Positions 1 through 64,000 of a DNA stretch of 64,000 nucleotides are shown in pieces. The notes beneath the pieces are model-generated. The model saw only the letters and a list, made by a program, of their open reading frames with translations. It was not told the origin of the DNA and made no database searches. A program made the position numbers and the translations under genes. Position 1 is the stretch's first letter. Each line of letters starts with the position of its first letter. The stretch comes from Flectonema sp. DT1601. Its lineage: Eukaryota; Euglenozoa; Diplonemea; Diplonemida; Diplonemidae. The DNA is taken from contig OZ025797.1 of NCBI GenBank assembly GCA_964019425.1, positions 1,085,777 to 1,149,776 of the forward strand. The letters run 5' to 3'.

Positions 1-355
1 GTTGCTGTCTTACTTTTAACACCCAAATTGGTGATGTCACGGCAGCTGTAACAATTCCACTTATGAAACCTTTTGCTGTTGGATATTTGACTCCGAGGTG
101 TTCAAGGCCGTAGTATGTTCCGAGTTTTATTGTTGGAGATAACGCATGTCCGACCACTGTCATAATTGAACCCAACTGAGCTCCTCGTATTCCTTCTCGA
201 GCTATTAGCGTTGATGCATAAACTGGAACGTGGGGTTGCATTCTACTTTGCCTTCTCGTTTTCACAACATCCAATGGGTTCGTTAGCAAGATCGGAATAA
301 TGCTAGCAGAAACGGTAATAGCTGCATGGTTGATGCAACCCAGTCCTTCTCGCAT
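1..355 (-). CDS. Mitochondrial carrier family (SLC25-like) protein, 3' part cut by window edge
   Basis: Translating the minus strand from an ATG at 353-355 gives about 118 residues that run off the window start. Two carrier signatures of the P-x-[DE]-x-x-[KR]-x-[KR] type are visible: NPLDVVKTRRQ about 30 residues from the start, and SPIWVLKVRQQ at the window edge, where the second has Trp in place of the acidic residue. Family knowledge: these are six-helix inner-membrane metabolite transporters built from three repeats of about 100 residues. Only the first repeat and the start of the second are present. The substrate cannot be inferred. An acceptor-like TTTCACAG lies about 16 nt upstream of the ATG, so a 5'-UTR intron is possible. 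The very short N-terminus before the first helix suits a carrier starting here. Confidence 0.8.
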   Translation of the reverse strand, partial: MREGLGCINHAAITVSASIIPILLTNPLDVVKTRRQSRMQPHVPVYASTLIAREGIRGAQLGSIMTVVGHALSPTIKLGTYYGLEHLGVKYPTAKGFISGIVTAAVTSPIWVLKVRQQ

Positions 356-1216
356 GCAACTACGTGAGGGACTGTGAAAGAAGAAAATATATAATTGAAT
401 AAACACAAATAAAACATTACTTCTCTCAGTTAGCGGACATCACTCACCTTAAAATATAAATTAACTAATAAAACACAACAACAACATGTCAAAGAAATCT
501 ACACTACCTCCTTTGGTTGGTGTTTCATATTGTAACAAGATTGCCAGTTATTTTATTTTATTTTTTTTTTTTTATTTTTTTTTTTTGTTCAGTTGTTTTT
601 TTTTTTGTCCACAATTTTTTTTTTTTTCCCCTTACTAACCCCACTTTTTTTTTATGTCTTTTTTTTTTTTTTTTTGCCCCATACTCTCTAAGCTCCGCAC
701 AGAATCAACAAAGCATTCCATTTGGGAGCACTTTGGGTCAACACAACAAAAAAAAAAAAAACGTCAAATCAGGAAAAAAAAAGGTGGGGAAATGGGGGTG
801 TTAAGTGGAAAGGAGAAAAATTTAAAAAAAAAAATAAATTGGGGAAAATGGGAGGATGAATATTATGTTAATAAGAAAGAGACTATCTCTAAGTTACGAA
901 GGGTCTGCTTGCACAGACCAACACTAGATGTTAATTGACACTACCGGCACAGATGTAAACAAAGTAATGCTGCTATTCTAGAGGGCAGTGTTAGTTTGTG
1001 TTTCAGTTTGTGTTTTTTTTTCTTTTTTCTTGCACCTGTTTTCTTCTTCATTATTTCATTTGTTTTTTTTTTCAAATAAATTCGCCAACTCCCAGTTTTT
1101 TTTTTTGTTTTTTTTGTTTTATTAGTATCTATCTACTCACGAAAACCAGGCAGAAAAATGGGGAATTTTACTTTTAAAAAAAGAAAAACAAGAGAAAAAA
1201 AGATAAACTAAAAGAT
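356..1216. other. Intergenic, T-rich homopolymer stretch
   Basis: The stretch separates the carrier start from the RPT2 stop. It contains many T runs of 8-16 nt and a few A runs. The ORFs here are Phe/Lys-rich by-products of those runs. No tRNA, conserved coding frame or clear promoter was seen, although it must hold the carrier 5' UTR/promoter and the RPT2 3' UTR. Confidence 0.7.
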
Positions 1217-2601
1217 CTAAAGATAAAGTCCAGCAGGAGCGCCTTGATCCTTCTTATATAAGACATTTTCTTTACCCTTTACAAAGTCTTCGTGGCAGAC
1301 TTTCATACGGCGATCACGGAGAGCGATAAGACCTGCTTCTGTGCACATTGCCTTGATATCGGCTCCACTCATTTGGTCTTTTGAGTAAACGAATTCTTCT
1401 AATCGAACATCAGTTGCGAGGTTCATCTTTCCTGTATGGATTTCAAAGATCATTCTCTTTGTTTTTTCACCTGGCAGAGGAAATTCAATTTTCCTATCAA
1501 TTCTCCCTGGTCTGATTAGAGCCGGGTCTAAAGAATCAATTCTGTTAGTGGCCATAATCACTTTCACTTCAGAGTGAGATTCAAACCCGTCTAACTGAGT
1601 CAATAATTCCAACATAGTTCTTTGGATTTCCTTCTCTCCAGATGAAGACGTGTCGTATCTTTTTGTTCCGATTGCGTCAATTTCATCGATGAAAACGATT
1701 GATGGGGAGCACTCTTCCGCTACTCGAAAGACTTCCCTCACTAACTTTGGACCCTCACCGAGGTATTTTTGAATAAATTCAGACCCAACAACTCTCAAAA
1801 AGGTAGCGCTAGTTTGATTTGCTACTGCCTTAGCTAATAAAGTCTTTCCAGTACCTGGTTCACCATAAAGGATAACACCCTTTGGAGGTTTAATTCCGAT
1901 ACTTTCATAAAGCTCAGGATGGGTGAGAGGGAATTCAACAGCTTCCTTGATCTCCTGGATTTGTGTTTCAAGACCACCTATATCAGCGTACGACTCGAGA
2001 GGAGCTTTTTCAACTTTCATAACGTCAACGAGTGGGTCGACTTCATGTTCTAAGATTCCAACCACCGCATGTGTTCTGTTTGTTAATAATAAAGAACACG
2101 AAGGCTGTAGAAGTTCCTTATCGACAAATGATAAAACTGGAACATAGTACTCTCCTTGAATACTAACAATCGCGTGGTTGTCGTCAATCATTTCTTCAAG
2201 AGTTCCAACCTGAAGAGGCATTCCTCTCATGTCCTCAACCTTTTGAAGTTCTTCTTCCATAGATGATGGAGGATTAGGTCTGTCCATGCAGGACTTTATG
2301 AACTCCTCTTCCATTAGTAAGAAATCTTTTACTCTTTCTAATCGAAGTCGTCTGAGTTTACATTTTGTTACTGGTCTGACTGTAGGCATTCTCTGGGAGG
2401 CATCTGGTCCCTTCTTACGCTTCCTGTTGGTAGGTAGTGTTGTGGTTTGTGATTGTTACGTCATTCAAATTATCTAAAAATTACATACTTCTTTCCAACA
2501 GTCGGTGCTGGTGGCGGTTCCCACTTCTTTTTCTCTTCTTTCTTTCCTCCCTGTTCACCGCCCTGACCTGTTCCAGGTCCTCCCCCCTGTTGGTTACCCA
2601 T
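1217..2601 (-). CDS. RPT2: 26S proteasome regulatory subunit 4 homologue (Rpt2/PSMC1), AAA ATPase, two exons
   Basis: The CDS is complement(join(1217..2423,2489..2601)), 439 aa, matching the usual length of about 440. Exon 1 begins MGNQQGGG, keeping the Met-Gly N-myristoylation signal typical of Rpt2; exon 2 continues KRKKGPDAS. Next come the coiled-coil/OB region, Walker A (GEPGTGKT), Walker B/DEID ([14 protein letters not shown]), the sensor MATNR, the arginine-finger segment [11 protein letters not shown], and a C-terminal LYL tail of the HbYX type that docks into the 20S alpha ring. Role, from the family: one of six ATPases of the 19S base that unfold substrates and gate the 20S core. Nothing in the protein looks degenerate. 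The longest single-exon ORF starts at an internal Met and misses the N-terminus. The stop is TAG. Confidence 0.97.
2424..2488 (-). other. 65-nt spliceosomal intron in RPT2
   Basis: On the minus strand the donor is GTATGT and the acceptor is CCAACAG. Removing 65 nt joins ...VGK to KRKKGPD... in frame, which restores the conserved Rpt2 N-terminus. It is the only coding intron I could place in the window. Confidence 0.9.
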
Positions 2602-2884
2602 TCTGTGCTTCTCCTGTAATGGTTAACGTGATATGGGTATTGATAAAGCACTTGATATAGTGATGTTGTGTTGTTGTTCAAGTCAAAAGTAATTATGTGA
2701 ATGAATCCTGTTTGAAATATTAAAAATAAAATCAAACAAAACACATTTAATCAGAATATTTGTTCACTATAACTTTTCTTATTTACTTGTAATTGCTGGT
2801 TCAGTGTTGGTTTTCTTTTTTTGTTCTTTTTTCTATTTATTTTTTTTTTTTCTTTCTTTTTTTGTTCTTTCTTCTTTCAAAAGT

Positions 2885-2917
<33 letters not shown>

Positions 2918-3199
2918 AAATAAGTGATACAGGCCGCTATCAGCGATAGTTTTTTTTTTTGTCGGTTGTTTGAGCATATTTATAATGATATAAATATAAG
3001 CATTGTATCAAAAGTTTACTAAAATAAACAATTAGTAATTTATGATACATGTTGACTAAAGGTAATGTTAGTATTGGTAAACACTCTGCAAATGTCGTAA
3101 AAAAACTCTAAATTATAATCAATCAATGGGGAATGACATGTACAGGCTAAGCGCTAACACATTCAACAGGCTGGAATGTGTAGACAGAACCACGCCTAA
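2602..3199. other. Intergenic between RPT2 and an unknown gene
   Basis: It includes the RPT2 5' UTR. On the minus strand an acceptor-like CATTACAG lies 12 nt upstream of the RPT2 ATG. Long T runs occupy 2830-2915. A short palindromic repeat is at 3004-3049. No gene was recognised. Confidence 0.6.
3004..3049. repeat. Short repeat with TGTATCA/TGATACA inverted ends, copy 1
   Basis: The segment starts TGTATCA and ends TGATACA, which are inverted repeats of each other. Its right half shares an exact 22-bp core (ACAATTAGTAATTTATGATACA) with a second copy at 15145-15184. Both copies are preceded by a TATAAATATAA-like AT-rich stretch. It may be a tiny non-autonomous element or a dispersed palindrome. 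Confidence 0.55.
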
Positions 3200-3763
3200 C
3201 TAGGATATAAGGCAGGCGCAGAATTTATTTTCAAGGTCAAGGTGTGAACAGGGTTCTGTGCGATGAGATTTATTCGGAGAAACGACCATCTGCGGAATGG
3301 AGTCTTCCCTTTGAAGGTATTCCTCTGAACGAGGTGCTGGTGACATGGCGCTTCGTGGTCGGTTTGGAATATGACGAAAAGCCACTTCAATCTGTAAAGT
3401 TGTTCCTTTCATCATTGAGACTCTACCTCGACGTCGTTGTTTACAATATTTGGTTAAGGATATTGACTTTTCTACTTGTTGGCAATCTGATGTCAGCATG
3501 AATGTTATTGTTACTGGATGATCAAGTACCCCATCTCTAGACACTCCAGCAACAATCATAAATTCACCCAACGATGTTAATGAACACCTGTTGTTATGCC
3601 AGACGGATAATCTGTAATCACTTCCATCCATTTTTAGTACAGAAATAGTTATCGTCACCAGCCCTTCTTGACCAGACCAACTTCCTGCATCACTAACACT
3701 GTAGCTGCCAATACTCTCAGCGTCGCTCAGGATTGCTTCGACTAATTCATCGTCTGTGAGCAT
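3200..3763 (-). CDS. Unknown 187-aa protein
   Basis: The frame is complete, with an in-frame TGA just upstream of the ATG, so this Met is the first possible start. I do not recognise the family. The first half (residues about 1-110) is acidic, then alternates beta-like segments (LVTITISVLKM, YRLSVWHNN, VTITFMLTS), suggesting a small beta-rich domain. The second half is basic and Ser/Pro-rich and ends in CACLIS. No signal peptide, membrane segment or clear metal site is visible. Mixed amino-acid content, unlike the homopolymer-derived frames around it, and an acceptor-like AATGCAG about 13 nt before the ATG support a real gene. It lies between RPT2 and the MsrB cluster on the same strand. Confidence 0.6.
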   Translation of the reverse strand: MLTDDELVEAILSDAESIGSYSVSDAGSWSGQEGLVTITISVLKMDGSDYRLSVWHNNRCSLTSLGEFMIVAGVSRDGVLDHPVTITFMLTSDCQQVEKSISLTKYCKQRRRGRVSMMKGTTLQIEVAFRHIPNRPRSAMSPAPRSEEYLQREDSIPQMVVSPNKSHRTEPCSHLDLENKFCACLIS

Positions 3764-4725
3764 CCTTCACCTCCTCCTGCATTACTTTGATATTTCTGAT
3801 TCACCCCGTTTTCTCTCTTTTCAAAACTAATCTGTGTAGCGGTTGATGTGTACGTGTAACTGCGTTTAGGGGAAAAAAAGTGTTTAAAAAAGAAATTTAA
3901 GTGATGTTCTACTGATTGGTCTGTAATCACAAAGTTGCTGTTAAGAAAAAGAAAATATAATAAAAACGTGAATTAGGGGATGATGGCATCCAACTTATAT
4001 CAAAAAATGGTACTTATTAAGTTTTAGTCGACAAAAATTAAAGGGAAAAAAAAAAGAAGGGGGGGGAAATTGTTTTAATTATTATTGAAGATTGTATGAC
4101 CAATTGAAGAAAAAAGGACAGCTTGTTAGTGCCATTCACCAACGGAAGAAGAGAAGGGGAAAAAGATAACACCAAGCTCCAAACACAGTCATCTACTACA
4201 CTGTCTTCACAGGTGTCTGTTTAGAACATTTTACAAACCAAAATCTTTTTTTTTTTTTTTTTTTTAAATCCCCTTCCCCAGAATTATGTCATTTTTCATC
4301 GTCGTAAAAGTCAACTTCCTTACAACAATAAAAGGGGAAAAAAAAATATATAAGACGAAGATATATTAAAAAACGTATGGTTCTTTATGGAAATCTTCTT
4401 TTTTTTAAGATGCCCTAAAAAAGGCTTATCTCAACTATATCATCGCTCTCAGAAGTGCGGCTGCCTAAAACACGGACCAAGAAGTCTAACACGTGTGCAA
4501 GGTTTGGATCGACAACATAAAAAAGGTTTTTTTTTGTTTTTTTGCCCCTTCTTTTTGTTGTCGAAATCTGAAAAATTAGAAGAAAAAAAAAGAAAAAATA
4601 ATGTATGAATTATAGGAAGTCAGTAAAAAATAAAAAAAATACATAAAAAAATACCAATCTGGTCCTTATCGACTGATCACATGTGCATTCTGTCAAAGAC
4701 AGCTGCAGTACCGAAGGAGAATCTT
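3764..4725. other. Intergenic, homopolymer-rich
   Basis: A-rich and T-rich runs alternate, for example a T run at 4245-4264. Translated frames are short and composition-driven. No gene was recognised. The 3' UTR of the first MsrB gene falls in its lower-coordinate side. Confidence 0.6.
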
Positions 4726-4743
4726 GTCGCTCTTCGGAGCGAC
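4726..4743 (-). other. Perfect 7-bp hairpin just after the MsrB stop codon
   Basis: GTCGCTC and GAGCGAC flank a 4-nt loop (TTCG on plus, CGAA on minus). The hairpin begins 7 nt beyond the stop codon of the MsrB gene at 4751-5185 and so lies in its 3' UTR. It could be a 3'-processing or stability element. It is far too short for a SECIS element and the enzyme uses Cys. Confidence 0.6.
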
Positions 4744-4750
4744 TAGAAGC

Positions 4751-5185
4751 CTACTTCGCAAAAGTAACTTCAGCAATATTAGGACCTTGTGTATCGCGGT
4801 ATTTAATGGAAGATGAGTTTACACAATGACGTTCATTAGTACTACAGAGACCCTCTCCAATGAATGCATGGCCAAGATGGCCATCACATGAAGCGCAGAG
4901 GATTTCCGTACGAACCATTCCAGCTGAAGAATCTTGTTTGATAGCAATTGATCCTTTGTATCCTTTATCAAATGCTGGCCATCCACAAGAAACTTTAAAC
5001 TTTGAAGAAGCACTGTATAATGGAGTTCCACATCCTCTGCATTCAAAATGTCCTTCTTTTGGCATTGTCTTAGTGTACTCTCCAGAGTGTGCCATGTCTG
5101 TGTCAGCTTTGCGCAGTACACGATATTCCTTACTGGTTAGTTGCTTCTTCCATTCCTCGTCGGTTTTCTCAACTCTTTTTGTCAT
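4751..5185 (-). CDS. msrB: Peptide-methionine (R)-S-oxide reductase MsrB, copy 1
   Basis: It reduces methionine-R-sulfoxide in proteins or as the free amino acid, normally using thioredoxin. The whole fold is present: zinc ligands as two CxxC pairs (CRGC and CASC), the CGWPAF motif with the usual resolving Cys, the HLGH motif, and the catalytic Cys in ERHCVNSSS. Starting at MTKRVEK gives 144 aa, a typical single-domain MsrB. The frame is open further to 5239, but an acceptor-like GCTTACAG ends 17 nt before this ATG, so I prefer the shorter start. No targeting peptide is visible with that start, suggesting a cytosolic enzyme. It is the first of three MsrB genes on the same strand. Confidence 0.93.
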   Translation of the reverse strand: MTKRVEKTDEEWKKQLTSKEYRVLRKADTDMAHSGEYTKTMPKEGHFECRGCGTPLYSASSKFKVSCGWPAFDKGYKGSIAIKQDSSAGMVRTEILCASCDGHLGHAFIGEGLCSTNERHCVNSSSIKYRDTQGPNIAEVTFAK

Positions 5186-6147
5186 TGTTTTGTGTATGGG
5201 AACTGTAAGCATTGGGTGAGAGTTAAACAACACATACACAAGACGGTATCGCTAGTCGCATAGTTGTCCTTCCTATTGTCATAAAAGGATACTTTTATCA
5301 GAGAGTTCTTAAGACACATCGACACTAATGCCTAACCATAGTTTGCTGAGGTTTATTAATTTTTTTTTTTTTTTTTTTGCAACAAAAAATGAAAAGGGGA
5401 AGGGAAAAAAAAAAAAAAGATGGAAGAAAAAGTGAAAGTGTATCCAACAATTTAACAATGAATTGCAGCTGTATGAGTCTCAAGGACGTGCAAATGCGTA
5501 CTACCCAAGACAAGTTGAGAAAGGGAATGGTGCGAGACAAAAAGCAGAATTGCCGAAGCAGCTATCCAGCTGGCTCTTGTTGTATTTTGACATCGCAAAA
5601 GAAAAAAAGCAGACAGATTGAACATACGAGAGGAAATAATAGAAAATTAATCAGAACTTTAATCTCTTGATAAAACACAAGAGAAAACAAGTTAAATAAG
5701 AGAAAACAACATCCATAATAATAAGATTAAGCCCTTAAAGGGCCGCCAGTAACAAACGGATTATCTTTTTTTTTTCTTTTTTTTTTCCCTTTTTTTTTTT
5801 TTTGAGAAGAATTTATTTCCTTCAAGCATTGAAAGAAAAAAGAAGAAAAAAAGAAAAGTTTTTACTGGTCGTATCTTAATACGTAAATTTAAAGTTTTTT
5901 TTTTTCTTTTTTTTTTTTCCCTTTCTATTTCTCCCCTTTCATTTTTTTTTTTTTTTTTTTTAAAAATCATCATTCAGACACCTCAGCGAAAAGTAAAGAA
6001 TAATTTTGTCAAGAGAGCAACACATACAAGGCGGAAAACTATCCCTTTTTAATATTATTTATTGTTATATATAAAAAAACGGATGGAAAAAAAAAAACGA
6101 ATTGCTTAAATAAGTAAGCAAGATAAGCAATAACTAACAGTAAGCTA
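5186..6147. other. Intergenic between MsrB copies 1 and 2
   Basis: It contains long T runs (5357-5378, 5766-5804, 5895-5920, 5943-5960) and no recognisable gene. The 5'-proximal frame extension of MsrB copy 1 lies at 5186-5239. Confidence 0.6.
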
Positions 6148-6660
6148 CTATACAACAAAGGTTACTTCTGGTACTTTAGGTGGTTTTTGATCAATATAGT
6201 GAATGGAGGAAGAGTTGACGCAGTGGCGTTCATTTGTTTCAGTGTATCCCTCGCCAACGAAAACGTGGCCAATGTGACTATCGCATCCAACACAACGAAC
6301 TTCATTTCTTGACATCCCGTGAGATGAGTCTGACCTTGTTTTGATGTGACCTTTGAAACCTTTTGAAAAGGCTGGCCATCCACATCCACACTTAAACTTC
6401 GCTCTCCAACTGTATAAAGGAGTGCCACATGCCCGACATTGAAAATATCCGCTTGTAGGCATCGCCTTATTATATAATCCTGTATTTGGTCTATCAGTAC
6501 CACATTGTCTCATGACGAGGAATTCTTGCGCAGATAACATCTTTCTCCAAGTTTCGTTAGGTCTTTCACATCTTCGTGCATCCTGCTTGTATTGACCGTT
6601 AACCTTACCTCTTGGAGGTGAAAGCGTGCAAGTTACTGCTGAAGTACACGCTGATCCCAT
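6148..6660 (-). CDS. msrB: Peptide-methionine (R)-S-oxide reductase MsrB, copy 2
   Basis: 170 aa. It has zinc CxxC pairs (CRAC, CVGC), CGWPAF with the resolving Cys, HIGH in place of HLGH, and the catalytic Cys in ERHCVNSSS. An N-terminal extension of about 35 residues (MGSACTSAVTC, then PPRGKVNGQYK) is shared in part with copy 3 (PRGMIDGKYK). Copies 2 and 3 are therefore closer to each other than either is to copy 1. The extension lacks acidic residues and could be a targeting peptide, though it is not strongly amphipathic. It lies 132 bp downstream of copy 3 on the same strand, consistent with tandem duplication. Confidence 0.92.
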   Translation of the reverse strand: MGSACTSAVTCTLSPPRGKVNGQYKQDARRCERPNETWRKMLSAQEFLVMRQCGTDRPNTGLYNKAMPTSGYFQCRACGTPLYSWRAKFKCGCGWPAFSKGFKGHIKTRSDSSHGMSRNEVRCVGCDSHIGHVFVGEGYTETNERHCVNSSSIHYIDQKPPKVPEVTFVV

Positions 6661-6792
6661 CTTTTTGTTGTTGTTGTTTTGTTAAGCTGATGTAGAGATA
6701 TTAATAAAAATGTTATGAACAACACTAACCTGTGACTTGGACTTTGGGTGATGAAGTATTTCCTAAAAAGATTAAGTAAACAAACGACAAAT

Positions 6793-7311
6793 CTATTTCT
6801 GTACCGCGACAGTACCTTCCGATACTTCTGGAGGTGGTGCGTCGGTGTAGTGAATTGAAGTACTGTTGACGCAATGACGTTCGTTGGTATCACAGAGATT
6901 CTCTCCAATAAAAACATGCCCGAGATGACCATCGCAACCAGCGCATAGTATTTCTGTTCGAGGCATTGTTGGCACAGAATTATCTGCTTTTGTATTTACG
7001 TGGTTTTTATAACTTTGAGAAAATGATGGCCATCCACAAAAGCAGACAAATTTCGAACTTGCGCTGTAGAGAGGAGTACCGCAACCACTGCATTGAAAAT
7101 ATCCTGTCTTCGGTAAAAGTGTTGTATAACCAGTTTTTGAAGGGCTATCTGTGTGTCCCATTCTGAGAATTGTATATTCTTTTTCAGATAATATTGCTTT
7201 CCATTCATCGTTGGTTTTCTCAACCCGAGCAGCTGTTTGTTTGTACTTTCCATCAATCATTCCCCGTGGTGTTGATGAGACACATCTCACTAATCTGGTA
7301 ACACGAAACAT
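6793..7311 (-). CDS. msrB: Peptide-methionine (R)-S-oxide reductase MsrB, copy 3, probably mitochondrial
   Basis: 172 aa. It has zinc CxxC pairs (CSGC, CAGC), CGWPSF with the resolving Cys, HLGH, and the catalytic Cys in ERHCVNSTS. The N-terminus MFRVTRLVRCVSSTPRG is Arg-rich, has no acidic residue and carries hydrophobic spacing, which fits a mitochondrial presequence. This is inference. An acceptor-like CATTGCAG ends 5 nt before the ATG. The three copies probably divide MsrB activity between compartments. Confidence 0.93.
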   Translation of the reverse strand: MFRVTRLVRCVSSTPRGMIDGKYKQTAARVEKTNDEWKAILSEKEYTILRMGHTDSPSKTGYTTLLPKTGYFQCSGCGTPLYSASSKFVCFCGWPSFSQSYKNHVNTKADNSVPTMPRTEILCAGCDGHLGHVFIGENLCDTNERHCVNSTSIHYTDAPPPEVSEGTVAVQK

Positions 7312-7488
7312 ATAAACTGCAATGAGAATTAATATTATTTACTCAGTTCGGTATTGAAATCACTTTTTTTTATGAATCTCCAGACAGCATCCTCAACAAT
7401 AGTCGTAACACAGATCACATAATCTAACAGAGAAAGAGATAAACTCTCCTTCTTAAATAGAAATTCAAATTACAACAGAGACACACCG

Positions 7489-8334
7489 TTAATCTTTCTC
7501 AACACTGTATGTCGGAAGGGTCTTCGAAACGTTGAATAATTGTTCTCTGGGAGTCTCTTGAAGTATTTTCTCATTTCCCATAACAACTTTCCACGCACCT
7601 CTTTTGATTGATCGGTCCAATACTCCTGGAGGCCATCCACAGAAACCGTTCATGATTAGAGGGGGAGAGAATCTTTCCATTTTTATAAAAGTCACGTCGG
7701 GATCAAAAAAAAACGAACTTCCACTCTGAACATGCGGAGAGCTATATCGAGAAGCAAACTTAGAGTCGCTGTGAACTAACACTTTATGTCCACGATGACC
7801 ACAAGGACCTCCGTCAAGAGATATTTGACGACCGATTTCCGAATGTTCAAAAGTTTTCTTTTTGGCTGTTGATAAAGACTTGTTTAATATATAACCAATA
7901 ACTCCTCCAGTAGGATGACATGTCGTAATTAAAACAACGCAATTATTAAATTTAGGGCCGGCTCCAGAAGTTGCGTACATCCACATACCAGGTTTTAGTT
8001 TACTTTTTTCAACAGATGCTTTATATTGTGTCATATTTCGATAAAGATATGTCGCTTCAGGAAGGCTGTTGATGTCTACTGTTGCTGGTTGTCTGGTTGC
8101 CCAATTCTGCCACTGGGCTTTCATGGGAGCCGTTTCTTCAACAGTTTTTGATTTCCTGTCCTTACCATCTGATATGCGCTCGTATGCATTTTGAATTTCT
8201 TTAAATTTTTTTTCACAACCTCCGCTTATATCAGGATGGGTTTCTCTAACCAAACGAAGATAAGCAGACCGAACAACAGCTTTAGCAGAAAGATTGGCAA
8301 CGCCGAGTACCTTATAAGGACTTATTGGAGGCAT
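7489..8334 (-). CDS. J-domain protein fused to an AlgH/YqgE (DUF179, UPF0301) domain
   Basis: 281 aa. Residues about 5-60 form a J-domain: SPYKVLGV, then the HPD tripeptide in RETHPDISGG and a KFKEIQNAYERIS helix. This domain stimulates Hsp70 ATPases. From about residue 95 to 265 the protein matches the AlgH/YqgE family: PGMWMYAT, a central VVLITTC.....GVIGYILNKSL segment, DGGPCGHRGHKVLVHS, and GFCGWPPGVLDRSIKRGAWKV. The AlgH family is of unknown biochemical function in bacteria and plants. Only part of the usual J-domain basic helix II is visible. No transmembrane segment is seen. An acceptor-like TTTCGTAG lies 21 nt upstream of the ATG. Both halves are clearly present in one uninterrupted frame, so the fusion is not caused by a missed stop. 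Confidence 0.85.
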   Translation of the reverse strand: MPPISPYKVLGVANLSAKAVVRSAYLRLVRETHPDISGGCEKKFKEIQNAYERISDGKDRKSKTVEETAPMKAQWQNWATRQPATVDINSLPEATYLYRNMTQYKASVEKSKLKPGMWMYATSGAGPKFNNCVVLITTCHPTGGVIGYILNKSLSTAKKKTFEHSEIGRQISLDGGPCGHRGHKVLVHSDSKFASRYSSPHVQSGSSFFFDPDVTFIKMERFSPPLIMNGFCGWPPGVLDRSIKRGAWKVVMGNEKILQETPREQLFNVSKTLPTYSVEKD

Positions 8335-8447
8335 TTATTACATTTAGTAGATGGCCTACGAAAGGAAGAATACTTTTAATGATTAAGAAAAGATAATTAA
8401 CTATCCCCCCTCACAGTCCTTTGATATTATAATTAAACAAATGATTC

Positions 8448-9707
8448 TCAACAGATGATTGGACTACCTATTCTAAGTGGTGCCGACTTCTTGAGTGATT
8501 TGTATTTGTCTGAGTTGATATTTTTATCAAAAACGAAGACGGCAGCATCTAAACAAGAAAGAGGGACATGGGCAGGACCGTTTGAAAGATATGGCAACCG
8601 TGCGATACGTTTTAAGGTAATATGAGACCCTCCTCCGTGATGTTGTAGAATGTAATCAGCGAACCACGCAGCTGCGAATTCCCATGCGGACTCTTTGTTT
8701 GTTGTTGGAGGCCAAAGTAGCTCTTGATGTTCCCCAAGACGGTATTGAACTTGACGAAGAGGTAGTGGGAGTGATATGATAATACGACCACCCGGATTGG
8801 TATTCGAAATTACTTCGTCAAGCATTTCCCTAATAGAATAACATCTATCCAAAACATTTAAACACAACACGATATCATGACGATCTATATTTCTAATGGT
8901 TCCAGTCAGGTGTGTTTTAAATCCTTTCTTTCTTAAAGCTTTGCAAAGCCTCTTACTAATCTCAGTAGCCGATACAACAGTAGGCTTCAATTGATCAGAC
9001 CAGAGTTTAGTAGCTGAACCATTACCAGCGCCAACATCTAATAAGCTTTCAGTACTTCCTTTGTAGTCTGACATTAAATCAGTTATGTTATTTGGTGAAA
9101 ATTGAAATGTTTTCCCAGATGACATAATCTCAGCTGCATCATATCGATAACAACCGTAGTCAACTAGTTTACAGTAAATTTTATATCTCCAGTAAGGGAT
9201 TGGTGAATACACCGAATCTGTGATAAATATTTTGGTGTGCTCATCAGTTTTAAGCGGTTTGAAAAGAGATTCATTTTGTGAAATGCAAGATTCACACCGA
9301 CCTTCCTTTTGCTGTAATCCTGACAACTCAGGGAATGCTGAATCGATAACATATCGCAGTGTTACCGTAGCTCTCTGAGCATCTAAAGCTGGGTATAAAC
9401 TTGGCCATGGAACACCATGTTTTACTCTGACGTCCTCCAGAGTAGAGGTATTGATGTACAACTTTTCTGGTGGCCATTTTAATTTAATAAAATCAATCCT
9501 ACCACCATCCTGTGTAATATAAGTATCAACTTCCTTACTGCCATCTGCTGTCTTCGTTGTTAATATAGCACCCCTTGCTACTTCATCAGTTGGTGTCTTC
9601 TTAATATCTTCTCCTATTTCTCTAACTGTGAAGGGTTCTTCATTGGTTTCTCTATTTACTTTGACGGGAAATTGTAGGTTGAGTCGAGTTACGGTTTTTC
9701 GGATCAT
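8448..9707 (-). CDS. METTL9/DREV-like methyltransferase
   Basis: 419 aa from MIRKTVTRL; the frame is open to 9857 but the extra N-terminus is Phe-rich and looks non-coding. The C-terminal 260 residues match METTL9/DREV: SAM-binding motif I LLDVGAGNGSATKLW, TEISKRLCKALRKKGF, DIVLCLNVLDRC, PGGRIIISLPLP, RLPYLSNG, and the terminal LDAAVFVF. Known role in animals: METTL9 methylates histidine N1 in His-x-His motifs. Whether this homologue does so is inference. The N-terminal 150 residues are longer than and unlike the animal protein and begin with a basic, hydroxylated stretch that could be a mitochondrial presequence. Cysteines in CESC could bind a metal. Confidence 0.85.
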   Translation of the reverse strand: MIRKTVTRLNLQFPVKVNRETNEEPFTVREIGEDIKKTPTDEVARGAILTTKTADGSKEVDTYITQDGGRIDFIKLKWPPEKLYINTSTLEDVRVKHGVPWPSLYPALDAQRATVTLRYVIDSAFPELSGLQQKEGRCESCISQNESLFKPLKTDEHTKIFITDSVYSPIPYWRYKIYCKLVDYGCYRYDAAEIMSSGKTFQFSPNNITDLMSDYKGSTESLLDVGAGNGSATKLWSDQLKPTVVSATEISKRLCKALRKKGFKTHLTGTIRNIDRHDIVLCLNVLDRCYSIREMLDEVISNTNPGGRIIISLPLPLRQVQYRLGEHQELLWPPTTNKESAWEFAAAWFADYILQHHGGGSHITLKRIARLPYLSNGPAHVPLSCLDAAVFVFDKNINSDKYKSLKKSAPLRIGSPIIC

Positions 9708-10884
9708 TATATTATTGCTTTGGTTTGGTGGTTTAAAAAAATATTTATATTCGATTATCATACAACAATAAATAATTTTTAAAAAAAAAAAAAAATTAAA
9801 AAAACGGAGTAGCAGCGACCATATTGTTGTTCTGTTAGAATGAAAGAAATCAACCAAATCGGAATCTTTTCACAAAAACAAAGCGTTGCTTCCAATTTTC
9901 AAAACCATAAGACCTTTTACTCTTTTGAGATGAGGGCGAGTGTCCAACACGTTGATTTTAATATTTTTTTTAAGATACCAAACTGCTCCATCAGACAGAA
10001 TCACAGCAGAGTGAAGATAGATATCAACGAGGACACATCAGACTCTTAAGTACAGATATTATTACAACACAACTACTTATTTAGACTCCGATAGTATAAT
10101 AGTATAATCAAATATTTGAGTAGCTGTCGTGAGGCTGAAATACCAATCTGTTTCCCTCACTGTCAAAGACACAAAACTGCACACCAACACTGTTTCTGAA
10201 TGCAGTCTTTTTACAATAGTTCGGTGGTGTGAGGAAAAGGAAGCACAAGAATGGAATATAAAAAACAGGGATGGTGAAAAAAGGAAGAAGAAGAAGAAGA
10301 AGAAGAAGAAGAGGGAAAGCAAAGGAAAAAAAAAAAGAAAAGGGGAAAAAAAAAAAAAAAAAAAACAATAAAATTATCAAATATTCGTTACAATCACCAA
10401 GATCAGTGAAGCATGTCCCAAATCTAAAAAAAAATTGAAAAGGAAGAAAAAAAAAAATAATTAAAAAAAAAAGGGGGATAAATTGATAGCCCTGTATTAT
10501 CAAAGGGGAAAAAAAGACGAATCGCTCCTTCAGTTTGCTACAGCATTCCATCTGAACGCATCATGATTTCAATCGAAATCAGATTATTACTTAATAAACG
10601 AGTCAGTAATGTGTTTATATCCAACACAGTATTCCTTCTCCCTTTGTACTGTCAATATGGTCGGACGGGAATTGTGTTCTGGAAAGACTATCACAAAGAA
10701 GATAAATCAAAGGATCATAATATCAACTTCAATAAAGCAGTAATACAGTAATGTGAATAGTGTGCTGTTGTAGCGACTCAAGGATAAGTCAACTCTTCTC
10801 AGTATTCGTAAAAGACTTATTAATATTTACGATCTCAACGTTGTGAACATGAACAAGAAGTCTCACGGAATTCCAGTTATATGA
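9708..10884. other. Intergenic, homopolymer- and GAA-rich
   Basis: It contains A runs, a GAA/AAG-rich tract at 10280-10320 and further A runs to 10470. Frames on either strand are Phe- or Lys-rich artefacts. A mixed-composition plus frame at 10563-10751 has no recognisable homology. No gene was called. Confidence 0.55.
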
Positions 10885-12555
10885 TTACCGACCGTTACTT
10901 TTTGTCTTAACCCAGACAGCACCATTTCCAATTTCCTTCATGTGGATCTTGACAGGCTGACCACTCCAACTTTCAAGTAAGGAAGTGACTTGACTGAGAT
11001 CTTTCTCAAGATTCTGAGACTGCAACCCATCGTCACGTTCCTTAGTACATAATAAACATAAAGGATGAGGACCTGCTTTACAATATGACACTGGGCTTAG
11101 TGGTGGTAGTGATTTGTCACATATTTTACACTTTGCGTCCTTAAACAACCCACCATGAGGAATCTGAATGTGGATAATCTGCCTGTATGTGTCCCTAAAC
11201 GCGACTAATAATTTTAATTTACTTATTTCGTTGACGTCTCTGCTTAAGACTTCCATTGTGAAAGGATCTTCGACATGGAGTCCCTTTGCTTTGGATGTGA
11301 CTTCTTGGTATGGTCGACTGATGCTAATTGTCCTGTTTAAGGCTTCTTCTGAAACAAAGAATTGAAAAAACGATGTTATGTAATTCCCTGCATCACTTAT
11401 AGTCTTCGAGTCAACAGTTTTTGATAACGACGGTGGTGGACTTTTTGGAAATTGCTTACAGCTATTCAAAGCTATCGAAGAAGGAGTAATAAATGTTATA
11501 TTTCCCTTTGCAAGTTGACAATGTATGTACATAATAATTAGTATTGAGGGAGTCAGGTTACATGACGTGAATAGCTTTGCTTTTATTGCCCAAGCAACGC
11601 TTGCTATTGCAGCAACCATGTGTCCAGGTTGCATCAAATACCTGCGTAAAAGTTCTGATAGAGTAACGTCAGAGGCGTTTATTGACAAACATGTCGCACC
11701 AACAAAAGCAGAAGGTGTTCCCGATGAGAAAACAGCACCAGGAATGTTAATAAAGCACTTTACTGCTGCTTGTTGACTAGGGAATACTGCTGTTATCGAT
11801 GTTACTGCTCTGCTGTTTGGCAATTCGAATTCACATTTGATGTTGTTTAGCTGTCTTCGGACTTCCTTTATTTTTGATGATGACCCTTCCCACGTGAGGG
11901 TAGTGCGATTTCCGGCTTTCTGCTCTCCCTTTTTTACCACCACACACGTATCACCACAAGCCAGAGATACATCTCCCGTAAACGGAAGGGACTTTACTGC
12001 TGTGTAGAGTTCAGAGATGCTGCAATTTCCAATGTGAGTAAAACTTATTTCACCCTGCTGCGTTGGAATTGATTGAAGACTTGTAATGTATGTATCACCT
12101 CCAAGTGTCTGACTAAGTCCATCTTGAATTTGAGCGTGATGCTCTTTGATGTGGTCATTACCACTTTGTGTTTCTATATAAGGAAAAGCAAACAGAGTTG
12201 TTGCAATGCCCCAGGATTCTGATGATATCAACTTACCAGAAGTTGGAACATACGCTGATACAGTTTTTTTCAAAGACACCAGCTGTGCCAACAGGTCGGA
12301 GTGAGACACCTTCATGTGATCTTCTAAACCTTCAACAAGAGTTTCAGTTTTGCAATATGGACAAAGTTTTTTAACAGATTTCTTATTACTGATTATTTTC
12401 ACGTTAGAATTGGTTCTCGCAACCAAATCTGCGACGAACATTCCTTGCGATCGACACATCGCATGTAATTCCGCTAATAGATCCCTCGCAGAGCCATCCT
12501 TACCGACAGCTCTCCTCACTTGTTCTTCATTCCAAAGATCAAGGCGAGTTGCCAT
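10885..12555 (-). CDS. Divergent protein with poly(A) polymerase/TUTase-like helical region and two zinc clusters
   Basis: 556 aa, uninterrupted. Residues about 64-85 form a C2H2-type finger (CPYCKTETLVEGLEDHMKVSH). The region around 320-430 resembles the central and PAP-associated part of non-canonical poly(A)/uridylyl transferases: a WAIKAKL helix, then LTPSILIIMYIHCQL, a FFQFF segment and LHVEDPFTMEV, where the family has an IEDPF-like motif. I could not find the catalytic GS and DxD residues of the nucleotidyltransferase domain, so the enzyme may be inactive or the similarity may be superficial. Near the C-terminus a CKIC ... C ... CLLC cluster suggests a second zinc site. A basic RNA-binding role is plausible. 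The family assignment is tentative; the coding status is secure. Confidence 0.6.
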   Translation of the reverse strand: MATRLDLWNEEQVRRAVGKDGSARDLLAELHAMCRSQGMFVADLVARTNSNVKIISNKKSVKKLCPYCKTETLVEGLEDHMKVSHSDLLAQLVSLKKTVSAYVPTSGKLISSESWGIATTLFAFPYIETQSGNDHIKEHHAQIQDGLSQTLGGDTYITSLQSIPTQQGEISFTHIGNCSISELYTAVKSLPFTGDVSLACGDTCVVVKKGEQKAGNRTTLTWEGSSSKIKEVRRQLNNIKCEFELPNSRAVTSITAVFPSQQAAVKCFINIPGAVFSSGTPSAFVGATCLSINASDVTLSELLRRYLMQPGHMVAAIASVAWAIKAKLFTSCNLTPSILIIMYIHCQLAKGNITFITPSSIALNSCKQFPKSPPPSLSKTVDSKTISDAGNYITSFFQFFVSEEALNRTISISRPYQEVTSKAKGLHVEDPFTMEVLSRDVNEISKLKLLVAFRDTYRQIIHIQIPHGGLFKDAKCKICDKSLPPLSPVSYCKAGPHPLCLLCTKERDDGLQSQNLEKDLSQVTSLLESWSGQPVKIHMKEIGNGAVWVKTKSNGR

Positions 12556-13547
12556 TAATTTTGTGTTCCGTTGCTAGATATCCTGAGTGATCAATTAGTG
12601 ATAGGGAATTAGGTTATAGTTATGTAAAAATAAAAACAAGAAAGGTTACTGCTGTGACTGCTCCATTTTGTAAAGTGCTCTGATGAGGTAATTGGGATTA
12701 GTTGACGCCGGGTATCTTTTTTTTTTTTTTTTTTTTTTTTTTCCATTTTGATCCCAATTGTAATCTCATCGGAATTTGTGGTTTTTTCTGGGAGGAGGGG
12801 AGGGGGTGGTGGTGAGTTTGGTTGTACTTTTCTTCTTTTCACTTGGGGAAAGTCGCTCACGGTTTTCCTTGATAGAGGTTCTCTTCTTCTTCTTCCCTCT
12901 GAAAGCATGCCTCAAGGACAACAAAAAGGAAGTGGGAAAAATTGAAGGGGAGGATGGAGAAGAGGTAACTACAGCTAGAAACAAAAAAAATCACATCCCC
13001 TTCACTCTCCTCCAGTTTATTTTATTTATTTTTTTTTTCAACTTCCTTGAATACGACTAAGACCAGACATAAATAATGTTATCCCTGACTATCCTTCACT
13101 GTTCCATGCCAGCTACTGCTGATCCGCACGGATGAAAAGGGGGGAAGAGAGCTGAAAGGAAACAGTTATTTCTTCAGGAAGGTTGTTGGAAAGAGGCATT
13201 TGACACTCTCCACAATTTCCTGGATTGCTTTTCTGTCTTTGGAGCGCAATCGCGGTTACAGAGCATAAAAGAGAAAAAAATGAAAAGAAGAAAAAAAAAA
13301 ATAAAGAATACAAAAAGAACCAGAAAAAAGAAGAAAAAAAAAAACCTAGGAAAAAAGGAGGAGGAAAAAAAAAACAAATCCCTCAGGATCCCGGATATAC
13401 GGAAATATATGATGAGATTTTCAACTATTTTTCCCCTTTTTCTTTTTTTTTTTTTTTTTTCTTTTTTCCCCTTCCATTTATATTCCTCACAGTGTATCTT
13501 GTCCAACTAAAATGATTAGCGGACTGCAGTTAAGTAATTCAAACTTT

Positions 13548-13587
<40 letters not shown>

Positions 13588-15020
13588 TAAGGGAGGAAGA
13601 GGACAGAGGGAAAGTTTCAGCAAGATCCTACCCACAAGATCAAAAGGCCGAATGCTGTGGTTAAAGTAGTCAACGGCATCATGCTGGTAGCAAAATCAAA
13701 GCGGGGTACAACCGTCTGGATACAAAGAAAACGATATATACCACCTCCCCTTACATCTAGTGGAATGCATGATGTGGCATATATGAGGGAGGAATTGAAC
13801 ACGATTAAAACAAATAAAAACTGCCGGCTTCCCCACATTTTTCCTCCCAATTCCATACAAAACAAAGAGAGGAAAAGAGGACTTTTCGGAGATTCTTCTG
13901 CTGAAGTTCCTAAAGGGTAACCCCTTGCAAAATGAACAAACATAATAAAAAAAAGGTCAGCAGTTTCTCCAGAATATTTTTTTTTTTTTTTTTTTCCTTT
14001 TCCCCCGCTACTTGTCACCATCACAAGAGAAAAAAAGAAAAAAACTTCGCAAAAAATTGCTGTTATCAGTGTTTTAAAAAAAAAAAATTCAAAAAAAAAA
14101 AAAAAAAAAATAAGGAAGGGGGAAAAAAAAAAAAATACCATCATATCGCGCGACAACCTGTCAGCCTGATAACAGTGAAAAGAAAAAGCTATTCGCATTG
14201 GGTCAGATCAAGGAAACTAAAATAAAAAAATAAAGAGAAAAAAAAAAGAAGAAAAAAAAAGGGGGTAATTTGAAAAACAGAAGCTTAATATGCATACTAT
14301 CGTCAGAAAAAGACTTGTTTGCTGTGAAAGTGATGCCGAAGCTACTGGTTAAGAATTGCAGCAAGTGGCACCAGATTTTCTCTGACTTGTTTTTTTTTTT
14401 CCCATTCCGATAACACCAACAGAAGCATCGGAGCGGGCCAACTTGATGAGGAGGGAAAAAAGTGAGACAAAAAAATGCACACAAAAAAAAAAAAAAAGAA
14501 AAAAAAATCTACTCGGGAATGTGTATCCTACCCAACGATTGGGTAAAAAAAATAAATAAATTACGAAGCTATCCTGCTGCAATCATTGACAGGCCTAGTA
14601 CTACAACGTAAGTCATCAGCTTGCAGGGTATGACACCTGCTGCTGTTGATTAGATTCGATGGGGAATTAACTATAAAAATAACACACAGGGAAACATAAA
14701 CCCACTGGTCTGCCATGCAGGGTTCCGACGAAACTAATGGGACACACTGGCGGAGGGAATGCACAATTGGGGAAAAACGACCCTTTTTCCGAAAATGCCA
14801 CCAGACACTAATAAGTATCTAGACTGTTTGCGGGACGTTAGATTCACTCATGTTAGTGGTAGTAAAAAATGGGAGTGCAAAACGTAAAACCTAAAGGATT
14901 AAAAAAAAGGTCGAAGTATTAGTTACACCTGTCTATTGACTTTCAAATTAAGGCAAACGCTACTTACCCGTTGCATGAATCTCCCTTCAACCACAATTAA
15001 TGTTTGCGTAAGTTTCTTAT

Positions 15021-15057
<37 letters not shown>

Positions 15058-15144
15058 GGAAAAAAAAAAAAAAAAAAAAAAAATTAAACCCACATTTTGC
15101 CTAAGCAGGTGGGTTGATTGTTTATATAAATATAAATATCATCG

Positions 15145-15184
15145 TGTATCAAAAAAGTAACTAACAATTAGTAATTTATGATAC
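15145..15184. repeat. Short repeat with TGTATCA/TGATACA inverted ends, copy 2
   Basis: It has the same inverted ends and an identical 22-bp right half as the copy at 3004-3049, 12 kb away, in the same orientation. Confidence 0.55.
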
Positions 15185-15213
15185 AATACTTATATATTTA
15201 TAGTGACTACGGT

Positions 15214-15230
15214 GGGGGGGGGGGGGGGGG
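15214..15230 (+). repeat. G17 homopolymer run
   Basis: Seventeen consecutive G, unusual in a region whose runs are otherwise A or T. It lies between the short repeat at 15145-15184 and an A run at 15241. It could form a G-quadruplex on the plus strand. Run length may be affected by sequencing error. Confidence 0.7.
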
Positions 15231-15996
15231 CTACCTACGAAAAAAAAAAAAAAAAAAAAGGAAACGCCACTTCTTGATCTCATCTACGTGTTTTTTTTTT
15301 TATAATGTAATGTGTTTAGAATAGAGAGGAAACTAAAAATAAAAAAATAAAATAAAAAATGACATCAAACGATGTCGTAATTTGGAAGGTAACTTGAAAT
15401 TTCTTTATTATCAGAGAAACAATAAAGGGGAAAAAAATGGAAGAGGGTGAGGGAGGAAAAAAGAAAACACGTTTGATGAGATCCGCAGGAGCTGAAAAAG
15501 AGTGGTTTTTTTTTTTTCTTTTTCTTTTTTTTAGAATATTTGTTGTTATGTGAGTTTTAAGGGTTAAGGAAGAAAACAAAGGATAAACAAAATGGGACAC
15601 TGAGCAAAGGCCGCGCCGAGCCCCCTATTCAGTGGGAAGTTAGATGAATTGATCTACACTAGCAACATAAGGATAGAGAGAACTGACTAGCACAAGGTGT
15701 GGGAAAGATAACGGCACTTTCAATTACCGCAAAAAAAAGACTTCCCACTTACCCGCCAAGCCAAAAAGAAAAAAACTTCCCCCTCACCCTAGGAACCCCA
15801 CACCTTTTTTTATAGCCCAGTTGTACTTTTTTATATTCTCTTTTTTCCTCTTTACTTTTTAATGTAGATCAGCGCAATAAGTTGCAAAGGATAAATACTG
15901 CAAACACAGAAATGCCTCGGGGGGAAAGCAAAAAAAGAACGGTGGACAGTAGTCCACTAAGGTGATGAATAATATGGACTATATACCTCACACAAC

Positions 15997-16028
<32 letters not shown>

Positions 16029-16709
16029 CTCCTTTTCTTCACCAGTCTACAAAATCAAAAAAGAATGAATGGGTAGAACTGCGTAAAATACCTACGTCCA
16101 CTGCAAACAACTACGGGCTGACAAAATATCGAGTACCCGTAATGTGGTAAGGGTTCTTCCCATTTCGTACTGAAAACTGAATACTGGATGTTTGTTTTGT
16201 TTTTTTTTCGTTCTTTTTTTATTTTTTTTTTTTTTTGAAAAAGATAAAAAAATGTGAGTTGGAGACCGACTCAAATCTGACTTCTTTTTTTTTTTTTTTT
16301 TTTCTTTCCTGTATTTGCTTTTTGCAAGTTCAGTTATATAAAGCCGACCTCCTCTTTTCTCATTTAAATAATTTAATAATTTAATTATTTTTACTTAAAT
16401 AAAACACTCTAGTAGTATGAAGAAGGAAAAAAAAAAAAAAAAAAAAAAAACGGGATCGAGAGTGTGTGATAAAGAAAACTGAGCATATAACGGGTTTAAA
16501 GATTCCAACCAAGAACCTTGCTGATGTTTTACAACAACCAACTATCGTAAATGGCACCTTTTCGAATATTGGTCACTGTGCTAGTTTAGCGTACGGTTAT
16601 TAACAGAAGGAATTCTAAACACCCAAAGTTGTGGTGGGTTTTTGAAAAAAACAAATGGAAAAAAGAAAATGCTTGCTATTGGAGAACTAATTTTTTCGTG
16701 TCCATTTTT

Positions 16710-16742
<33 letters not shown>

Positions 16743-17383
16743 TTTCTCTCCCGTTTGACTCTGTTTTTTTTTTTTTCTTCTTTCAGATTTACATTATGCT
16801 TGTCTTTTTGCACTCCTTGTCATTTTTTTTTTTTTTTGAAAAAAAAAAGTTCCTAGCAGCATCAACATTAGTAGAAGCGTACTGGCTCCATCCATCACCT
16901 TTTCAATAGAAAACAGCAAAGGAAGTAAATCTTAATTTAAAAAATCAGAACGGAGGGGAAACAGAAAAAAAAAAAAAAAAAAGAAGGGGAAAAAATGGGG
17001 AAAATAGTCAAAAGCATGCATTATGTATCGGGTAGTGCAATGCGACAGCTACCAAGTATTTTTAAGGAACAATTAAAAGGAAAAAAGAAAAGAGGGGAAA
17101 TAGTGGAAGGGAAAACAAGTTTGTTCTCTTCTGCTTTTTATTTTATTTTTTTTTTTTAACCCTGCCTTAGTCCCCAACATTGAGAAGGAAAAGGGGAAAA
17201 CAAAACAAAAAAAACCGAGGGGAAAAAAAAGAAATTCTTAATTTAATTCATAGTTTTTTTTTTTTTTTTTTTTTTTTTCCCTTCTATCTTCACATTCAAC
17301 AAAAGGGAGGGTAGACTAACTTTAAAATAAATAAAAAAAAAGAGAAAAGCTGGAAAAATGGTCCTAAAAACAGGGGAAAGAGG

Positions 17384-17416
<33 letters not shown>

Positions 17417-17889
17417 TGACTAATCAACTGACACAAAGAGAATTAATTCCCCAAGTCAGTTTCTGTACCGCGAGAAGCAAAGTAAGCAAATAACTCCGAA
17501 AATTGTTTGCAGAAAGCACTAAAGCGACGGTTTCTCAAACAACCTTCCCGTTGGGAAATAAGGAGTGTTGCTATAAGTATCATTTTGGTTGATAAAATAA
17601 AATAAAACGCAGAATAGATAACGGTGAGGGGAAAGGGATAAAAGAAATAACAAAATGAGTATTGCTGTATTGTACCGCGAAAACAAAAAAGACGGCAACT
17701 TTTTTTTTTTTTTTTTTTTAAAAATAAAATGAAATTAAAAATAAACGGTTACTACGTATTTCTTGTGATAAATTTTACCTTGGGAGGGGATTCAGAATAT
17801 GAGTAAGTAAAAAATTTAAAGAAAATTCTTTCCCTCCTTTTCTTATCATCCTACCCCGAAGGGGAAAAGGATGTAAAGAGCTAAGAAAA

Positions 17890-17922
<33 letters not shown>

Positions 17923-18125
17923 AACAGGGTCAAACCCAAACTATATAATCCGACAGTGAAAACTGTACGGGAAAAAAAAAAAAGAAGAAAAAATAAAAAT
18001 AAAATAGATATAACTATTTTTCTCACCAGCAGTTGTGTAAATACTGATGATGTAAGACGCTCTGTCAATGATATTGTATGTAAGGGAGGGAAGAAATCGC
18101 ATGAAATGGGATGTAAGTAATATTA

Positions 18126-21100
18126 TCACAGAAGAAATACTTCTTTGTGAAATGCGATTCTATTCCTGTGAGCGATTACTTCTACATCCTTGATCATTCC
18201 CCCCGGACCACAGGCAAAGATGGCTGACTTTCCGTGGGCTGCTCCTAGGACTTCACTCCAGTTTGGCCTTGCGTTAATGATTTTAAATGTCGTTGGACCC
18301 GATTCGAGATCACAAGTGAATGATGCCTCTGAAGAAGGGTTAGTTGACGTGTCGTAGAATCTCCATTCAATTTCAACAGCAGACTTGTCACTTGGATCGG
18401 TTGACATTATTGCTGAGAGATCCTTATAGAAAGCATTAAATACACTTGATCCTCTAGCAGTCCATACTAGTGTTACTTTCTGTAACTTTCCTAAGTTAGT
18501 CTTCTTACTGGAGCTTACAAAGTCAAGGAAGGACAACGCAGGGGTCACACCAACTCCTCCAGTACATAAGTAGATGTTCTCATAATTCTGCCAACTGAAT
18601 GATGGTCTTCCCCATGGTCCTTGAATCTGAATGCTGTTAGCAGTAGTTACACCATACATTCCTGACCATTGATTATGACCCATGTTCTTAACGTGTAGGT
18701 TAAACATCGTCTCTTTGTCAACAATGTCAGAAGGTCTGCTGCTAAGAGACAACGGATGCCATTCCTGCGCTGCTGCACCATGTCCACCAATCTTAACCAA
18801 TACCCACTGAAACGGTTCAAATCTAAATCCTGACTTTGCGATTCTCAATCTCGTGATACCTGCCTCTCCTGAGAATGTAACATCAACAAGCCTGGCTCCA
18901 GTAGAGAAGATGTTCCTTGCGTACAAGTCGATGACGTAAAGGATAAGTGGGATTCCAGAGTAGATCATTAATGATGGGTAATGAATCCAAGCCATTGGAT
19001 ACAATACAGCGTACAGACAGTGAATAGTTACGAATAGGTTCCACTGTTGTCTTCTCAAAAAGACAGCTGTTACTCCCATACAACACATACATAACCATGC
19101 GATAAAACCTGCTGCTGGTGGTCCGTGAGGGTATCCAATTTCCCATCTCAGAATGCGGTTGAGTCCCTGCTTAATTGCCTCACCTGATGATAATCCATTA
19201 AAGTACGATTGGGTTGAGTAGTTTGGAGTACCATTTGCGAAGTACTGAGCGTGGCTGATCCACATTCCAAGACCGTGAGCAGTCATAAATATCCAAATCC
19301 AAAGTCCTAACTTCTTGTGGAACTTTAACGCACGTTCGAAAGGAATTCCGAAAGACCAAAGTAATACGGAGTTTCTAGAAACTGGGAACAGTTGAAGTAC
19401 CAACATCCCTGCTACTGCTCCTCCGAATCCACGTGGAACCTTACCAACAAGGTTATTAATAAGTGCGTGGTTGTGAACATATGCGAAAGACAAAGCAATC
19501 CAACCTAATATCCACATTGAAACACAAAGTTCTGCCCAAGTTGTTCGTAGTGGAACTGGACTGTAGAAGTCGATGTAGTGAGCGGCAGATCCAGGAATTG
19601 GACACAAGTGTTTCTGATGGCTATTCTTCAAAACAAATCCTACTATAGCCATCACACAGAATATTCCTACCCAAGAAGCTAACAGGAAGGCGATAGTGTC
19701 ACCGTTCGATCCTCTCCATTCGAAGTAAATCATTCCACCTCTTTGGTGCGATTCAGTACCAATCATCTTAGACCAGACGTAGTACGGCTGAAGACCGTTA
19801 CATCCATCATGGGTTGCACAACCTTGGCCGTCAATGACTCCGTACTTTGGTTCCCATCTTGAGTTTGATCTCGGAGCTGGCGCACCGTCTCCGTTGGTAC
19901 CGTCACCCCCATCAGTGGTGCCATCAGCACCATCAGTGGTACCGTCAGCGCCATCGGTGGTGGCAGCACCGCCGTCAGCGGCACCATCGCCTCCAGTAGC
20001 GGCGTCTCCTGTGGTAGCATCTCCAGTGGCAGCATCGCCAGCGTTACCATCGGCACCATCCGCAAGTACGTGAGAGTAACGAGCGTCTGCATCTGCGTCT
20101 GCAGCTGCGTCTGCATCCGCATTCGTATTCGCATCAGCATCAGCGCCTTGGTTAGCTGTTTCAGTACCTTCTTTGATAACAACCAGCTTTGGGTTTACTA
20201 CCAAATTGTAACCAACTTGTTTTCCCTCATTAGTAATCGCACCCACAGCGTTGTCAAGGTTTAATTTTAAATTAACGGAATCTTTGATTGTCAACTCAAC
20301 GAGGATTGCTCCAGCTGGGAAACCCCCTGGCACAGTCGAGATTGGTGGTAAGGGGGAACCATAACGAGTGAGGGTTGTTACTTTGTCACATCCCAAGAGG
20401 TGAGTGTTGTCAATGATACAAAGTCTTGTTGTGTAAACATGTAAGCGGGACGTATGGGAAGGAAGTTTGGTTTTACCAGAACCACCAGTGCCATCAGTAC
20501 CGTCGGTGCCGTCGGTACCGTCAGCAGCGCCATCAGCACCGGCACCATCAGCTCCATTGGTGCCGTCAGTTCCGTCAGTTCCGTCAGTTCCAGCAGCGTC
20601 ATTGCCATAAGAATGTGCAACAGTCTTCGGAACCATAATGTGACTGTACAGAGAGTCCTCTGCAGACCTCAGGAACTTATCTAAATTGGCGTCGTTCGTA
20701 ATAAACCCAAAGTCACAAGTAATTCCATAATTCACAGAGTAGACGTACTCCATAAATGGACTCTCAAGTACGACGACATCTGAAGTTACAACAAAACCGT
20801 CCAGGGAGGTGCCGACAACAACCTTTGTAGTCGCATCTGTTGCTGCGGCTTCAGCTGTTTGAGAGTCTACCGAGCGAAGTGTGATTTCGATATACATCTC
20901 TGTGACGGAATCGGTATTGCCGCCGTCGCCTCCGTCATTTCCACCATCGTCACCAGCGGCGCCGTCGTTGCCTGCAGCACCATCGTCACCAGTGGCGCCG
21001 TCATTTCCAGTAGCTCCGTCAGCACCAGTAGCTCCGTCGGCACCGGCAGCTCCATCGGCACCGGCAGCTCCATCGGCACCGGTAGCTCCATCGGCACCGG

Positions 21101-22256
21101 CAGCTCCATCGGCACCGGTAGCTCCATCGGCACCGGCAGCTCCGTCAGCGGTTGCTCCGGCGTCATCACCACCATCCGTTCCGTAGTTGTGCGCAGTGCT
21201 TTTTGTGTCTGCACTCATCTGATTGTTGTTGACTTCCTTACAGTTCGTTCCGAGAGTTTTACCTGGACAAACCCTAGTAATAGTGGCAACAATGACCTTC
21301 TGTTGGGTGGCATCACCATCAGTAGTAGATAGCTTAGCAGTAAAAGCAGAAGTAATTGTAGAGAATGAGTCAATAGAAGTTGCCTGCATGTATGACAGAC
21401 CCTGTGGAAGTTTAATCGAAAATGCAACAGTTCCAGATGGTGAACTCTGTGGAAGTGAAGTAATCTCTGGAGGAGTCAATACAACAATTCCTCCAATGGC
21501 TGGTGTCGCAACGAGGGAAGAAACGATGGAGGCAGCGACTTGCACTGAGATCTGACCGATCTCAGAGGAGATGCGAATCTTGACGTAAGAAGAGCCAGAA
21601 GTTGTGAAAGCCTGCAGGGCATTCGTGCTACCACCAGTATTAGCGTCAGCATCTGCATTGGCGTCGGCATCCGCGTTGGCGTTAGCATCGGCGTCGGCGT
21701 CGGCGTTTGCGTCAGCATCAGCATCAGCATCACCAGTAGTAGGGCTAACACTTCGTGATAGTATGGTAGCACGATCAATGCACGGACCTGATTTGCTTGC
21801 GCAGAGAGCTGACATGACAATGAGCGGTTTAACGTGTGAAGATGTGGCTGTAGTTGGGGGAGTACTTCCATCTCCAGTATTGGCAGCGGCGTCATCTCCA
21901 GTGTTGGCAGCGGCGTCATCTCCAGTGTTGGCAGTGTTGGTGTCACCAGTGTTATCGCCAGCACCATCACTCAAGACTGAGATCTCTCTGGAATTCCAAC
22001 CCGGTAAGAGTTTATTTAACTCAGCTGTTATTAACTGATCGAGTTCCTTAAGAGCTACAGGACTTGATGTAATCGAGTAGTTAACCTGCATAGAGATACC
22101 CAATGTAGCACTTTCATCACCAGGGACGCTTGCTGGAGGTGATCCGCCTCCGCCACCTCCTCCGTCGCTTCCAACCTGTTCAACTCTGGTCACCCCAGAG
22201 ATGAACATTCCTATCCAGAATATTAACATACATGTTCCGGCTAATAGTTTAAACAT
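18126..22256 (-). CDS. NADPH oxidase/ferric reductase-like protein with large repeat-bearing ectodomain, paralogue 1
   Basis: 1376 aa. An N-terminal hydrophobic helix (residues about 4-22) acts as signal or anchor. Residues about 50-720 are a predicted extracellular region with three related beta-rich modules, each interrupted by low-complexity repeats (Asp-Ala-Asn, and Gly-x-y triplets such as GADGAT). A membrane-proximal domain ([10 protein letters not shown] ... [10 protein letters not shown]) leads into a ferric-reductase transmembrane core. Two His pairs fit bis-heme ligation: H980/H994 (FHKKLG, TAHGLG) and H1079/H1092. The cytosolic part has the FAD motif EWHPLSLSS, the NAD(P)H glycine loop CTGGVGVTP, and CGPGG near the end. 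From the family: it moves electrons from NAD(P)H across the membrane to oxygen or metal. No EF-hands are seen, so calcium control is not evident. NOX versus ferric reductase cannot be settled by eye. Confidence 0.88.
20925..21165 (-). repeat. Minisatellite encoding collagen-like Gly-x-y triplets
   Basis: Within paralogue 1, 9- and 18-bp units encode Gly-Ala-Asp, Gly-Ala-Thr and Gly-Ala-Ala triplets with Gly at every third residue for more than 60 residues, then Gly-Asn-Asp and Gly-Asp-Asp variants. There is no proline, unlike animal collagen. Further short Gly-Thr-Asp and Asp-Ala-Asn tracts occur at about 19890-20140, 20480-20600 and 21630-21740. Confidence 0.8.
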
Positions 22257-22279
22257 TTTTGTGAACTTTAGCGGTTCAG

Positions 22280-22405
22280 CTGAAATTGAAAAAAAAAAAA
22301 AAAAGAAAATAATAATAATAATAATAATTAAATCTAAGCATACATAATTAAGAACAGAACAGGGCTAATAATAAAAATAAACCTGACTAAAACATCTTCA
22401 CCTAC
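22280..22405 (-). other. Probable 126-nt 5'-UTR intron of NOX-like paralogue 1
   Basis: On the minus strand, donor GTAGGTG follows GGCAAG and the acceptor TTTCAG ends 23 nt before the ATG, preceded by a T-rich tract. The spacing resembles the 124-nt introns of the other two NOX-like genes. Confidence 0.65.
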
Positions 22406-22489
22406 CTTGCCGAAGATAAAAAAGATGTGAAACACCACAGCTCGATTGGTTAGCAGCACTGCTCAGAAGAGATGGGGGGATACGACGCT

Positions 22490-22498
22490 CTATTTATA
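22490..22498 (-). promoter_or_regulatory. TATA box of NOX-like paralogue 1
   Basis: TATAAATAG on the minus strand, about 85 nt upstream of the predicted donor of the 5'-UTR intron. A CCAAT sequence lies downstream at about 22444-22448 and is not in the usual position. Confidence 0.55.
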
Positions 22499-25400
22499 AT
22501 TATCTGCCATGTAAAAGTAACATAAATTTACTTTATACGAAATCAGTAATAAGCAACAGCAAGCGAAAGTAACCCGCTGGGGAAAAAAAAGAAAACAGGA
22601 AGGGAGGTTGTGAGTGATTTAAGAATAAAACTGGGTAGTAGGGAAAATATTTCAACCCCTATTTTTTTTTTTTTTTTTTTTTTTTATTACATGTAACAAC
22701 AGTTAGAATATGCCTTCCCCCTTTTTTTTTTTTTTTTTTTTGTTATTCTGTCTTTTTTTTCTTTTCTTTATTTTTTTTTTTTAAACTGTATTTTTTTTTC
22801 TTAAATCCCCCCTGTAATTTACTAATCCGGGTGCCATTTCTCAACCTTCTTGTTCTTTACAAAAAACGACAAAAAAAAACGGCAAGGGAAAAAAAAAAAA
22901 AAAGAAGAAAAAAAAACAGAGGAGAAGGAAATTACAAATATAAGGGAAAAGAAGGATTACCGCGAAAGCGATAACTCAATCCAACTAAAAAAGTGTGTTC
23001 TGAAAAGTGGAGAGGCAAATACAAGGTGAGTGGATGGTAAAAAAAGAAGAAGAAAAAAAAACTACCACAATGTGAATTTCAAATATTTCGTTGAATTAAT
23101 TTGGTCACTACACCCAATGCGTACTGAGTGACGCCAAAAGCAAGTCTGCAGCCGGCACTTAACTTGCTATGTGGATATCAAAGGGTTTCTTTTTTTTTTT
23201 TCTTTTTCCTCCTTCCATCAAAAAAAAAAAAAAAAAAAAAAAAAGGGGGATGCTATCAGAGAGGTAAAAAAGTAGGGAAAACAAAATAAAATAAACAACA
23301 ATTAAACACAGCTTTCCTCTAGATTCACGAGTTATGTGTGCAATTAAACCAACAATATCAATATAGAAAAAGGCAACCAGCTCCTCCGTTGTGGCAGCAG
23401 TTTTGGTTGCTGGTGTGACTGTTTTTTTTCTTGTTTTTTTTTTTTTTAATTTTTTTTTTTTTTTTTCCCCTTTTGTGCCTCATCTGTGCATATAAGTCAT
23501 GTATAAAAAAAAAATATAAAATTTAGAAAAAAAGACAAAAAAGAAAAATCACCAACAATCATTTTATCCTTCTTTTTTTTTTTTTTTTTTTTTTTTTGCA
23601 GAAGGGATCGCTGCCACAAGTGTACCTCACTGGTTTGAGATGTATAAAAAAAGCTAGTTAATTAAAGCTGCATATGAGTACAAAGCATAAACGCCCAATT
23701 TGGTTTTTAGAGACGCACTGACTGTGCTAGAGCGGTATATTTATCCGAATTGCAGACGTCCTTACCTGTTAATTATTGCTTTCCTGGGAGGGAAAAAAAA
23801 AGAATGAAAAAAAAAGAGAAGAAAAAAAGGGATGTGAAATGTGAAAATAACTTTGTTAATAGTTAGAGGGTTAAAAGGGAAAAAAAAAAAAAAAAAAAAA
23901 GTAAAAAAAAAAGTAAAAAAGTAAAAGTGATTATTATTATATTAATAGCTAATTATTTTCTGATTTATATCGGACCAGGCAGATAGGCCAGGAAAGAATA
24001 AAAGATAAAATGGAAAATCGCAGGCGGAGAAACACCCACATGTTCTCTGATTGGTGCAAACGTGTATATCGCACACTCAGAGATGGTGCCGGGGATTATT
24101 CATCAATCCGAGTGCCAGTGAAAGCTTACAATATTTTTTGTTGTTTGTTCTTGAAAAGAGAATAAGAAAGTAAAAAAAAAAAAAATTGGCAACTTAGAAA
24201 AATGAAGGATTGGAAGAAAACAAAAAAATATATGCAGTGACGGTTTCACAACACACGAGGTAATATAACACCCCCCGCTATGGAGAACACGTTTTTAGCA
24301 TTTTGCGCATTTTTTTTTACCCAAAAAGAAAAGTTAATTTTAATTCAAAAAAAAAAATGCGCAAAAAAAAAAAAAAAAAAAAAAAACCCCCCCTTTTGAG
24401 AAGTAATAAAAAACCTCACGGGAATTGTGTTTAATAATTGAAAAGTAAAAAAGAAGAAAAGAAAAAAGAAAAAAAGCAGCATTCACACAAATACACTCGT
24501 CCTTTGTGGTCTGCCATCCATAGAACACAATTAACTTTTTTCTTAACTTAATCCAATATAAAAAAAAGTGCGGTATTACACAATGTCCCAAATAAATGAT
24601 CGACATTGCAACAACCTCCTACAGTCCAGTCCCAGAACCTGATGAACTAGTTCTGTGAAATAGCAAGATCCTTTTTTTTTTTTTTTTTTTTTCTTCTTTG
24701 TTCATACAAAAAAGAAAAACATCATTGTATCGAGCACTAGTAAGTTTTTTCCCAATGCAGTACAAAAGTTTTTCTTTTTTGTTGTTGGTTACTGAAAAAA
24801 AAAGACTGGAAAATAAAATTTAAAAAAAAAATCAAAAAGCCTAACGCAGATTCAAGGAGCAGTTAGAGGGAAACTTTTTCAAGCACGACACAGAGAAGTA
24901 CATCGAGAAGTCTGTCTTGTTAGTTCAGTTACCCCTCAGTGACCCGCTGCTTACAGTTACTTAGCAGGCTCCGTCTGTAAATACCAGCAGCCACTAACAG
25001 CTCCACCATGGAATTCAATACAAAATGAAGGGAATCTTAAACGCGTGGGTCAGACATCTTGTTTTTTGTTTTCTTATGTTTTAATGTCTCCAAAAAAAAG
25101 AAAACTCCAACGTCGAGCAAGCGGGAAAAGAACTCATAAAATAACATATCCCAGTTAAAGAGAGGCAACCGAATTGAAGCTGCAAAAAAAAAAAAAGGAA
25201 AATCAAACATAGAAAAGAGTATTATATCGTGCACAAGATATCTGATGTGCGTAAAGAAAAAAAAGAAAGGGATTTGGGAAGAGGACATAAATAAAAATAA
25301 GAAGAAACCACTTAAACGACAACACGTACTATGTATGTATGTATGTGTATATGTATGTTGGATTCGCTTGCCTGCGAGCGAACACAAAGATGTGCGAAAC

Positions 25401-25561
25401 CAATACGTTATGCTGTCACTCTTTTCTTCTTTTTTTACTTAAGATGCAACAATGCTTGTTGTATATTGAACTATTTAAAAAGAAAAAAATGAACTTTTGA
25501 GAAGGGGAAGAGTATGGGGAAATTGGTCTTTATTCAATTCATAGCGAAAATGTACAACCAT
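22499..25561. other. Intergenic, homopolymer-rich, including the 3' flank of NOX-like paralogue 2
   Basis: A/T runs dominate 22660-23950. From about 24020 onwards the sequence is the 3' flank of paralogue 2, which recurs with high similarity at about 27990-30364. It contains an inverted repeat (24301-24366) and a TATG/TG microsatellite at 25330-25355. No gene was recognised. Confidence 0.6.
24301..24366. repeat. Perfect 18-bp inverted repeat around a 30-nt loop
   Basis: TTTTGCGCA followed by a T run is mirrored by an A run followed by TGCGCAAAA. The duplicated copy at about 28213-28276 keeps the GCGCA ends with mismatches. It lies in the 3' flank of the NOX-like genes and could be a small palindrome or an old element end. 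Confidence 0.6.
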
Positions 25562-27727
25562 TTACAACTCAAAGACTTCCTTGTGGAGTGGAACATTGTT
25601 AGCAACTGCGGCCTTCTCAACATCATAGATCAATGCACCAGGTCCACATGCAAATACTGCCGATCCAGGCTGGGCATGGTCAAGAACAGCACCCCAGTTT
25701 GGTCTTCCAAACATAGTTGGAAATGGAATATCTGAGTAGTAGTCCGATGCAGGCTCCTTTTGTGGGAAGTTTGCATTGTTAAGTGGGTTCTCATAGTGGC
25801 TCTGACTTGTGTAGTAAGAAGAAGAATCTCTGCTGTTTATCACCGATGCCTCACTGGCAGAAGTGTTGTGAAGCTGCCACTCAATTCCATTTACGTGAGA
25901 AAGAGCGCGAAGTTCCTTTGCGAATGGTTCGTAACCAGCTTTGCCGCGGAATGCCCAAATCACAATAAGTCTGACGTTGTTGTTCTTAACGTACCTCTGT
26001 GAAGCGTGGAAGTCAATCAAACTTAATATTGCTGTGAATCCGATACCACCAGCGCAGAGATAGATTTCACTGCGGCCTTCCTTGTCGTACTCAACCATAG
26101 GGCGTCCGAATGGTCCCTGGCATGCGAATTTATCACCAACAGAGACCTGTCTTAAATCGTGTGTCCATTCACCTGGTCCCATATCTCTGATGTGCAGTGT
26201 GAAGGTTTCCTCTCTTGCAGTAGAAATAGAGAACGGATGCCATTCTTGTGCTCCCATGTCACCATTCTTCAAAGACACCCACTGGAATGGTTTTAATTCA
26301 GAGATACCCTTCTTGTGCAGAGTCAACTTTACTACATTACCAAAACGCTCAATTCCGAGAACTTCAGCACGGTTTTTGTGACTCTCGTAGTATCTGATAA
26401 GAACATCAACTGCATACAACAACACTGGGATACCACTGAAGATCATTAGTGTTGGGTAATGGATCCACGCAAAGATATAAAGCACGGCATACAAAGTATG
26501 CAAAACAACAAAAATATTCCAATGAGAGCGACGAAGAAACGCTGCAGGCAAAACAACAAACAATGCTACGACCCAAGCAAGGAGTCCAGCAAGTGGAGGG
26601 CCGTGAGGATAACCGATCTCCCATTTAATGATACGCTTGAGTCCTTCTTTTACTGCCTCAGATGTTGAATAGGTGTCGGTGTAGGTTTTGGTACTGTAGT
26701 TTGGACTTCCGTTGTCGAAGTACTGAACATGCGACAACCACATACCCAAACCATGAGCAGTCATAAAGATAAGAATCCAAAGTCCTAACTTCTTGTGGAA
26801 CTTCAGGGCGCGTTCAAAAGGGATTCCGAAAGCGAGAAGCAAAACACTTTTCCTCGCAACAGGGAAAAGCTGTAATGTGAGCATACCAGCTACAATACCA
26901 CCGAGACCTCTTGGAACTTTACCAACCAAGTTATTAATGTACGCGTGGTTGTATACGTACGCAAAACATAATCCTAACCATCCAAGAATCCAGATGCCGA
27001 TGATTAGTTCCGCCCAAGTCGTACGCAGTGGAATTGGAGCGTAAAAGTCAAGGTACCACAGTGGACTCTTTGCTTTTAGAGGTCCGCACAAAGGAAATTG
27101 GTGTGATTTCCGAAGAAAAATAGCTACAAACGCGATGAACAAGAATAGAGCAATCCACGAAAACAAAAGGGCCGCAATAATATCACCGGAATCTCCTCTC
27201 CACTCGAAGTAGATCATTCCTCCCTTTGTGTGTCTATTTCCGGGGACAAACTTAGTCCAAACGTAGTAAGGTTGCTCCGTACCGCGAGCGCAGCCAGTGC
27301 AACCTTGACCATCAATAACTCCGTACTTTGGTCTCCAGACGCCACCATGGCCATCGCCACCATCGCCACCATCGCCACCATCGCCAGCTCCATCGGCTCC
27401 GTCTGCGCCACCTCCGTCATCTCCGTCAAGAGTTTGAATTCGGTGGCCATCACCGCCTGTATCCCCACCTGCGTCACCACCGCCTGCATGTCCGGCAGCA
27501 TCTCCACCCGCATCGCCACCGCCTGCATGTCCGGCAGCATCTCCACCCGCATCGCCGTGGTTTCCGTCCGCGGCGTGTCCATCGGTGTCCCCGTGTCCGC
27601 CATCGCCGCCATCACCGCCATCACCGCCGTCACCATCAGCACCGGCTAACTGTACTCTTGAAACCCCAGCAACGAATATCGTAATCCATGCTACTGACAG
27701 CAGCAATGCTGCTAACAACTTAAACAT
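25562..27727 (-). CDS. NADPH oxidase/ferric reductase-like protein, paralogue 2 (block A)
   Basis: 721 aa. The N-terminal hydrophobic helix (residues about 3-22) is followed by a short Gly/Asp/His-rich ectodomain (about residues 30-130) with Gly-Asp-Gly and GGDAAGHAG units. Next is the same membrane-proximal domain as paralogue 1 ([14 protein letters not shown]) and a ferric-reductase core with about seven more helices. The first heme His pair is H311/H325 and a second pair lies in the VVLHTLYAVL ... WIHY helix. The FAD motif is EWHPFSIS; the nucleotide motifs are CAGGIGFTA and ACGPG. The beta-rich modules of paralogue 1 are absent. It is nearly identical to paralogue 3 in the membrane and cytosolic parts. 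It probably sits in the plasma or a vacuolar membrane; whether it makes superoxide or reduces iron is not decidable here. Confidence 0.88.
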   Translation of the reverse strand: MFKLLAALLLSVAWITIFVAGVSRVQLAGADGDGGDGGDGGDGGHGDTDGHAADGNHGDAGGDAAGHAGGGDAGGDAAGHAGGGDAGGDTGGDGHRIQTLDGDDGGGADGADGAGDGGDGGDGGDGHGGVWRPKYGVIDGQGCTGCARGTEQPYYVWTKFVPGNRHTKGGMIYFEWRGDSGDIIAALLFSWIALFLFIAFVAIFLRKSHQFPLCGPLKAKSPLWYLDFYAPIPLRTTWAELIIGIWILGWLGLCFAYVYNHAYINNLVGKVPRGLGGIVAGMLTLQLFPVARKSVLLLAFGIPFERALKFHKKLGLWILIFMTAHGLGMWLSHVQYFDNGSPNYSTKTYTDTYSTSEAVKEGLKRIIKWEIGYPHGPPLAGLLAWVVALFVVLPAAFLRRSHWNIFVVLHTLYAVLYIFAWIHYPTLMIFSGIPVLLYAVDVLIRYYESHKNRAEVLGIERFGNVVKLTLHKKGISELKPFQWVSLKNGDMGAQEWHPFSISTAREETFTLHIRDMGPGEWTHDLRQVSVGDKFACQGPFGRPMVEYDKEGRSEIYLCAGGIGFTAILSLIDFHASQRYVKNNNVRLIVIWAFRGKAGYEPFAKELRALSHVNGIEWQLHNTSASEASVINSRDSSSYYTSQSHYENPLNNANFPQKEPASDYYSDIPFPTMFGRPNWGAVLDHAQPGSAVFACGPGALIYDVEKAAVANNVPLHKEVFEL

Positions 27728-27740
27728 ACTTGTTTGTTAT

Positions 27741-27864
27741 CTGAAGACATAATGTAACCAATACAAGGAACCAAAACACATTCTGGAGTTTCCCACCACG
27801 TCTGCATCTTCTACCTATTCTGGGTCAGTTCTGCCCAAGCAGTTTCGAGATCGAATCTACTTAC
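27741..27864 (-). other. Probable 124-nt 5'-UTR intron of NOX-like paralogue 2
   Basis: Donor GTAAGTAG and acceptor TGTCTTCAG on the minus strand. The acceptor ends 13 nt before the ATG. The same intron, of the same length, is present in block B. Confidence 0.75.
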
Positions 27865-27920
27865 CCACCTCACGGTGTGCCATGCATCTTCTGGAGTACA
27901 AATAAGTAATCACAAATATA

Positions 27921-27931
27921 TTTATTTTATA
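27921..27931 (-). promoter_or_regulatory. TATA box of NOX-like paralogue 2
   Basis: TATAAAATAAA on the minus strand, about 57 nt upstream of the predicted 5'-UTR donor. It is conserved in block B. Confidence 0.65.
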
Positions 27932-27989
27932 GCACTGCAGCTTGAAGCCTTCACTCGTCGTACAGACTTATGTGAGCCACAAATGCTGA

Positions 27990-28271
27990 GAGGATAGGCG
28001 CAACTGTGTATATCGCACACTCAGAGATGGGTGTCGGGACGTCATCAATCCGAGTGCCAGTGAAAGCTTACAATTTTTTTTTTTTTTTTTTGAATAAGAA
28101 AATGTCAACTTAGAGAAAAATGTAGGGGGTTGGAAAACAAAAAAAATATGCAGTGACGGTTTCACAACACGAGGTAATAAACACCTCCCGCTATGGAGAA
28201 CACGTTTTTAGCATTTTGCGCACTTTTTTTTACCTAAAAAAAAAAGTTAATTTTTATTTTAAAAAATGCGC

Positions 28272-28302
<31 letters not shown>

Positions 28303-28883
28303 AAAACCTCTAACTCCACACAAGGTTTTGCCTGATTCGCTGATTTCACCACAAAGTTTAACCGCCAATTCCAAAAAAAAAAAAAAAAACTGTGATATGA
28401 GGTGAGAGGCAAACATAGCAGGAGATAGCCAAGAACACAAACGGTCAAGGATGTGCTGACTTGGGAAATGATAAAGTAATCATTTTTCTGAAACTTCTGC
28501 TGAGTACATGCACTTGTTTCTTGACATGCAGGAACTCGGGCAGCACTGCGCTCTTGATAATTCAAGGTAGCCTTAAAAAAGCTCTCACGCCTGCATGAGT
28601 TAGATACCCTGATAACCCGATCAGAATCAGGAGTGTCGCATTGACCTTGAAACTCGGTTGGTACGACGTGTAAAAGAACCAGAGTTCTCTGTAAGGTGAC
28701 CCAACCCTGCACACATACCGTACTCAGTAAAACTTTCAGGATGAGAACTAGTCTGTGATTTATGGAAAGTTTGAAGCCGGTTGAAAACATATTCAAACGT
28801 CATCAGTGGAGCTGGCGGTTTTTTCAAACTTTGCTCTGAAATTTACAATTTCGAAAGATGCTGTGCGGAATTCGGGATTTTCC

Positions 28884-28916
<33 letters not shown>

Positions 28917-30364
28917 CTTGAGAAGTAATAAAAAACCTCGCGGGAATTGTGTTTAATAATTGAAAAGTAAAAAAGAAGAAAAGAAAAAAGAAAAAAGCAG
29001 CATTCACACAAATACACTCGTCCTTTGTGGTCTGCCATCCATAGAACACAATTAACTTTTTTCTTAACTTAATCCAATATAAAAAAAGTGCGGTATTACA
29101 CAATGTCCCAAATAAATGATCGACATTGCAACAACCTCCTACAGTCCAGTCCCAGAACCTGATGAACTAGTTCTGTGAAATAGCAAGATCCTTTTTTTTT
29201 TTTTTTTTTCTTCTTTTTTTTTTTCTTCTTTCATACAAAAAAACACCATGGTAACATGGATGTATCGAGCGCTGGTGTAATTACGTTTTCCCAGTGCATG
29301 CAAAAAAAAAAAAACAATTCTTTTTATTTCTTTGGATACTGAAAAAAGACTGAAAATAAAAATCAAAAAGCCTAACACGCAGATTCAGGAAGGAGCAGTT
29401 AGAGGGAAACTTTTTCGAGCACGACACAGAGAAGTACATCGAGAAGTCTGTCTTGTTAGTTCAGTTACCCCTCAGTGACCCACTGCTTACAGTTACTTAG
29501 CAGGCTCCGTCTGTAAATACCAGCAGCCACTAACAGCTCCACCATGGAATTCAATACAAAATGAAGGGAATCTTTAACGTGTGGGTTAGACGTCTTGTTT
29601 TTTGTTTTCTTATGTTTTAATGTCTCCAAAAAAAATAAAGAAAAAAAAACAGTAGAGAAAGTGGGAAAAAAAGGGATGAAACTTTGACAATGTAAAAAAC
29701 AACTTTTTGGTATTAATATAAAATTAATATCAAGTACTTGAAAAAAAATTGTTAATCAAAGAAAAAGTACGTTTAAAAAAGGGAAATATACTATATTGTG
29801 TCATGTTAACCAGAAACTGATGACGGATCCGGTGGAGATAATTGGTGATAGCCCGACAATGTAAAAACAGTAATACTAAAATAGTAATAAGTTAAACTCG
29901 CAGAGAGGGGAAAAAAGAACTCACAAAATAGTACATTAAGAGAGGTAACTGGGAATTAAAGATGCAAAAAAAAAAAAAAAAAAAAGAAGAAAACATATAG
30001 GGAGAATAGAAAAAAAGTATTTTATCGTGCACAAAATATCTGATGTGCGTAAAGAAAAAAAAAGAAAACAAATGATTTGGGAAGAGGACATAAATAAAAA
30101 TAAGAAGAAACCACTTAAACGACAACACGTACTATGTATGTATGTATGTGTATATGTATGTTGGATTCGCTTGCCTGCGAGCGAACACAAAGATGTGCGA
30201 AACCAATACGTTATGCTGTCACTCTTTTCTTCTTTTTTTACTTAAGATGCAACAATGCTTGTTGTAAATAGAACTATTTAAAAAGAAAAAAATGAACTTT
30301 TGAGAAGGGGAAGAGTATGGGGAAATTGGTCTTTATTCAATTCATAGCGAAAATGTACAACCAT
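27990..30364. other. Intergenic 3' flank of NOX-like paralogue 3 (block B)
   Basis: A copy of the block A flank with an added 585-bp inserted element (28300-28884) and extra A-rich sequence near 29640-29880. No coding gene was recognised. The microsatellite of TATG units recurs at 30133-30160. Confidence 0.65.
28300..28884. mobile_element. 585-bp insertion with 22-bp terminal inverted repeats (MITE-like)
   Basis: The ends are GGGAAAACCTCTAACTCCAC and, read inward from the other side, GGGAAAATCCCGAATTCCGC; 17 of 22 positions match and four of the five mismatches are transitions. The element is flanked on both sides by A runs. The corresponding site in block A (24361-24390) is one uninterrupted A run, so this is a filled site against an empty site. 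No transposase is encoded; a 180-codon frame on the minus strand ends in homopolymer and looks spurious. A target duplication cannot be measured because the site is poly(A). It is probably a non-autonomous DNA transposon. Confidence 0.75.
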
Positions 30365-33241
30365 TTACAACTCAAAGACTTCCTTGTGGAGTGGAACATT
30401 GTTAGCAACCGCAGCGCTCTCAACATCATAGATCAGTCCACCAGGTCCACATGCAAATACTGCCGATCCAGGCTGGGCATGGTCAAGAACAGCACTCCAG
30501 TTTGGTCTTCCAAACATAGTTGGAAATGGAATATCTGAGTGGTAGTCTGCCTCTTTTTCTGGGTAGTTTGCATTGTTAAGTGGGTTCTCATATTGGCTCT
30601 GACTTGTGTAGTAAGAAGAACCTTTACTGTTCAACATTGATGCCTCACTGGCAGAAGTGTTGTAAAGCTGCCACTCAACTCCATTTACCTGTGAAAGAGC
30701 GCGAAGTTCCTTTGCGAATGGTTCGTAACCAGCTCTGCCGCGGAATGCCCAAATCACAATAAGTCTGACGTTGCTGTTCTTAACGTACCTCTGTGAAGCG
30801 TGGAAGTCAATCATACTTAATATTGCTGTGAATCCGATACCACCAGCGCAGAGATAGATTTCACTGCGGCCTTCCATGTCGTACTGAACCATAGGGCGTC
30901 CGAATGGTCCCTGGCATGCGAATTGATCACCAACAGAGACCTGTCTTAAATCGTGTGTCCATTCACCTGGTCCCATATCTCTGATGTGTAGTGTGAAAGT
31001 TTCCTCTCTTGCAGTAGAAATAGAGAACGGATGCCATTCTTGTGCTCCCATGTCACTATTCTTCAAAGACACCCACTGGAATGGTTTTAATTCAGAGATA
31101 CCCTTCTTGTGCAGAGTCAACTTTACTACATTACCAAAACGCTCAATTCCGAGAACTTCAGCACGGTTTGTATGACTCTCGTAGTATCTGATAAGAACAT
31201 CAATTGCATACAACAACACTGGGATACCACTGAAGATCATTAGTGTTGGGTAATGGATCCACGCAAAGATATAAAGCACGGCATACAAAGTATGCAAAAC
31301 AACAAAAAGATTCCAATGAGAGCGACGAAGAAACGCTGCAGGCAAAACAACAAACAATGCTGCAACCCAAGCAAGGAGTCCAGCAAGTGGAGGGCCGTGA
31401 GGGAAACCGATCTCCCATTTAATGATACGCTTGAGTCCTTCTTTTACTGCTTCAGATGTTGAATAGGTGTCGGTGTAGGTTCTGGTACTCCAGTTTGGAC
31501 TTCCGTTGTCGTAGTACTGAACATGCGCCAACCACATACCCAAACCATGAGCAGTCATAAAGATAAGAATCCAAAATCCTAACTTCTTGTGGAACTTCAG
31601 GGCGCGTTCAAAAGGGATTCCGAAAGCGAGAAGCAAAAGACTTTTCCTCGCAACAGGGAAAAGCTGTAATGTGAGCATACCAGCTACAACACCACCGAGA
31701 CCTCTTGGAACTTTACCAACCAAGTTATTAATGGTCGCGTGGTTGAATACGTACGCAAAACATAATCCTAACCATCCAAGAATCCACATGCCCATGATAA
31801 ATTCTGCCCAAGTCGTACGCAGTGGAATTGGAGCGTAAAAGTCAAGGTACCACAGTGGACTCTTTGCTTTTAGAGGTCCGCACAAAGGAAATTGGTATGT
31901 TTTGTTAAGAAGCTGAAGAACAATAGCTACAACCGCGATGACCAAGAATAGACCAATCCACGAAAACAAAAGGACTGCAATAATATCACCGGAATCTCCT
32001 CTCCACTCGAAGTAGATCATTCCTCCCTTCCAGTGTTTGTTTCCGGGGACAAACTTAGTCCAAATGTAGTAAGGATTCTTTGTACCAGGGGCACAGCCAG
32101 TGCAACCCTGACCATCAACAACTCCGTACTTTGGTCTCCAGACGCCACTATTATGGCCATCGCCACCAGCGGCACCATCGGCGTCTCCATCATCTCCGTC
32201 TCCTCCCTTGTGACCATCGGCACCTCCATCTCCGTCATCTCCGTCTCCCTTTTTACCATCAGCATCTCCATTTCCGTCATCTCCGTCTCCCTTGTTACCA
32301 TCGGCATCTCCCTTGTTACCATCGGCATCTCCCTTGTTACCATCGGCATCTCCCTTGTTACCATCGGCATCTCCATCTCCGTCATCTCCGTCAAGAGTTT
32401 GAATTCCGTGTCGGTGGCCATCTGCATCACCATTTGCGTGGCCATCTCCGTCTCCTCCGGTCGATGGTGCTGGCTTGCTAGGTGTTGATGCGTGGCCATC
32501 TCCGTCTCCTCCAGTCGCTGGTGCTGGCTTGCTAGGTGTTGATGCGTGGCCATCTCCGTCTCCTCCAGTCGCTGGTGCTGGCTTGCTAGGTGTTGCTGCG
32601 TGGCCATCTCCGTCTCCTCCAGTCGCTGGTGCTGGCTTGCTAGGTGTTGATGCGTGGCCATCTCCGTCTCCTCCAGTCGCTGGTGCTGGCTTGCTAGGTG
32701 TTGCTGCGTGGCCATCTCCGTCTCCTCCAGTCGCTGGTGCTGGCTTGCTAGGTGTTGATGCGTGGCCATCTCCGTCTCCTCCAGTCGCTGGTGCTGGCTT
32801 GCTAGGTGTTGATGCGTGGCCATCTCCGTCCCCAGCTGTTGCTGCTGCGTCACCAGTCGCTGCATGGCCATCTGCATCACCACCGGCGTTACCTTTGTTT
32901 CCGTCAGCATCTCCACCGGCGTCACCTTTGTTTCCGTCAGCATCTCCACCGGCGTCACCTTTGTTTCCGTCAGCATCTCCACCGGCGTCACCTTTGTTTC
33001 CGTCAGCATCACCACCGGCGTCACCTTTATTTCCGTCAGCATCGCCGTGGTTTCCGTCTGCGTGTCCATCGGTGTCCCCGTGTCCATCTCTGGCTGCGCC
33101 ATCGACTGCGCCATCGACTGCGGCATCACCGCCATCATCACCGCCACCATCATCACCGGCTAACTGTACTCTTGAAACCCCAATAGCGAATATCGTAATC
33201 CATGCTACTGACAGCAGCAATGCTGCAAACAACTTAAACAT
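30365..33241 (-). CDS. NADPH oxidase/ferric reductase-like protein with expanded repeat ectodomain, paralogue 3 (block B)
   Basis: 958 aa. The membrane and cytosolic parts match paralogue 2 almost residue for residue: first heme His pair H551/H565, FAD motif EWHPFSIS, CAGGIGFTA, ACGPGG. The extra length is all in the ectodomain (about residues 30-370): five GGDADGNKGDA units, seven 18-aa units of the form TPSKPAPATGGDGDGHAS, then Gly-Asn-Lys-Gly-Asp-Ala-Asp units. The N-terminal helix is MFKLFAALLLSVAWITIF. Relative to paralogue 2, the cytosolic loop before the last glycine motif differs by a few residues. Because the duplication is recent and the frame is intact, both copies are probably functional. 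Confidence 0.88.
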   Translation of the reverse strand: MFKLFAALLLSVAWITIFAIGVSRVQLAGDDGGGDDGGDAAVDGAVDGAARDGHGDTDGHADGNHGDADGNKGDAGGDADGNKGDAGGDADGNKGDAGGDADGNKGDAGGDADGNKGNAGGDADGHAATGDAAATAGDGDGHASTPSKPAPATGGDGDGHASTPSKPAPATGGDGDGHAATPSKPAPATGGDGDGHASTPSKPAPATGGDGDGHAATPSKPAPATGGDGDGHASTPSKPAPATGGDGDGHASTPSKPAPSTGGDGDGHANGDADGHRHGIQTLDGDDGDGDADGNKGDADGNKGDADGNKGDADGNKGDGDDGNGDADGKKGDGDDGDGGADGHKGGDGDDGDADGAAGGDGHNSGVWRPKYGVVDGQGCTGCAPGTKNPYYIWTKFVPGNKHWKGGMIYFEWRGDSGDIIAVLLFSWIGLFLVIAVVAIVLQLLNKTYQFPLCGPLKAKSPLWYLDFYAPIPLRTTWAEFIMGMWILGWLGLCFAYVFNHATINNLVGKVPRGLGGVVAGMLTLQLFPVARKSLLLLAFGIPFERALKFHKKLGFWILIFMTAHGLGMWLAHVQYYDNGSPNWSTRTYTDTYSTSEAVKEGLKRIIKWEIGFPHGPPLAGLLAWVAALFVVLPAAFLRRSHWNLFVVLHTLYAVLYIFAWIHYPTLMIFSGIPVLLYAIDVLIRYYESHTNRAEVLGIERFGNVVKLTLHKKGISELKPFQWVSLKNSDMGAQEWHPFSISTAREETFTLHIRDMGPGEWTHDLRQVSVGDQFACQGPFGRPMVQYDMEGRSEIYLCAGGIGFTAILSMIDFHASQRYVKNSNVRLIVIWAFRGRAGYEPFAKELRALSQVNGVEWQLYNTSASEASMLNSKGSSYYTSQSQYENPLNNANYPEKEADYHSDIPFPTMFGRPNWSAVLDHAQPGSAVFACGPGGLIYDVESAAVANNVPLHKEVFEL
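32460..32840 (-). repeat. 54-bp minisatellite, seven units, coding
   Basis: GCTGGCTTGCTAGGTGTT recurs every 54 bp at about 32470, 32524, 32578, 32632, 32686, 32740 and 32794. Units encode 18 aa with a Thr-Pro-Ser-Lys-Pro-Ala-Pro core. Units are near identical and alternate at one codon (His-Ala-Ser or His-Ala-Ala), indicating recent expansion. It is absent from paralogue 2. Confidence 0.9.
32884..33045 (-). repeat. 33-bp minisatellite, five units, coding
   Basis: It encodes five 11-aa Gly-Gly-Asp-Ala-Asp-Gly-Asn-Lys-Gly-Asp-Ala-type units near the N-terminal end of the paralogue 3 ectodomain. The period is a multiple of three, so the frame is kept. Confidence 0.85.
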
Positions 33242-33254
33242 ACTTGTTTGTTAT

Positions 33255-33378
33255 CTGAAGACATAATGTAACCAATACAAGGAACCAAAACACATTCTGG
33301 AGTTTCCCACCGCGTCTGCATCTTCTACCTATTCTGGGTCAGTTCTGCCCAAGCAGTTTCGAGATCGAATCTACTTAC
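33255..33378 (-). other. Probable 124-nt 5'-UTR intron of NOX-like paralogue 3
   Basis: It has the same donor (GTAAGTAG), acceptor (TGTCTTCAG) and length as the block A intron, with the acceptor 13 nt before the ATG. Confidence 0.75.
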
Positions 33379-33434
33379 CCACCTCACGGTGTGCCATGCA
33401 TCTTCTGGAGTACAAATAAGTAATCACAAATATA

Positions 33435-33445
33435 TTTATTTTATA
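33435..33445 (-). promoter_or_regulatory. TATA box of NOX-like paralogue 3
   Basis: TATAAAATAAA on the minus strand, at the same spacing to the 5'-UTR donor as in block A. Confidence 0.65.
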
Positions 33446-33875
33446 GCACTACAGCTTGAAGCCTTCACTCGTCGTACAGACTTATGTGAGCCACAAATGC
33501 TGAGACCAAACCAGAGCGGGATGATAATGCGGTTTAGTTGAAAATGGAAAGGAAAGGTATTACAAACTATCAATCACTTGTTCCACAGTAAGCATACAGT
33601 GGTCACAGTAGCCTGCTGATGTTAAATACAGCTACCACCTCATTGAGCTGGTCACTTCAGCGTAGTTACTTTCAAAATAAATAGAAAATAAAATAAGGGG
33701 GGAAAGGATGAGGAAGAGAATTGCCCGAAAACCAAACCACGTACTATGGACCTAATCACGTCTCCAAATATTTTGGCGGAAACTAAAAGTTAGAACAAGA
33801 GATCCAGAGTGCCCATAAAAAAAGAGAAAGGAAATAAAACACTTTTTTTTAATTTATAGAAACGAAATCCATGAA

Positions 33876-34838
33876 GGGAAGCATGGTGAGAGACACTCAG
33901 GTGTCTAGTTTAATTATTTATTTGAGAGATAAGGAATGATGAAACACTAAATCGATAAGAAGGTTATCTCACCTCAACAATATAATTAGTTTTCAATAAA
34001 TTGAATCTAATTTGAAGACTTCGAATAACAAAATGAATTAATCATCACACACCAAATCCTGGTTGAGATAAATCCAATCTTGACTTCGAGTAATAACCGA
34101 CTACGGGAAGGGAAGGGAAGAGAGGGAGAAGCATGGACATGCTGAGAGGCACTCAGAGTGCCTGGTTTTTATCTATTTCGGGTGTCAGTCATTTGGCACG
34201 AGTCCCTAAAGACATGAAATAATAAAACACTTCATCGATATACGATGGCTACACTACTAAGTCTGATTACCCAGACCCATCGCATGCACAAGTCAGACGT
34301 CAGATAACTTCAACCATTATTAGGGATTGAAGAATAGTCGGATGACATAATAACATAACGTACGCCAAGAAGCATTCAAAGTGTCTGGTATAATGGAAAA
34401 ACAAGACAAACACTTTATCGAATTACAGCAAATCAAAATTAATGAATCACACAAGTAATGGCGAGTGAACAGGGAACAGCCCAAGCCTGAATCCGAAAGG
34501 AATTGTGGTGCAAGCTATTGTGGGGATCTGGTCCAAATACTGGCAGAGATGAATCCAATCTTGACTTCGAGTAGTAATCGACTACGGGAAGGGAAGGGAA
34601 GAGAAGGGAAGAGAAGGGAGGGGGAACTTTGATACGATACGAAAAGATTTATCTGGGAAGAATACTGCAGGTCTTTGCACAAAAAAATAAAAATACTGTC
34701 ACAATGAAACAGGAGGCGTTGAACATTGCCTGGTTTCTTTGGGGGGAACTTTGATACGATACGGGGGGAGGGGAAGGGAGGGGAAGGGAGGGGGAAGGGA
34801 GGGGGAAGCATGGACATGCTGAGAGGCACTCAGAGTGC
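33876..34838 (+). repeat. Degenerate tandem repeats carrying a conserved hairpin
   Basis: A 33-bp segment starting AAGCATGGACATGCTGAGAG is identical at 34129-34161 and 34806-34838. A 69-bp segment containing AATCCAATCTTGACTTCGAG recurs at 34052-34120 and 34533-34601. A hairpin recurs at about 33889-33905 (AGACAC/GTGTCT) and 34145-34162 (AGGCACTC/GAGTGCCT), with weaker relatives near 34370 and 34705. Three copies are followed by an AACACT...ATCGA motif (33943, 34230, 34403). Confidence 0.65.
34435..34531 (+). rRNA. Fragment resembling the 5' region of large-subunit rRNA
   Basis: The stretch AGTAATGGCGAGTGAACAGG, then GAACAGCCCAAGCCTGAATCC, matches the highly conserved start of eukaryotic 25S/28S rRNA (the GGCGAGTGAACAGGGA...AGCCCA...GAATCC segment). 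It is followed by AATTGTGGTG, a further rRNA-like string. Similarity fades on both sides, so this is a fragment or a diverged copy rather than a working gene. Confidence 0.6.
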
Positions 34839-35103
34839 TGTTCATGACAACAGTTCTTGCAGGTCTCAAACAAAAAAAAAATTAAAGGTCAAGCAAAAAA
34901 AGAAAACAAAATAATGATGAAGGTAATGTTGTTAAAAAGAATTACGAAATATAAATATAATAAAAGAAAGAAAAACTATTTTTCTGTTTCTGCGGCTGCT
35001 TCTTCTTTCTTTAGATATCATCAGGCGATTAGAAGAAAGACGTAGTAGTACCCGAAAGGCGAGAGGTGATGGGAAGCAGCACTACTGACATTGTTATTAC
35101 ACG

Positions 35104-38100
35104 CTACTCCTCGACTTCTATGTACCTTTCAATGTAGGGGCGGTACGAACAATCGTAACGTCCACACACCCCACACCTCCACACGGGTGTCTGTTTCTTC
35201 TTTTTCAGTTTAACGAGTCTCTCCTGCTCTATTCTCCAGTCGTCTTGCTGCTTCCAAATTTGCTTCCATATGGTCATCATCGCAAAGTCAAACCCACTCT
35301 CCAGCTTTTGCATGAGTTCCGGATCAGAGAACGCCCGACGTAAGTCTGTTACAGTTGTTAGGCCTAATGAGGTTCCTCTATTAGTCAGTTCTGTTGTGAA
35401 GCTATCTGAAATACCTGAATCCTTCCATGGATCTTCATTTATGTTTTTCGTTTCGGTTTCGACTTCTGGTTCTGACTCGTCCACTTCAGGGACCTCAGCA
35501 GCAGCAGCTACAGCAGAAACGACGTTCTTTGAGATAGCAGACGCAGTGGGTGCAGACATCAATGGAAGCTTTTGTGTATCACTCGCTTTTGATAATTTCG
35601 CAGGAAGATTTTCTTCACGCGTTTCTCTGAATTTTTGAAAAACCTTCTCAAGCTCCCAGTTATGAAGCGGCCTGTCAGCGTGTTGCGCGTGTTCTTCAAA
35701 ACACTTATTACGGAGTGTCTCGACATCTCGTACATTAGACCATGATGACAGCTTCAAACATTCGTCCATTTCTGCTTCTATCACATCGCGAGCATCTGAC
35801 TCGACAGGAATACATTTTTTTTTTAACATGGTAACCAATATATCACAACACTCATCTCTGCTGAAATTACTAAATAATATTTCTTCAGCTATTCTGCTTT
35901 TCAACCCTTCATTTGTTGTAAGCATCGCATCGATGTCTTTCTTGTAGCCAGCGAGAACTACGACCATCTTGTACTGATACGTCTCGTCCGTTAAAAGTTG
36001 TACAATCTCATCCAGTACCTCACGTGATTCGGTTAACCTGTACGCCTCGTCAATGAAAAGCACGCGGCCAAGACTCTCTTTGAAAATCATTTGTGTTTGC
36101 TTCGCGGCTTGTTGCGCGTACCCAGTTACAAAGTCAGATACAGACTTCATGTTCACTTCTGATGATCCCAAGATCCCAAGGCTTTCGTAAAGCTTCCCGA
36201 TCCGTTTTGCTACAGTTGTCTTCCCAGTACCTGGTGCACCTACAAAGCGGAAGTTCATGGGGATCACATCCCGAGGTTCTTTTCCCTTCTTTTTACATTG
36301 CAAACAGACATTACGGATCCTTTCAAATCTCGTCACTATGCTGCCCACAGAAAACAAATCGCTGAACAGGGCAGCCACATCTGTTTGCTCTGCACCCGCC
36401 GACTCCTGAAAGTGAGAAAACAAAAGACGGTCACTAGCGATTGAGGGATCGTTCTTTGCGCATTTTAGCAGACGTTGTGCGGCGGCAGAGACGCAGTTGT
36501 TCACTTCCCCAGCATTGCCAAAGTTTGGTAACATTTTTTTTTTGGATAAGACCTCCGAAACCACTTTCACTATATCAGACGTATCCATGAGCAGGTCCTG
36601 TTTCTTCAATCTTGCTGCGAGGATGCGGAACAACTCGTCATCATTGAAATCTTCGAAGTTCCACGCGTTTGTGAACTGGAAACGACGTTGGAACCCGGGG
36701 TTACAATTATTTATCATCTTCTCCATCTCTTTCGTGTATCCTAAAAGTACTACCGCACGATCTTCACCCGTACCGCCGCTCACTTTTTCTACAATTGTAT
36801 TAATCACCTCTTCACGATACGGACACTTGCTGTTGAACCCCGAGCAAGGGTCAAGGCCATACGCCTCGTCAATCACAAGCACCGAACCCATCGCAGACTC
36901 AAGAAGTGCGCTAGTTTTCTTTGCGGATTCCCCCAGCACTGTCCCCACACAATCACTCGCAGTACGAAGTATAACTTCTCCTCTGCTTAGCACACCAGCT
37001 TCCTTCAGAATCTTCCCGTACAGTTCAGCAACAGTAGTTTTCCCTGTTCCAGGATTCCCAATAAACACACGGTTCAGCATCACTTCCCGAGGAGCCTTTA
37101 AATCTTCTTCGAGTTTTATGTTTTGCTCAATAGAGTCCAGCACAGCTTCCATGGATTCCTTAATCGATTGCAGTCCCATCATATCTTCCAATTTCTTGTA
37201 GGGTTCGCTGTTCTTCACATTGAAATCCGTCACCCCAAGTAGGTCTTCTTTCCTCAGAGTTCTGTCAGTCACACCCGATTTTCGCGCACGTGCCGCGTTC
37301 CGGTCCGTGGCAATATCGTATAAGTTGTGCATCGTACGTGCATTTCCAAAACCAAGTCCACGGCGGCGACCCAGCCTGCGTACAGCAACCTCAAGGTAGC
37401 GTTTGTCTTCCAAGTCGAACACGGGCTTCGAATCAATTGTAGACTTGTCATTCTTGCGTTTGCTCTCAAAGATACACAACAACTCCTCATCTGAGTAGTC
37501 CTCAAACTTACACTTATTCGGGAAACGACTGGGAAGTCCCTCATTGAAAGCAATGAGATCTGCGATACGTGCTTCGTACCCGGCGAGCACAATCGTCATT
37601 TTTCCTTTGTGGTTCTCCATTTCTGTCAGAAGCAGATTCAGAATCTGACCCCCCCGAGGGTCACTCCCGTCACGCAGCTGATAAGCTTCATCGATAAGCA
37701 TCACACCTCCATTTTCAAGTTCTTTCAGTGTGCTTGCACATTTGTCCACTCCGTCAGTGATCAACTTCGTCCCGCTTGTCTCTATGAAATTTGAAGCGTC
37801 CTTGAACAGTCCTTCTTCCTGCAGTGCCTCGCAGAATATCCTCGCCACAGTCGTCTTTCCCGTTCCAGGGTTTCCAGTGAAGATGGTACTGTACTGACGT
37901 TTCTTGTAATCCCTACCAACCTCTTTAGCTTGCTGAATGCCCAAGATAACATCGTAGAAATACTTCTTCACAGTAGAAAGACCTGTCATGCCAACCAGTT
38001 TCTTAAAGGCCTTACGTTCATTGGCAAGCTTCTCCCAGCTACTTTTCTCTGCCCTGCGCTTCGCACTTGACAGGTCCAACTGTGAGCGGGGTTTGGTGCA

Positions 38101-41100
38101 TGCCTCTTGAAGCATACGGCAAACCACACCCCGCGGACGAGATACTTTGTCAGACTCATTTTCGCAAAAAGTCTCCTTGAAAATGCGTGTTTTCTTTGCA
38201 ACAAGCCCAAAGACCGCATCCAGCAGTATCGTATCTGCCCCCGCGTCACGAAGCTGTATTAAACTAACGAGTACGGAGCCACACAAAAATCTGTGGGCTA
38301 AACTCAAATTACCCTTGACTACACTCTGCATATTTGTCCGCAACGCGAGTACCATCGACAAGTAGAATGAAGGAAGTGTCACATTAGCTGCGTCCTCAAG
38401 CAAACTACGTGCGGGACCGTCAGCTAACAGCTGTTCGCAGTACCTCCGCAGAAACAAAACTACTTCATCATCGCCTTCAAGAAGCATTCGATACGCAGAA
38501 GTTACGTTGGGTTTCTCAGAAAGTAAAATAATCGTCGCCTGCATCGGACCGCCTCGCAGAACTTCCTGTCGAGGAGTCGTGTTCTTAAGCTCTTTGTGCA
38601 TGTCCTTCCATCCGAAGATAATATCAAAGTTCTCAGGATCTCGTTGTGCAGCTGACACAATTTTATCGAGTTCTCCTTTTTCGCAAGCTTTGCGTAGATC
38701 TTCTCGCATGGCATTCAGCTGCTCAGATTCTCGTTCTTTGACAGCATTCGATTCTTCCAAATTCCTTTTTTGCAGATTAGCTCTGTCGTTGATAGTACGC
38801 ATTTCCTCAGTACTTTTCTGACGAGCTTCTGCCAGTCTGCGTACTTCCAAATCCCTTTGCTGTGTCAGCGCTTTCACTTTTGCCATTCGATTCTTCCTTT
38901 TCATTTCTAGATTCTCTTGTGATTCTCGCTTCTGTTTAATAAGTTCGATCTCCGTCTTTAACTCATTCGTATCTTTTTCACCTCGGGCTTCCTGCAGCAA
39001 CAATACTTTTCTTTCAGCAAGAGCAGCTCTTTTGATGACTCGTTCCCGTTCCTCCCGAATTGCATCAATCTCTTTCTCCGCTAAAATAGCTTCTCCTTCT
39101 AATTTCTTCATAAGGAGAATGTGTGCTTCTTCTTCCTTGATAGCCTTGGAGCGTTTTTCATCTAATACGGTTGCCATCTTCATGTCAATTTCCCGGATCT
39201 TGCGGCACAAGCTACAGTCTAACACGCCCTGCTCTTTCTTATAACATTCAAACACAACATGGTGCCCTTCACTGCAGGTCGAACTCACAGGAACACGGCA
39301 CCGAATCTTGGTGTGTGGGGTTGAGTGGCACATCTTTGGACAAGGGTGACTACATTTTAAAGAACTTTCACATGGCAAGCTGCATCCGCCATCAGGTGTT
39401 AAGTTAATAAAATCATTCTCAGATTTAAGAAGTTGAACAGTGCGGTGTCTCTCACATACCGCAGGAAACCCGTTGTATACTTGCTTTGCTTCCTCCAGCA
39501 GCTTTCGGAGTCTTATCCAAACACTTCCACGAGGATTAGTCAACGTAGCGAGTGACCCGATCATGTACAGACCACAGCGTGCTCGGGAGAGCATCACGTT
39601 CACACGTTCTGGTTGTTTCAAAAACCCAATATTACCACGTTTATTACAACGAACTAATGACACGATTACAATATCAGATTCTTCTCCCTGAAAGTTATCG
39701 ATGGTGGACACACGAACTGCTGCACGATCCTTTGGAACGTCTTCGTCTTCGTCTTCATTGTTGCTTTCTCCATCATCCTTCTGCTTCGCAAGTTGTTCTT
39801 CGTCCAGCTCTGATAGCGTTGCCTTCCACAATTTCGACTTCTCCAAAGCGCGGCGGATGTCAATGAGCTGCCCTAAGTAAGGCGTCAGAATTACTATGTC
39901 ACCCGGACTGTGTCCCTGATTGACGAAGTATCGCAGCATGCCCATTACCATAATTACTTCATACTGATTTGTTTTCGATAAGCTGTCGGTGGTATTCTCA
40001 GATCCCTCAGCATTCTCGGGAACGTTGTGGTCTATAAACACAACATTCTTCGCTGTGCCCTTCGGAACCTGCCTATCAACAACAACCTTCGGTCCGTCAA
40101 TGTATTGTTCGTAGGTCGGACGTACGAGCCTCGACATTTCAGGTCTCATTCGGTGCTGCATTTCTAACGTCACATAAGGACTTCCTTCTAATATCAGTCT
40201 TTCAAACATAGATGTGTTGAATTTGTACGGCCCACCACTTTCTACCGTCAGGTCGTAGGATTCAATCTTTGGTCGGAGTTGCTTGTGATCTCCGATCATT
40301 GCAACACGTCGCAGTTTGAGCGAAAGCAGCGACGTCAGCGCAGAGCATTCCAACAATTCTCCAGCCTCTTCGATGAAAACAGACGTCACGTCATCCAAGA
40401 GAGAAGAGTTCTCTGCCAAAAAGGTTGTGGTACACCCCAGAATGTGGCACTCATCTACTACCATTTTCCTTTCAAAGTCACCCAGCTTGCGCATCTGCTT
40501 TCTCACATCAGCATGTTCAACCACTAAGTCAGATAGTTCTACTCGGCTGCTGTCAAGATCCAACCAGTCGTCCAATTTCGATTTCCTCCCTGCCAATGTA
40601 AGATTCCATGGAAATGGGTCACCTGTTCGCATCTTATCTCCAGATTTGCTTTTTCCGGAGAACCACAATTCGTACTGATCGAAGTGTTGTCTCTGCTTAC
40701 CAGCTTTTCCGATTAAAGTAAACCCGTCTTTTGTAGTCTCCGTTGAGAGCTGATCTGCGATAGCATTTAACCCTTTCCGGTTTAGAACTTCCTTGACTAT
40801 GCGCCATTTAGGGTGAGAGTGCAATGCTTTTTTAGATGCGGACACTATATCTCTTTCTAAGGAATCCAACTGTTCTCTTAGTCCATGAAAAATTGATCCC
40901 ACATTTGCTCTACGCTGACTTTTCTCGAGTTTCATCATTACACGATCCGCAAGAAGGGTCGATTTGCACCCGGAGCCGAATCTCACCATTTTGTCCAACG
41001 GAATACTTCTTCGGATATGAAGACTCTCCATGAACTGATCAATTGTGTGATTAGTGAATGCCACAAGAAGGATCTTCTCGGTGGGGTCATTACGATACAG

Positions 41101-42453
41101 CAGGTTTACGGCGTGTGTAGCAACGTGTGTCTTACCTGTCCCTGGAGGACCTTGAACTAAGCTCAGTTTGTTCTCCAAAATCTCCCCCACTGCACGCTGC
41201 TGTGGTGAGTCAAGGTCCAGCATTGGAAGCTGAGAATACACCGCAGACTCTACTCCCTGAGATAAGTGTGAGACAGAACGAGCTGTTTCATTAGTCTTCC
41301 CCCCAAGAATAATATCCTCAAAGGGAACCTTCCGAATAACTTGCAAGCGCCTCAGAACAGGAGGATACGCAAACAGACTCCCACCCAGCTGCACCATGGT
41401 TGCTCCCTTTTCTCTCAATACAGCAGCACCCATCGTTCCGTCCCAGAAACTGATTCCAATAGTCGGACGATGGCTACTTAACTCACCTACTTCTCTCGCT
41501 ACGATGGTAGCGAGGGCAACAATTGTAAAGTTTTCTCTTGTAACAAACGCCACCACACCGCTTGTAGGGAGAAGGTTGCCCGAGTTCTCAATGAGTTCTC
41601 GCCGCTTTCTTATTGAATTTTCGTTTGCCAGCACATGTGTTGGGTGGTAGTTGAAGTTTACAATAAAGAAAGCTTCTCTAGACTGATAACCGTTGTGCTT
41701 CACACCTTTCCCATTGTCTTTGCCTTTGCCTTTACCTTTACCTTTACCTTTACCTTCCTCGCCACCACCAACATAAATAGTATTGAAGGTTGCATTCTCA
41801 AACCACCTTCTGCGTGCCCTCTTGCTGGTTATATCCTTCCTCCAGATATCACGCATTGCAGTAAGGTGATCCTTCATTTCTTCTCTCAAAGGTCCAATAA
41901 GATCCTCTCTTAAAAGGGCAAAGTGGAAGGCAAGATATTCCTCACAAGTTGCAGAACCTGGTTTACTTGGAAGTGGAAGATTGACCCTCGGATCGATGAC
42001 TTCTTGCAGGGTGGGCATGATTTCCTGATAGCGGTATGAATGTCTACTGCCATTGAGATCGTTCACTATGGTTGCTTCATCTTGCATCCATTGCACAATC
42101 GGTGTATTCCTATCAGGAATTGTTTTCAGTTTCCTTTGAAATTCGCTGTCGGAGAGAAGCAAACCGAGCAGCTTGCGTATCTGATCGATGTGCATTGGAT
42201 GTTTCTTCAAGAATTCCAGGAATTTTGAGAAGGCTTCAAAATTTTGAGTTATCAGAGAACAGCACACTTTTGAAATGAATTCGGATCCATTCTTGTTAGG
42301 GTCTAATAACATTGTGACGACCGTCAGGCATCCTTTGTGAACAGCCTTGTCTACAAAAAGAACTGCATCACTTAAAGTATGGCAAGCACCAGACTCAATG
42401 CGATCCTCAATGAATCCTCCTTTACCACCTTTACCCTTCCTGCTTGTCTTCAT
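35104..42453 (-). CDS. ZNFX1-like SF1 helicase fused to NFX1-type zinc cluster, coiled coil and three CbbX-type AAA modules
   Basis: 2449 aa, uninterrupted. Residues about 1-400 hold a basic Gly/Lys N-terminus, a helical region and a ZNFX1-like domain with a Lys-Gly tract. The UPF1/ZNFX1-type helicase spans about 410-1000: Walker A GPPGTGKTH near 434, motif II FIEEAGE, GDHKQLRP, QHRMRPEMS, and NFQGEESDIVIVSLVR ... NVMLSRAR. About 1018-1085 is a Cys/His cluster like an NFX1 zinc finger, and about 1085-1250 is a charged coiled coil. Three AAA domains of CbbX/SpoVK type follow, with GNPGTGKTT (about 1530), GNPGTGKTT (about 1800) and GAPGTGKTT (about 2075), each with an IDEAY Walker B. A C-terminal CGVCGRYDC cluster may bind zinc. 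ZNFX1 relatives act in small-RNA inheritance and antiviral RNA sensing; the role here is inference. An acceptor-like TTTTACAG lies 28 nt before the ATG. Confidence 0.9.
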   Translation of the reverse strand: MKTSRKGKGGKGGFIEDRIESGACHTLSDAVLFVDKAVHKGCLTVVTMLLDPNKNGSEFISKVCCSLITQNFEAFSKFLEFLKKHPMHIDQIRKLLGLLLSDSEFQRKLKTIPDRNTPIVQWMQDEATIVNDLNGSRHSYRYQEIMPTLQEVIDPRVNLPLPSKPGSATCEEYLAFHFALLREDLIGPLREEMKDHLTAMRDIWRKDITSKRARRRWFENATFNTIYVGGGEEGKGKGKGKGKGKDNGKGVKHNGYQSREAFFIVNFNYHPTHVLANENSIRKRRELIENSGNLLPTSGVVAFVTRENFTIVALATIVAREVGELSSHRPTIGISFWDGTMGAAVLREKGATMVQLGGSLFAYPPVLRRLQVIRKVPFEDIILGGKTNETARSVSHLSQGVESAVYSQLPMLDLDSPQQRAVGEILENKLSLVQGPPGTGKTHVATHAVNLLYRNDPTEKILLVAFTNHTIDQFMESLHIRRSIPLDKMVRFGSGCKSTLLADRVMMKLEKSQRRANVGSIFHGLREQLDSLERDIVSASKKALHSHPKWRIVKEVLNRKGLNAIADQLSTETTKDGFTLIGKAGKQRQHFDQYELWFSGKSKSGDKMRTGDPFPWNLTLAGRKSKLDDWLDLDSSRVELSDLVVEHADVRKQMRKLGDFERKMVVDECHILGCTTTFLAENSSLLDDVTSVFIEEAGELLECSALTSLLSLKLRRVAMIGDHKQLRPKIESYDLTVESGGPYKFNTSMFERLILEGSPYVTLEMQHRMRPEMSRLVRPTYEQYIDGPKVVVDRQVPKGTAKNVVFIDHNVPENAEGSENTTDSLSKTNQYEVIMVMGMLRYFVNQGHSPGDIVILTPYLGQLIDIRRALEKSKLWKATLSELDEEQLAKQKDDGESNNEDEDEDVPKDRAAVRVSTIDNFQGEESDIVIVSLVRCNKRGNIGFLKQPERVNVMLSRARCGLYMIGSLATLTNPRGSVWIRLRKLLEEAKQVYNGFPAVCERHRTVQLLKSENDFINLTPDGGCSLPCESSLKCSHPCPKMCHSTPHTKIRCRVPVSSTCSEGHHVVFECYKKEQGVLDCSLCRKIREIDMKMATVLDEKRSKAIKEEEAHILLMKKLEGEAILAEKEIDAIREERERVIKRAALAERKVLLLQEARGEKDTNELKTEIELIKQKRESQENLEMKRKNRMAKVKALTQQRDLEVRRLAEARQKSTEEMRTINDRANLQKRNLEESNAVKERESEQLNAMREDLRKACEKGELDKIVSAAQRDPENFDIIFGWKDMHKELKNTTPRQEVLRGGPMQATIILLSEKPNVTSAYRMLLEGDDEVVLFLRRYCEQLLADGPARSLLEDAANVTLPSFYLSMVLALRTNMQSVVKGNLSLAHRFLCGSVLVSLIQLRDAGADTILLDAVFGLVAKKTRIFKETFCENESDKVSRPRGVVCRMLQEACTKPRSQLDLSSAKRRAEKSSWEKLANERKAFKKLVGMTGLSTVKKYFYDVILGIQQAKEVGRDYKKRQYSTIFTGNPGTGKTTVARIFCEALQEEGLFKDASNFIETSGTKLITDGVDKCASTLKELENGGVMLIDEAYQLRDGSDPRGGQILNLLLTEMENHKGKMTIVLAGYEARIADLIAFNEGLPSRFPNKCKFEDYSDEELLCIFESKRKNDKSTIDSKPVFDLEDKRYLEVAVRRLGRRRGLGFGNARTMHNLYDIATDRNAARARKSGVTDRTLRKEDLLGVTDFNVKNSEPYKKLEDMMGLQSIKESMEAVLDSIEQNIKLEEDLKAPREVMLNRVFIGNPGTGKTTVAELYGKILKEAGVLSRGEVILRTASDCVGTVLGESAKKTSALLESAMGSVLVIDEAYGLDPCSGFNSKCPYREEVINTIVEKVSGGTGEDRAVVLLGYTKEMEKMINNCNPGFQRRFQFTNAWNFEDFNDDELFRILAARLKKQDLLMDTSDIVKVVSEVLSKKKMLPNFGNAGEVNNCVSAAAQRLLKCAKNDPSIASDRLLFSHFQESAGAEQTDVAALFSDLFSVGSIVTRFERIRNVCLQCKKKGKEPRDVIPMNFRFVGAPGTGKTTVAKRIGKLYESLGILGSSEVNMKSVSDFVTGYAQQAAKQTQMIFKESLGRVLFIDEAYRLTESREVLDEIVQLLTDETYQYKMVVVLAGYKKDIDAMLTTNEGLKSRIAEEILFSNFSRDECCDILVTMLKKKCIPVESDARDVIEAEMDECLKLSSWSNVRDVETLRNKCFEEHAQHADRPLHNWELEKVFQKFRETREENLPAKLSKASDTQKLPLMSAPTASAISKNVVSAVAAAAEVPEVDESEPEVETETKNINEDPWKDSGISDSFTTELTNRGTSLGLTTVTDLRRAFSDPELMQKLESGFDFAMMTIWKQIWKQQDDWRIEQERLVKLKKKKQTPVWRCGVCGRYDCSYRPYIERYIEVEE

Positions 42454-42724
42454 TGTTCTTAGTTTTGTCAGTATAAGTTTCCTGTAAAATGTAATAAATG
42501 GATATATGCAACGACAACGGACTTCATAGCCGGCAGAACCACATCAGAAAGTAGAAAGGAGAACGTTTTCTTTATTTCTTATTTTGTCTTTTGGGTAAAG
42601 GTTGGATAGTCGTTGGTTTGCGGTAGGTAGTCTTCCAATCAGGACGCTTCTTGTCCTTCGTCGCTCAATACGGAGACGGTAGCCAAAGACCACTGGGTTA
42701 CCGAGCTATGAAGCTCTACGGTCC
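42454..42724. other. Spacer between helicase gene and retroelement remains
   Basis: It holds the helicase 5' UTR and, from about 42560, sequence that is probably the 3' end of the adjacent minus-strand retroelement fragment. A small stem GAGCT/AGCTC is seen near 42702-42715. No gene was found. Confidence 0.5.
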
Positions 42725-44411
42725 TCAGAGAGTTATTAGGAGATGAATTAGGAGTGATGTATGAGTATGATATACTAAAAAGATAGTAACTTCTGATAAC
42801 AGCTTGTTGCCGTCCATTGTTCTAAATGCCATACGAAGCCAGCGAGGGAATGTAAGTTCCTCGTAGCAAACATAAATGGCAGCTCTCAGGCCTCCGGTAG
42901 CATCAAGATATTGCCTAAACATCACCCGTTTGATCGATGGTTTCGCCCTTGTTGAACCCTCCATAATCTTACCAAACAGCTTTCTGTTAGCTTCCCTCGC
43001 TATCCTTGACTTATATGCGAAGAAGTCCATAGTCGTTGACACCGGCTTGCTCTTAACATTTTTCGAAATCTTTTTCGCCAGTTCATCTGCCTTGTCATTC
43101 GGTTCAATTCCCACATGAGCTGGGATGAATTGAAAGTGTACGAATGAGTCTAATTTTCTTATCCCTTCTAGTATCGAGAGAGAGTTCAGCTTCCTCTGAG
43201 CCGCAATTCCACCACGCAGCTCATCCAGATTAGATTTAGAATCACTGAAGACTCTCGTGATTCCAGATCTGGGACCCAAGACAGAGGTTGCTTTTCCAAA
43301 TTCACTTATTAACAGCTTCAGAGTTACCTGTTCAGCTTTATAACTACTTTCCGTTGCAACAAGTCTCGATGCCATGGTCCGTTCGCACGGCGTGATCTGC
43401 ACTGCCGCTGCGCCTGCCGTGTAGTTGACAGGGTCGTGGGATCCGTCAACAAAAATAGACGAGGTACATGGCCTTAGTTCGCTGCAGTACTCCTCGAACT
43501 TAGCCTTGTCCACTTCAGCAACACCAGTCTTTGAATGTCCATATCCGCAAGATATCTCCAGGTTCGGAACATCTATCCATGGCTCGATGCTGTCAGGCAT
43601 GACAATCCCTTGGATCTTCATATTACGGTCTTCAGCTGGTAAAGTGAACTCCAAGTTCCACTAGCAATTCTCTTCGTAAAAAGAACCCAATCCAGTGACC
43701 GATACCTGAATAAAGCAATTCTGGCTTGCTTCTCAATCTGCAGTCTCATCGGGAGTATGTTCGCCTCCCACAGTAACGGAAGGGACCTTGTGTTGAAGCC
43801 GCAGCCTGTGATTTTTCTAGCTATCTTCCTCAGATTCAGGTCAATAGGTTTAAGTTGTTCATCTGTCAAGAAAGGTCCATAGCTCTCAAGCCCATACAGA
43901 ATCCTTGAGAGGATGTATAAGTTCTTGATCATGTTCAGCATTTTGAAATCAAAGTTGAATTGCTCCAACTTTCGAAGCAGAACAAGTCCCTTCCTCGTCT
44001 CATCCAGTAGTTTATCCACTTGTGTACCATATTTCAGGTCATCGTCAATATGGACACCCAAGTACTTAACACTATCCACCATCGGCATGAGTACGGCAGT
44101 CAGCAACTTCACCCAGGTCGGATCCGGTCCCACTGGCATCAGTTCAAGAAGTTCACTTGCCTTCGTAACCTCAGTATCACCCAGCTTGAGGATCATCGCC
44201 CCGTTTCCAAGTAATGGCCTACCTTCTTCATTTGACCGAATCATCCCAGCCAGTTCCTCCCTACTGATCCGAAAGAAGTTCTCTCCTGACGTTCTGGGGA
44301 ATCCCAGCCTCCAATACATATTCCTAGGACAGTCCACCGGCATCCCGCAGGTCTTCGAAACCGACAGTGCCATGTCATTATCTTTGCACCAACGATCTAC
44401 TAACCCAAGGA
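42725..44411 (-). pseudogene. Truncated RT thumb plus RNase H of a non-LTR retroelement (family X, left copy)
   Basis: Two frames (44373-43618 and 43654-42725) form one product broken by a frameshift near 43640. The first shows the region after the RT catalytic site (DRWCKDND just upstream of 44373, KYLGVHID, MIKNLYILSRILYG). The second is an RNase H domain with IFVDGSHD, AEQVTLKLL, VFSDSKSNLDEL and IPAHVGIEPNDKADEL, so all four acidic/His positions are present. The RT fingers and palm are missing because the sequence changes to another element at about 44411. It is the same family as the plus-strand fragment at 47970-49383 (shared NLY..R..Y.L, MRKIAR and LLWEA..LP.. motifs). Confidence 0.85.
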
Positions 44412-46553
44412 CTAACTGCAGATTTTGTCTGCTTCTTCGTTTCCGACAATGCCACAGTGAGAAAAGACATGCTGGAAAATAAACTTTGTTTTGAATTTAT
44501 TGTTGAAAAATTCAATAAACTGCCAGATGCGGCTTCCTAGTCTCGTTTTCTGTTTTGTTCCCCCTTTTTCCAGTTCCATCAAGGCACTGGAGGAGTCTGA
44601 CACAAATAAAACTGACGCATTTTCCGGCGGTTTAAATTCCTTAAAAAGTAAAACAAAAGCGTTTTTGATCGCCATCATTTCAGCCCTAAAAGAGGTGCAG
44701 ATTATTCCTGCTTCACTTTTGTTTGTGAGAAATTCGTTTCCTTCGCTGTCTATGATGTACACACCAGCAGCACCGCGTTCTTCAACAACGGCACCATCGG
44801 TATATACCTCTAAGACTGGTTCATAATCTTTCCTTATTTCATTAAGAACAGCTTCACAAGCTTTTTTATTTTTTTTTTTGTCTTTTTTTTTTCTAACATG
44901 CATTTCTGGTTTAAAAACATTGAAATCATTTGAAAAACTCCATGGAGGATGAACGTAAATGGGATATTTCTTAAAACTGAGTGATAGAAGGTTGTGTTTT
45001 TTCAGAACATTCATTCCTAAACGAGTAAAAGAATCAATGGGTGTTGAGGATATTCTTTCAGGTGGAATAAAGACATTTAATAAAGGGGACGTGATTCGCG
45101 CCATTTTGGCGAACCATCTACCAGTTTCAAGTCTCAAATGGGTGTTGATACTTTGTTGTTGTGCCTCAAAAAAGATCTTATCTCTTGTTTCCCTTGTTGG
45201 TGGTAAGGCACCTAAAACATAGCACGCACCCCTAAGGTGTAAAGAGAGAAGCCTGTCCATGTGAATCTTTTTATACCTAACTTCAGGATAAAAAGCTTCA
45301 CACGAGTTTGTTATGACAGGTCGAATATACAAATCATACACCTCACGCAAAGTTGCAGTACACTGTCCCCATGCTTTTGATGCGACAAGCTTCAGATACC
45401 TTAAGCGAAGATTAACTCTTCTACAAATATACGAGATATGCTGTTTCCAATCGAGCTTGTTATCAAGGATCACCCCAAGAAGCTTGGCGCTATCAACACA
45501 TGGAACAATATTTTTTGTTAAATTTGAAGTAAAAGTGAAAGGTGTTTGTAGTGGGGAATTTGGGGAGTAGGGATAATACACAAGTTTTGTTTTGTCAGGC
45601 TCATAACTTACTTTTAATTTTAATTCGTTTAGATCCTTTTCAATCTCATTAAAGAAATATTTCGTTTTTGCCAAATGATAAGTAAAACCTTTCCCTTCAT
45701 CATCAACTACAAAAGCAATATCATCCGCATACTTAGCAACCGTAATATCTAGTCTCTCTGCTACTTTTTCAATATACAGAGTAAAAAGTAGAGCCGACAA
45801 AACTGTTCCTTGTGGAACACCAGAATAAACATTGTGGTAAGAACCTTTTTCATTATTAACAACAACCGCTGCTCTTCGTTTTTTAAGAAAGGCCTGAATC
45901 CAGGCTATAAAATGTTTTGGTATTCCAAGATCTACCATCCTTTGAAGGAGAAGATCATGGTTCACACTATTAAAAGCTTTTTCTATATCAAGAAGAACAA
46001 GGGCCGCTGACTTTTTTTGGTGTTTAAGAAATCTAAGTCTGTCCGTAACATATAGGATGTTTTCCCGGCAGGAACGCGTTTTTCGATAAGAAGTTTGGTT
46101 GAAACCAATACCGTCAGTTTTCTTTTCATTCGGTGATTGCATAAAATACGTAAGACGTTCCTTCACCATTCTTTCCATCAATTTCGCAATAAAAGGGGTG
46201 AGAGAGATCATTCTATATGAAGAGGGGAGGTTTGGGGGTTTTCCTTTTTTTAAAACAGGGATCCAGTGTGTGTCTTTCCAATCACTCGGGACAACAGAAT
46301 GTTTCCACGAATTGTTAAAAATCTTAAGTAAAATGTTTAGCATTCTAGGTCCCAAATGGTTAAGAAGAATACCTTGAACGCCATCTGGTGAATTCTTTTC
46401 CAGAGCCATTCCTCTCAATTGGATTCTAAGTTCATGTTGTGTAAATGGTGTAAAATCAGAAGGGTCTGTTTCTATTTTCTTTGTCTTTGTTTTTTCTTCG
46501 ATATTACCAACACGTTGTAAAAATTGATTATTGAAAATTGATGCTTTTTCCAC
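44412..46553 (-). CDS. LINE reverse transcriptase and RNase H segment
   Basis: 713 codons open. RT motifs: LVLLDIEKAFNSVNHDLLL (A), SGVPQGTVLSALLF (B), AKYADDIAFVV (C, YADD) and KLLGVILDNKLDWKQHI. RNase H motifs: EVYTDGAVVE, FRAEMMAIK, FVSDSSSALMEL and VFSHCGIVGNEEADKI. All catalytic positions appear intact. The frame ends almost immediately after the last RNase H motif, so the C-terminal part is missing. The first Met is internal to the element's long ORF; the upstream linker and endonuclease are in other frames. Confidence 0.88.
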   Translation of the reverse strand: MEKASIFNNQFLQRVGNIEEKTKTKKIETDPSDFTPFTQHELRIQLRGMALEKNSPDGVQGILLNHLGPRMLNILLKIFNNSWKHSVVPSDWKDTHWIPVLKKGKPPNLPSSYRMISLTPFIAKLMERMVKERLTYFMQSPNEKKTDGIGFNQTSYRKTRSCRENILYVTDRLRFLKHQKKSAALVLLDIEKAFNSVNHDLLLQRMVDLGIPKHFIAWIQAFLKKRRAAVVVNNEKGSYHNVYSGVPQGTVLSALLFTLYIEKVAERLDITVAKYADDIAFVVDDEGKGFTYHLAKTKYFFNEIEKDLNELKLKVSYEPDKTKLVYYPYSPNSPLQTPFTFTSNLTKNIVPCVDSAKLLGVILDNKLDWKQHISYICRRVNLRLRYLKLVASKAWGQCTATLREVYDLYIRPVITNSCEAFYPEVRYKKIHMDRLLSLHLRGACYVLGALPPTRETRDKIFFEAQQQSINTHLRLETGRWFAKMARITSPLLNVFIPPERISSTPIDSFTRLGMNVLKKHNLLSLSFKKYPIYVHPPWSFSNDFNVFKPEMHVRKKKDKKKNKKACEAVLNEIRKDYEPVLEVYTDGAVVEERGAAGVYIIDSEGNEFLTNKSEAGIICTSFRAEMMAIKNAFVLLFKEFKPPENASVLFVSDSSSALMELEKGGTKQKTRLGSRIWQFIEFFNNKFKTKFIFQHVFSHCGIVGNEEADKICS

Positions 46554-46627
46554 ATCATCTGTAACAAGTTTATCACCACAGGTGATTTCTCGAATTTCTT
46601 TAAGCCTTGATCTGCCATCAAGGCCTC

Positions 46628-46966
46628 TTATGTCTTCAAAAGCTTCAATAATAGACTTGTCTTTTTTAAGGCTTTTTTTAAACTGTTGATTCTTGGCATC
46701 AACGACTGTTTTTTTGAGTTCTTTTTTAAAGATGTAAAAATTGACTTTCCCTGTTGCGACAGATCTGTAAGATCATCCCGTTGGTCACAATGTGACTCGT
46801 TGAACTCATGAAACTTAGATGCAACCGTCGTGTTCCACCACTTCTTTGGTGACTTTCCTTTCAAATAAATCCTTGGTACAAAGATCCGTAGCGCATTTTT
46901 TAATTCTCTTATGAATTCCATTGATAATTTCTGGTTATCTTGAATCTTTTCAAGTCGCTTCGCCAC
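46628..46966 (-). pseudogene. Linker between endonuclease and RT of the LINE, out of frame
   Basis: This 112-codon frame has the basic, helical, Trp-containing composition (LKGKSPKKWWNTTV) typical of the segment between endonuclease and RT in LINE ORF2. It is in a different frame from both flanking domains, so the element carries frameshifts here. Confidence 0.65.
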
Positions 46967-47046
46967 CCTTTCGAGGTGGGAGCTGTAGTTTGGCCACAGT
47001 GCCCTGTTCCAATTATAAGAAAAAACCGTTGCACCGTTCGCTCTGT

Positions 47047-47799
47047 TTATCGAATCCGAAAAAAAAGAGAAAAATACATTGGTACATGATCGCTTGATAG
47101 AGATTCGAGCGTCGTCCAGTTGCCAATATCACAGTTTTTTTGGAGAACAACATCAGGAGAGGTGTTTGATTTTGGTCTTGTGGGGATTTCCTTAACGTTG
47201 CAGCATTCAAACTGGTTATTGTTTAGAAAAGTCGAGACTTCATGGCCATTTGTGTTTGACTCGTCTCTCGGGTCCCAGAGTGGATGCCTTGCGTTAAGAT
47301 CCCCCGCGATAACTACTTTATCATTTTTATTAAAAAGAAAAATACTATTCATATCAAAAGAGGGGGACCTATCAGAGGTTGATTGGCTTACCGGTGGTCT
47401 GTACACGTTGTATACCCTTACAGTTTGTTTTGAATTTGACACAAAAATGCCCTGGACTTCAGTGCAGTCTTGGCTGTGTTGTGCAACAGCGAATGCTGTC
47501 ACGCTTAGGCTGTTCTTGTAAAAAATTGCCAATCCACCACCTCTGACGGGTGCGTTTTTTTTTACCGGAATTCTCCGGTCTCTTCTGAGACACTTGTACC
47601 CATTAAAATTAATGGTTTCGTCGTTATCCTTTAACAAAGTTTCCTGAACCATGAAAAGGTCAGGTTTTATATTTTGTAAAAAAAAAGTTATTTCGTCGGA
47701 TTTCGACTTGAGACCACAAACATTAAAAGATACAATTCTCAGTTCACTGTTTTTTTGCTTTTTTTGTGGACCGGGGTTCGGGTGAATGTCTCCACACAA
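47047..47799 (-). CDS. LINE apurinic/apyrimidinic-type endonuclease with upstream 2A-like motif
   Basis: 250 codons. APE motifs: LRIVSFNVCGL, FMVQETLL, VRVYNVYRPP, VVIAGDLNARHPLWD and SSDHVPMYF. The Met at 47799 lies directly before GDIHPNPGP; reading back in frame shows YFSNLLLCGDIHPNPGP, a hydrophobic stretch followed by NPGP as in ribosome-skipping 2A peptides, with His where Glu is most common. The true frame therefore begins upstream, following an in-frame TGA near 47849. Confidence 0.85.
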   Translation of the reverse strand: MCGDIHPNPGPQKKQKNSELRIVSFNVCGLKSKSDEITFFLQNIKPDLFMVQETLLKDNDETINFNGYKCLRRDRRIPVKKNAPVRGGGLAIFYKNSLSVTAFAVAQHSQDCTEVQGIFVSNSKQTVRVYNVYRPPVSQSTSDRSPSFDMNSIFLFNKNDKVVIAGDLNARHPLWDPRDESNTNGHEVSTFLNNNQFECCNVKEIPTRPKSNTSPDVVLQKNCDIGNWTTLESLSSDHVPMYFSLFFRIR

Positions 47800-47969
47800 A
47801 AGAAGGTTCGAGAAATAAAAAAGATAAAAATCATAAAACAGTCAATTCGGAGGTTCTTCTTTTTTTCTTTTTGTGTTGTCATCACTATCGTTTTCTTTGT
47901 CCAGCTTCAGCTTCACAAGATCGATGTCTTCGTCCATCGATCCTTGTTGAAAACCTTCTTTTTCTGCAG

Positions 47970-49383
47970 TGCCTCCAGCCATATGAATTGGACTACAAGA
48001 CCCTAAAGATGGTTAAAAACTTGTACGTAACAGCGAGGATTTCCTATGCACTGGACAGCTTTGGTTGGTTGCTCAACCAGCATAAAACAGATGCTATCGA
48101 CTTCGAGATGAGAAAAATAGCGAGACTCGTAACAGGATGCAGCAGATGTACTCCGAGGGAGTTGCTCCTTTGGGAAGCCGACATCTTACCGTTTAAAAGA
48201 CAAATCGAAAAGCAGACTAAAATTGCCTATTTCAGGTACAAAGCCATGACCTGGGTGCCGGACACCAACTCACTCGCATCGCCTCGAAGCTTCTGGGGTG
48301 GCCTCATTCCCCGTTCTGAAGGTCAACTAGAAAGTGTGGGGATCGTTCAACCTGACTCTATCAAACCTTGGATTGCTTCGGACAATGTTCAAATCAGCAA
48401 CAGCTGCGGTTTTACAAAATCCTCTGATCCCGCAGTGGACAGGGAGAAATTCCTTACCTACAACGCGACACTTCCTCCGGTGGATATGGTGATCAACTGT
48501 GACGGTTCATACTCTTCGAGTGCGTCAGGCGCGGCTCTCATTGCTAAGTCACGAGACGGAAAGAAACGTGCTCACGCGACCAGATTAGTGCGTGCGGATT
48601 GCAGCTACAGAACTGAGCAACATGCCTTGAAAAATGCGGCAAACTACTTAAACTGGAAGGTACAGAAAGACGGGTTAACTAAGTCAGTCAGAATCTATAC
48701 CGACTCAAAATCATTGTTGGACGAGTTGAAGGGTGGCAGGTGTAAACAGAGAAACACCAGATCCCTCGGCATCCTCGAGAACCTACGGAACTGCGGTATG
48801 AAAGTACATCTTCAATTCATCCCTTCTCACATGGGGATAGAAGCACACGAGAACTTGCTAAGAAATCGGCTCACAACAGATACCTCCCTCAAATCCCAAT
48901 CCGAGGATCCTTCTTCTATCACAAATCCCGAGTGAGGAGGGGATCACGAAGGACATTAGGAACAGAATTGGTTACACCTGCTATAAAAACACCGTCAAAG
49001 GTGCCGCGATAAAATATCCTCCCGACATGAAAAGGAGCGATGAAATCAGAATTGCGAATTTCAGAACGGGGTGTCATCCACTGATGCAAAACTGGCGGAA
49101 AGCCATCAAATGTCCATTCTGCCATAGCGCTCCATCCAACCAACTCCACCTACTCGTAGGCTGTCATCACAGAAACTCGATGCAGCCAGATATGAAATCC
49201 TTGGCTTTTCTACATTGACAGGCAAATGGGACCGATCAAGTGATCTAATCCTCATCAACGGCATTCCTGCCAGTCTTGGCTCAATCTTTGCCACCAGCTG
49301 GCTTCCTTCAGTAGCGATGTTGATCAGGTGGATGGAACAAGCATCCAACCTGAGACTTTGGAATTGTGTAGGTGACACGTAGT
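47970..49383 (+). pseudogene. 5'-truncated RT thumb/RNase H/zinc-knuckle fragment (family X, right copy)
   Basis: The only plus-strand coding remnant. From about 47975: RT thumb (MVKNLYVTARISYALDSFG, MRKIARLVTGC, LLLWEADILPF), then RNase H (NCDGSYSSS, TEQHALKNA, IYTDSKSLLDEL, IPSHMGIEAHENL), then after a frame change near 48940 a C-terminal region with a CPFCH...H...C zinc knuckle, then another change near 49190 to a frame ending WNCVGDT with a stop at 49381-49383. The frames are broken at least twice, so it is dead. It is homologous to the left copy in inverse orientation, and it retains the C-terminus that I could not find in the left copy. Confidence 0.85.
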
Positions 49384-50279
49384 CGCCATTTAAGTGTTTT
49401 ATCAATATTTAGTATTTTCATCATTATCAATCATCTCCTGGTTGGGTAACTGCACATCACTTTCGGTGTTGTCGCAGTGTCTCATCCAACACTCCTGTCT
49501 CCTTCTTCTCCTTTAAATTTCTCTTGAGGGCAGGCCTTCGGGCTGTTCAAGTGGTCTTTGACCACCGCTCTAGTTATATGCTCGATTCTTTGTTTTCCTT
49601 ATCGATGGTAGGAATGGTAACCGAATTAGCTTCATGTGTCCAATTTCAAGGACGCGTGACCATTTATTTTTTTTCCGTTGCCGCTCTTCTTACGTCCTCA
49701 GGCGGAGCCTACCTATGTTTCCCGTGTTTTCCAATTGTCAGACTTAAATCAAAAGAAAGTATAAAAGAAAGACAAAACAAAGAAGTGAAAAGAACAAAAA
49801 CAAAGTGTTTGGTAGCACAGACGAGTGTAACCAAAAAAAGAAAAGTTTTTTTTATTTATTTTTTTTTTTTTTTTTTTTTGAGGGAGGTGAGAGGCAAGTA
49901 TGGCAGGAGAGCAAACCCTCGGAACCAGCGATCCTTATGTTACATGAGTGTGCGCTAAAAAGATAAACTGCAACACAAGTTTTGGGCCGGTTTTCTAGGT
50001 CCTACCATATCTGTCGCCGAAGCGAAGAAAAGAAAAAGGAAAAAAAAAAACAATATTTGTGGTTGTGTTTGCGCTGATGGTTGCACTCCCACTTCCAGCG
50101 TGTTTTTTCTTTCTTCTTACATTTACATACAGTTTACATACAACTCTGTCTTCCTTTTCACTCTTCTTTTTTTTTTTTTTTTCATTTTTCTTTTAACATG
50201 TTTGCTTCTTTACATTTTTTACAAGTTCACTTCTTTACATTTAATTTTTTCCGTTCATTCACTTTCCGTTTCATGCTTC
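49384..50279. other. 3' flanks of two facing retroelements
   Basis: 49384-49840 is mixed sequence, probably the 3' UTR of the plus-strand fragment. 49846-49879 is a T-rich run, that is a poly(A) run on the minus strand, and may mark the 3' end of the giant minus-strand retroelement. 49880-50279 would then be its 3' UTR. A 25-bp segment near 49886-49910 resembles one inside the 585-bp insertion (28399-28424). Confidence 0.5.
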
Positions 50280-52020
50280 TCACATGGCATCGTTTTTCGA
50301 TCGCGATCCCCGTGATTTCCTTTTCCTCTTCTCTTTCCCACGCCGCGATCTCTCCAACAATCCGCAGCATTCAGCGTAGTCACACTTCACGCACATGACT
50401 ACCCGCGTTCCCTTCGCGATCCGCTCTCCACACCTATCACACCATCCCTTCGTCGGGTGTTTCACCGGATTCTTGATCGCTGCTTGCGGTATCTCCTTTC
50501 CGCACCCACACATCCCTACTGGGGGGCGGTCTTCTTGTGTCGGTGGGGAGCAGATCGAGCTCGAGTCTGACGTCATCTTGTCTGAGTCATGGTCCATGGT
50601 AGGCTCCGTGGTGGTTTCAGGCACAATATTTTTCTCGTGTGTGCTTGTTACCGCCTGTGAGACTTCCTTACCGTTCTCCTCCTTCCACTTTAACAATCTC
50701 CTCCCGACTTTTTCCTCACCTCTCACCCATCGGTAGGCCTCTTCGCTGGCTTCGGGGGGCAGGCGCTCCAGCCTCAGCGTTGATCCAAGTCGATGCGCCA
50801 TTCTCTGCGAGACCTCGATGTATCGTCGGTGTGACTCTACTGAGTGCTCGAGTGAGCCGTACGCCACTATTTCCTTCACTGCGTCTCCGTAACTTAGCAG
50901 CTGCGCCATCCCGATCCCTAACGCCTTACCCTCGCGGTTCGGCGAGCATTCCTTGAGGGGGAATCTCCACATGTGGATCACTTCACCGCCACTTACAACA
51001 CACGTTCTCGTCTCCCTCTGTGTTGCTGCGTAGAACAGTTCATAGATGGGCTTTTCAGAGTGCCATTCTATGAGCTCGATCTTCGCCCTCTTCTTCGAAT
51101 CTCTAAAAGCCGCTTCCGGTTCCGACTGTCCTCGCACTCCCTCCTCAGGCTCATGGATCGCACTTGGGCGCCATCCTATTCGGGGCTCACGTCCATGGTG
51201 GGGATCTGCCGATCCTTCCTTCGGCTCCTCGACTGGTTCCGCTGGCTTCGGTTTCTGTTCTACCTCTGTTTCGCCTGTCATCACTTGGCACACCCACTGG
51301 TAAGCTGTGTGCTTTACTTCGACAGGTAGGTCCGCCAGCCTCAACACTAGTCCTCGTGCCCTTACCACGCTACTTATCGCCCCGAATTTCTCCCACCGTT
51401 CTCTCGTCCACTGTTCCAAGGGTGCGTATGCTTGCACTTCCACGGGTCCCTCCAGGAGGCCCTTCCCTGTGACCCATTCCAGTGCCAATTCTAGTGCGGC
51501 CAGCATGGGGTCTTTTTCCTCTCCTGTGGTCTCATGCCACTTCTTCATCACTGGTCCTCCGCCACTCCGCACCAGGCACGCCCTTCCGGTTTTGCCTAAG
51601 AAAAGGTACACAGCTGGATGTGGTGGTGTTGGCTGCGTTAACCCTTTCGTGGCTCTGTGCTCTTCGACGTACTCCCGTGCTCTCCTGTCCGTGCAAAGCT
51701 TCTTCACCTTCCCACCTGGACAGCGTAGCACTTGCAGTGAGGCTTCACTCCATGTGCTGTACGTTCCTGGACGCCGTCCACACGGGACCGCGTACCGCCG
51801 ATTTCTGCGTGGGCCTTTTACTGGCTTGTCTGCTGTCTTATACTCTGGGTCAGTGCTTCTCAGGAAAGCCTCCGCCTCCTCTCCATTATTGAAGCCCTGA
51901 TAAACAGCGCAAGAGAGTCCCTTCGTCTGTTTCTCGGCCTCTGCCCAGCTATTCACGATGGTAGTGCGTCCCCTTCCCTTCGAGATAGCATAGAGCTTGA
52001 ACTTGCTCTCCATTCGCGTC
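50280..52020 (-). other. Hybrid-binding modules, RNase H-like regions and C-terminal zinc cluster
   Basis: FKLYAISKGRG...W.EAE..TKG...AVYQGF...EEAEAFL is a good RNase H1 N-terminal (hybrid-binding) module; RRYAVPCGRRPGTYSTWSEA is a second, weaker one. Two regions follow that look like RNase H folds (AVYLFLGKTGRACLV ... LAALELALEWV ... and PIYELFYAATQ ... GKALGIGMAQLL ...) but lack the acidic catalytic residues. The last about 60 residues have MCGCGKEI, CDRCG and CVKCDYAECC, resembling a ZZ-type zinc site, and a Lys/Arg-rich tail. Confidence 0.6.
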
Positions 52021-55000
52021 GCCGGTTGACTCCTCTGGCCTTTCGTTGTGTGTGCTCGTATTGTGACACGCGTGGCGTTCTTCTTCTCGCACCGACCTAG
52101 TGTCTTCACCGTCCTTAGCAGGTTCGGTGGGTTTTGGGTCCGTGTTGATTGTGGTACTTCACACTGTGTCCGTGACTTTTGCGTTCCAGGCCGTATGAGC
52201 ATTTCACTGTTCACTTGCCTATAATCCCTTCCTTCCATTCCGTGCTGCTCTGGGGGCGTTACCCTGACCACCTGTGGAGCTAGTCGTGGCATCATCGGAA
52301 CTTCATTTGCGCAGAACATCTCCTTTGTAGCTTGTCTTCGCAGGAATAGCACGTAAGGGACAGACGACAGCACCTCTCGCCAGCTTGTTGCTCGCTCCAC
52401 CTCATCGTCCTGGTACCTCCAGCCGCCCGGTGATAGGGTGAAAGACGTGTAGTGACCCGATCCCAGACACCCCTGATGGACCACCACAGCGGACACCCTA
52501 TAGTCGGCCTGTATCTTGCTGTTCCGCATCGACACTTGTTCTCCCAGCGCCATTTTCGTGGCATTCTCGTTCACAATGCATACGATCATCGTTTCCGGCG
52601 CCTCCATCAAGATCCTGCGCTCCTGCAAAGACCCCGTACCGCACAGTCCGCACACGTAGTCCTGTGGTATCGTCGTCGACTCCAGTGCCGACTGTAGGTC
52701 CCATCCCCGCAGTATCAGGCCGCAGTCCAGCTCGATTGATTGGCTCCCTCCGCCACAGCATATGCACGTGCGTTCTACTGCCACCATGCATGTGAAAGCG
52801 TTTGCTAAGAGGTCGCCTGGTCTTGCTCTTTCCTGCAGGTCCGACACTATGTGTAGTAGGGCTCCGTGGGCGTCCTGTTGTCCTCTTCCCATCCATTCTC
52901 TTGTGATCCTCGTTATCTCTCCTTGCGACCCACCTCCCTGCACCAGTGCTAGTGCGCACACTGTGCACCTCGTCCCGCATACGTGAGGGGTGTTCCGTGC
53001 CCGCTGGAAATCCACATGCGACCCCTTCAGTAGTGCCTGCAAGGTGGCGTTCAGGTAACACGAGTCTCCGAGGTTCGTCAGGCCCTCCATCCAGGTGGTC
53101 CGCGTCTGGATATTCGTCCCACCCCCTTGGCTCTGCGGTTCGGTGACGTCCGGGCCTCTGCTACCAAGACACGGGGCCGCTGGCGCTACCCGCGTGCAGA
53201 AAAGGTTTGATTCCGGTTCACAGTCCTCCATGAGTATATCACCCCCTTCATCCATTCCATACGCTAGCGGCTCGCTCGTTTCGGCAATCTCCCCTGTAAC
53301 TTCCTCCATTAGTTCCTGGGAGTTCGCCCCTTCCTGGCTCTCATAGTTCTCCATCTGTACATCAGCTTCTCCGTCTGTTCCACGCGCTGTCGGTTCGTCA
53401 TATCCCTCGCGGTCTTCCTCCCGAGCGTTTGCTTCCTGTGGTACCAGTGGCTCCCTCTTTTGTTGGGCCTCCTCTGGGTCTTGCTCTCCTTCCCACGGTG
53501 CTGTCTCCCACGTGGTCGGTCCTGTTGCGTAAAAGCCCAGTTTTAGACCTTGCTCCCTAGACGTCTTAGGTTCTGTCGGCTCCCTTCTGCTCTTCTGTGG
53601 GGCTGCTCCTTCTGAAACCAATCCATTCGCTTGCGTCTGTGCGCCCTCTGTCGGTTTCACAAGTGCATGCGGTTCTCCCTGCTCGGGATCACGCAACGGC
53701 TGCGTAGGCGTCCGCACGTCCTGGCTTGGTGTTGAAATAGACACCGGTGGTGAAAGGTTCCTCGCCGGCAGGTTCGACTCTTCTTTTACCGCAGGCGGCG
53801 CCTCCGGTTCTTTCGACCGCTCGGCTACTTTCACCGGGACCTGTAGCAAATCCTGTCCTGTTTCTTGTAGTTTTAATACGGACTGCTGGGGAGCCGGCGG
53901 TGCCTGTCGTCTATCCTGGTCCTCCGGTTGCTTTGACAGCGTCAATGGCACCGCACTCAGTCCCTGTGGCATCCGCTCGACATTTTCGTGGGGTTTCACA
54001 GGCGGCGGTTCCGATAGCGACAGGGATGTGTCCGAGTAATTCCCTCCTGCGTGCGATCCTGTCCCCGCCGACGGTTCGGTGACGTCTTTCGTCTGGTCGC
54101 TCCCGTCCATTCGCATTGGTTCCGTTGTTGAGCCTTCTGCCCGCTCTGGACTCCGCGCCTCAGACTTGAGCAGCTGGGGCGGCGGCGGCGCCTGTTGCCC
54201 ACCGTCCCCTTCGGAGCGGTTAGTTTGTACTGGTGGCGCTTCCTTCGTCTCCTGCGTCAGCTTCGCAATGTCTCCGTTTGATGCTGGCTCCAAAGTCTCG
54301 ACATTTCCGTGGGGTTTCACAGGCGGCGGTTCCGATAGCGACAGGGATGTGTCCGAGTAATTCCCTCCTGCGTGCAATCCTATCCCCGCCGACGGTTCGG
54401 TGACGTCTTTAGTCTGGTCGCTCCCGTCCATTCGCATTGGTTCCGTTGTTGAGCCTTCTGCCCGCTCTGGACTCCGCGCCTCAGACTTGAGCAGCTGGGG
54501 CGGCGGCAGCGCCTGCTGCCCACCGTCCCCTTTGGAGCGGTTAGTTTGTACTGGTGGCTCTTCCTTCGTCTCTTGCGTCAGTTTCGCAATGTCTCCGTTT
54601 GATGCTGGCTCCAAAGGTTTCGGCTCCGACGGGGATGGTGGTTGCTCTGCCCTCGGCTTTTCCACATGCAGAACTGGCTCTTCCCTCCTTTCTACCACCG
54701 CCTCCTTCGCTACTTGTGTTTTTTGGTCAAAGTACCGCCGCCTCGCTCGTCCCGATTTATCGTCCATTGGGCGTGGCTTCAGTGCTCGGCTTGTCCGCAT
54801 GCGGTGGTCTATGGAGAGGAGCTTCTCACTTAACAGACCCTCCGTTCCTTCGATTCTCGTATACACCCAATAAAGCGGCCCCGTGCCTGGTCCTTCTTTG
54901 CTCCGCACCCGTTCGTCGCTCACACATGCCCATCGGTTCCTCGGCGTTCTTACCATTGTCATTGCATGTCTCCCATTGCCACATACACTCCCCGTTAAAA

Positions 55001-58000
55001 CATAACTGCGTGGCCCGCTTTCAGTCTCTACCTGAAAGGCGGCCCTCGTCGTCTGTTCCACTCTCTCCTTCGCGAACAGGATCGGCGGCATCTCGGCGAA
55101 TCTCCACTGCACAGTGCAGTCTCTGTTTGGCGATCTACACCTCTCGCAGATCGTTGGACTCTTCGTCTCTTCTTCGAGCGGCCCTCCTAAGAGGATGATC
55201 TTTGCTGTCTCCGGCTTGGTCTTTGGGTCCAAGACCATGAAACTCAGCTGCACCTCCTGCCTCACAAACCCACATACACACCTGTGTGTCGCTTTCAATC
55301 TGGATTCGAACAGGCTCCTCAGAGTCCCCCCCCACACCGCGCATTCCTTCAGTGCCAGGTTATTTAGGATCTGTTTAAGGAAAGCCAATGGCGAACCTCC
55401 TGCCAAAGAATACCTTGTTATCTCCTTCCTGACCGTGTCCGCCGTGAAGTCCTGGATCGTGACTCGTGTCTCCTCCATTAACCCGTCCAGTCTTGGGTGG
55501 TCTTCTTTAGACATCTTCCACAGTACACAGGCGAGACATCCCCCTACGCACGTTTTATCCGCCGTTTCTTTCTCTCTCATCAACCCTATTAGTGGTGTGG
55601 CCCATATTAGGCTGCAGACTGTTGCTGCGGCGTAGCACGTCCCTCTCGTGTTCTCAAATCCCCTCACATCCGATGTGGCCCACTTGTCATCTTGTTTTCC
55701 CGACGCCTCGTAGGACAATAACGGCCGCTTCGTGATGTCTAGGTCCGCCATATCTCGCTCTAGCTGGGCCATCACATCTCTGCCATGTCCTTTGAACCTT
55801 GGAACACTTCCTGGCTTGCCTTCCGAAACTACCAGCTTCACCACCGGGGCGCCCGGCAACCGTCCTGTCTCTTTCGTCGTGGGTCCCGGTCCCTCAGCTC
55901 GTGAAGGCTCCGTGATTGCGTTCCCTCGGTCCGGAGTTGGTCCCTCCGCCGGCGTCCTCCCTCCGACTCCAGATTCCTCAGTTGACGGTTCCTCCGTTCG
56001 TGCCTCCCCCGGCTCCCCTGCCCCTCCGTGAGTCTGCTCCAGTTCCTTCGGCTCCTGCAGGGTGGACCTCGTCCCGCTTTCCGGGGCTTGCACCTCCCTC
56101 TGGTTGCCTGCCTTCTGTGTGCTATCTCTTGCAGCTTGGCCAATCTCCGGCGCAGCGTCCGGTCCGGTAGTCCTTCCCACACTCCGGTCGGCCTCCGACA
56201 GTAACCGCCCCGATTCGTCTGGCCCCTCCCCGATGCTCCCCATCTTGTCGACCAGGTCTTGTATCTCGTCTTCCCACTCATCCTCCTTGAATATCGGGGG
56301 TAGATCCGTACTGATAGGTGCTCCGTCGCCCCCCATCAGCAACTCCCCCCTATCTTCGACCGCTCTCGCCCAGCTATACGCTAGCGTTGTTGATATCTCT
56401 TTCGACAGTGCCCTCCACGCCTCTGCCGGTCTCCGTGTCCTCAGAGAAATCGCCTTGATGAAGGCCGCAGCTGCCTCATTCATGGCCCCGTCGCGCGTGA
56501 AGACTAGAGGAACGAAAGCTATTCCCTTCGAGCTACACTCCTCCCCGTATTTCTTCACCTTTTCCCTCTCCTTCGCCTGGATGACCCGCCTCGCATCCAA
56601 GTGCGATCCCCGGGACAGACTTGTCTGCGAGCATACCTCGATGACCGTCACGTCGTACGCCGCCGGTCTTCCTGTCCAGTTTCGTGTCGTTCCCGGCACT
56701 GCCTCGCTTACCAGGATGTCGGCCGGTTTCCTCCCTCCATCTAGGATTCGTTGCGGCTCCATTTCCACGGACATCCCCGTCACCCTTGCCTGCTTCGCCA
56801 GGAAATCCCTGACTAGGTTATGGCGTATGGTTGGCGTTGCCCCCCGGTTACACATCCCTGCGTGCACCCCCCGAGGGTCTAGCTTAGCGTTGCACCTCTT
56901 GCATAGCTGTCCCGCCTGTAAGACCTCCAGCCCTAAATGCGCCCTGATCGCGGTCCGGAAAATTTGTGACGGCATCACGGTTCCCGTGTCGCTTGCCTCC
57001 GCCAACCACGCACTCGCCCTCGGCATGGACACCGCTCTGAAGTGTGCAAGTCTTTCTCGGTCTCCGCTCCCCTTCAGGTCGTTGACCATCTTCGTTTTCA
57101 GCGAGGCGTCGATCTTCATTGACAGCTCTCTCTGTCGCACTACCTTATCGAGGTCCAGGTCGCACTCCTCCGAGGTCTCCAGCGTCAGCGCTTTACACAC
57201 CCCACTCCACTCCTCAGGGTCGACTTGGTATTGGGCGTCCAGCTCCACGCACAGTTTCCTCGTCGCAGTGGCCGACGCTGCTCTGCCCGCCGCCGCGTGT
57301 CTCCCACAGTTTCGCAGGCCCACCCCCCCTTCCCGCAAAGGTAGCTCCGCCTGTAAGTGCGCCCGCTCATCCATATCCCCACCCACGAGACCCCGCAACA
57401 CGCTTCTCACTACCGCATCGAAATCTGCCAGACCTGATCGCTGGTCCTCCAGGTACATTGACCTCATCAAGTATACCATCTTCCCATACGAATGGCAGTA
57501 TCGTAGCTGGGTCAGCGCTACGTGCCGATCCGGTAGCATCGTCAGTGACTCGCTTACTTTCTTCAGCTTCGTCACGTACTGCAGCAGGTATTCCTTGCAG
57601 TAGCTCCCACTCCCTACCGGTAGCTTGAGAATGGTGAAGTTTCCCTCGGACTCTTGTTTCACCTTCTCCAAGCCCCCCTTCGGTTCCAGGCCCACCCGCA
57701 GAGGTACGAATACGCACTTCGCCTCCTTTACCTTTAGCCCCAGGCTTGATGCCTTTTGAACCAGGTAGTCGTACGCCTTCGCTAGTTCGTCTACGCCTCC
57801 CATCAACACTCCATCGTCTAAGAACCAGAGGCTTCCATCCAGTCCCATCTTCTTGAGTCCCTCCAGTAGGCTTTTTATCCCGAGTGAGAAAAGGAGAGGC
57901 CCCGCCGGATCCCCCTGTTGGGCCCCCTCCCTCGACGGAATCGTGGTATCCTCAAAAAAGAGGCTCGTCGGTCTCTCGTAACACCACGATGCCAAAGGCA

Positions 58001-61000
58001 ACAGTTCCGGCAGCGTGGACGCCAGCTCACGCAGGAACACCGCCCTCGAGACACAGTTAAAAGCGTTCTCAAAATCAATGGTCAGGATTGCCTTGTTGGC
58101 CCCCCTGTTCCTCCTCGCGTAGTCCCGTACTATTGCGTACACCGCCTCCACCCCACTGGGTACCGCCACCCCCAGCTGTCCTCCTGGCTTTAAGAGGTTT
58201 GGTATCTTGGGCCTTATTTTTGCTAGCACTATCTTCCACGCCCACCTCCGCAGTGATTCCCCTACTGCTATTGGTCTATACCCGGTCGGCTCTTTCTTCA
58301 GCGCGATCAGGCGAGCTCCTGCCAACACCGGTGCCGCCTCATAAGGTACTTTCCCTCTTACCAGTAGCTCTAATGTAGTGCAGAGCGTTGGCATCAACCC
58401 TCGCAGTCCCGTGTCGCACGCTTGCTTCAGGAGCTCCACGCTTAATCCCGACGGTCCGGCCCCCGTGTCCTTCGGGAATGTCTTCAGCGATGCTAGTGCT
58501 TCCTCCGGCGACACTACTGTGTTCCCCGTTCTCACCCCCTCCAGGTCTATCTTCTCGTGCATGGGACTCGGGTGGATGGTCTGCATCGCCGCCAGGACTT
58601 CCGGCGCGTTCGGCGCTAGCCCGCTCGACACCAGGCATTTATTAGCCTGCGCGTACCTCCCTCTCCTGCTCAGGGCGCAGCACCGCTCATACCGTTCTCC
58701 CTGTGTCGTTTCCTTCTCCCGTCGTCTTTTGTTCCTCTTTGCCCTCGTGCTCCACATCGCTACATACTCTCCCCTCAGCCATCCTTCCAGCCTGCTCGTC
58801 AGCCTCTCCCTATGCGTCTCTGTCCCCTTCTCATCCTTCCGCACCGCCGGCGTTCCCAGGCATGCTTTCGGGAGCATCAATAGCAGCTTCCATGCCCGCG
58901 GGTCATTCCGCTGTGCTATCCGTTGCAATGTTGCCATGAGAGCTCTCGCCCACAACATCGTCAGCCTCTCGTCCAACTTTTTTGGCACCACTACCTGTGC
59001 CGCCCCTATCTCCTCCCACGACGGCAGCTCTCCAAGCTCTTTTTCGTCTGGCCACGGGGCGTTCTGAACCTCTTCCTCCCCCCCATCTAGCGCCATGGCT
59101 TCTCTACATCTCGGGTGGACCCCGGTGCTGCTTCCCGTCAGACACCCACACATCGTGCATGGTCGCACCCCCATCGCCTGCTGCTCCGCCTCCGTGAGAG
59201 GGCGATCTGACAGGAGGTGCTCCTTGTTCAAGTGGCCTAATAGTCCTCCCCAGTTCTTATATCCCTCAAATCGCTGGGCGCGTGATCGCGAGCATTCTCC
59301 CCTGGGGCAGTAGTAAGGCCCAGACCCCCTCAGTCCCGCGCTTGGTCCCGTCCCCAGGCCTATCCTCACCGCAGCCTCTTCAGCCGTTTGTTCGGAGAGC
59401 TTCAGCACATACACCGCCTCGGCTCTCTCCTCCACCCGATTGAGCATTTCGGCGTCCGCTTGGAGCACTGCCTCGTAGTGTTCTTTATCCAGCACTATCC
59501 ACAGCGGGATGTCCTCAGTCCTTCTCAGGGGCAGCATCTTTAGGAGTCTCCCCGCCTCCCACACTATGATCACTACTCCCATCTGGTCCGCCGCAACCTG
59601 CAGCGCTACGTTGTCCCCCCATCCCTTGTTCTCCAGTCGTACAGCGTAGTCCTCCTTGGCCAGTCCGTTGACGAACCATTGGTCCGTCCTCTCTTCACCT
59701 CTCATGTATTCCGCGAGTCTCTTCCGCAGCACCCTCGCACCCACTCGCCGATTCCATTCTCCCTTCGCCAGTAGGATTGCTCGGAACATACAGTCCCCAT
59801 CCCCCTTAGTCTTGGTTACACTGACTCTCGGGAACTCCCTCTGTAGCTCTATGGACGTGCTTGGCGTTGCTTCCCCCTCCACCTCTCTGGAGCTGCTCAA
59901 CTTCCTACACCTTGGGTGCATACTGGCCGTCCCCTTCATTGCTCGTCCGCAGTGTCCGCACGCCTTCATGCCGCAGTCAGCCCACTGGTCCTGTCCCAAT
60001 TGACCTTTATGCTTCCCATCTATGTGTGCCAGCAGGCCATTCTCCGTCCCAGACCACTCACACACTGGGCAGCTCGCACCCCCACCTCTCATCTCGTGGG
60101 GTTGCTGCTTGCAACTGCTTCTCGGCTTTGACGTCGACTGTTCATCTTCCGGCGCTCTCTCTTCCTTTGTTCGTCCCCCACTTTTCGTTTTCCGGGCCTT
60201 TTCCCGCTTCTTCTCTTGTTTCTTGTGCCATCGCGCTGGTGGACTCAGTCTCCACCTGTCGCTCGCCCGGTTTGGCCCCCTCACCTGTTGCGTGATTTCT
60301 TCCTGATACCTCTCGGTCTCATTCGTTCCCGCGCAACCCACTAGCTTTGGCTGGGGGAATAACCATATCGTGGGCTCCAGTTTTTGACATGCTAAAGACG
60401 GTAATATTCCTGTTGCCATATGTGTCCCTAGACCCGGCATATCCCTGAGTATCTCTAATTCCAACATGGCCCGCCACCTCTTTGTATACTCCTGTTCGTG
60501 TGCCATTGTCGTGTTCATCCCAGGCCCCCGCGTTGATGCCGTCTCCCTCCCTGCCCCTAGTGTGCGGTTTGTCTTCGACTGGCTGTGCCCCCTCCTCGTG
60601 TACGACACGAGCGTGGGTTCTCTAGGCCCCGTCTCCGCACACCTCCTCGGGGCTGCCCCTTCGCCAAACACATTGTGTCTACTCCTCGAGTACGGCACCA
60701 ACGCGAGTGCTCCAGGCCCAGCCTCCGCACAGCCCACCGGAGCCGCCCCTTCGCCAATCACGTTGTGTCCACTCCCCGAGTACGACACTGTGAGTGCTCC
60801 AGGCCCAGCCTCCGCACAGCTCCCCGGAGCTGTCCCTTCGCCAAACACCTTGTGTCTACTCCCCGAGTACAACACCGTGAATGCTCCGGGCCCAGCCTCC
60901 GCATAGCTCACCGGAGCTGTCCCTTCGCCAAACACGTCGTGTCTACCCCCCGAGTACAACACCGTGAGTGCTCCAGGCCCAGCCTCCGCACAGCTCCCCG

Positions 61001-64000
61001 GAGCTGTCCCTTCGCCAAACACCTTGTGTCTACCCCCCGAGTACAACACCGTGAATGCTCCGGGCCCAGCCTCCGCATAGCTCACCGGAACTGTCCCTTC
61101 GCCAAACACCTTGTGTCTACCCCCCGAGTACAACACCGTGAGTGCTCCAGGCCCAGCCTCCGCACAGCTCCCCGGAGCTGTCCCTTCGCCAAACACCTTG
61201 TGTCCACTCCCCGAGTACGACACCGTGAATGCTCCAGGCCCAGCCTCCGCGTAGCTCACTGGAGCTGTCCCTTCGCCAAACACGTCGTGTCCACTCCCCG
61301 AGTACGACACTGTGAGTGCTCCAGGCCCAGCCTCCGCGTAGCTCCCCGGAGCTGTCCCTTCGCCAAACACATTATGTCCACTCCTCGAGTGCGACACCGT
61401 GAATGCTCCAGGCCCAGCCTCCGCGTAGCTCACTGGAGCTGTCCCTTCGCCAAACACGTCGTGTCCACTCCCCGAGTACGACACTGTGAGTGCTCCAGGC
61501 CCAGCCTCCGCGTAGCTCCCCGGAGCTGTCCCTTCGCCAAACACATTATGTCCACTCCTCGAGTGCGACACCGTGAGTGCTCCAGGCCCAGCCTCCGCAT
61601 AGCTCACCGGAGCTGTCCCTTCGCCAAACACCTTGTGTCCACTCCCCGAGTACGACACCGTGAGTGCTCCAGGCCCAGCCTCCGCGTAGCTCCCCGGAGC
61701 TGTCCCTTCGCCAAACACCTTGTGTCCACTCCCCGAGTACGACACCGTGAATGCTCCAGGCCCAGCCTCCGCGTAGCTCACTGGAGCTGTCCCTTCGCCA
61801 AACACGTCGTGTCCACTCCCCGAGTACGACACTGTGAGTGCTCCAGGCCCAGCCTCCGCGTAGCTCCCCGGAGCTGTCCCTTCGCCAAACACATTATGTC
61901 CACTCCTCGAGTGCGACACCGTGAGTGCTCCAGGCCCAGCCTCCGCATAGCTCACCGGAGCTGTCCCTTCGCCAAACACATTATGTCCACTCCTCGAGTG
62001 CGACACCGTGAATGCTCCAGGCCCAGCCTCCGCGTAGCTCACTGGAGCTGTCCCTTCGCCAAACACATTATGTCCACTCCTCGAGTGCGACACCGTGAGT
62101 GCTCCAGGCCCAGCCTCCGCGTAGCTCACTGGAGCTGTCCCTTCGCCAAACACGTCGTGTCCACTCCCCGAGTACGACACTGTGAGTGCTCCAGGCCCAG
62201 CCTCCGCATAGCTCACCGGAGCTGTCCCTTCGCCAAACACATTATGTCCACTCCTCGAGTGCGACACCGTGAGTGCTCCAGGCCCAGCCTCCGCGTAGCT
62301 CCCCGGAGCTGTCCCTTCGCCAAACACCTTGCGTCCACTCCCCGAGTACGACACCGTGATTGCTCCAGGCCCAGCCTCCGCACAGCCCGCCGGAACTGTC
62401 CCTTCGCCAAACACCTTGTGTCTACTCCCCGAGTACGACACCGTGAATGCTCCGGGCCCAGCCTCCGCATAGCTCCCCGGAGCTGTCCCTTCGCCAAACA
62501 CATTATGTCCACTCCTCGAGTGCGACACCGTGAGTGCTCCAGGCCCAGCCTCCGCATAGCTCACCGGAGCTGTCCCTTCGCCAAACACCTTGTGTCCACT
62601 CCCCGAGTACGACACCGTGAGTGCTCCAGGCCCAGCCTCCGCGTAGCTCCCCGGAGCTGTCCCTTCGCCAAACACCTTGCGTCCACTCCCCGAGTACGAC
62701 ACCGTGATTGCTCCAGGCCCAGCCTCCGCACAGCCCGCCGGAACTGTCCCTTCGCCAAACACCTTGTGTCTACTCCCCGAGTACAACACCGTGAATGCTC
62801 CGGGCCCAGCCTCCGCATAGCTCCCCGGAGCTGTCCCTTCGCCAAACACCTTGTGTCTACTCCCCGAGTACGACACCGTGAATGCTCCGGGCCCAGCCTC
62901 CGCATAGCTCACCGGAGCTGTCCCTTCGCCAAACACATTATGTCCACTCCTCGAGTGCGACACCGTGAGTGCTCCAGGCCCAGCCTCCGCACAGCTCCCC
63001 GGAGCTGTCCCTTCGCCAAACACATTATGTCCACTCCTCGAGTGCGACACCGTGAGTGCTCCAGGCCCAGCCTCCGTCTCTGCCAGTTGGTCGAGCACGC
63101 TGTGCTCCCTCCTCGAGCGCGGCACAACCTCCAGTTCCTTCCCGTCTAGAATATCATCAACCTGTGAACGCCGGGAACAATCTTGTAGGTTTGGCTCGAC
63201 AAGCTTTATCATGCTCTCAGCACCATAATCCGCCAATGCTCGCCGTGGGATCTTCCGGACCACACTGTCCACCACCCGCATCCTCTCGCCGTGGGTATTG
63301 AGCTCCGACCTCTCCGCCTGCTGCTCTTTCGGGTCATAGATTCTCCCATCCGTGACAAACACCACTTCCCCTTTTCCCTCGCTCGTCAACTGGTAAAAGA
63401 CGTCCACAGCCATCTGGAGGTCACTCTGGAGCATCGAACCTCTGGAGTTGGAATCCGCACACAAACCGACGCCCGTACTTGACTTATCCGAAAGCATTCC
63501 ACCAGTACTAGTCCCCAACGGTGTCCTTCCTAACAGAGATCCGCGCTTATCCCTGTCTGTGAACCGGGATGGCTCCATCTGTGCTCCCTTCAATTCTACC
63601 ACCAATTCCTGTCCCATGTCCGTTTTGCCACCGTTCAGCGGTAGCAGCTTGTTCCAAACGCGCTGAGTCTCCCTCTGTCCATCAGAACCGTGTGAGTGCC
63701 GAGCGAAGGTATCGAACACCGATTCTACTCCATGTGCAAAGAGAACTAGATCCAGTGTAGGGTATCGCTCATGCTTGGTCACAGCACAGAGACACTCCAG
63801 GGCTGAAGAATTACGGAAGCACTTCATCCTTGCCCGGCATTCGCTACGGTCAAGGTCCTTGCTCTCTTTGCCAGCGTAGTCTGCCGAGCTACCGTTAAAA
63901 GTGCACCAAGGGCTCGTGTCATGGGCCGTCTTGCTCGTCGAACAGCGTTCAGCACCTCCTTGTGACGGGGTGAGTGAAAGATCCCAGTAACAATGCAGTT
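50280..64000 (-). CDS. Giant retroelement polyprotein: VWA, 29-aa repeats, OTU, RT, RLE, two USPs, hybrid-binding and RNase H-like domains (N-terminus beyond window)
   Basis: From the first in-window ATG (63825-63827) the product is 4515 aa, but the same frame has no stop up to base 64000, so the start is outside or upstream. Residue numbers here count from that ATG. Order: VWA-like (1 to about 200), 29-aa repeats (about 250-1080), C2H2 (about 1252-1273), OTU (C1346, H1450), C2H2-like (about 1506-1538), RT (about 1765-2100, FLDD at 2002-2005), CCHC plus restriction-like endonuclease (about 2305-2395), USP-like 1 (C2731, H2954), a duplicated Pro/Ser-rich linker, USP 2 (C3590, H3792), two RNase H1-type hybrid-binding modules, two RNase H-like regions, and a C-terminal zinc cluster with a basic tail. 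It is probably processed or multifunctional. I know of no described retroelement with this whole set, but I could not search. Confidence 0.9.
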   Translation of the reverse strand, partial: LHCYWDLSLTPSQGGAERCSTSKTAHDTSPWCTFNGSSADYAGKESKDLDRSECRARMKCFRNSSALECLCAVTKHERYPTLDLVLFAHGVESVFDTFARHSHGSDGQRETQRVWNKLLPLNGGKTDMGQELVVELKGAQMEPSRFTDRDKRGSLLGRTPLGTSTGGMLSDKSSTGVGLCADSNSRGSMLQSDLQMAVDVFYQLTSEGKGEVVFVTDGRIYDPKEQQAERSELNTHGERMRVVDSVVRKIPRRALADYGAESMIKLVEPNLQDCSRRSQVDDILDGKELEVVPRSRREHSVLDQLAETEAGPGALTVSHSRSGHNVFGEGTAPGSCAEAGPGALTVSHSRSGHNVFGEGTAPVSYAEAGPGAFTVSYSGSRHKVFGEGTAPGSYAEAGPGAFTVLYSGSRHKVFGEGTVPAGCAEAGPGAITVSYSGSGRKVFGEGTAPGSYAEAGPGALTVSYSGSGHKVFGEGTAPVSYAEAGPGALTVSHSRSGHNVFGEGTAPGSYAEAGPGAFTVSYSGSRHKVFGEGTVPAGCAEAGPGAITVSYSGSGRKVFGEGTAPGSYAEAGPGALTVSHSRSGHNVFGEGTAPVSYAEAGPGALTVSYSGSGHDVFGEGTAPVSYAEAGPGALTVSHSRSGHNVFGEGTAPVSYAEAGPGAFTVSHSRSGHNVFGEGTAPVSYAEAGPGALTVSHSRSGHNVFGEGTAPGSYAEAGPGALTVSYSGSGHDVFGEGTAPVSYAEAGPGAFTVSYSGSGHKVFGEGTAPGSYAEAGPGALTVSYSGSGHKVFGEGTAPVSYAEAGPGALTVSHSRSGHNVFGEGTAPGSYAEAGPGALTVSYSGSGHDVFGEGTAPVSYAEAGPGAFTVSHSRSGHNVFGEGTAPGSYAEAGPGALTVSYSGSGHDVFGEGTAPVSYAEAGPGAFTVSYSGSGHKVFGEGTAPGSCAEAGPGALTVLYSGGRHKVFGEGTVPVSYAEAGPGAFTVLYSGGRHKVFGEGTAPGSCAEAGPGALTVLYSGGRHDVFGEGTAPVSYAEAGPGAFTVLYSGSRHKVFGEGTAPGSCAEAGPGALTVSYSGSGHNVIGEGAAPVGCAEAGPGALALVPYSRSRHNVFGEGAAPRRCAETGPREPTLVSYTRRGHSQSKTNRTLGAGRETASTRGPGMNTTMAHEQEYTKRWRAMLELEILRDMPGLGTHMATGILPSLACQKLEPTIWLFPQPKLVGCAGTNETERYQEEITQQVRGPNRASDRWRLSPPARWHKKQEKKREKARKTKSGGRTKEERAPEDEQSTSKPRSSCKQQPHEMRGGGASCPVCEWSGTENGLLAHIDGKHKGQLGQDQWADCGMKACGHCGRAMKGTASMHPRCRKLSSSREVEGEATPSTSIELQREFPRVSVTKTKGDGDCMFRAILLAKGEWNRRVGARVLRKRLAEYMRGEERTDQWFVNGLAKEDYAVRLENKGWGDNVALQVAADQMGVVIIVWEAGRLLKMLPLRRTEDIPLWIVLDKEHYEAVLQADAEMLNRVEERAEAVYVLKLSEQTAEEAAVRIGLGTGPSAGLRGSGPYYCPRGECSRSRAQRFEGYKNWGGLLGHLNKEHLLSDRPLTEAEQQAMGVRPCTMCGCLTGSSTGVHPRCREAMALDGGEEEVQNAPWPDEKELGELPSWEEIGAAQVVVPKKLDERLTMLWARALMATLQRIAQRNDPRAWKLLLMLPKACLGTPAVRKDEKGTETHRERLTSRLEGWLRGEYVAMWSTRAKRNKRRREKETTQGERYERCCALSRRGRYAQANKCLVSSGLAPNAPEVLAAMQTIHPSPMHEKIDLEGVRTGNTVVSPEEALASLKTFPKDTGAGPSGLSVELLKQACDTGLRGLMPTLCTTLELLVRGKVPYEAAPVLAGARLIALKKEPTGYRPIAVGESLRRWAWKIVLAKIRPKIPNLLKPGGQLGVAVPSGVEAVYAIVRDYARRNRGANKAILTIDFENAFNCVSRAVFLRELASTLPELLPLASWCYERPTSLFFEDTTIPSREGAQQGDPAGPLLFSLGIKSLLEGLKKMGLDGSLWFLDDGVLMGGVDELAKAYDYLVQKASSLGLKVKEAKCVFVPLRVGLEPKGGLEKVKQESEGNFTILKLPVGSGSYCKEYLLQYVTKLKKVSESLTMLPDRHVALTQLRYCHSYGKMVYLMRSMYLEDQRSGLADFDAVVRSVLRGLVGGDMDERAHLQAELPLREGGVGLRNCGRHAAAGRAASATATRKLCVELDAQYQVDPEEWSGVCKALTLETSEECDLDLDKVVRQRELSMKIDASLKTKMVNDLKGSGDRERLAHFRAVSMPRASAWLAEASDTGTVMPSQIFRTAIRAHLGLEVLQAGQLCKRCNAKLDPRGVHAGMCNRGATPTIRHNLVRDFLAKQARVTGMSVEMEPQRILDGGRKPADILVSEAVPGTTRNWTGRPAAYDVTVIEVCSQTSLSRGSHLDARRVIQAKEREKVKKYGEECSSKGIAFVPLVFTRDGAMNEAAAAFIKAISLRTRRPAEAWRALSKEISTTLAYSWARAVEDRGELLMGGDGAPISTDLPPIFKEDEWEDEIQDLVDKMGSIGEGPDESGRLLSEADRSVGRTTGPDAAPEIGQAARDSTQKAGNQREVQAPESGTRSTLQEPKELEQTHGGAGEPGEARTEEPSTEESGVGGRTPAEGPTPDRGNAITEPSRAEGPGPTTKETGRLPGAPVVKLVVSEGKPGSVPRFKGHGRDVMAQLERDMADLDITKRPLLSYEASGKQDDKWATSDVRGFENTRGTCYAAATVCSLIWATPLIGLMREKETADKTCVGGCLACVLWKMSKEDHPRLDGLMEETRVTIQDFTADTVRKEITRYSLAGGSPLAFLKQILNNLALKECAVWGGTLRSLFESRLKATHRCVCGFVRQEVQLSFMVLDPKTKPETAKIILLGGPLEEETKSPTICERCRSPNRDCTVQWRFAEMPPILFAKERVEQTTRAAFQVETESGPRSYVLTGSVCGNGRHAMTMVRTPRNRWACVSDERVRSKEGPGTGPLYWVYTRIEGTEGLLSEKLLSIDHRMRTSRALKPRPMDDKSGRARRRYFDQKTQVAKEAVVERREEPVLHVEKPRAEQPPSPSEPKPLEPASNGDIAKLTQETKEEPPVQTNRSKGDGGQQALPPPQLLKSEARSPERAEGSTTEPMRMDGSDQTKDVTEPSAGIGLHAGGNYSDTSLSLSEPPPVKPHGNVETLEPASNGDIAKLTQETKEAPPVQTNRSEGDGGQQAPPPPQLLKSEARSPERAEGSTTEPMRMDGSDQTKDVTEPSAGTGSHAGGNYSDTSLSLSEPPPVKPHENVERMPQGLSAVPLTLSKQPEDQDRRQAPPAPQQSVLKLQETGQDLLQVPVKVAERSKEPEAPPAVKEESNLPARNLSPPVSISTPSQDVRTPTQPLRDPEQGEPHALVKPTEGAQTQANGLVSEGAAPQKSRREPTEPKTSREQGLKLGFYATGPTTWETAPWEGEQDPEEAQQKREPLVPQEANAREEDREGYDEPTARGTDGEADVQMENYESQEGANSQELMEEVTGEIAETSEPLAYGMDEGGDILMEDCEPESNLFCTRVAPAAPCLGSRGPDVTEPQSQGGGTNIQTRTTWMEGLTNLGDSCYLNATLQALLKGSHVDFQRARNTPHVCGTRCTVCALALVQGGGSQGEITRITREWMGRGQQDAHGALLHIVSDLQERARPGDLLANAFTCMVAVERTCICCGGGSQSIELDCGLILRGWDLQSALESTTIPQDYVCGLCGTGSLQERRILMEAPETMIVCIVNENATKMALGEQVSMRNSKIQADYRVSAVVVHQGCLGSGHYTSFTLSPGGWRYQDDEVERATSWREVLSSVPYVLFLRRQATKEMFCANEVPMMPRLAPQVVRVTPPEQHGMEGRDYRQVNSEMLIRPGTQKSRTQCEVPQSTRTQNPPNLLRTVKTLGRCEKKNATRVTIRAHTTKGQRSQPATRMESKFKLYAISKGRGRTTIVNSWAEAEKQTKGLSCAVYQGFNNGEEAEAFLRSTDPEYKTADKPVKGPRRNRRYAVPCGRRPGTYSTWSEASLQVLRCPGGKVKKLCTDRRAREYVEEHRATKGLTQPTPPHPAVYLFLGKTGRACLVRSGGGPVMKKWHETTGEEKDPMLAALELALEWVTGKGLLEGPVEVQAYAPLEQWTRERWEKFGAISSVVRARGLVLRLADLPVEVKHTAYQWVCQVMTGETEVEQKPKPAEPVEEPKEGSADPHHGREPRIGWRPSAIHEPEEGVRGQSEPEAAFRDSKKRAKIELIEWHSEKPIYELFYAATQRETRTCVVSGGEVIHMWRFPLKECSPNREGKALGIGMAQLLSYGDAVKEIVAYGSLEHSVESHRRYIEVSQRMAHRLGSTLRLERLPPEASEEAYRWVRGEEKVGRRLLKWKEENGKEVSQAVTSTHEKNIVPETTTEPTMDHDSDKMTSDSSSICSPPTQEDRPPVGMCGCGKEIPQAAIKNPVKHPTKGWCDRCGERIAKGTRVVMCVKCDYAECCGLLERSRRGKEKRKRKSRGSRSKNDAM
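52340..55690 (-). other. Two USP-type ubiquitin protease domains separated by a disordered linker
   Basis: USP 2 is clear: GLTNLGDSCYLNATLQALL (C3590), GQQDAHGALL, two CxxC pairs, GSGHYTSFTL (H3792), then a WRYQDDEV segment and VLFLRR. USP-like 1 is more divergent: GFENTRGTCYAAATV (C2731), a CVCG and CERC zinc pair, and GNGRHAMTM (H2954) followed by a Trp...Asp segment. Both keep Cys and His. The linker is Pro/Ser/Glu-rich and contains a tandem duplication. Confidence 0.8.
53977..54618 (-). repeat. 321-bp tandem duplication in the inter-USP linker
   Basis: Two copies (53977-54297 and 54298-54618), each encoding 107 aa that include EPASNGDIAKLTQETKE and NYSDTSLSLSEPPPVKPH. They differ at a small number of positions and the frame is maintained. 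Confidence 0.9.
56630..58540 (-). other. Reverse transcriptase and restriction-like endonuclease core
   Basis: RT motifs: GAGPSGLSVELL, ARLIALKKEPTGYRPIAVG, LTIDFENAFNCVSR (motif A Asp), QQGDPAGPLLFSLGI (motif B), WFLDDGVLMGG (motif C). After the thumb comes a CxxC...H...C knuckle (CKRC...HAGMC), then RHNLVRDFL, KPADILV and YDVTVIEV, matching the PD-(D/E)xK restriction-like endonuclease seen in R2, NeSL, CRE, Hero and similar elements. All catalytic positions look intact. Confidence 0.85.
59210..60075 (-). other. C2H2 - OTU protease - C2H2 segment
   Basis: A first finger (CPVCEWSG...HIDGKH) and a Cys/His cluster (CGHCGRAMKG...H..C) precede an OTU-type cysteine protease: GDGDCMFRAIL with nucleophile C1346, then LDKEHYEAV with H1450 about 100 residues later, the usual OTU spacing. 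A second finger (CPRGEC...HLNKEH) and another CTMCG...H..C cluster follow. Paired zinc fingers ahead of an RT are typical for target DNA recognition in RLE-type elements. OTU enzymes cleave ubiquitin chains. Confidence 0.8.
60640..63078 (-). repeat. 87-bp tandem repeat, about 28 units, coding for a 29-aa repeat
   Basis: The consensus protein unit begins AEAGPGALTVSYSGSG and continues with HxVFGEGTAPxSY. I counted 28 recognisable units and a decayed one at the 3' side. Units fall into a few subtypes (SHSRSGHN, SYSGSGHD, SYSGSGHK, LYSGGRHK) arranged in repeated higher-order blocks, so the array grew by copying blocks of several units. The frame is kept throughout. The period also keeps the opposite strand open, giving an 854-codon artefact. 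Confidence 0.95.
63228..64000 (-). other. VWA-like N-terminal domain of the polyprotein, spanning the first in-window Met
   Basis: LDLVLFAHGV (beta strand), GGKTDMGQEL (position of the MIDAS Thr) and VVFVTDGRIYD (MIDAS Asp followed by Gly) follow the von Willebrand A order. The first MIDAS motif (DxSxS) would be expected about 40-50 residues before LDLVLF. In the open frame upstream of the ATG there is FNGSSAD, an Asn-for-Asp variant, followed by helix-like sequence. Translation should therefore start upstream of the ATG at 63827. The metal site may be impaired. Confidence 0.55.

Follow-up and report, generated by a model that had tools for sequence, protein, structure and literature searches.

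Is a retroelement that carries three domains of the ubiquitin-protease type in one reading frame a genuine mobile unit, and what might it gain from them? The question is raised by the window, the whole stretch of 64,000 nucleotides of the Flectonema sp. DT1601 genome that we analysed, which lies on contig C18. The preliminary description had proposed a single frame of more than 4500 residues joining an RLE-type reverse transcriptase (RT) to an OTU domain and two USP-type domains, and this arrangement was recovered in a frame of 4572 codons. The domain order runs from zinc fingers through OTU, RT, a CCHC knuckle with the restriction-like endonuclease (RLE), a diverged USP-like domain and a typical USP to two RNase H1 N-terminal (RNase H1-N) domains and a C-terminal zinc finger. 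Residue i of the frame starts at position 63998-3(i-1), with the stop codon at 50280, and the features are as follows.

50280..63998, minus strand: single open frame of the retroelement, 4572 codons in the stop-to-stop ORF listing, open at the window edge
60584..63076, minus strand: 28.6 tandem copies of an 87-bp unit, encoding 29-residue repeats in the N-terminal part (tandem-repeat scan and translation)
59904..60071, minus strand: N-terminal C2H2-like zinc-finger region, residues 1310-1365 (translated sequence inspected by eye)
59454..59825, minus strand: OTU domain, residues 1392-1515, with Cys1403 and His1507 (Pfam OTU)
57669..58511, minus strand: reverse transcriptase domain, residues 1830-2110, with FLDDG at 2059 (Pfam RVT_1)
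56439..56918, minus strand: CCHC knuckle (2366-2383) and restriction-like endonuclease (KPAD at 2424)
54849..55676, minus strand: first USP-like domain, residues 2775-3050, with Cys2788, CxC and CxxC finger cysteines and His3011
53976..54616, minus strand: 321-bp tandem duplication, two copies with 96% matches, in the linker between the USPs
52329..53096, minus strand: second USP domain, residues 3635-3890, with Cys3647 and His3849 (Pfam UCH)
51669..52007, minus strand: pair of RNase H1 N-terminal domains, residues 3998-4110 (Pfam Cauli_VI)
50364..50531, minus strand: C-terminal Cys-rich, zinc-finger-like region, residues 4490-4545 (by eye)
49846..50279, minus strand: 3′ UTR with a poly(A) tail at its end; copies cease to be homologous near 49871

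The start codon of the frame lies outside the window, where the contig continues with 2500 bases of N; a frame length of 5423 aa for the window copy counts these Ns, and the frame lengths on C18 and C28 likewise include N runs. Related copies in the genome were sorted into subfamilies, to which we assigned the letters A to E, with the window copy in A. In the A copy C24, the first in-frame ATG stands 158 codons ahead of the point that corresponds to residue 1 of the window frame, from which the window copy would be ~4730 aa at full length, a figure taken from C24 and not from a direct reading, and may be among the longest single LINE open frames. Exactly 2500 N adjoin the 5′ part of two A copies (L039:1-2500 and L040:23-2522), as either a gap in the assembly or a withheld stretch.

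Elsewhere in the window, three ferric-reductase-like frames stand in a row on the minus strand (18126-22364, 25562-27736 and 30365-33250), all with tandem repeats and the first with a collagen-repeat match. They are joined on the same strand by a 2479-aa frame (35104-42543), in which other AAA stretches accompany a helicase-type AAA_11/AAA_12 region, and by a second RT frame of 786 aa with an RNase H domain (44412-46772), ~3 kb from the 3′ end of the element. Rfam (at the gathering score) and tRNA scans of the window gave no match. Another LINE family of the genome (L008:124-147) carries DVERNPGP near the N-terminus of its frame, which we take to be a 2A-like motif.

The RT matched RVT_1 at residues 1901-2098 (E 7.7e-13), above the Pfam curated cut-off, and an RT profile built from four subfamily sequences found R2 retrotransposon proteins best (E 4.7e-15), with LINE-1 at ~1e-6 and group II intron RTs at ~0.01. 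A second, weak stretch of the R2 alignment spans the CCHC/RLE region (i-E 15). No Pfam model matched the RLE in the frame; in the four-sequence alignment of this region, columns C560, C563, H573, C577, P619, D621 and D643 are invariant, and the K-P-x-D ... D arrangement, PD-(D/E)xK-like, is presumably the signature of a restriction-like endonuclease. An RT of the non-LTR type and a downstream CCHC plus PD-(D/E)xK-like endonuclease, both marks of the R2 group, are thus found together, and by RT and predicted RLE the element is near the R2-type non-LTR retrotransposons. Like R2 (R2Bm, R2Tg and kin), it has zinc fingers before the RT, and CCHC and RLE after it, in one ORF; R2 elements are not known to carry a protease, USP or RNase H1-N domain. 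R2 is described as inserting into 28S rRNA genes, whereas the 3′ flanks of this element are mostly unrelated after the poly(A).

The OTU domain matched at residues 1398-1483 (E 1.1e-7), above the Pfam curated cut-off, with the codons of C1403 and H1507 confirmed and catalytic Asp, Cys and His all present. Its four-subfamily profile found OTUD5 (E 2.5e-12) and OTUD3 (5e-11) and, more weakly, viral OTU domains. OTU was read in subfamilies A, B, C, D and E, that of B alone falling just below the Pfam cut-off (22.3 vs 23.3 bits).

The second USP likewise exceeds the Pfam curated cut-off (UCH at 3639-3885, E 1.2e-14) and has the profile match, Cys box, finger cysteines and His box of a USP (peptidase C19). 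A profile of four sequences matched 112 distinct PDB sequences at E <=1, with USP36 best (E 8.7e-24), and the best 60 of these 112 are all named ubiquitin or Ubl carboxyl-terminal hydrolases. This domain is present in subfamily groups A, B, C/E and D, its second CxxC pair being altered in D.

The first USP-like domain stayed below the Pfam cut-off that OTU and the second USP exceeded, so that the Pfam check of the preliminary description was borne out for those two domains, while the first is supported by profile comparisons only. UCH_1 matched it at E 0.056 in the whole protein and at E 0.00073 when isolated (19.7 bits vs a cut-off of 22.2), and the subfamily-B homologue had no Pfam match. 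A profile resting on two distinct sequences (A and B) gave seven PDB matches at E <=10, six of them USPs (best E 0.0036); the domain as a single sequence gave three PDB matches, all USPs and all at E >1. Aligned to the second-USP profile with hhalign, it matched over 241 columns (probability 88, E 2.8e-6 for this single comparison), with Cys and His in register and finger cysteines common to both. The second-USP profile in turn partly matches the first domain at its Cys-box end (i-E 4.2e-4, among 87 proteins), and both a Cys box and a His box are present. Single-sequence AlphaFold2 was uninformative here (pLDDT 33), because the well-supported second USP, run as a control, scored equally poorly (pLDDT 36). 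Given these observations, the first diverged domain is very probably of the USP type. It occurs in 6/6 near-complete A copies and 3/3 near-complete B copies, and among 18 matching rows, fragments included, solely in A and B.

Several parts of the protein absent from the earlier account were found here, namely the RNase H1-N pair, the C-terminal zinc finger and a hydrophobic N-terminus. The RNase H1-N pair scores above the Pfam curated cut-off, best at 4001-4045 (E 4.3e-18); in RNase H1 this domain binds RNA/DNA hybrids. The stretches after the pair look alike by eye to RNase H, a candidate that we dropped: six of six were without a Pfam match, and their profiles gave PDB matches to unrelated proteins (E 0.69-0.81). 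The C-terminal Cys-rich region is also present in B and E, with 43% of aligned residues identical to B, and in the N-terminal zinc-finger region 38% of aligned residues are identical between A and B over 1305-1370. A Glyco_hydro_11 match over the 29-residue repeats (27.7 bits, cut-off 27) was taken as a composition artefact, and an NCBIfam scan of four proteins gave nothing useful.

At the N-terminus, the A copy C24 has an A-rich leader, followed by MMYHVMWLACVFAGSVTA at the first in-frame ATG; D starts MEKTMLLCGYVLLWALLSGTRA, C/E MLINPCRMLPPISLLSLSILLSLLSSH and B MASALACLLAGMSKVHT. Compared with 35-residue pieces starting from other Met residues, those at least as hydrophobic numbered 1/56 in A, 1/106 in B, 0/24 in C, 0/37 in D and 0/39 in E, and combining these Met ranks by Fisher's method for A, B, D and E gave p 3e-4; C was omitted, since it is not independent of E. 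When every other 35-residue piece is considered, 48/3034 in A and 139/4438 in B were at least as hydrophobic, and none in C, D and E. Ranked by 19-residue windows, however, the N-terminus leads in C and E alone; it comes third in D and fourth in A, and in B it is missing from the top five. The highest such segment in the five subfamily proteins lies at residues 515-533 of the B protein (Kyte-Doolittle mean 2.11). A signal or membrane segment at the N-terminus is only a lead; if used, it would send the protein to the ER, which would be a misfit with a nuclear role without further steps.

The genome searched comprised 89.5 Mb in 92 contigs. With the RT as query, we found at least 62 matches (61 of 296 candidates scored), of which 35 are near-complete, that is, extend from query residue <=23 to >=683 of 727. 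In 32 of the 35 near-complete matches listed, by hand tally, the second USP lies in the same open frame as the RT (A 6/6, B 3/3, C 2/3, D 18/18, E 3/5). Six copies, that of the window included, share 99.8-100% identity across 5181 bases, and the 5′ starts of copies C17, C21 and C25 all differ. A 371-base query from the 3′ end gave at least 51 matches, 29 of them full-length (40 of 73 candidates scored), and all 20 3′ junctions drawn from the better of these matches carry at least eight A, then mostly unrelated sequence. The copies thus share a 3′ end and are variably 5′-truncated, as in the R2 group. No fixed target site emerged from the 20 3′ junctions, nor from the window copy, C21 and C17, and no target duplication of >=8 bases adjoining both ends was present in C21 or C17, the two copies tested; C17 has a single stray 8-base match that does not adjoin both ends. 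Four A insertions (L056, L063, L067 and C17, which is L051) have one common 3′ flank, either a repeated target or segmental copies, and some insertion sites, as we read them, lie inside other family copies, in the A-run of a B 3′ UTR, the leader A-run of C/E, and the USP regions of A and D. Based on the 3′ junctions, 5′ ends and flanks of the copies, the element most likely spreads through RNA by target-primed reverse transcription and has no fixed insertion site. Its sequence marks it as a non-LTR retrotransposon of the RLE type that has an R2-like RT and a poly(A) tail and was active recently.

Subfamily D is the compact form, with a frame of ~2885 aa and 283 bases between the RT/RLE match and the USP match, and keeps OTU and USP. 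Between C (L052/L023) and E (L053/L054), the sequence between about -600 and +1000 relative to the frame start is 96-99.5% identical, and beyond it 82-93.5%; dS is 0.04 in the N-terminal part vs ~0.5 downstream, which suggests an exchange of 5′ modules between these two subfamilies.

The domains also bear the marks of coding constraint. Between the sister subfamilies C and E, dN/dS (NG86) is 0.12 for OTU, 0.30 for the second USP, 0.03 for RT and 0.04 for RLE at dS 0.48-0.65; between A and B it is 0.22 for the first USP, 0.33 for the second and 0.30 for OTU, at a dS of 1.8-2.8 that is near saturation. OTU and both USPs are 42-45% identical between A and B, whereas the linkers after the RLE, between the USPs, after the second USP and at the C-terminus are 12-26% identical. 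Because dN/dS is below 1 and domain identity exceeds that of the linkers, the OTU and USP domains appear to be under selection at the protein level, which is looser on the second USP than on OTU, RT and RLE. The preliminary description had placed Cys and His in each protease-type domain; they are indeed there (C1403/H1507, C2788/H3011 and C3647/H3849), and these columns are invariant in the aligned OTU, first USP and second USP sequences. In addition, nine of nine further second-USP copies keep Cys and His, one of them (L078) with an internal stop. Anatomy, mobility and coding constraint of the element are thus read from the DNA itself.

To place the element among known proteins, we searched proteins of 0.55-1.75 times the query length, scoring the candidates that shared most words, a range outside which giant relatives lie. 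Retrieved first were P0002 from A (3746 aa), P0003 from D (2040 aa), which lacks the OTU end, and weaker RT relatives, followed by 77 RT-profile proteins. P0002 (ENA) has precomputed OTU, RT, USP and RNase H1-N domains and may come from the same assembly. Among 87 proteins, the OTU profile found P0012 and P0034 beside two A proteins, and in this length-limited set the USP profiles matched only A and D proteins, so that the lack of further USP-bearing relatives counts for little. P0012 (1223 aa; RT 36% identical to that of the window over 94% of the query; OTU profile i-E 5.1e-9) and P0034 (1158 aa; RT 40% identical over 51% of the query; OTU profile full-sequence E 9.3e-8) resemble the element in RT and OTU but had no match to the USP profiles. 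In P0009, an OTU-like stretch was seen by eye only, with Pfam and the OTU profile reporting nothing.

An RT tree of 72 of 89 rows kept by coverage, made in quick mode, midpoint-rooted and with several long branches, placed A to E, P0011 and P0012 in one seven-row clade (SH-aLRT 97), with A/B and C/D/E as separate groups; P0034 (by coverage) and NeSL, Utopia and CRE reference RTs are not in the tree, and the label 'OTU only' on P0009 was given by eye. The RT phylogeny called for earlier united the subfamilies with these two relatives. Either a single USP gain ahead of the A-E split or two gains would fit the data, and OTU may be older.

Protease-type domains have precedents in mobile elements. 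Passages of PMC4640811 describe a Ulp1-bearing RLE element with a single protease domain, of the ubiquitin-like-protease class, N-terminal to the RT. NeSL/Utopia elements resemble this frame as RLE elements with such a domain ahead of the RT, but it is Ulp1 there, neither OTU nor USP, and their U2 or spliced-leader targets were not seen here; a Pfam scan of the 4572-aa frame gave no Ulp1 match. In passages of PMC2836005, OTU or Ulp1 occurs in Ginger1 DNA transposons, OTU in Helitrons, and a Trichomonas vaginalis protein combines Peptidase C19 (USP-type) with a transposase_11 domain; Helentrons, with passages of PMC4067079 as a further source, belong to the same set. Similar to our element, all of these are mobile-element products with an OTU, Ulp1 or USP-type domain, yet they have a transposase or Rep/helicase and no RT, and these passages describe no combination of OTU and USP. 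Passages under OTU or ubiquitin in PMC5348765, PMC6338049 and PMC6875170 hold nothing on protease domains in non-LTR elements. The full-text literature searched, with most subscription journals and Repbase outside its scope, yielded no description of a USP in a non-LTR element, in keeping with the earlier claim that OTU plus two USPs with RT and RLE is undescribed. What we count as new is the joining of OTU and one or two USPs in a retrotransposon of the RLE type, OTU or Ulp1 as such being already known from mobile elements.

Taking these observations together, we propose that the single giant ORF of an R2-like element gained OTU and, in the lineage of this genome, one or two USPs. The polyprotein would bind its own mRNA, with the zinc fingers and the RNase H1-N pair as nucleic-acid-binding parts, the RLE would nick DNA, and the RT would copy the RNA by target-primed reverse transcription. 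OTU and USP would strip ubiquitin, or a ubiquitin-like tag, from the particle of the element or from host proteins located there, and the particle or insertion intermediate might thereby escape proteasomal or ubiquitin-signalled host control. The joint retention of two deubiquitinase families with invariant Cys and His, together with constraint and mobility, was counted in favour of this explanation as a whole, to which we give a probability of about 0.6; enzymatic activity, substrate and benefit of the OTU and USP domains are what we infer within it. A wider version, in which a lineage armed with OTU and then with one or two USPs against ubiquitin-based host control also uses the signal-like N-terminus to make part of the polyprotein membrane-bound or secreted, is tentative and somewhat doubtful.

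No feature of the sequence separates deubiquitination from removal of other ubiquitin-like tags or from peptide processing, and papain-like proteases process polyproteins in some RNA viruses. OTU and USP could in that case cut the long product into its working parts, and deubiquitination would be a side activity or lacking altogether. A product of more than 4500 residues with long, poorly conserved linkers may plausibly be divided to some extent, and the A to E polyproteins have no 2A motif. However, counts of LxGG/IxGG, a ubiquitin-tail-like cleavage signature, fall within the range of shuffled sequences (count, with shuffle mean and maximum: A 8, 5.1 and 12; B 3, 4.4 and 11; C 3, 1.6 and 6; D 3, 2.6 and 8; E 4, 1.8 and 7), and the short subfamily D still keeps both OTU and USP, which makes a processing role unlikely in our view.

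Alternatively, the domains may no longer be enzymes and may serve as ubiquitin-binding or scaffold modules. The divergence of the first USP below the Pfam cut-off would fit such a loss, as would the dN/dS of the second USP, the least constrained catalytic domain tested between C and E (0.30), a value that would also fit fast evolution or partial decay; moreover, the second USP of subfamily B has N where A has D, at what is presumably the third catalytic residue. The invariant Cys and His columns and their retention in all nine further second-USP copies speak against it, and we regard scaffold modules as quite improbable. The 2500 N bases next to the window might instead point to an assembly fusion, or to chance read-through of a retroelement into a host gene, the former a doubt that the preliminary description itself had raised. 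Both were countered by the further copies in the genome, near-identical in A and standing at many loci with differing 5′ truncations and poly(A) tails, by the architecture repeated in three B copies and in subfamilies C/E and D, and by P0002 with OTU, RT, USP and RNase H1-N, though perhaps from the same assembly; a fused or read-through frame is hardly credible.

Tag removal by OTU and USP in a mobile RLE element, our preferred reading, bears on a wider problem, as protease-type domains occur singly in mobile elements of several kinds, where their roles are unproven. With natural variants that carry different sets of OTU and USP domains side by side in one genome, the question why transposons carry ubiquitin-type proteases becomes directly testable. 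If true, this reading would be a hint that some mobile elements bring tools of their own to bear against the protein-tagging system of the host.
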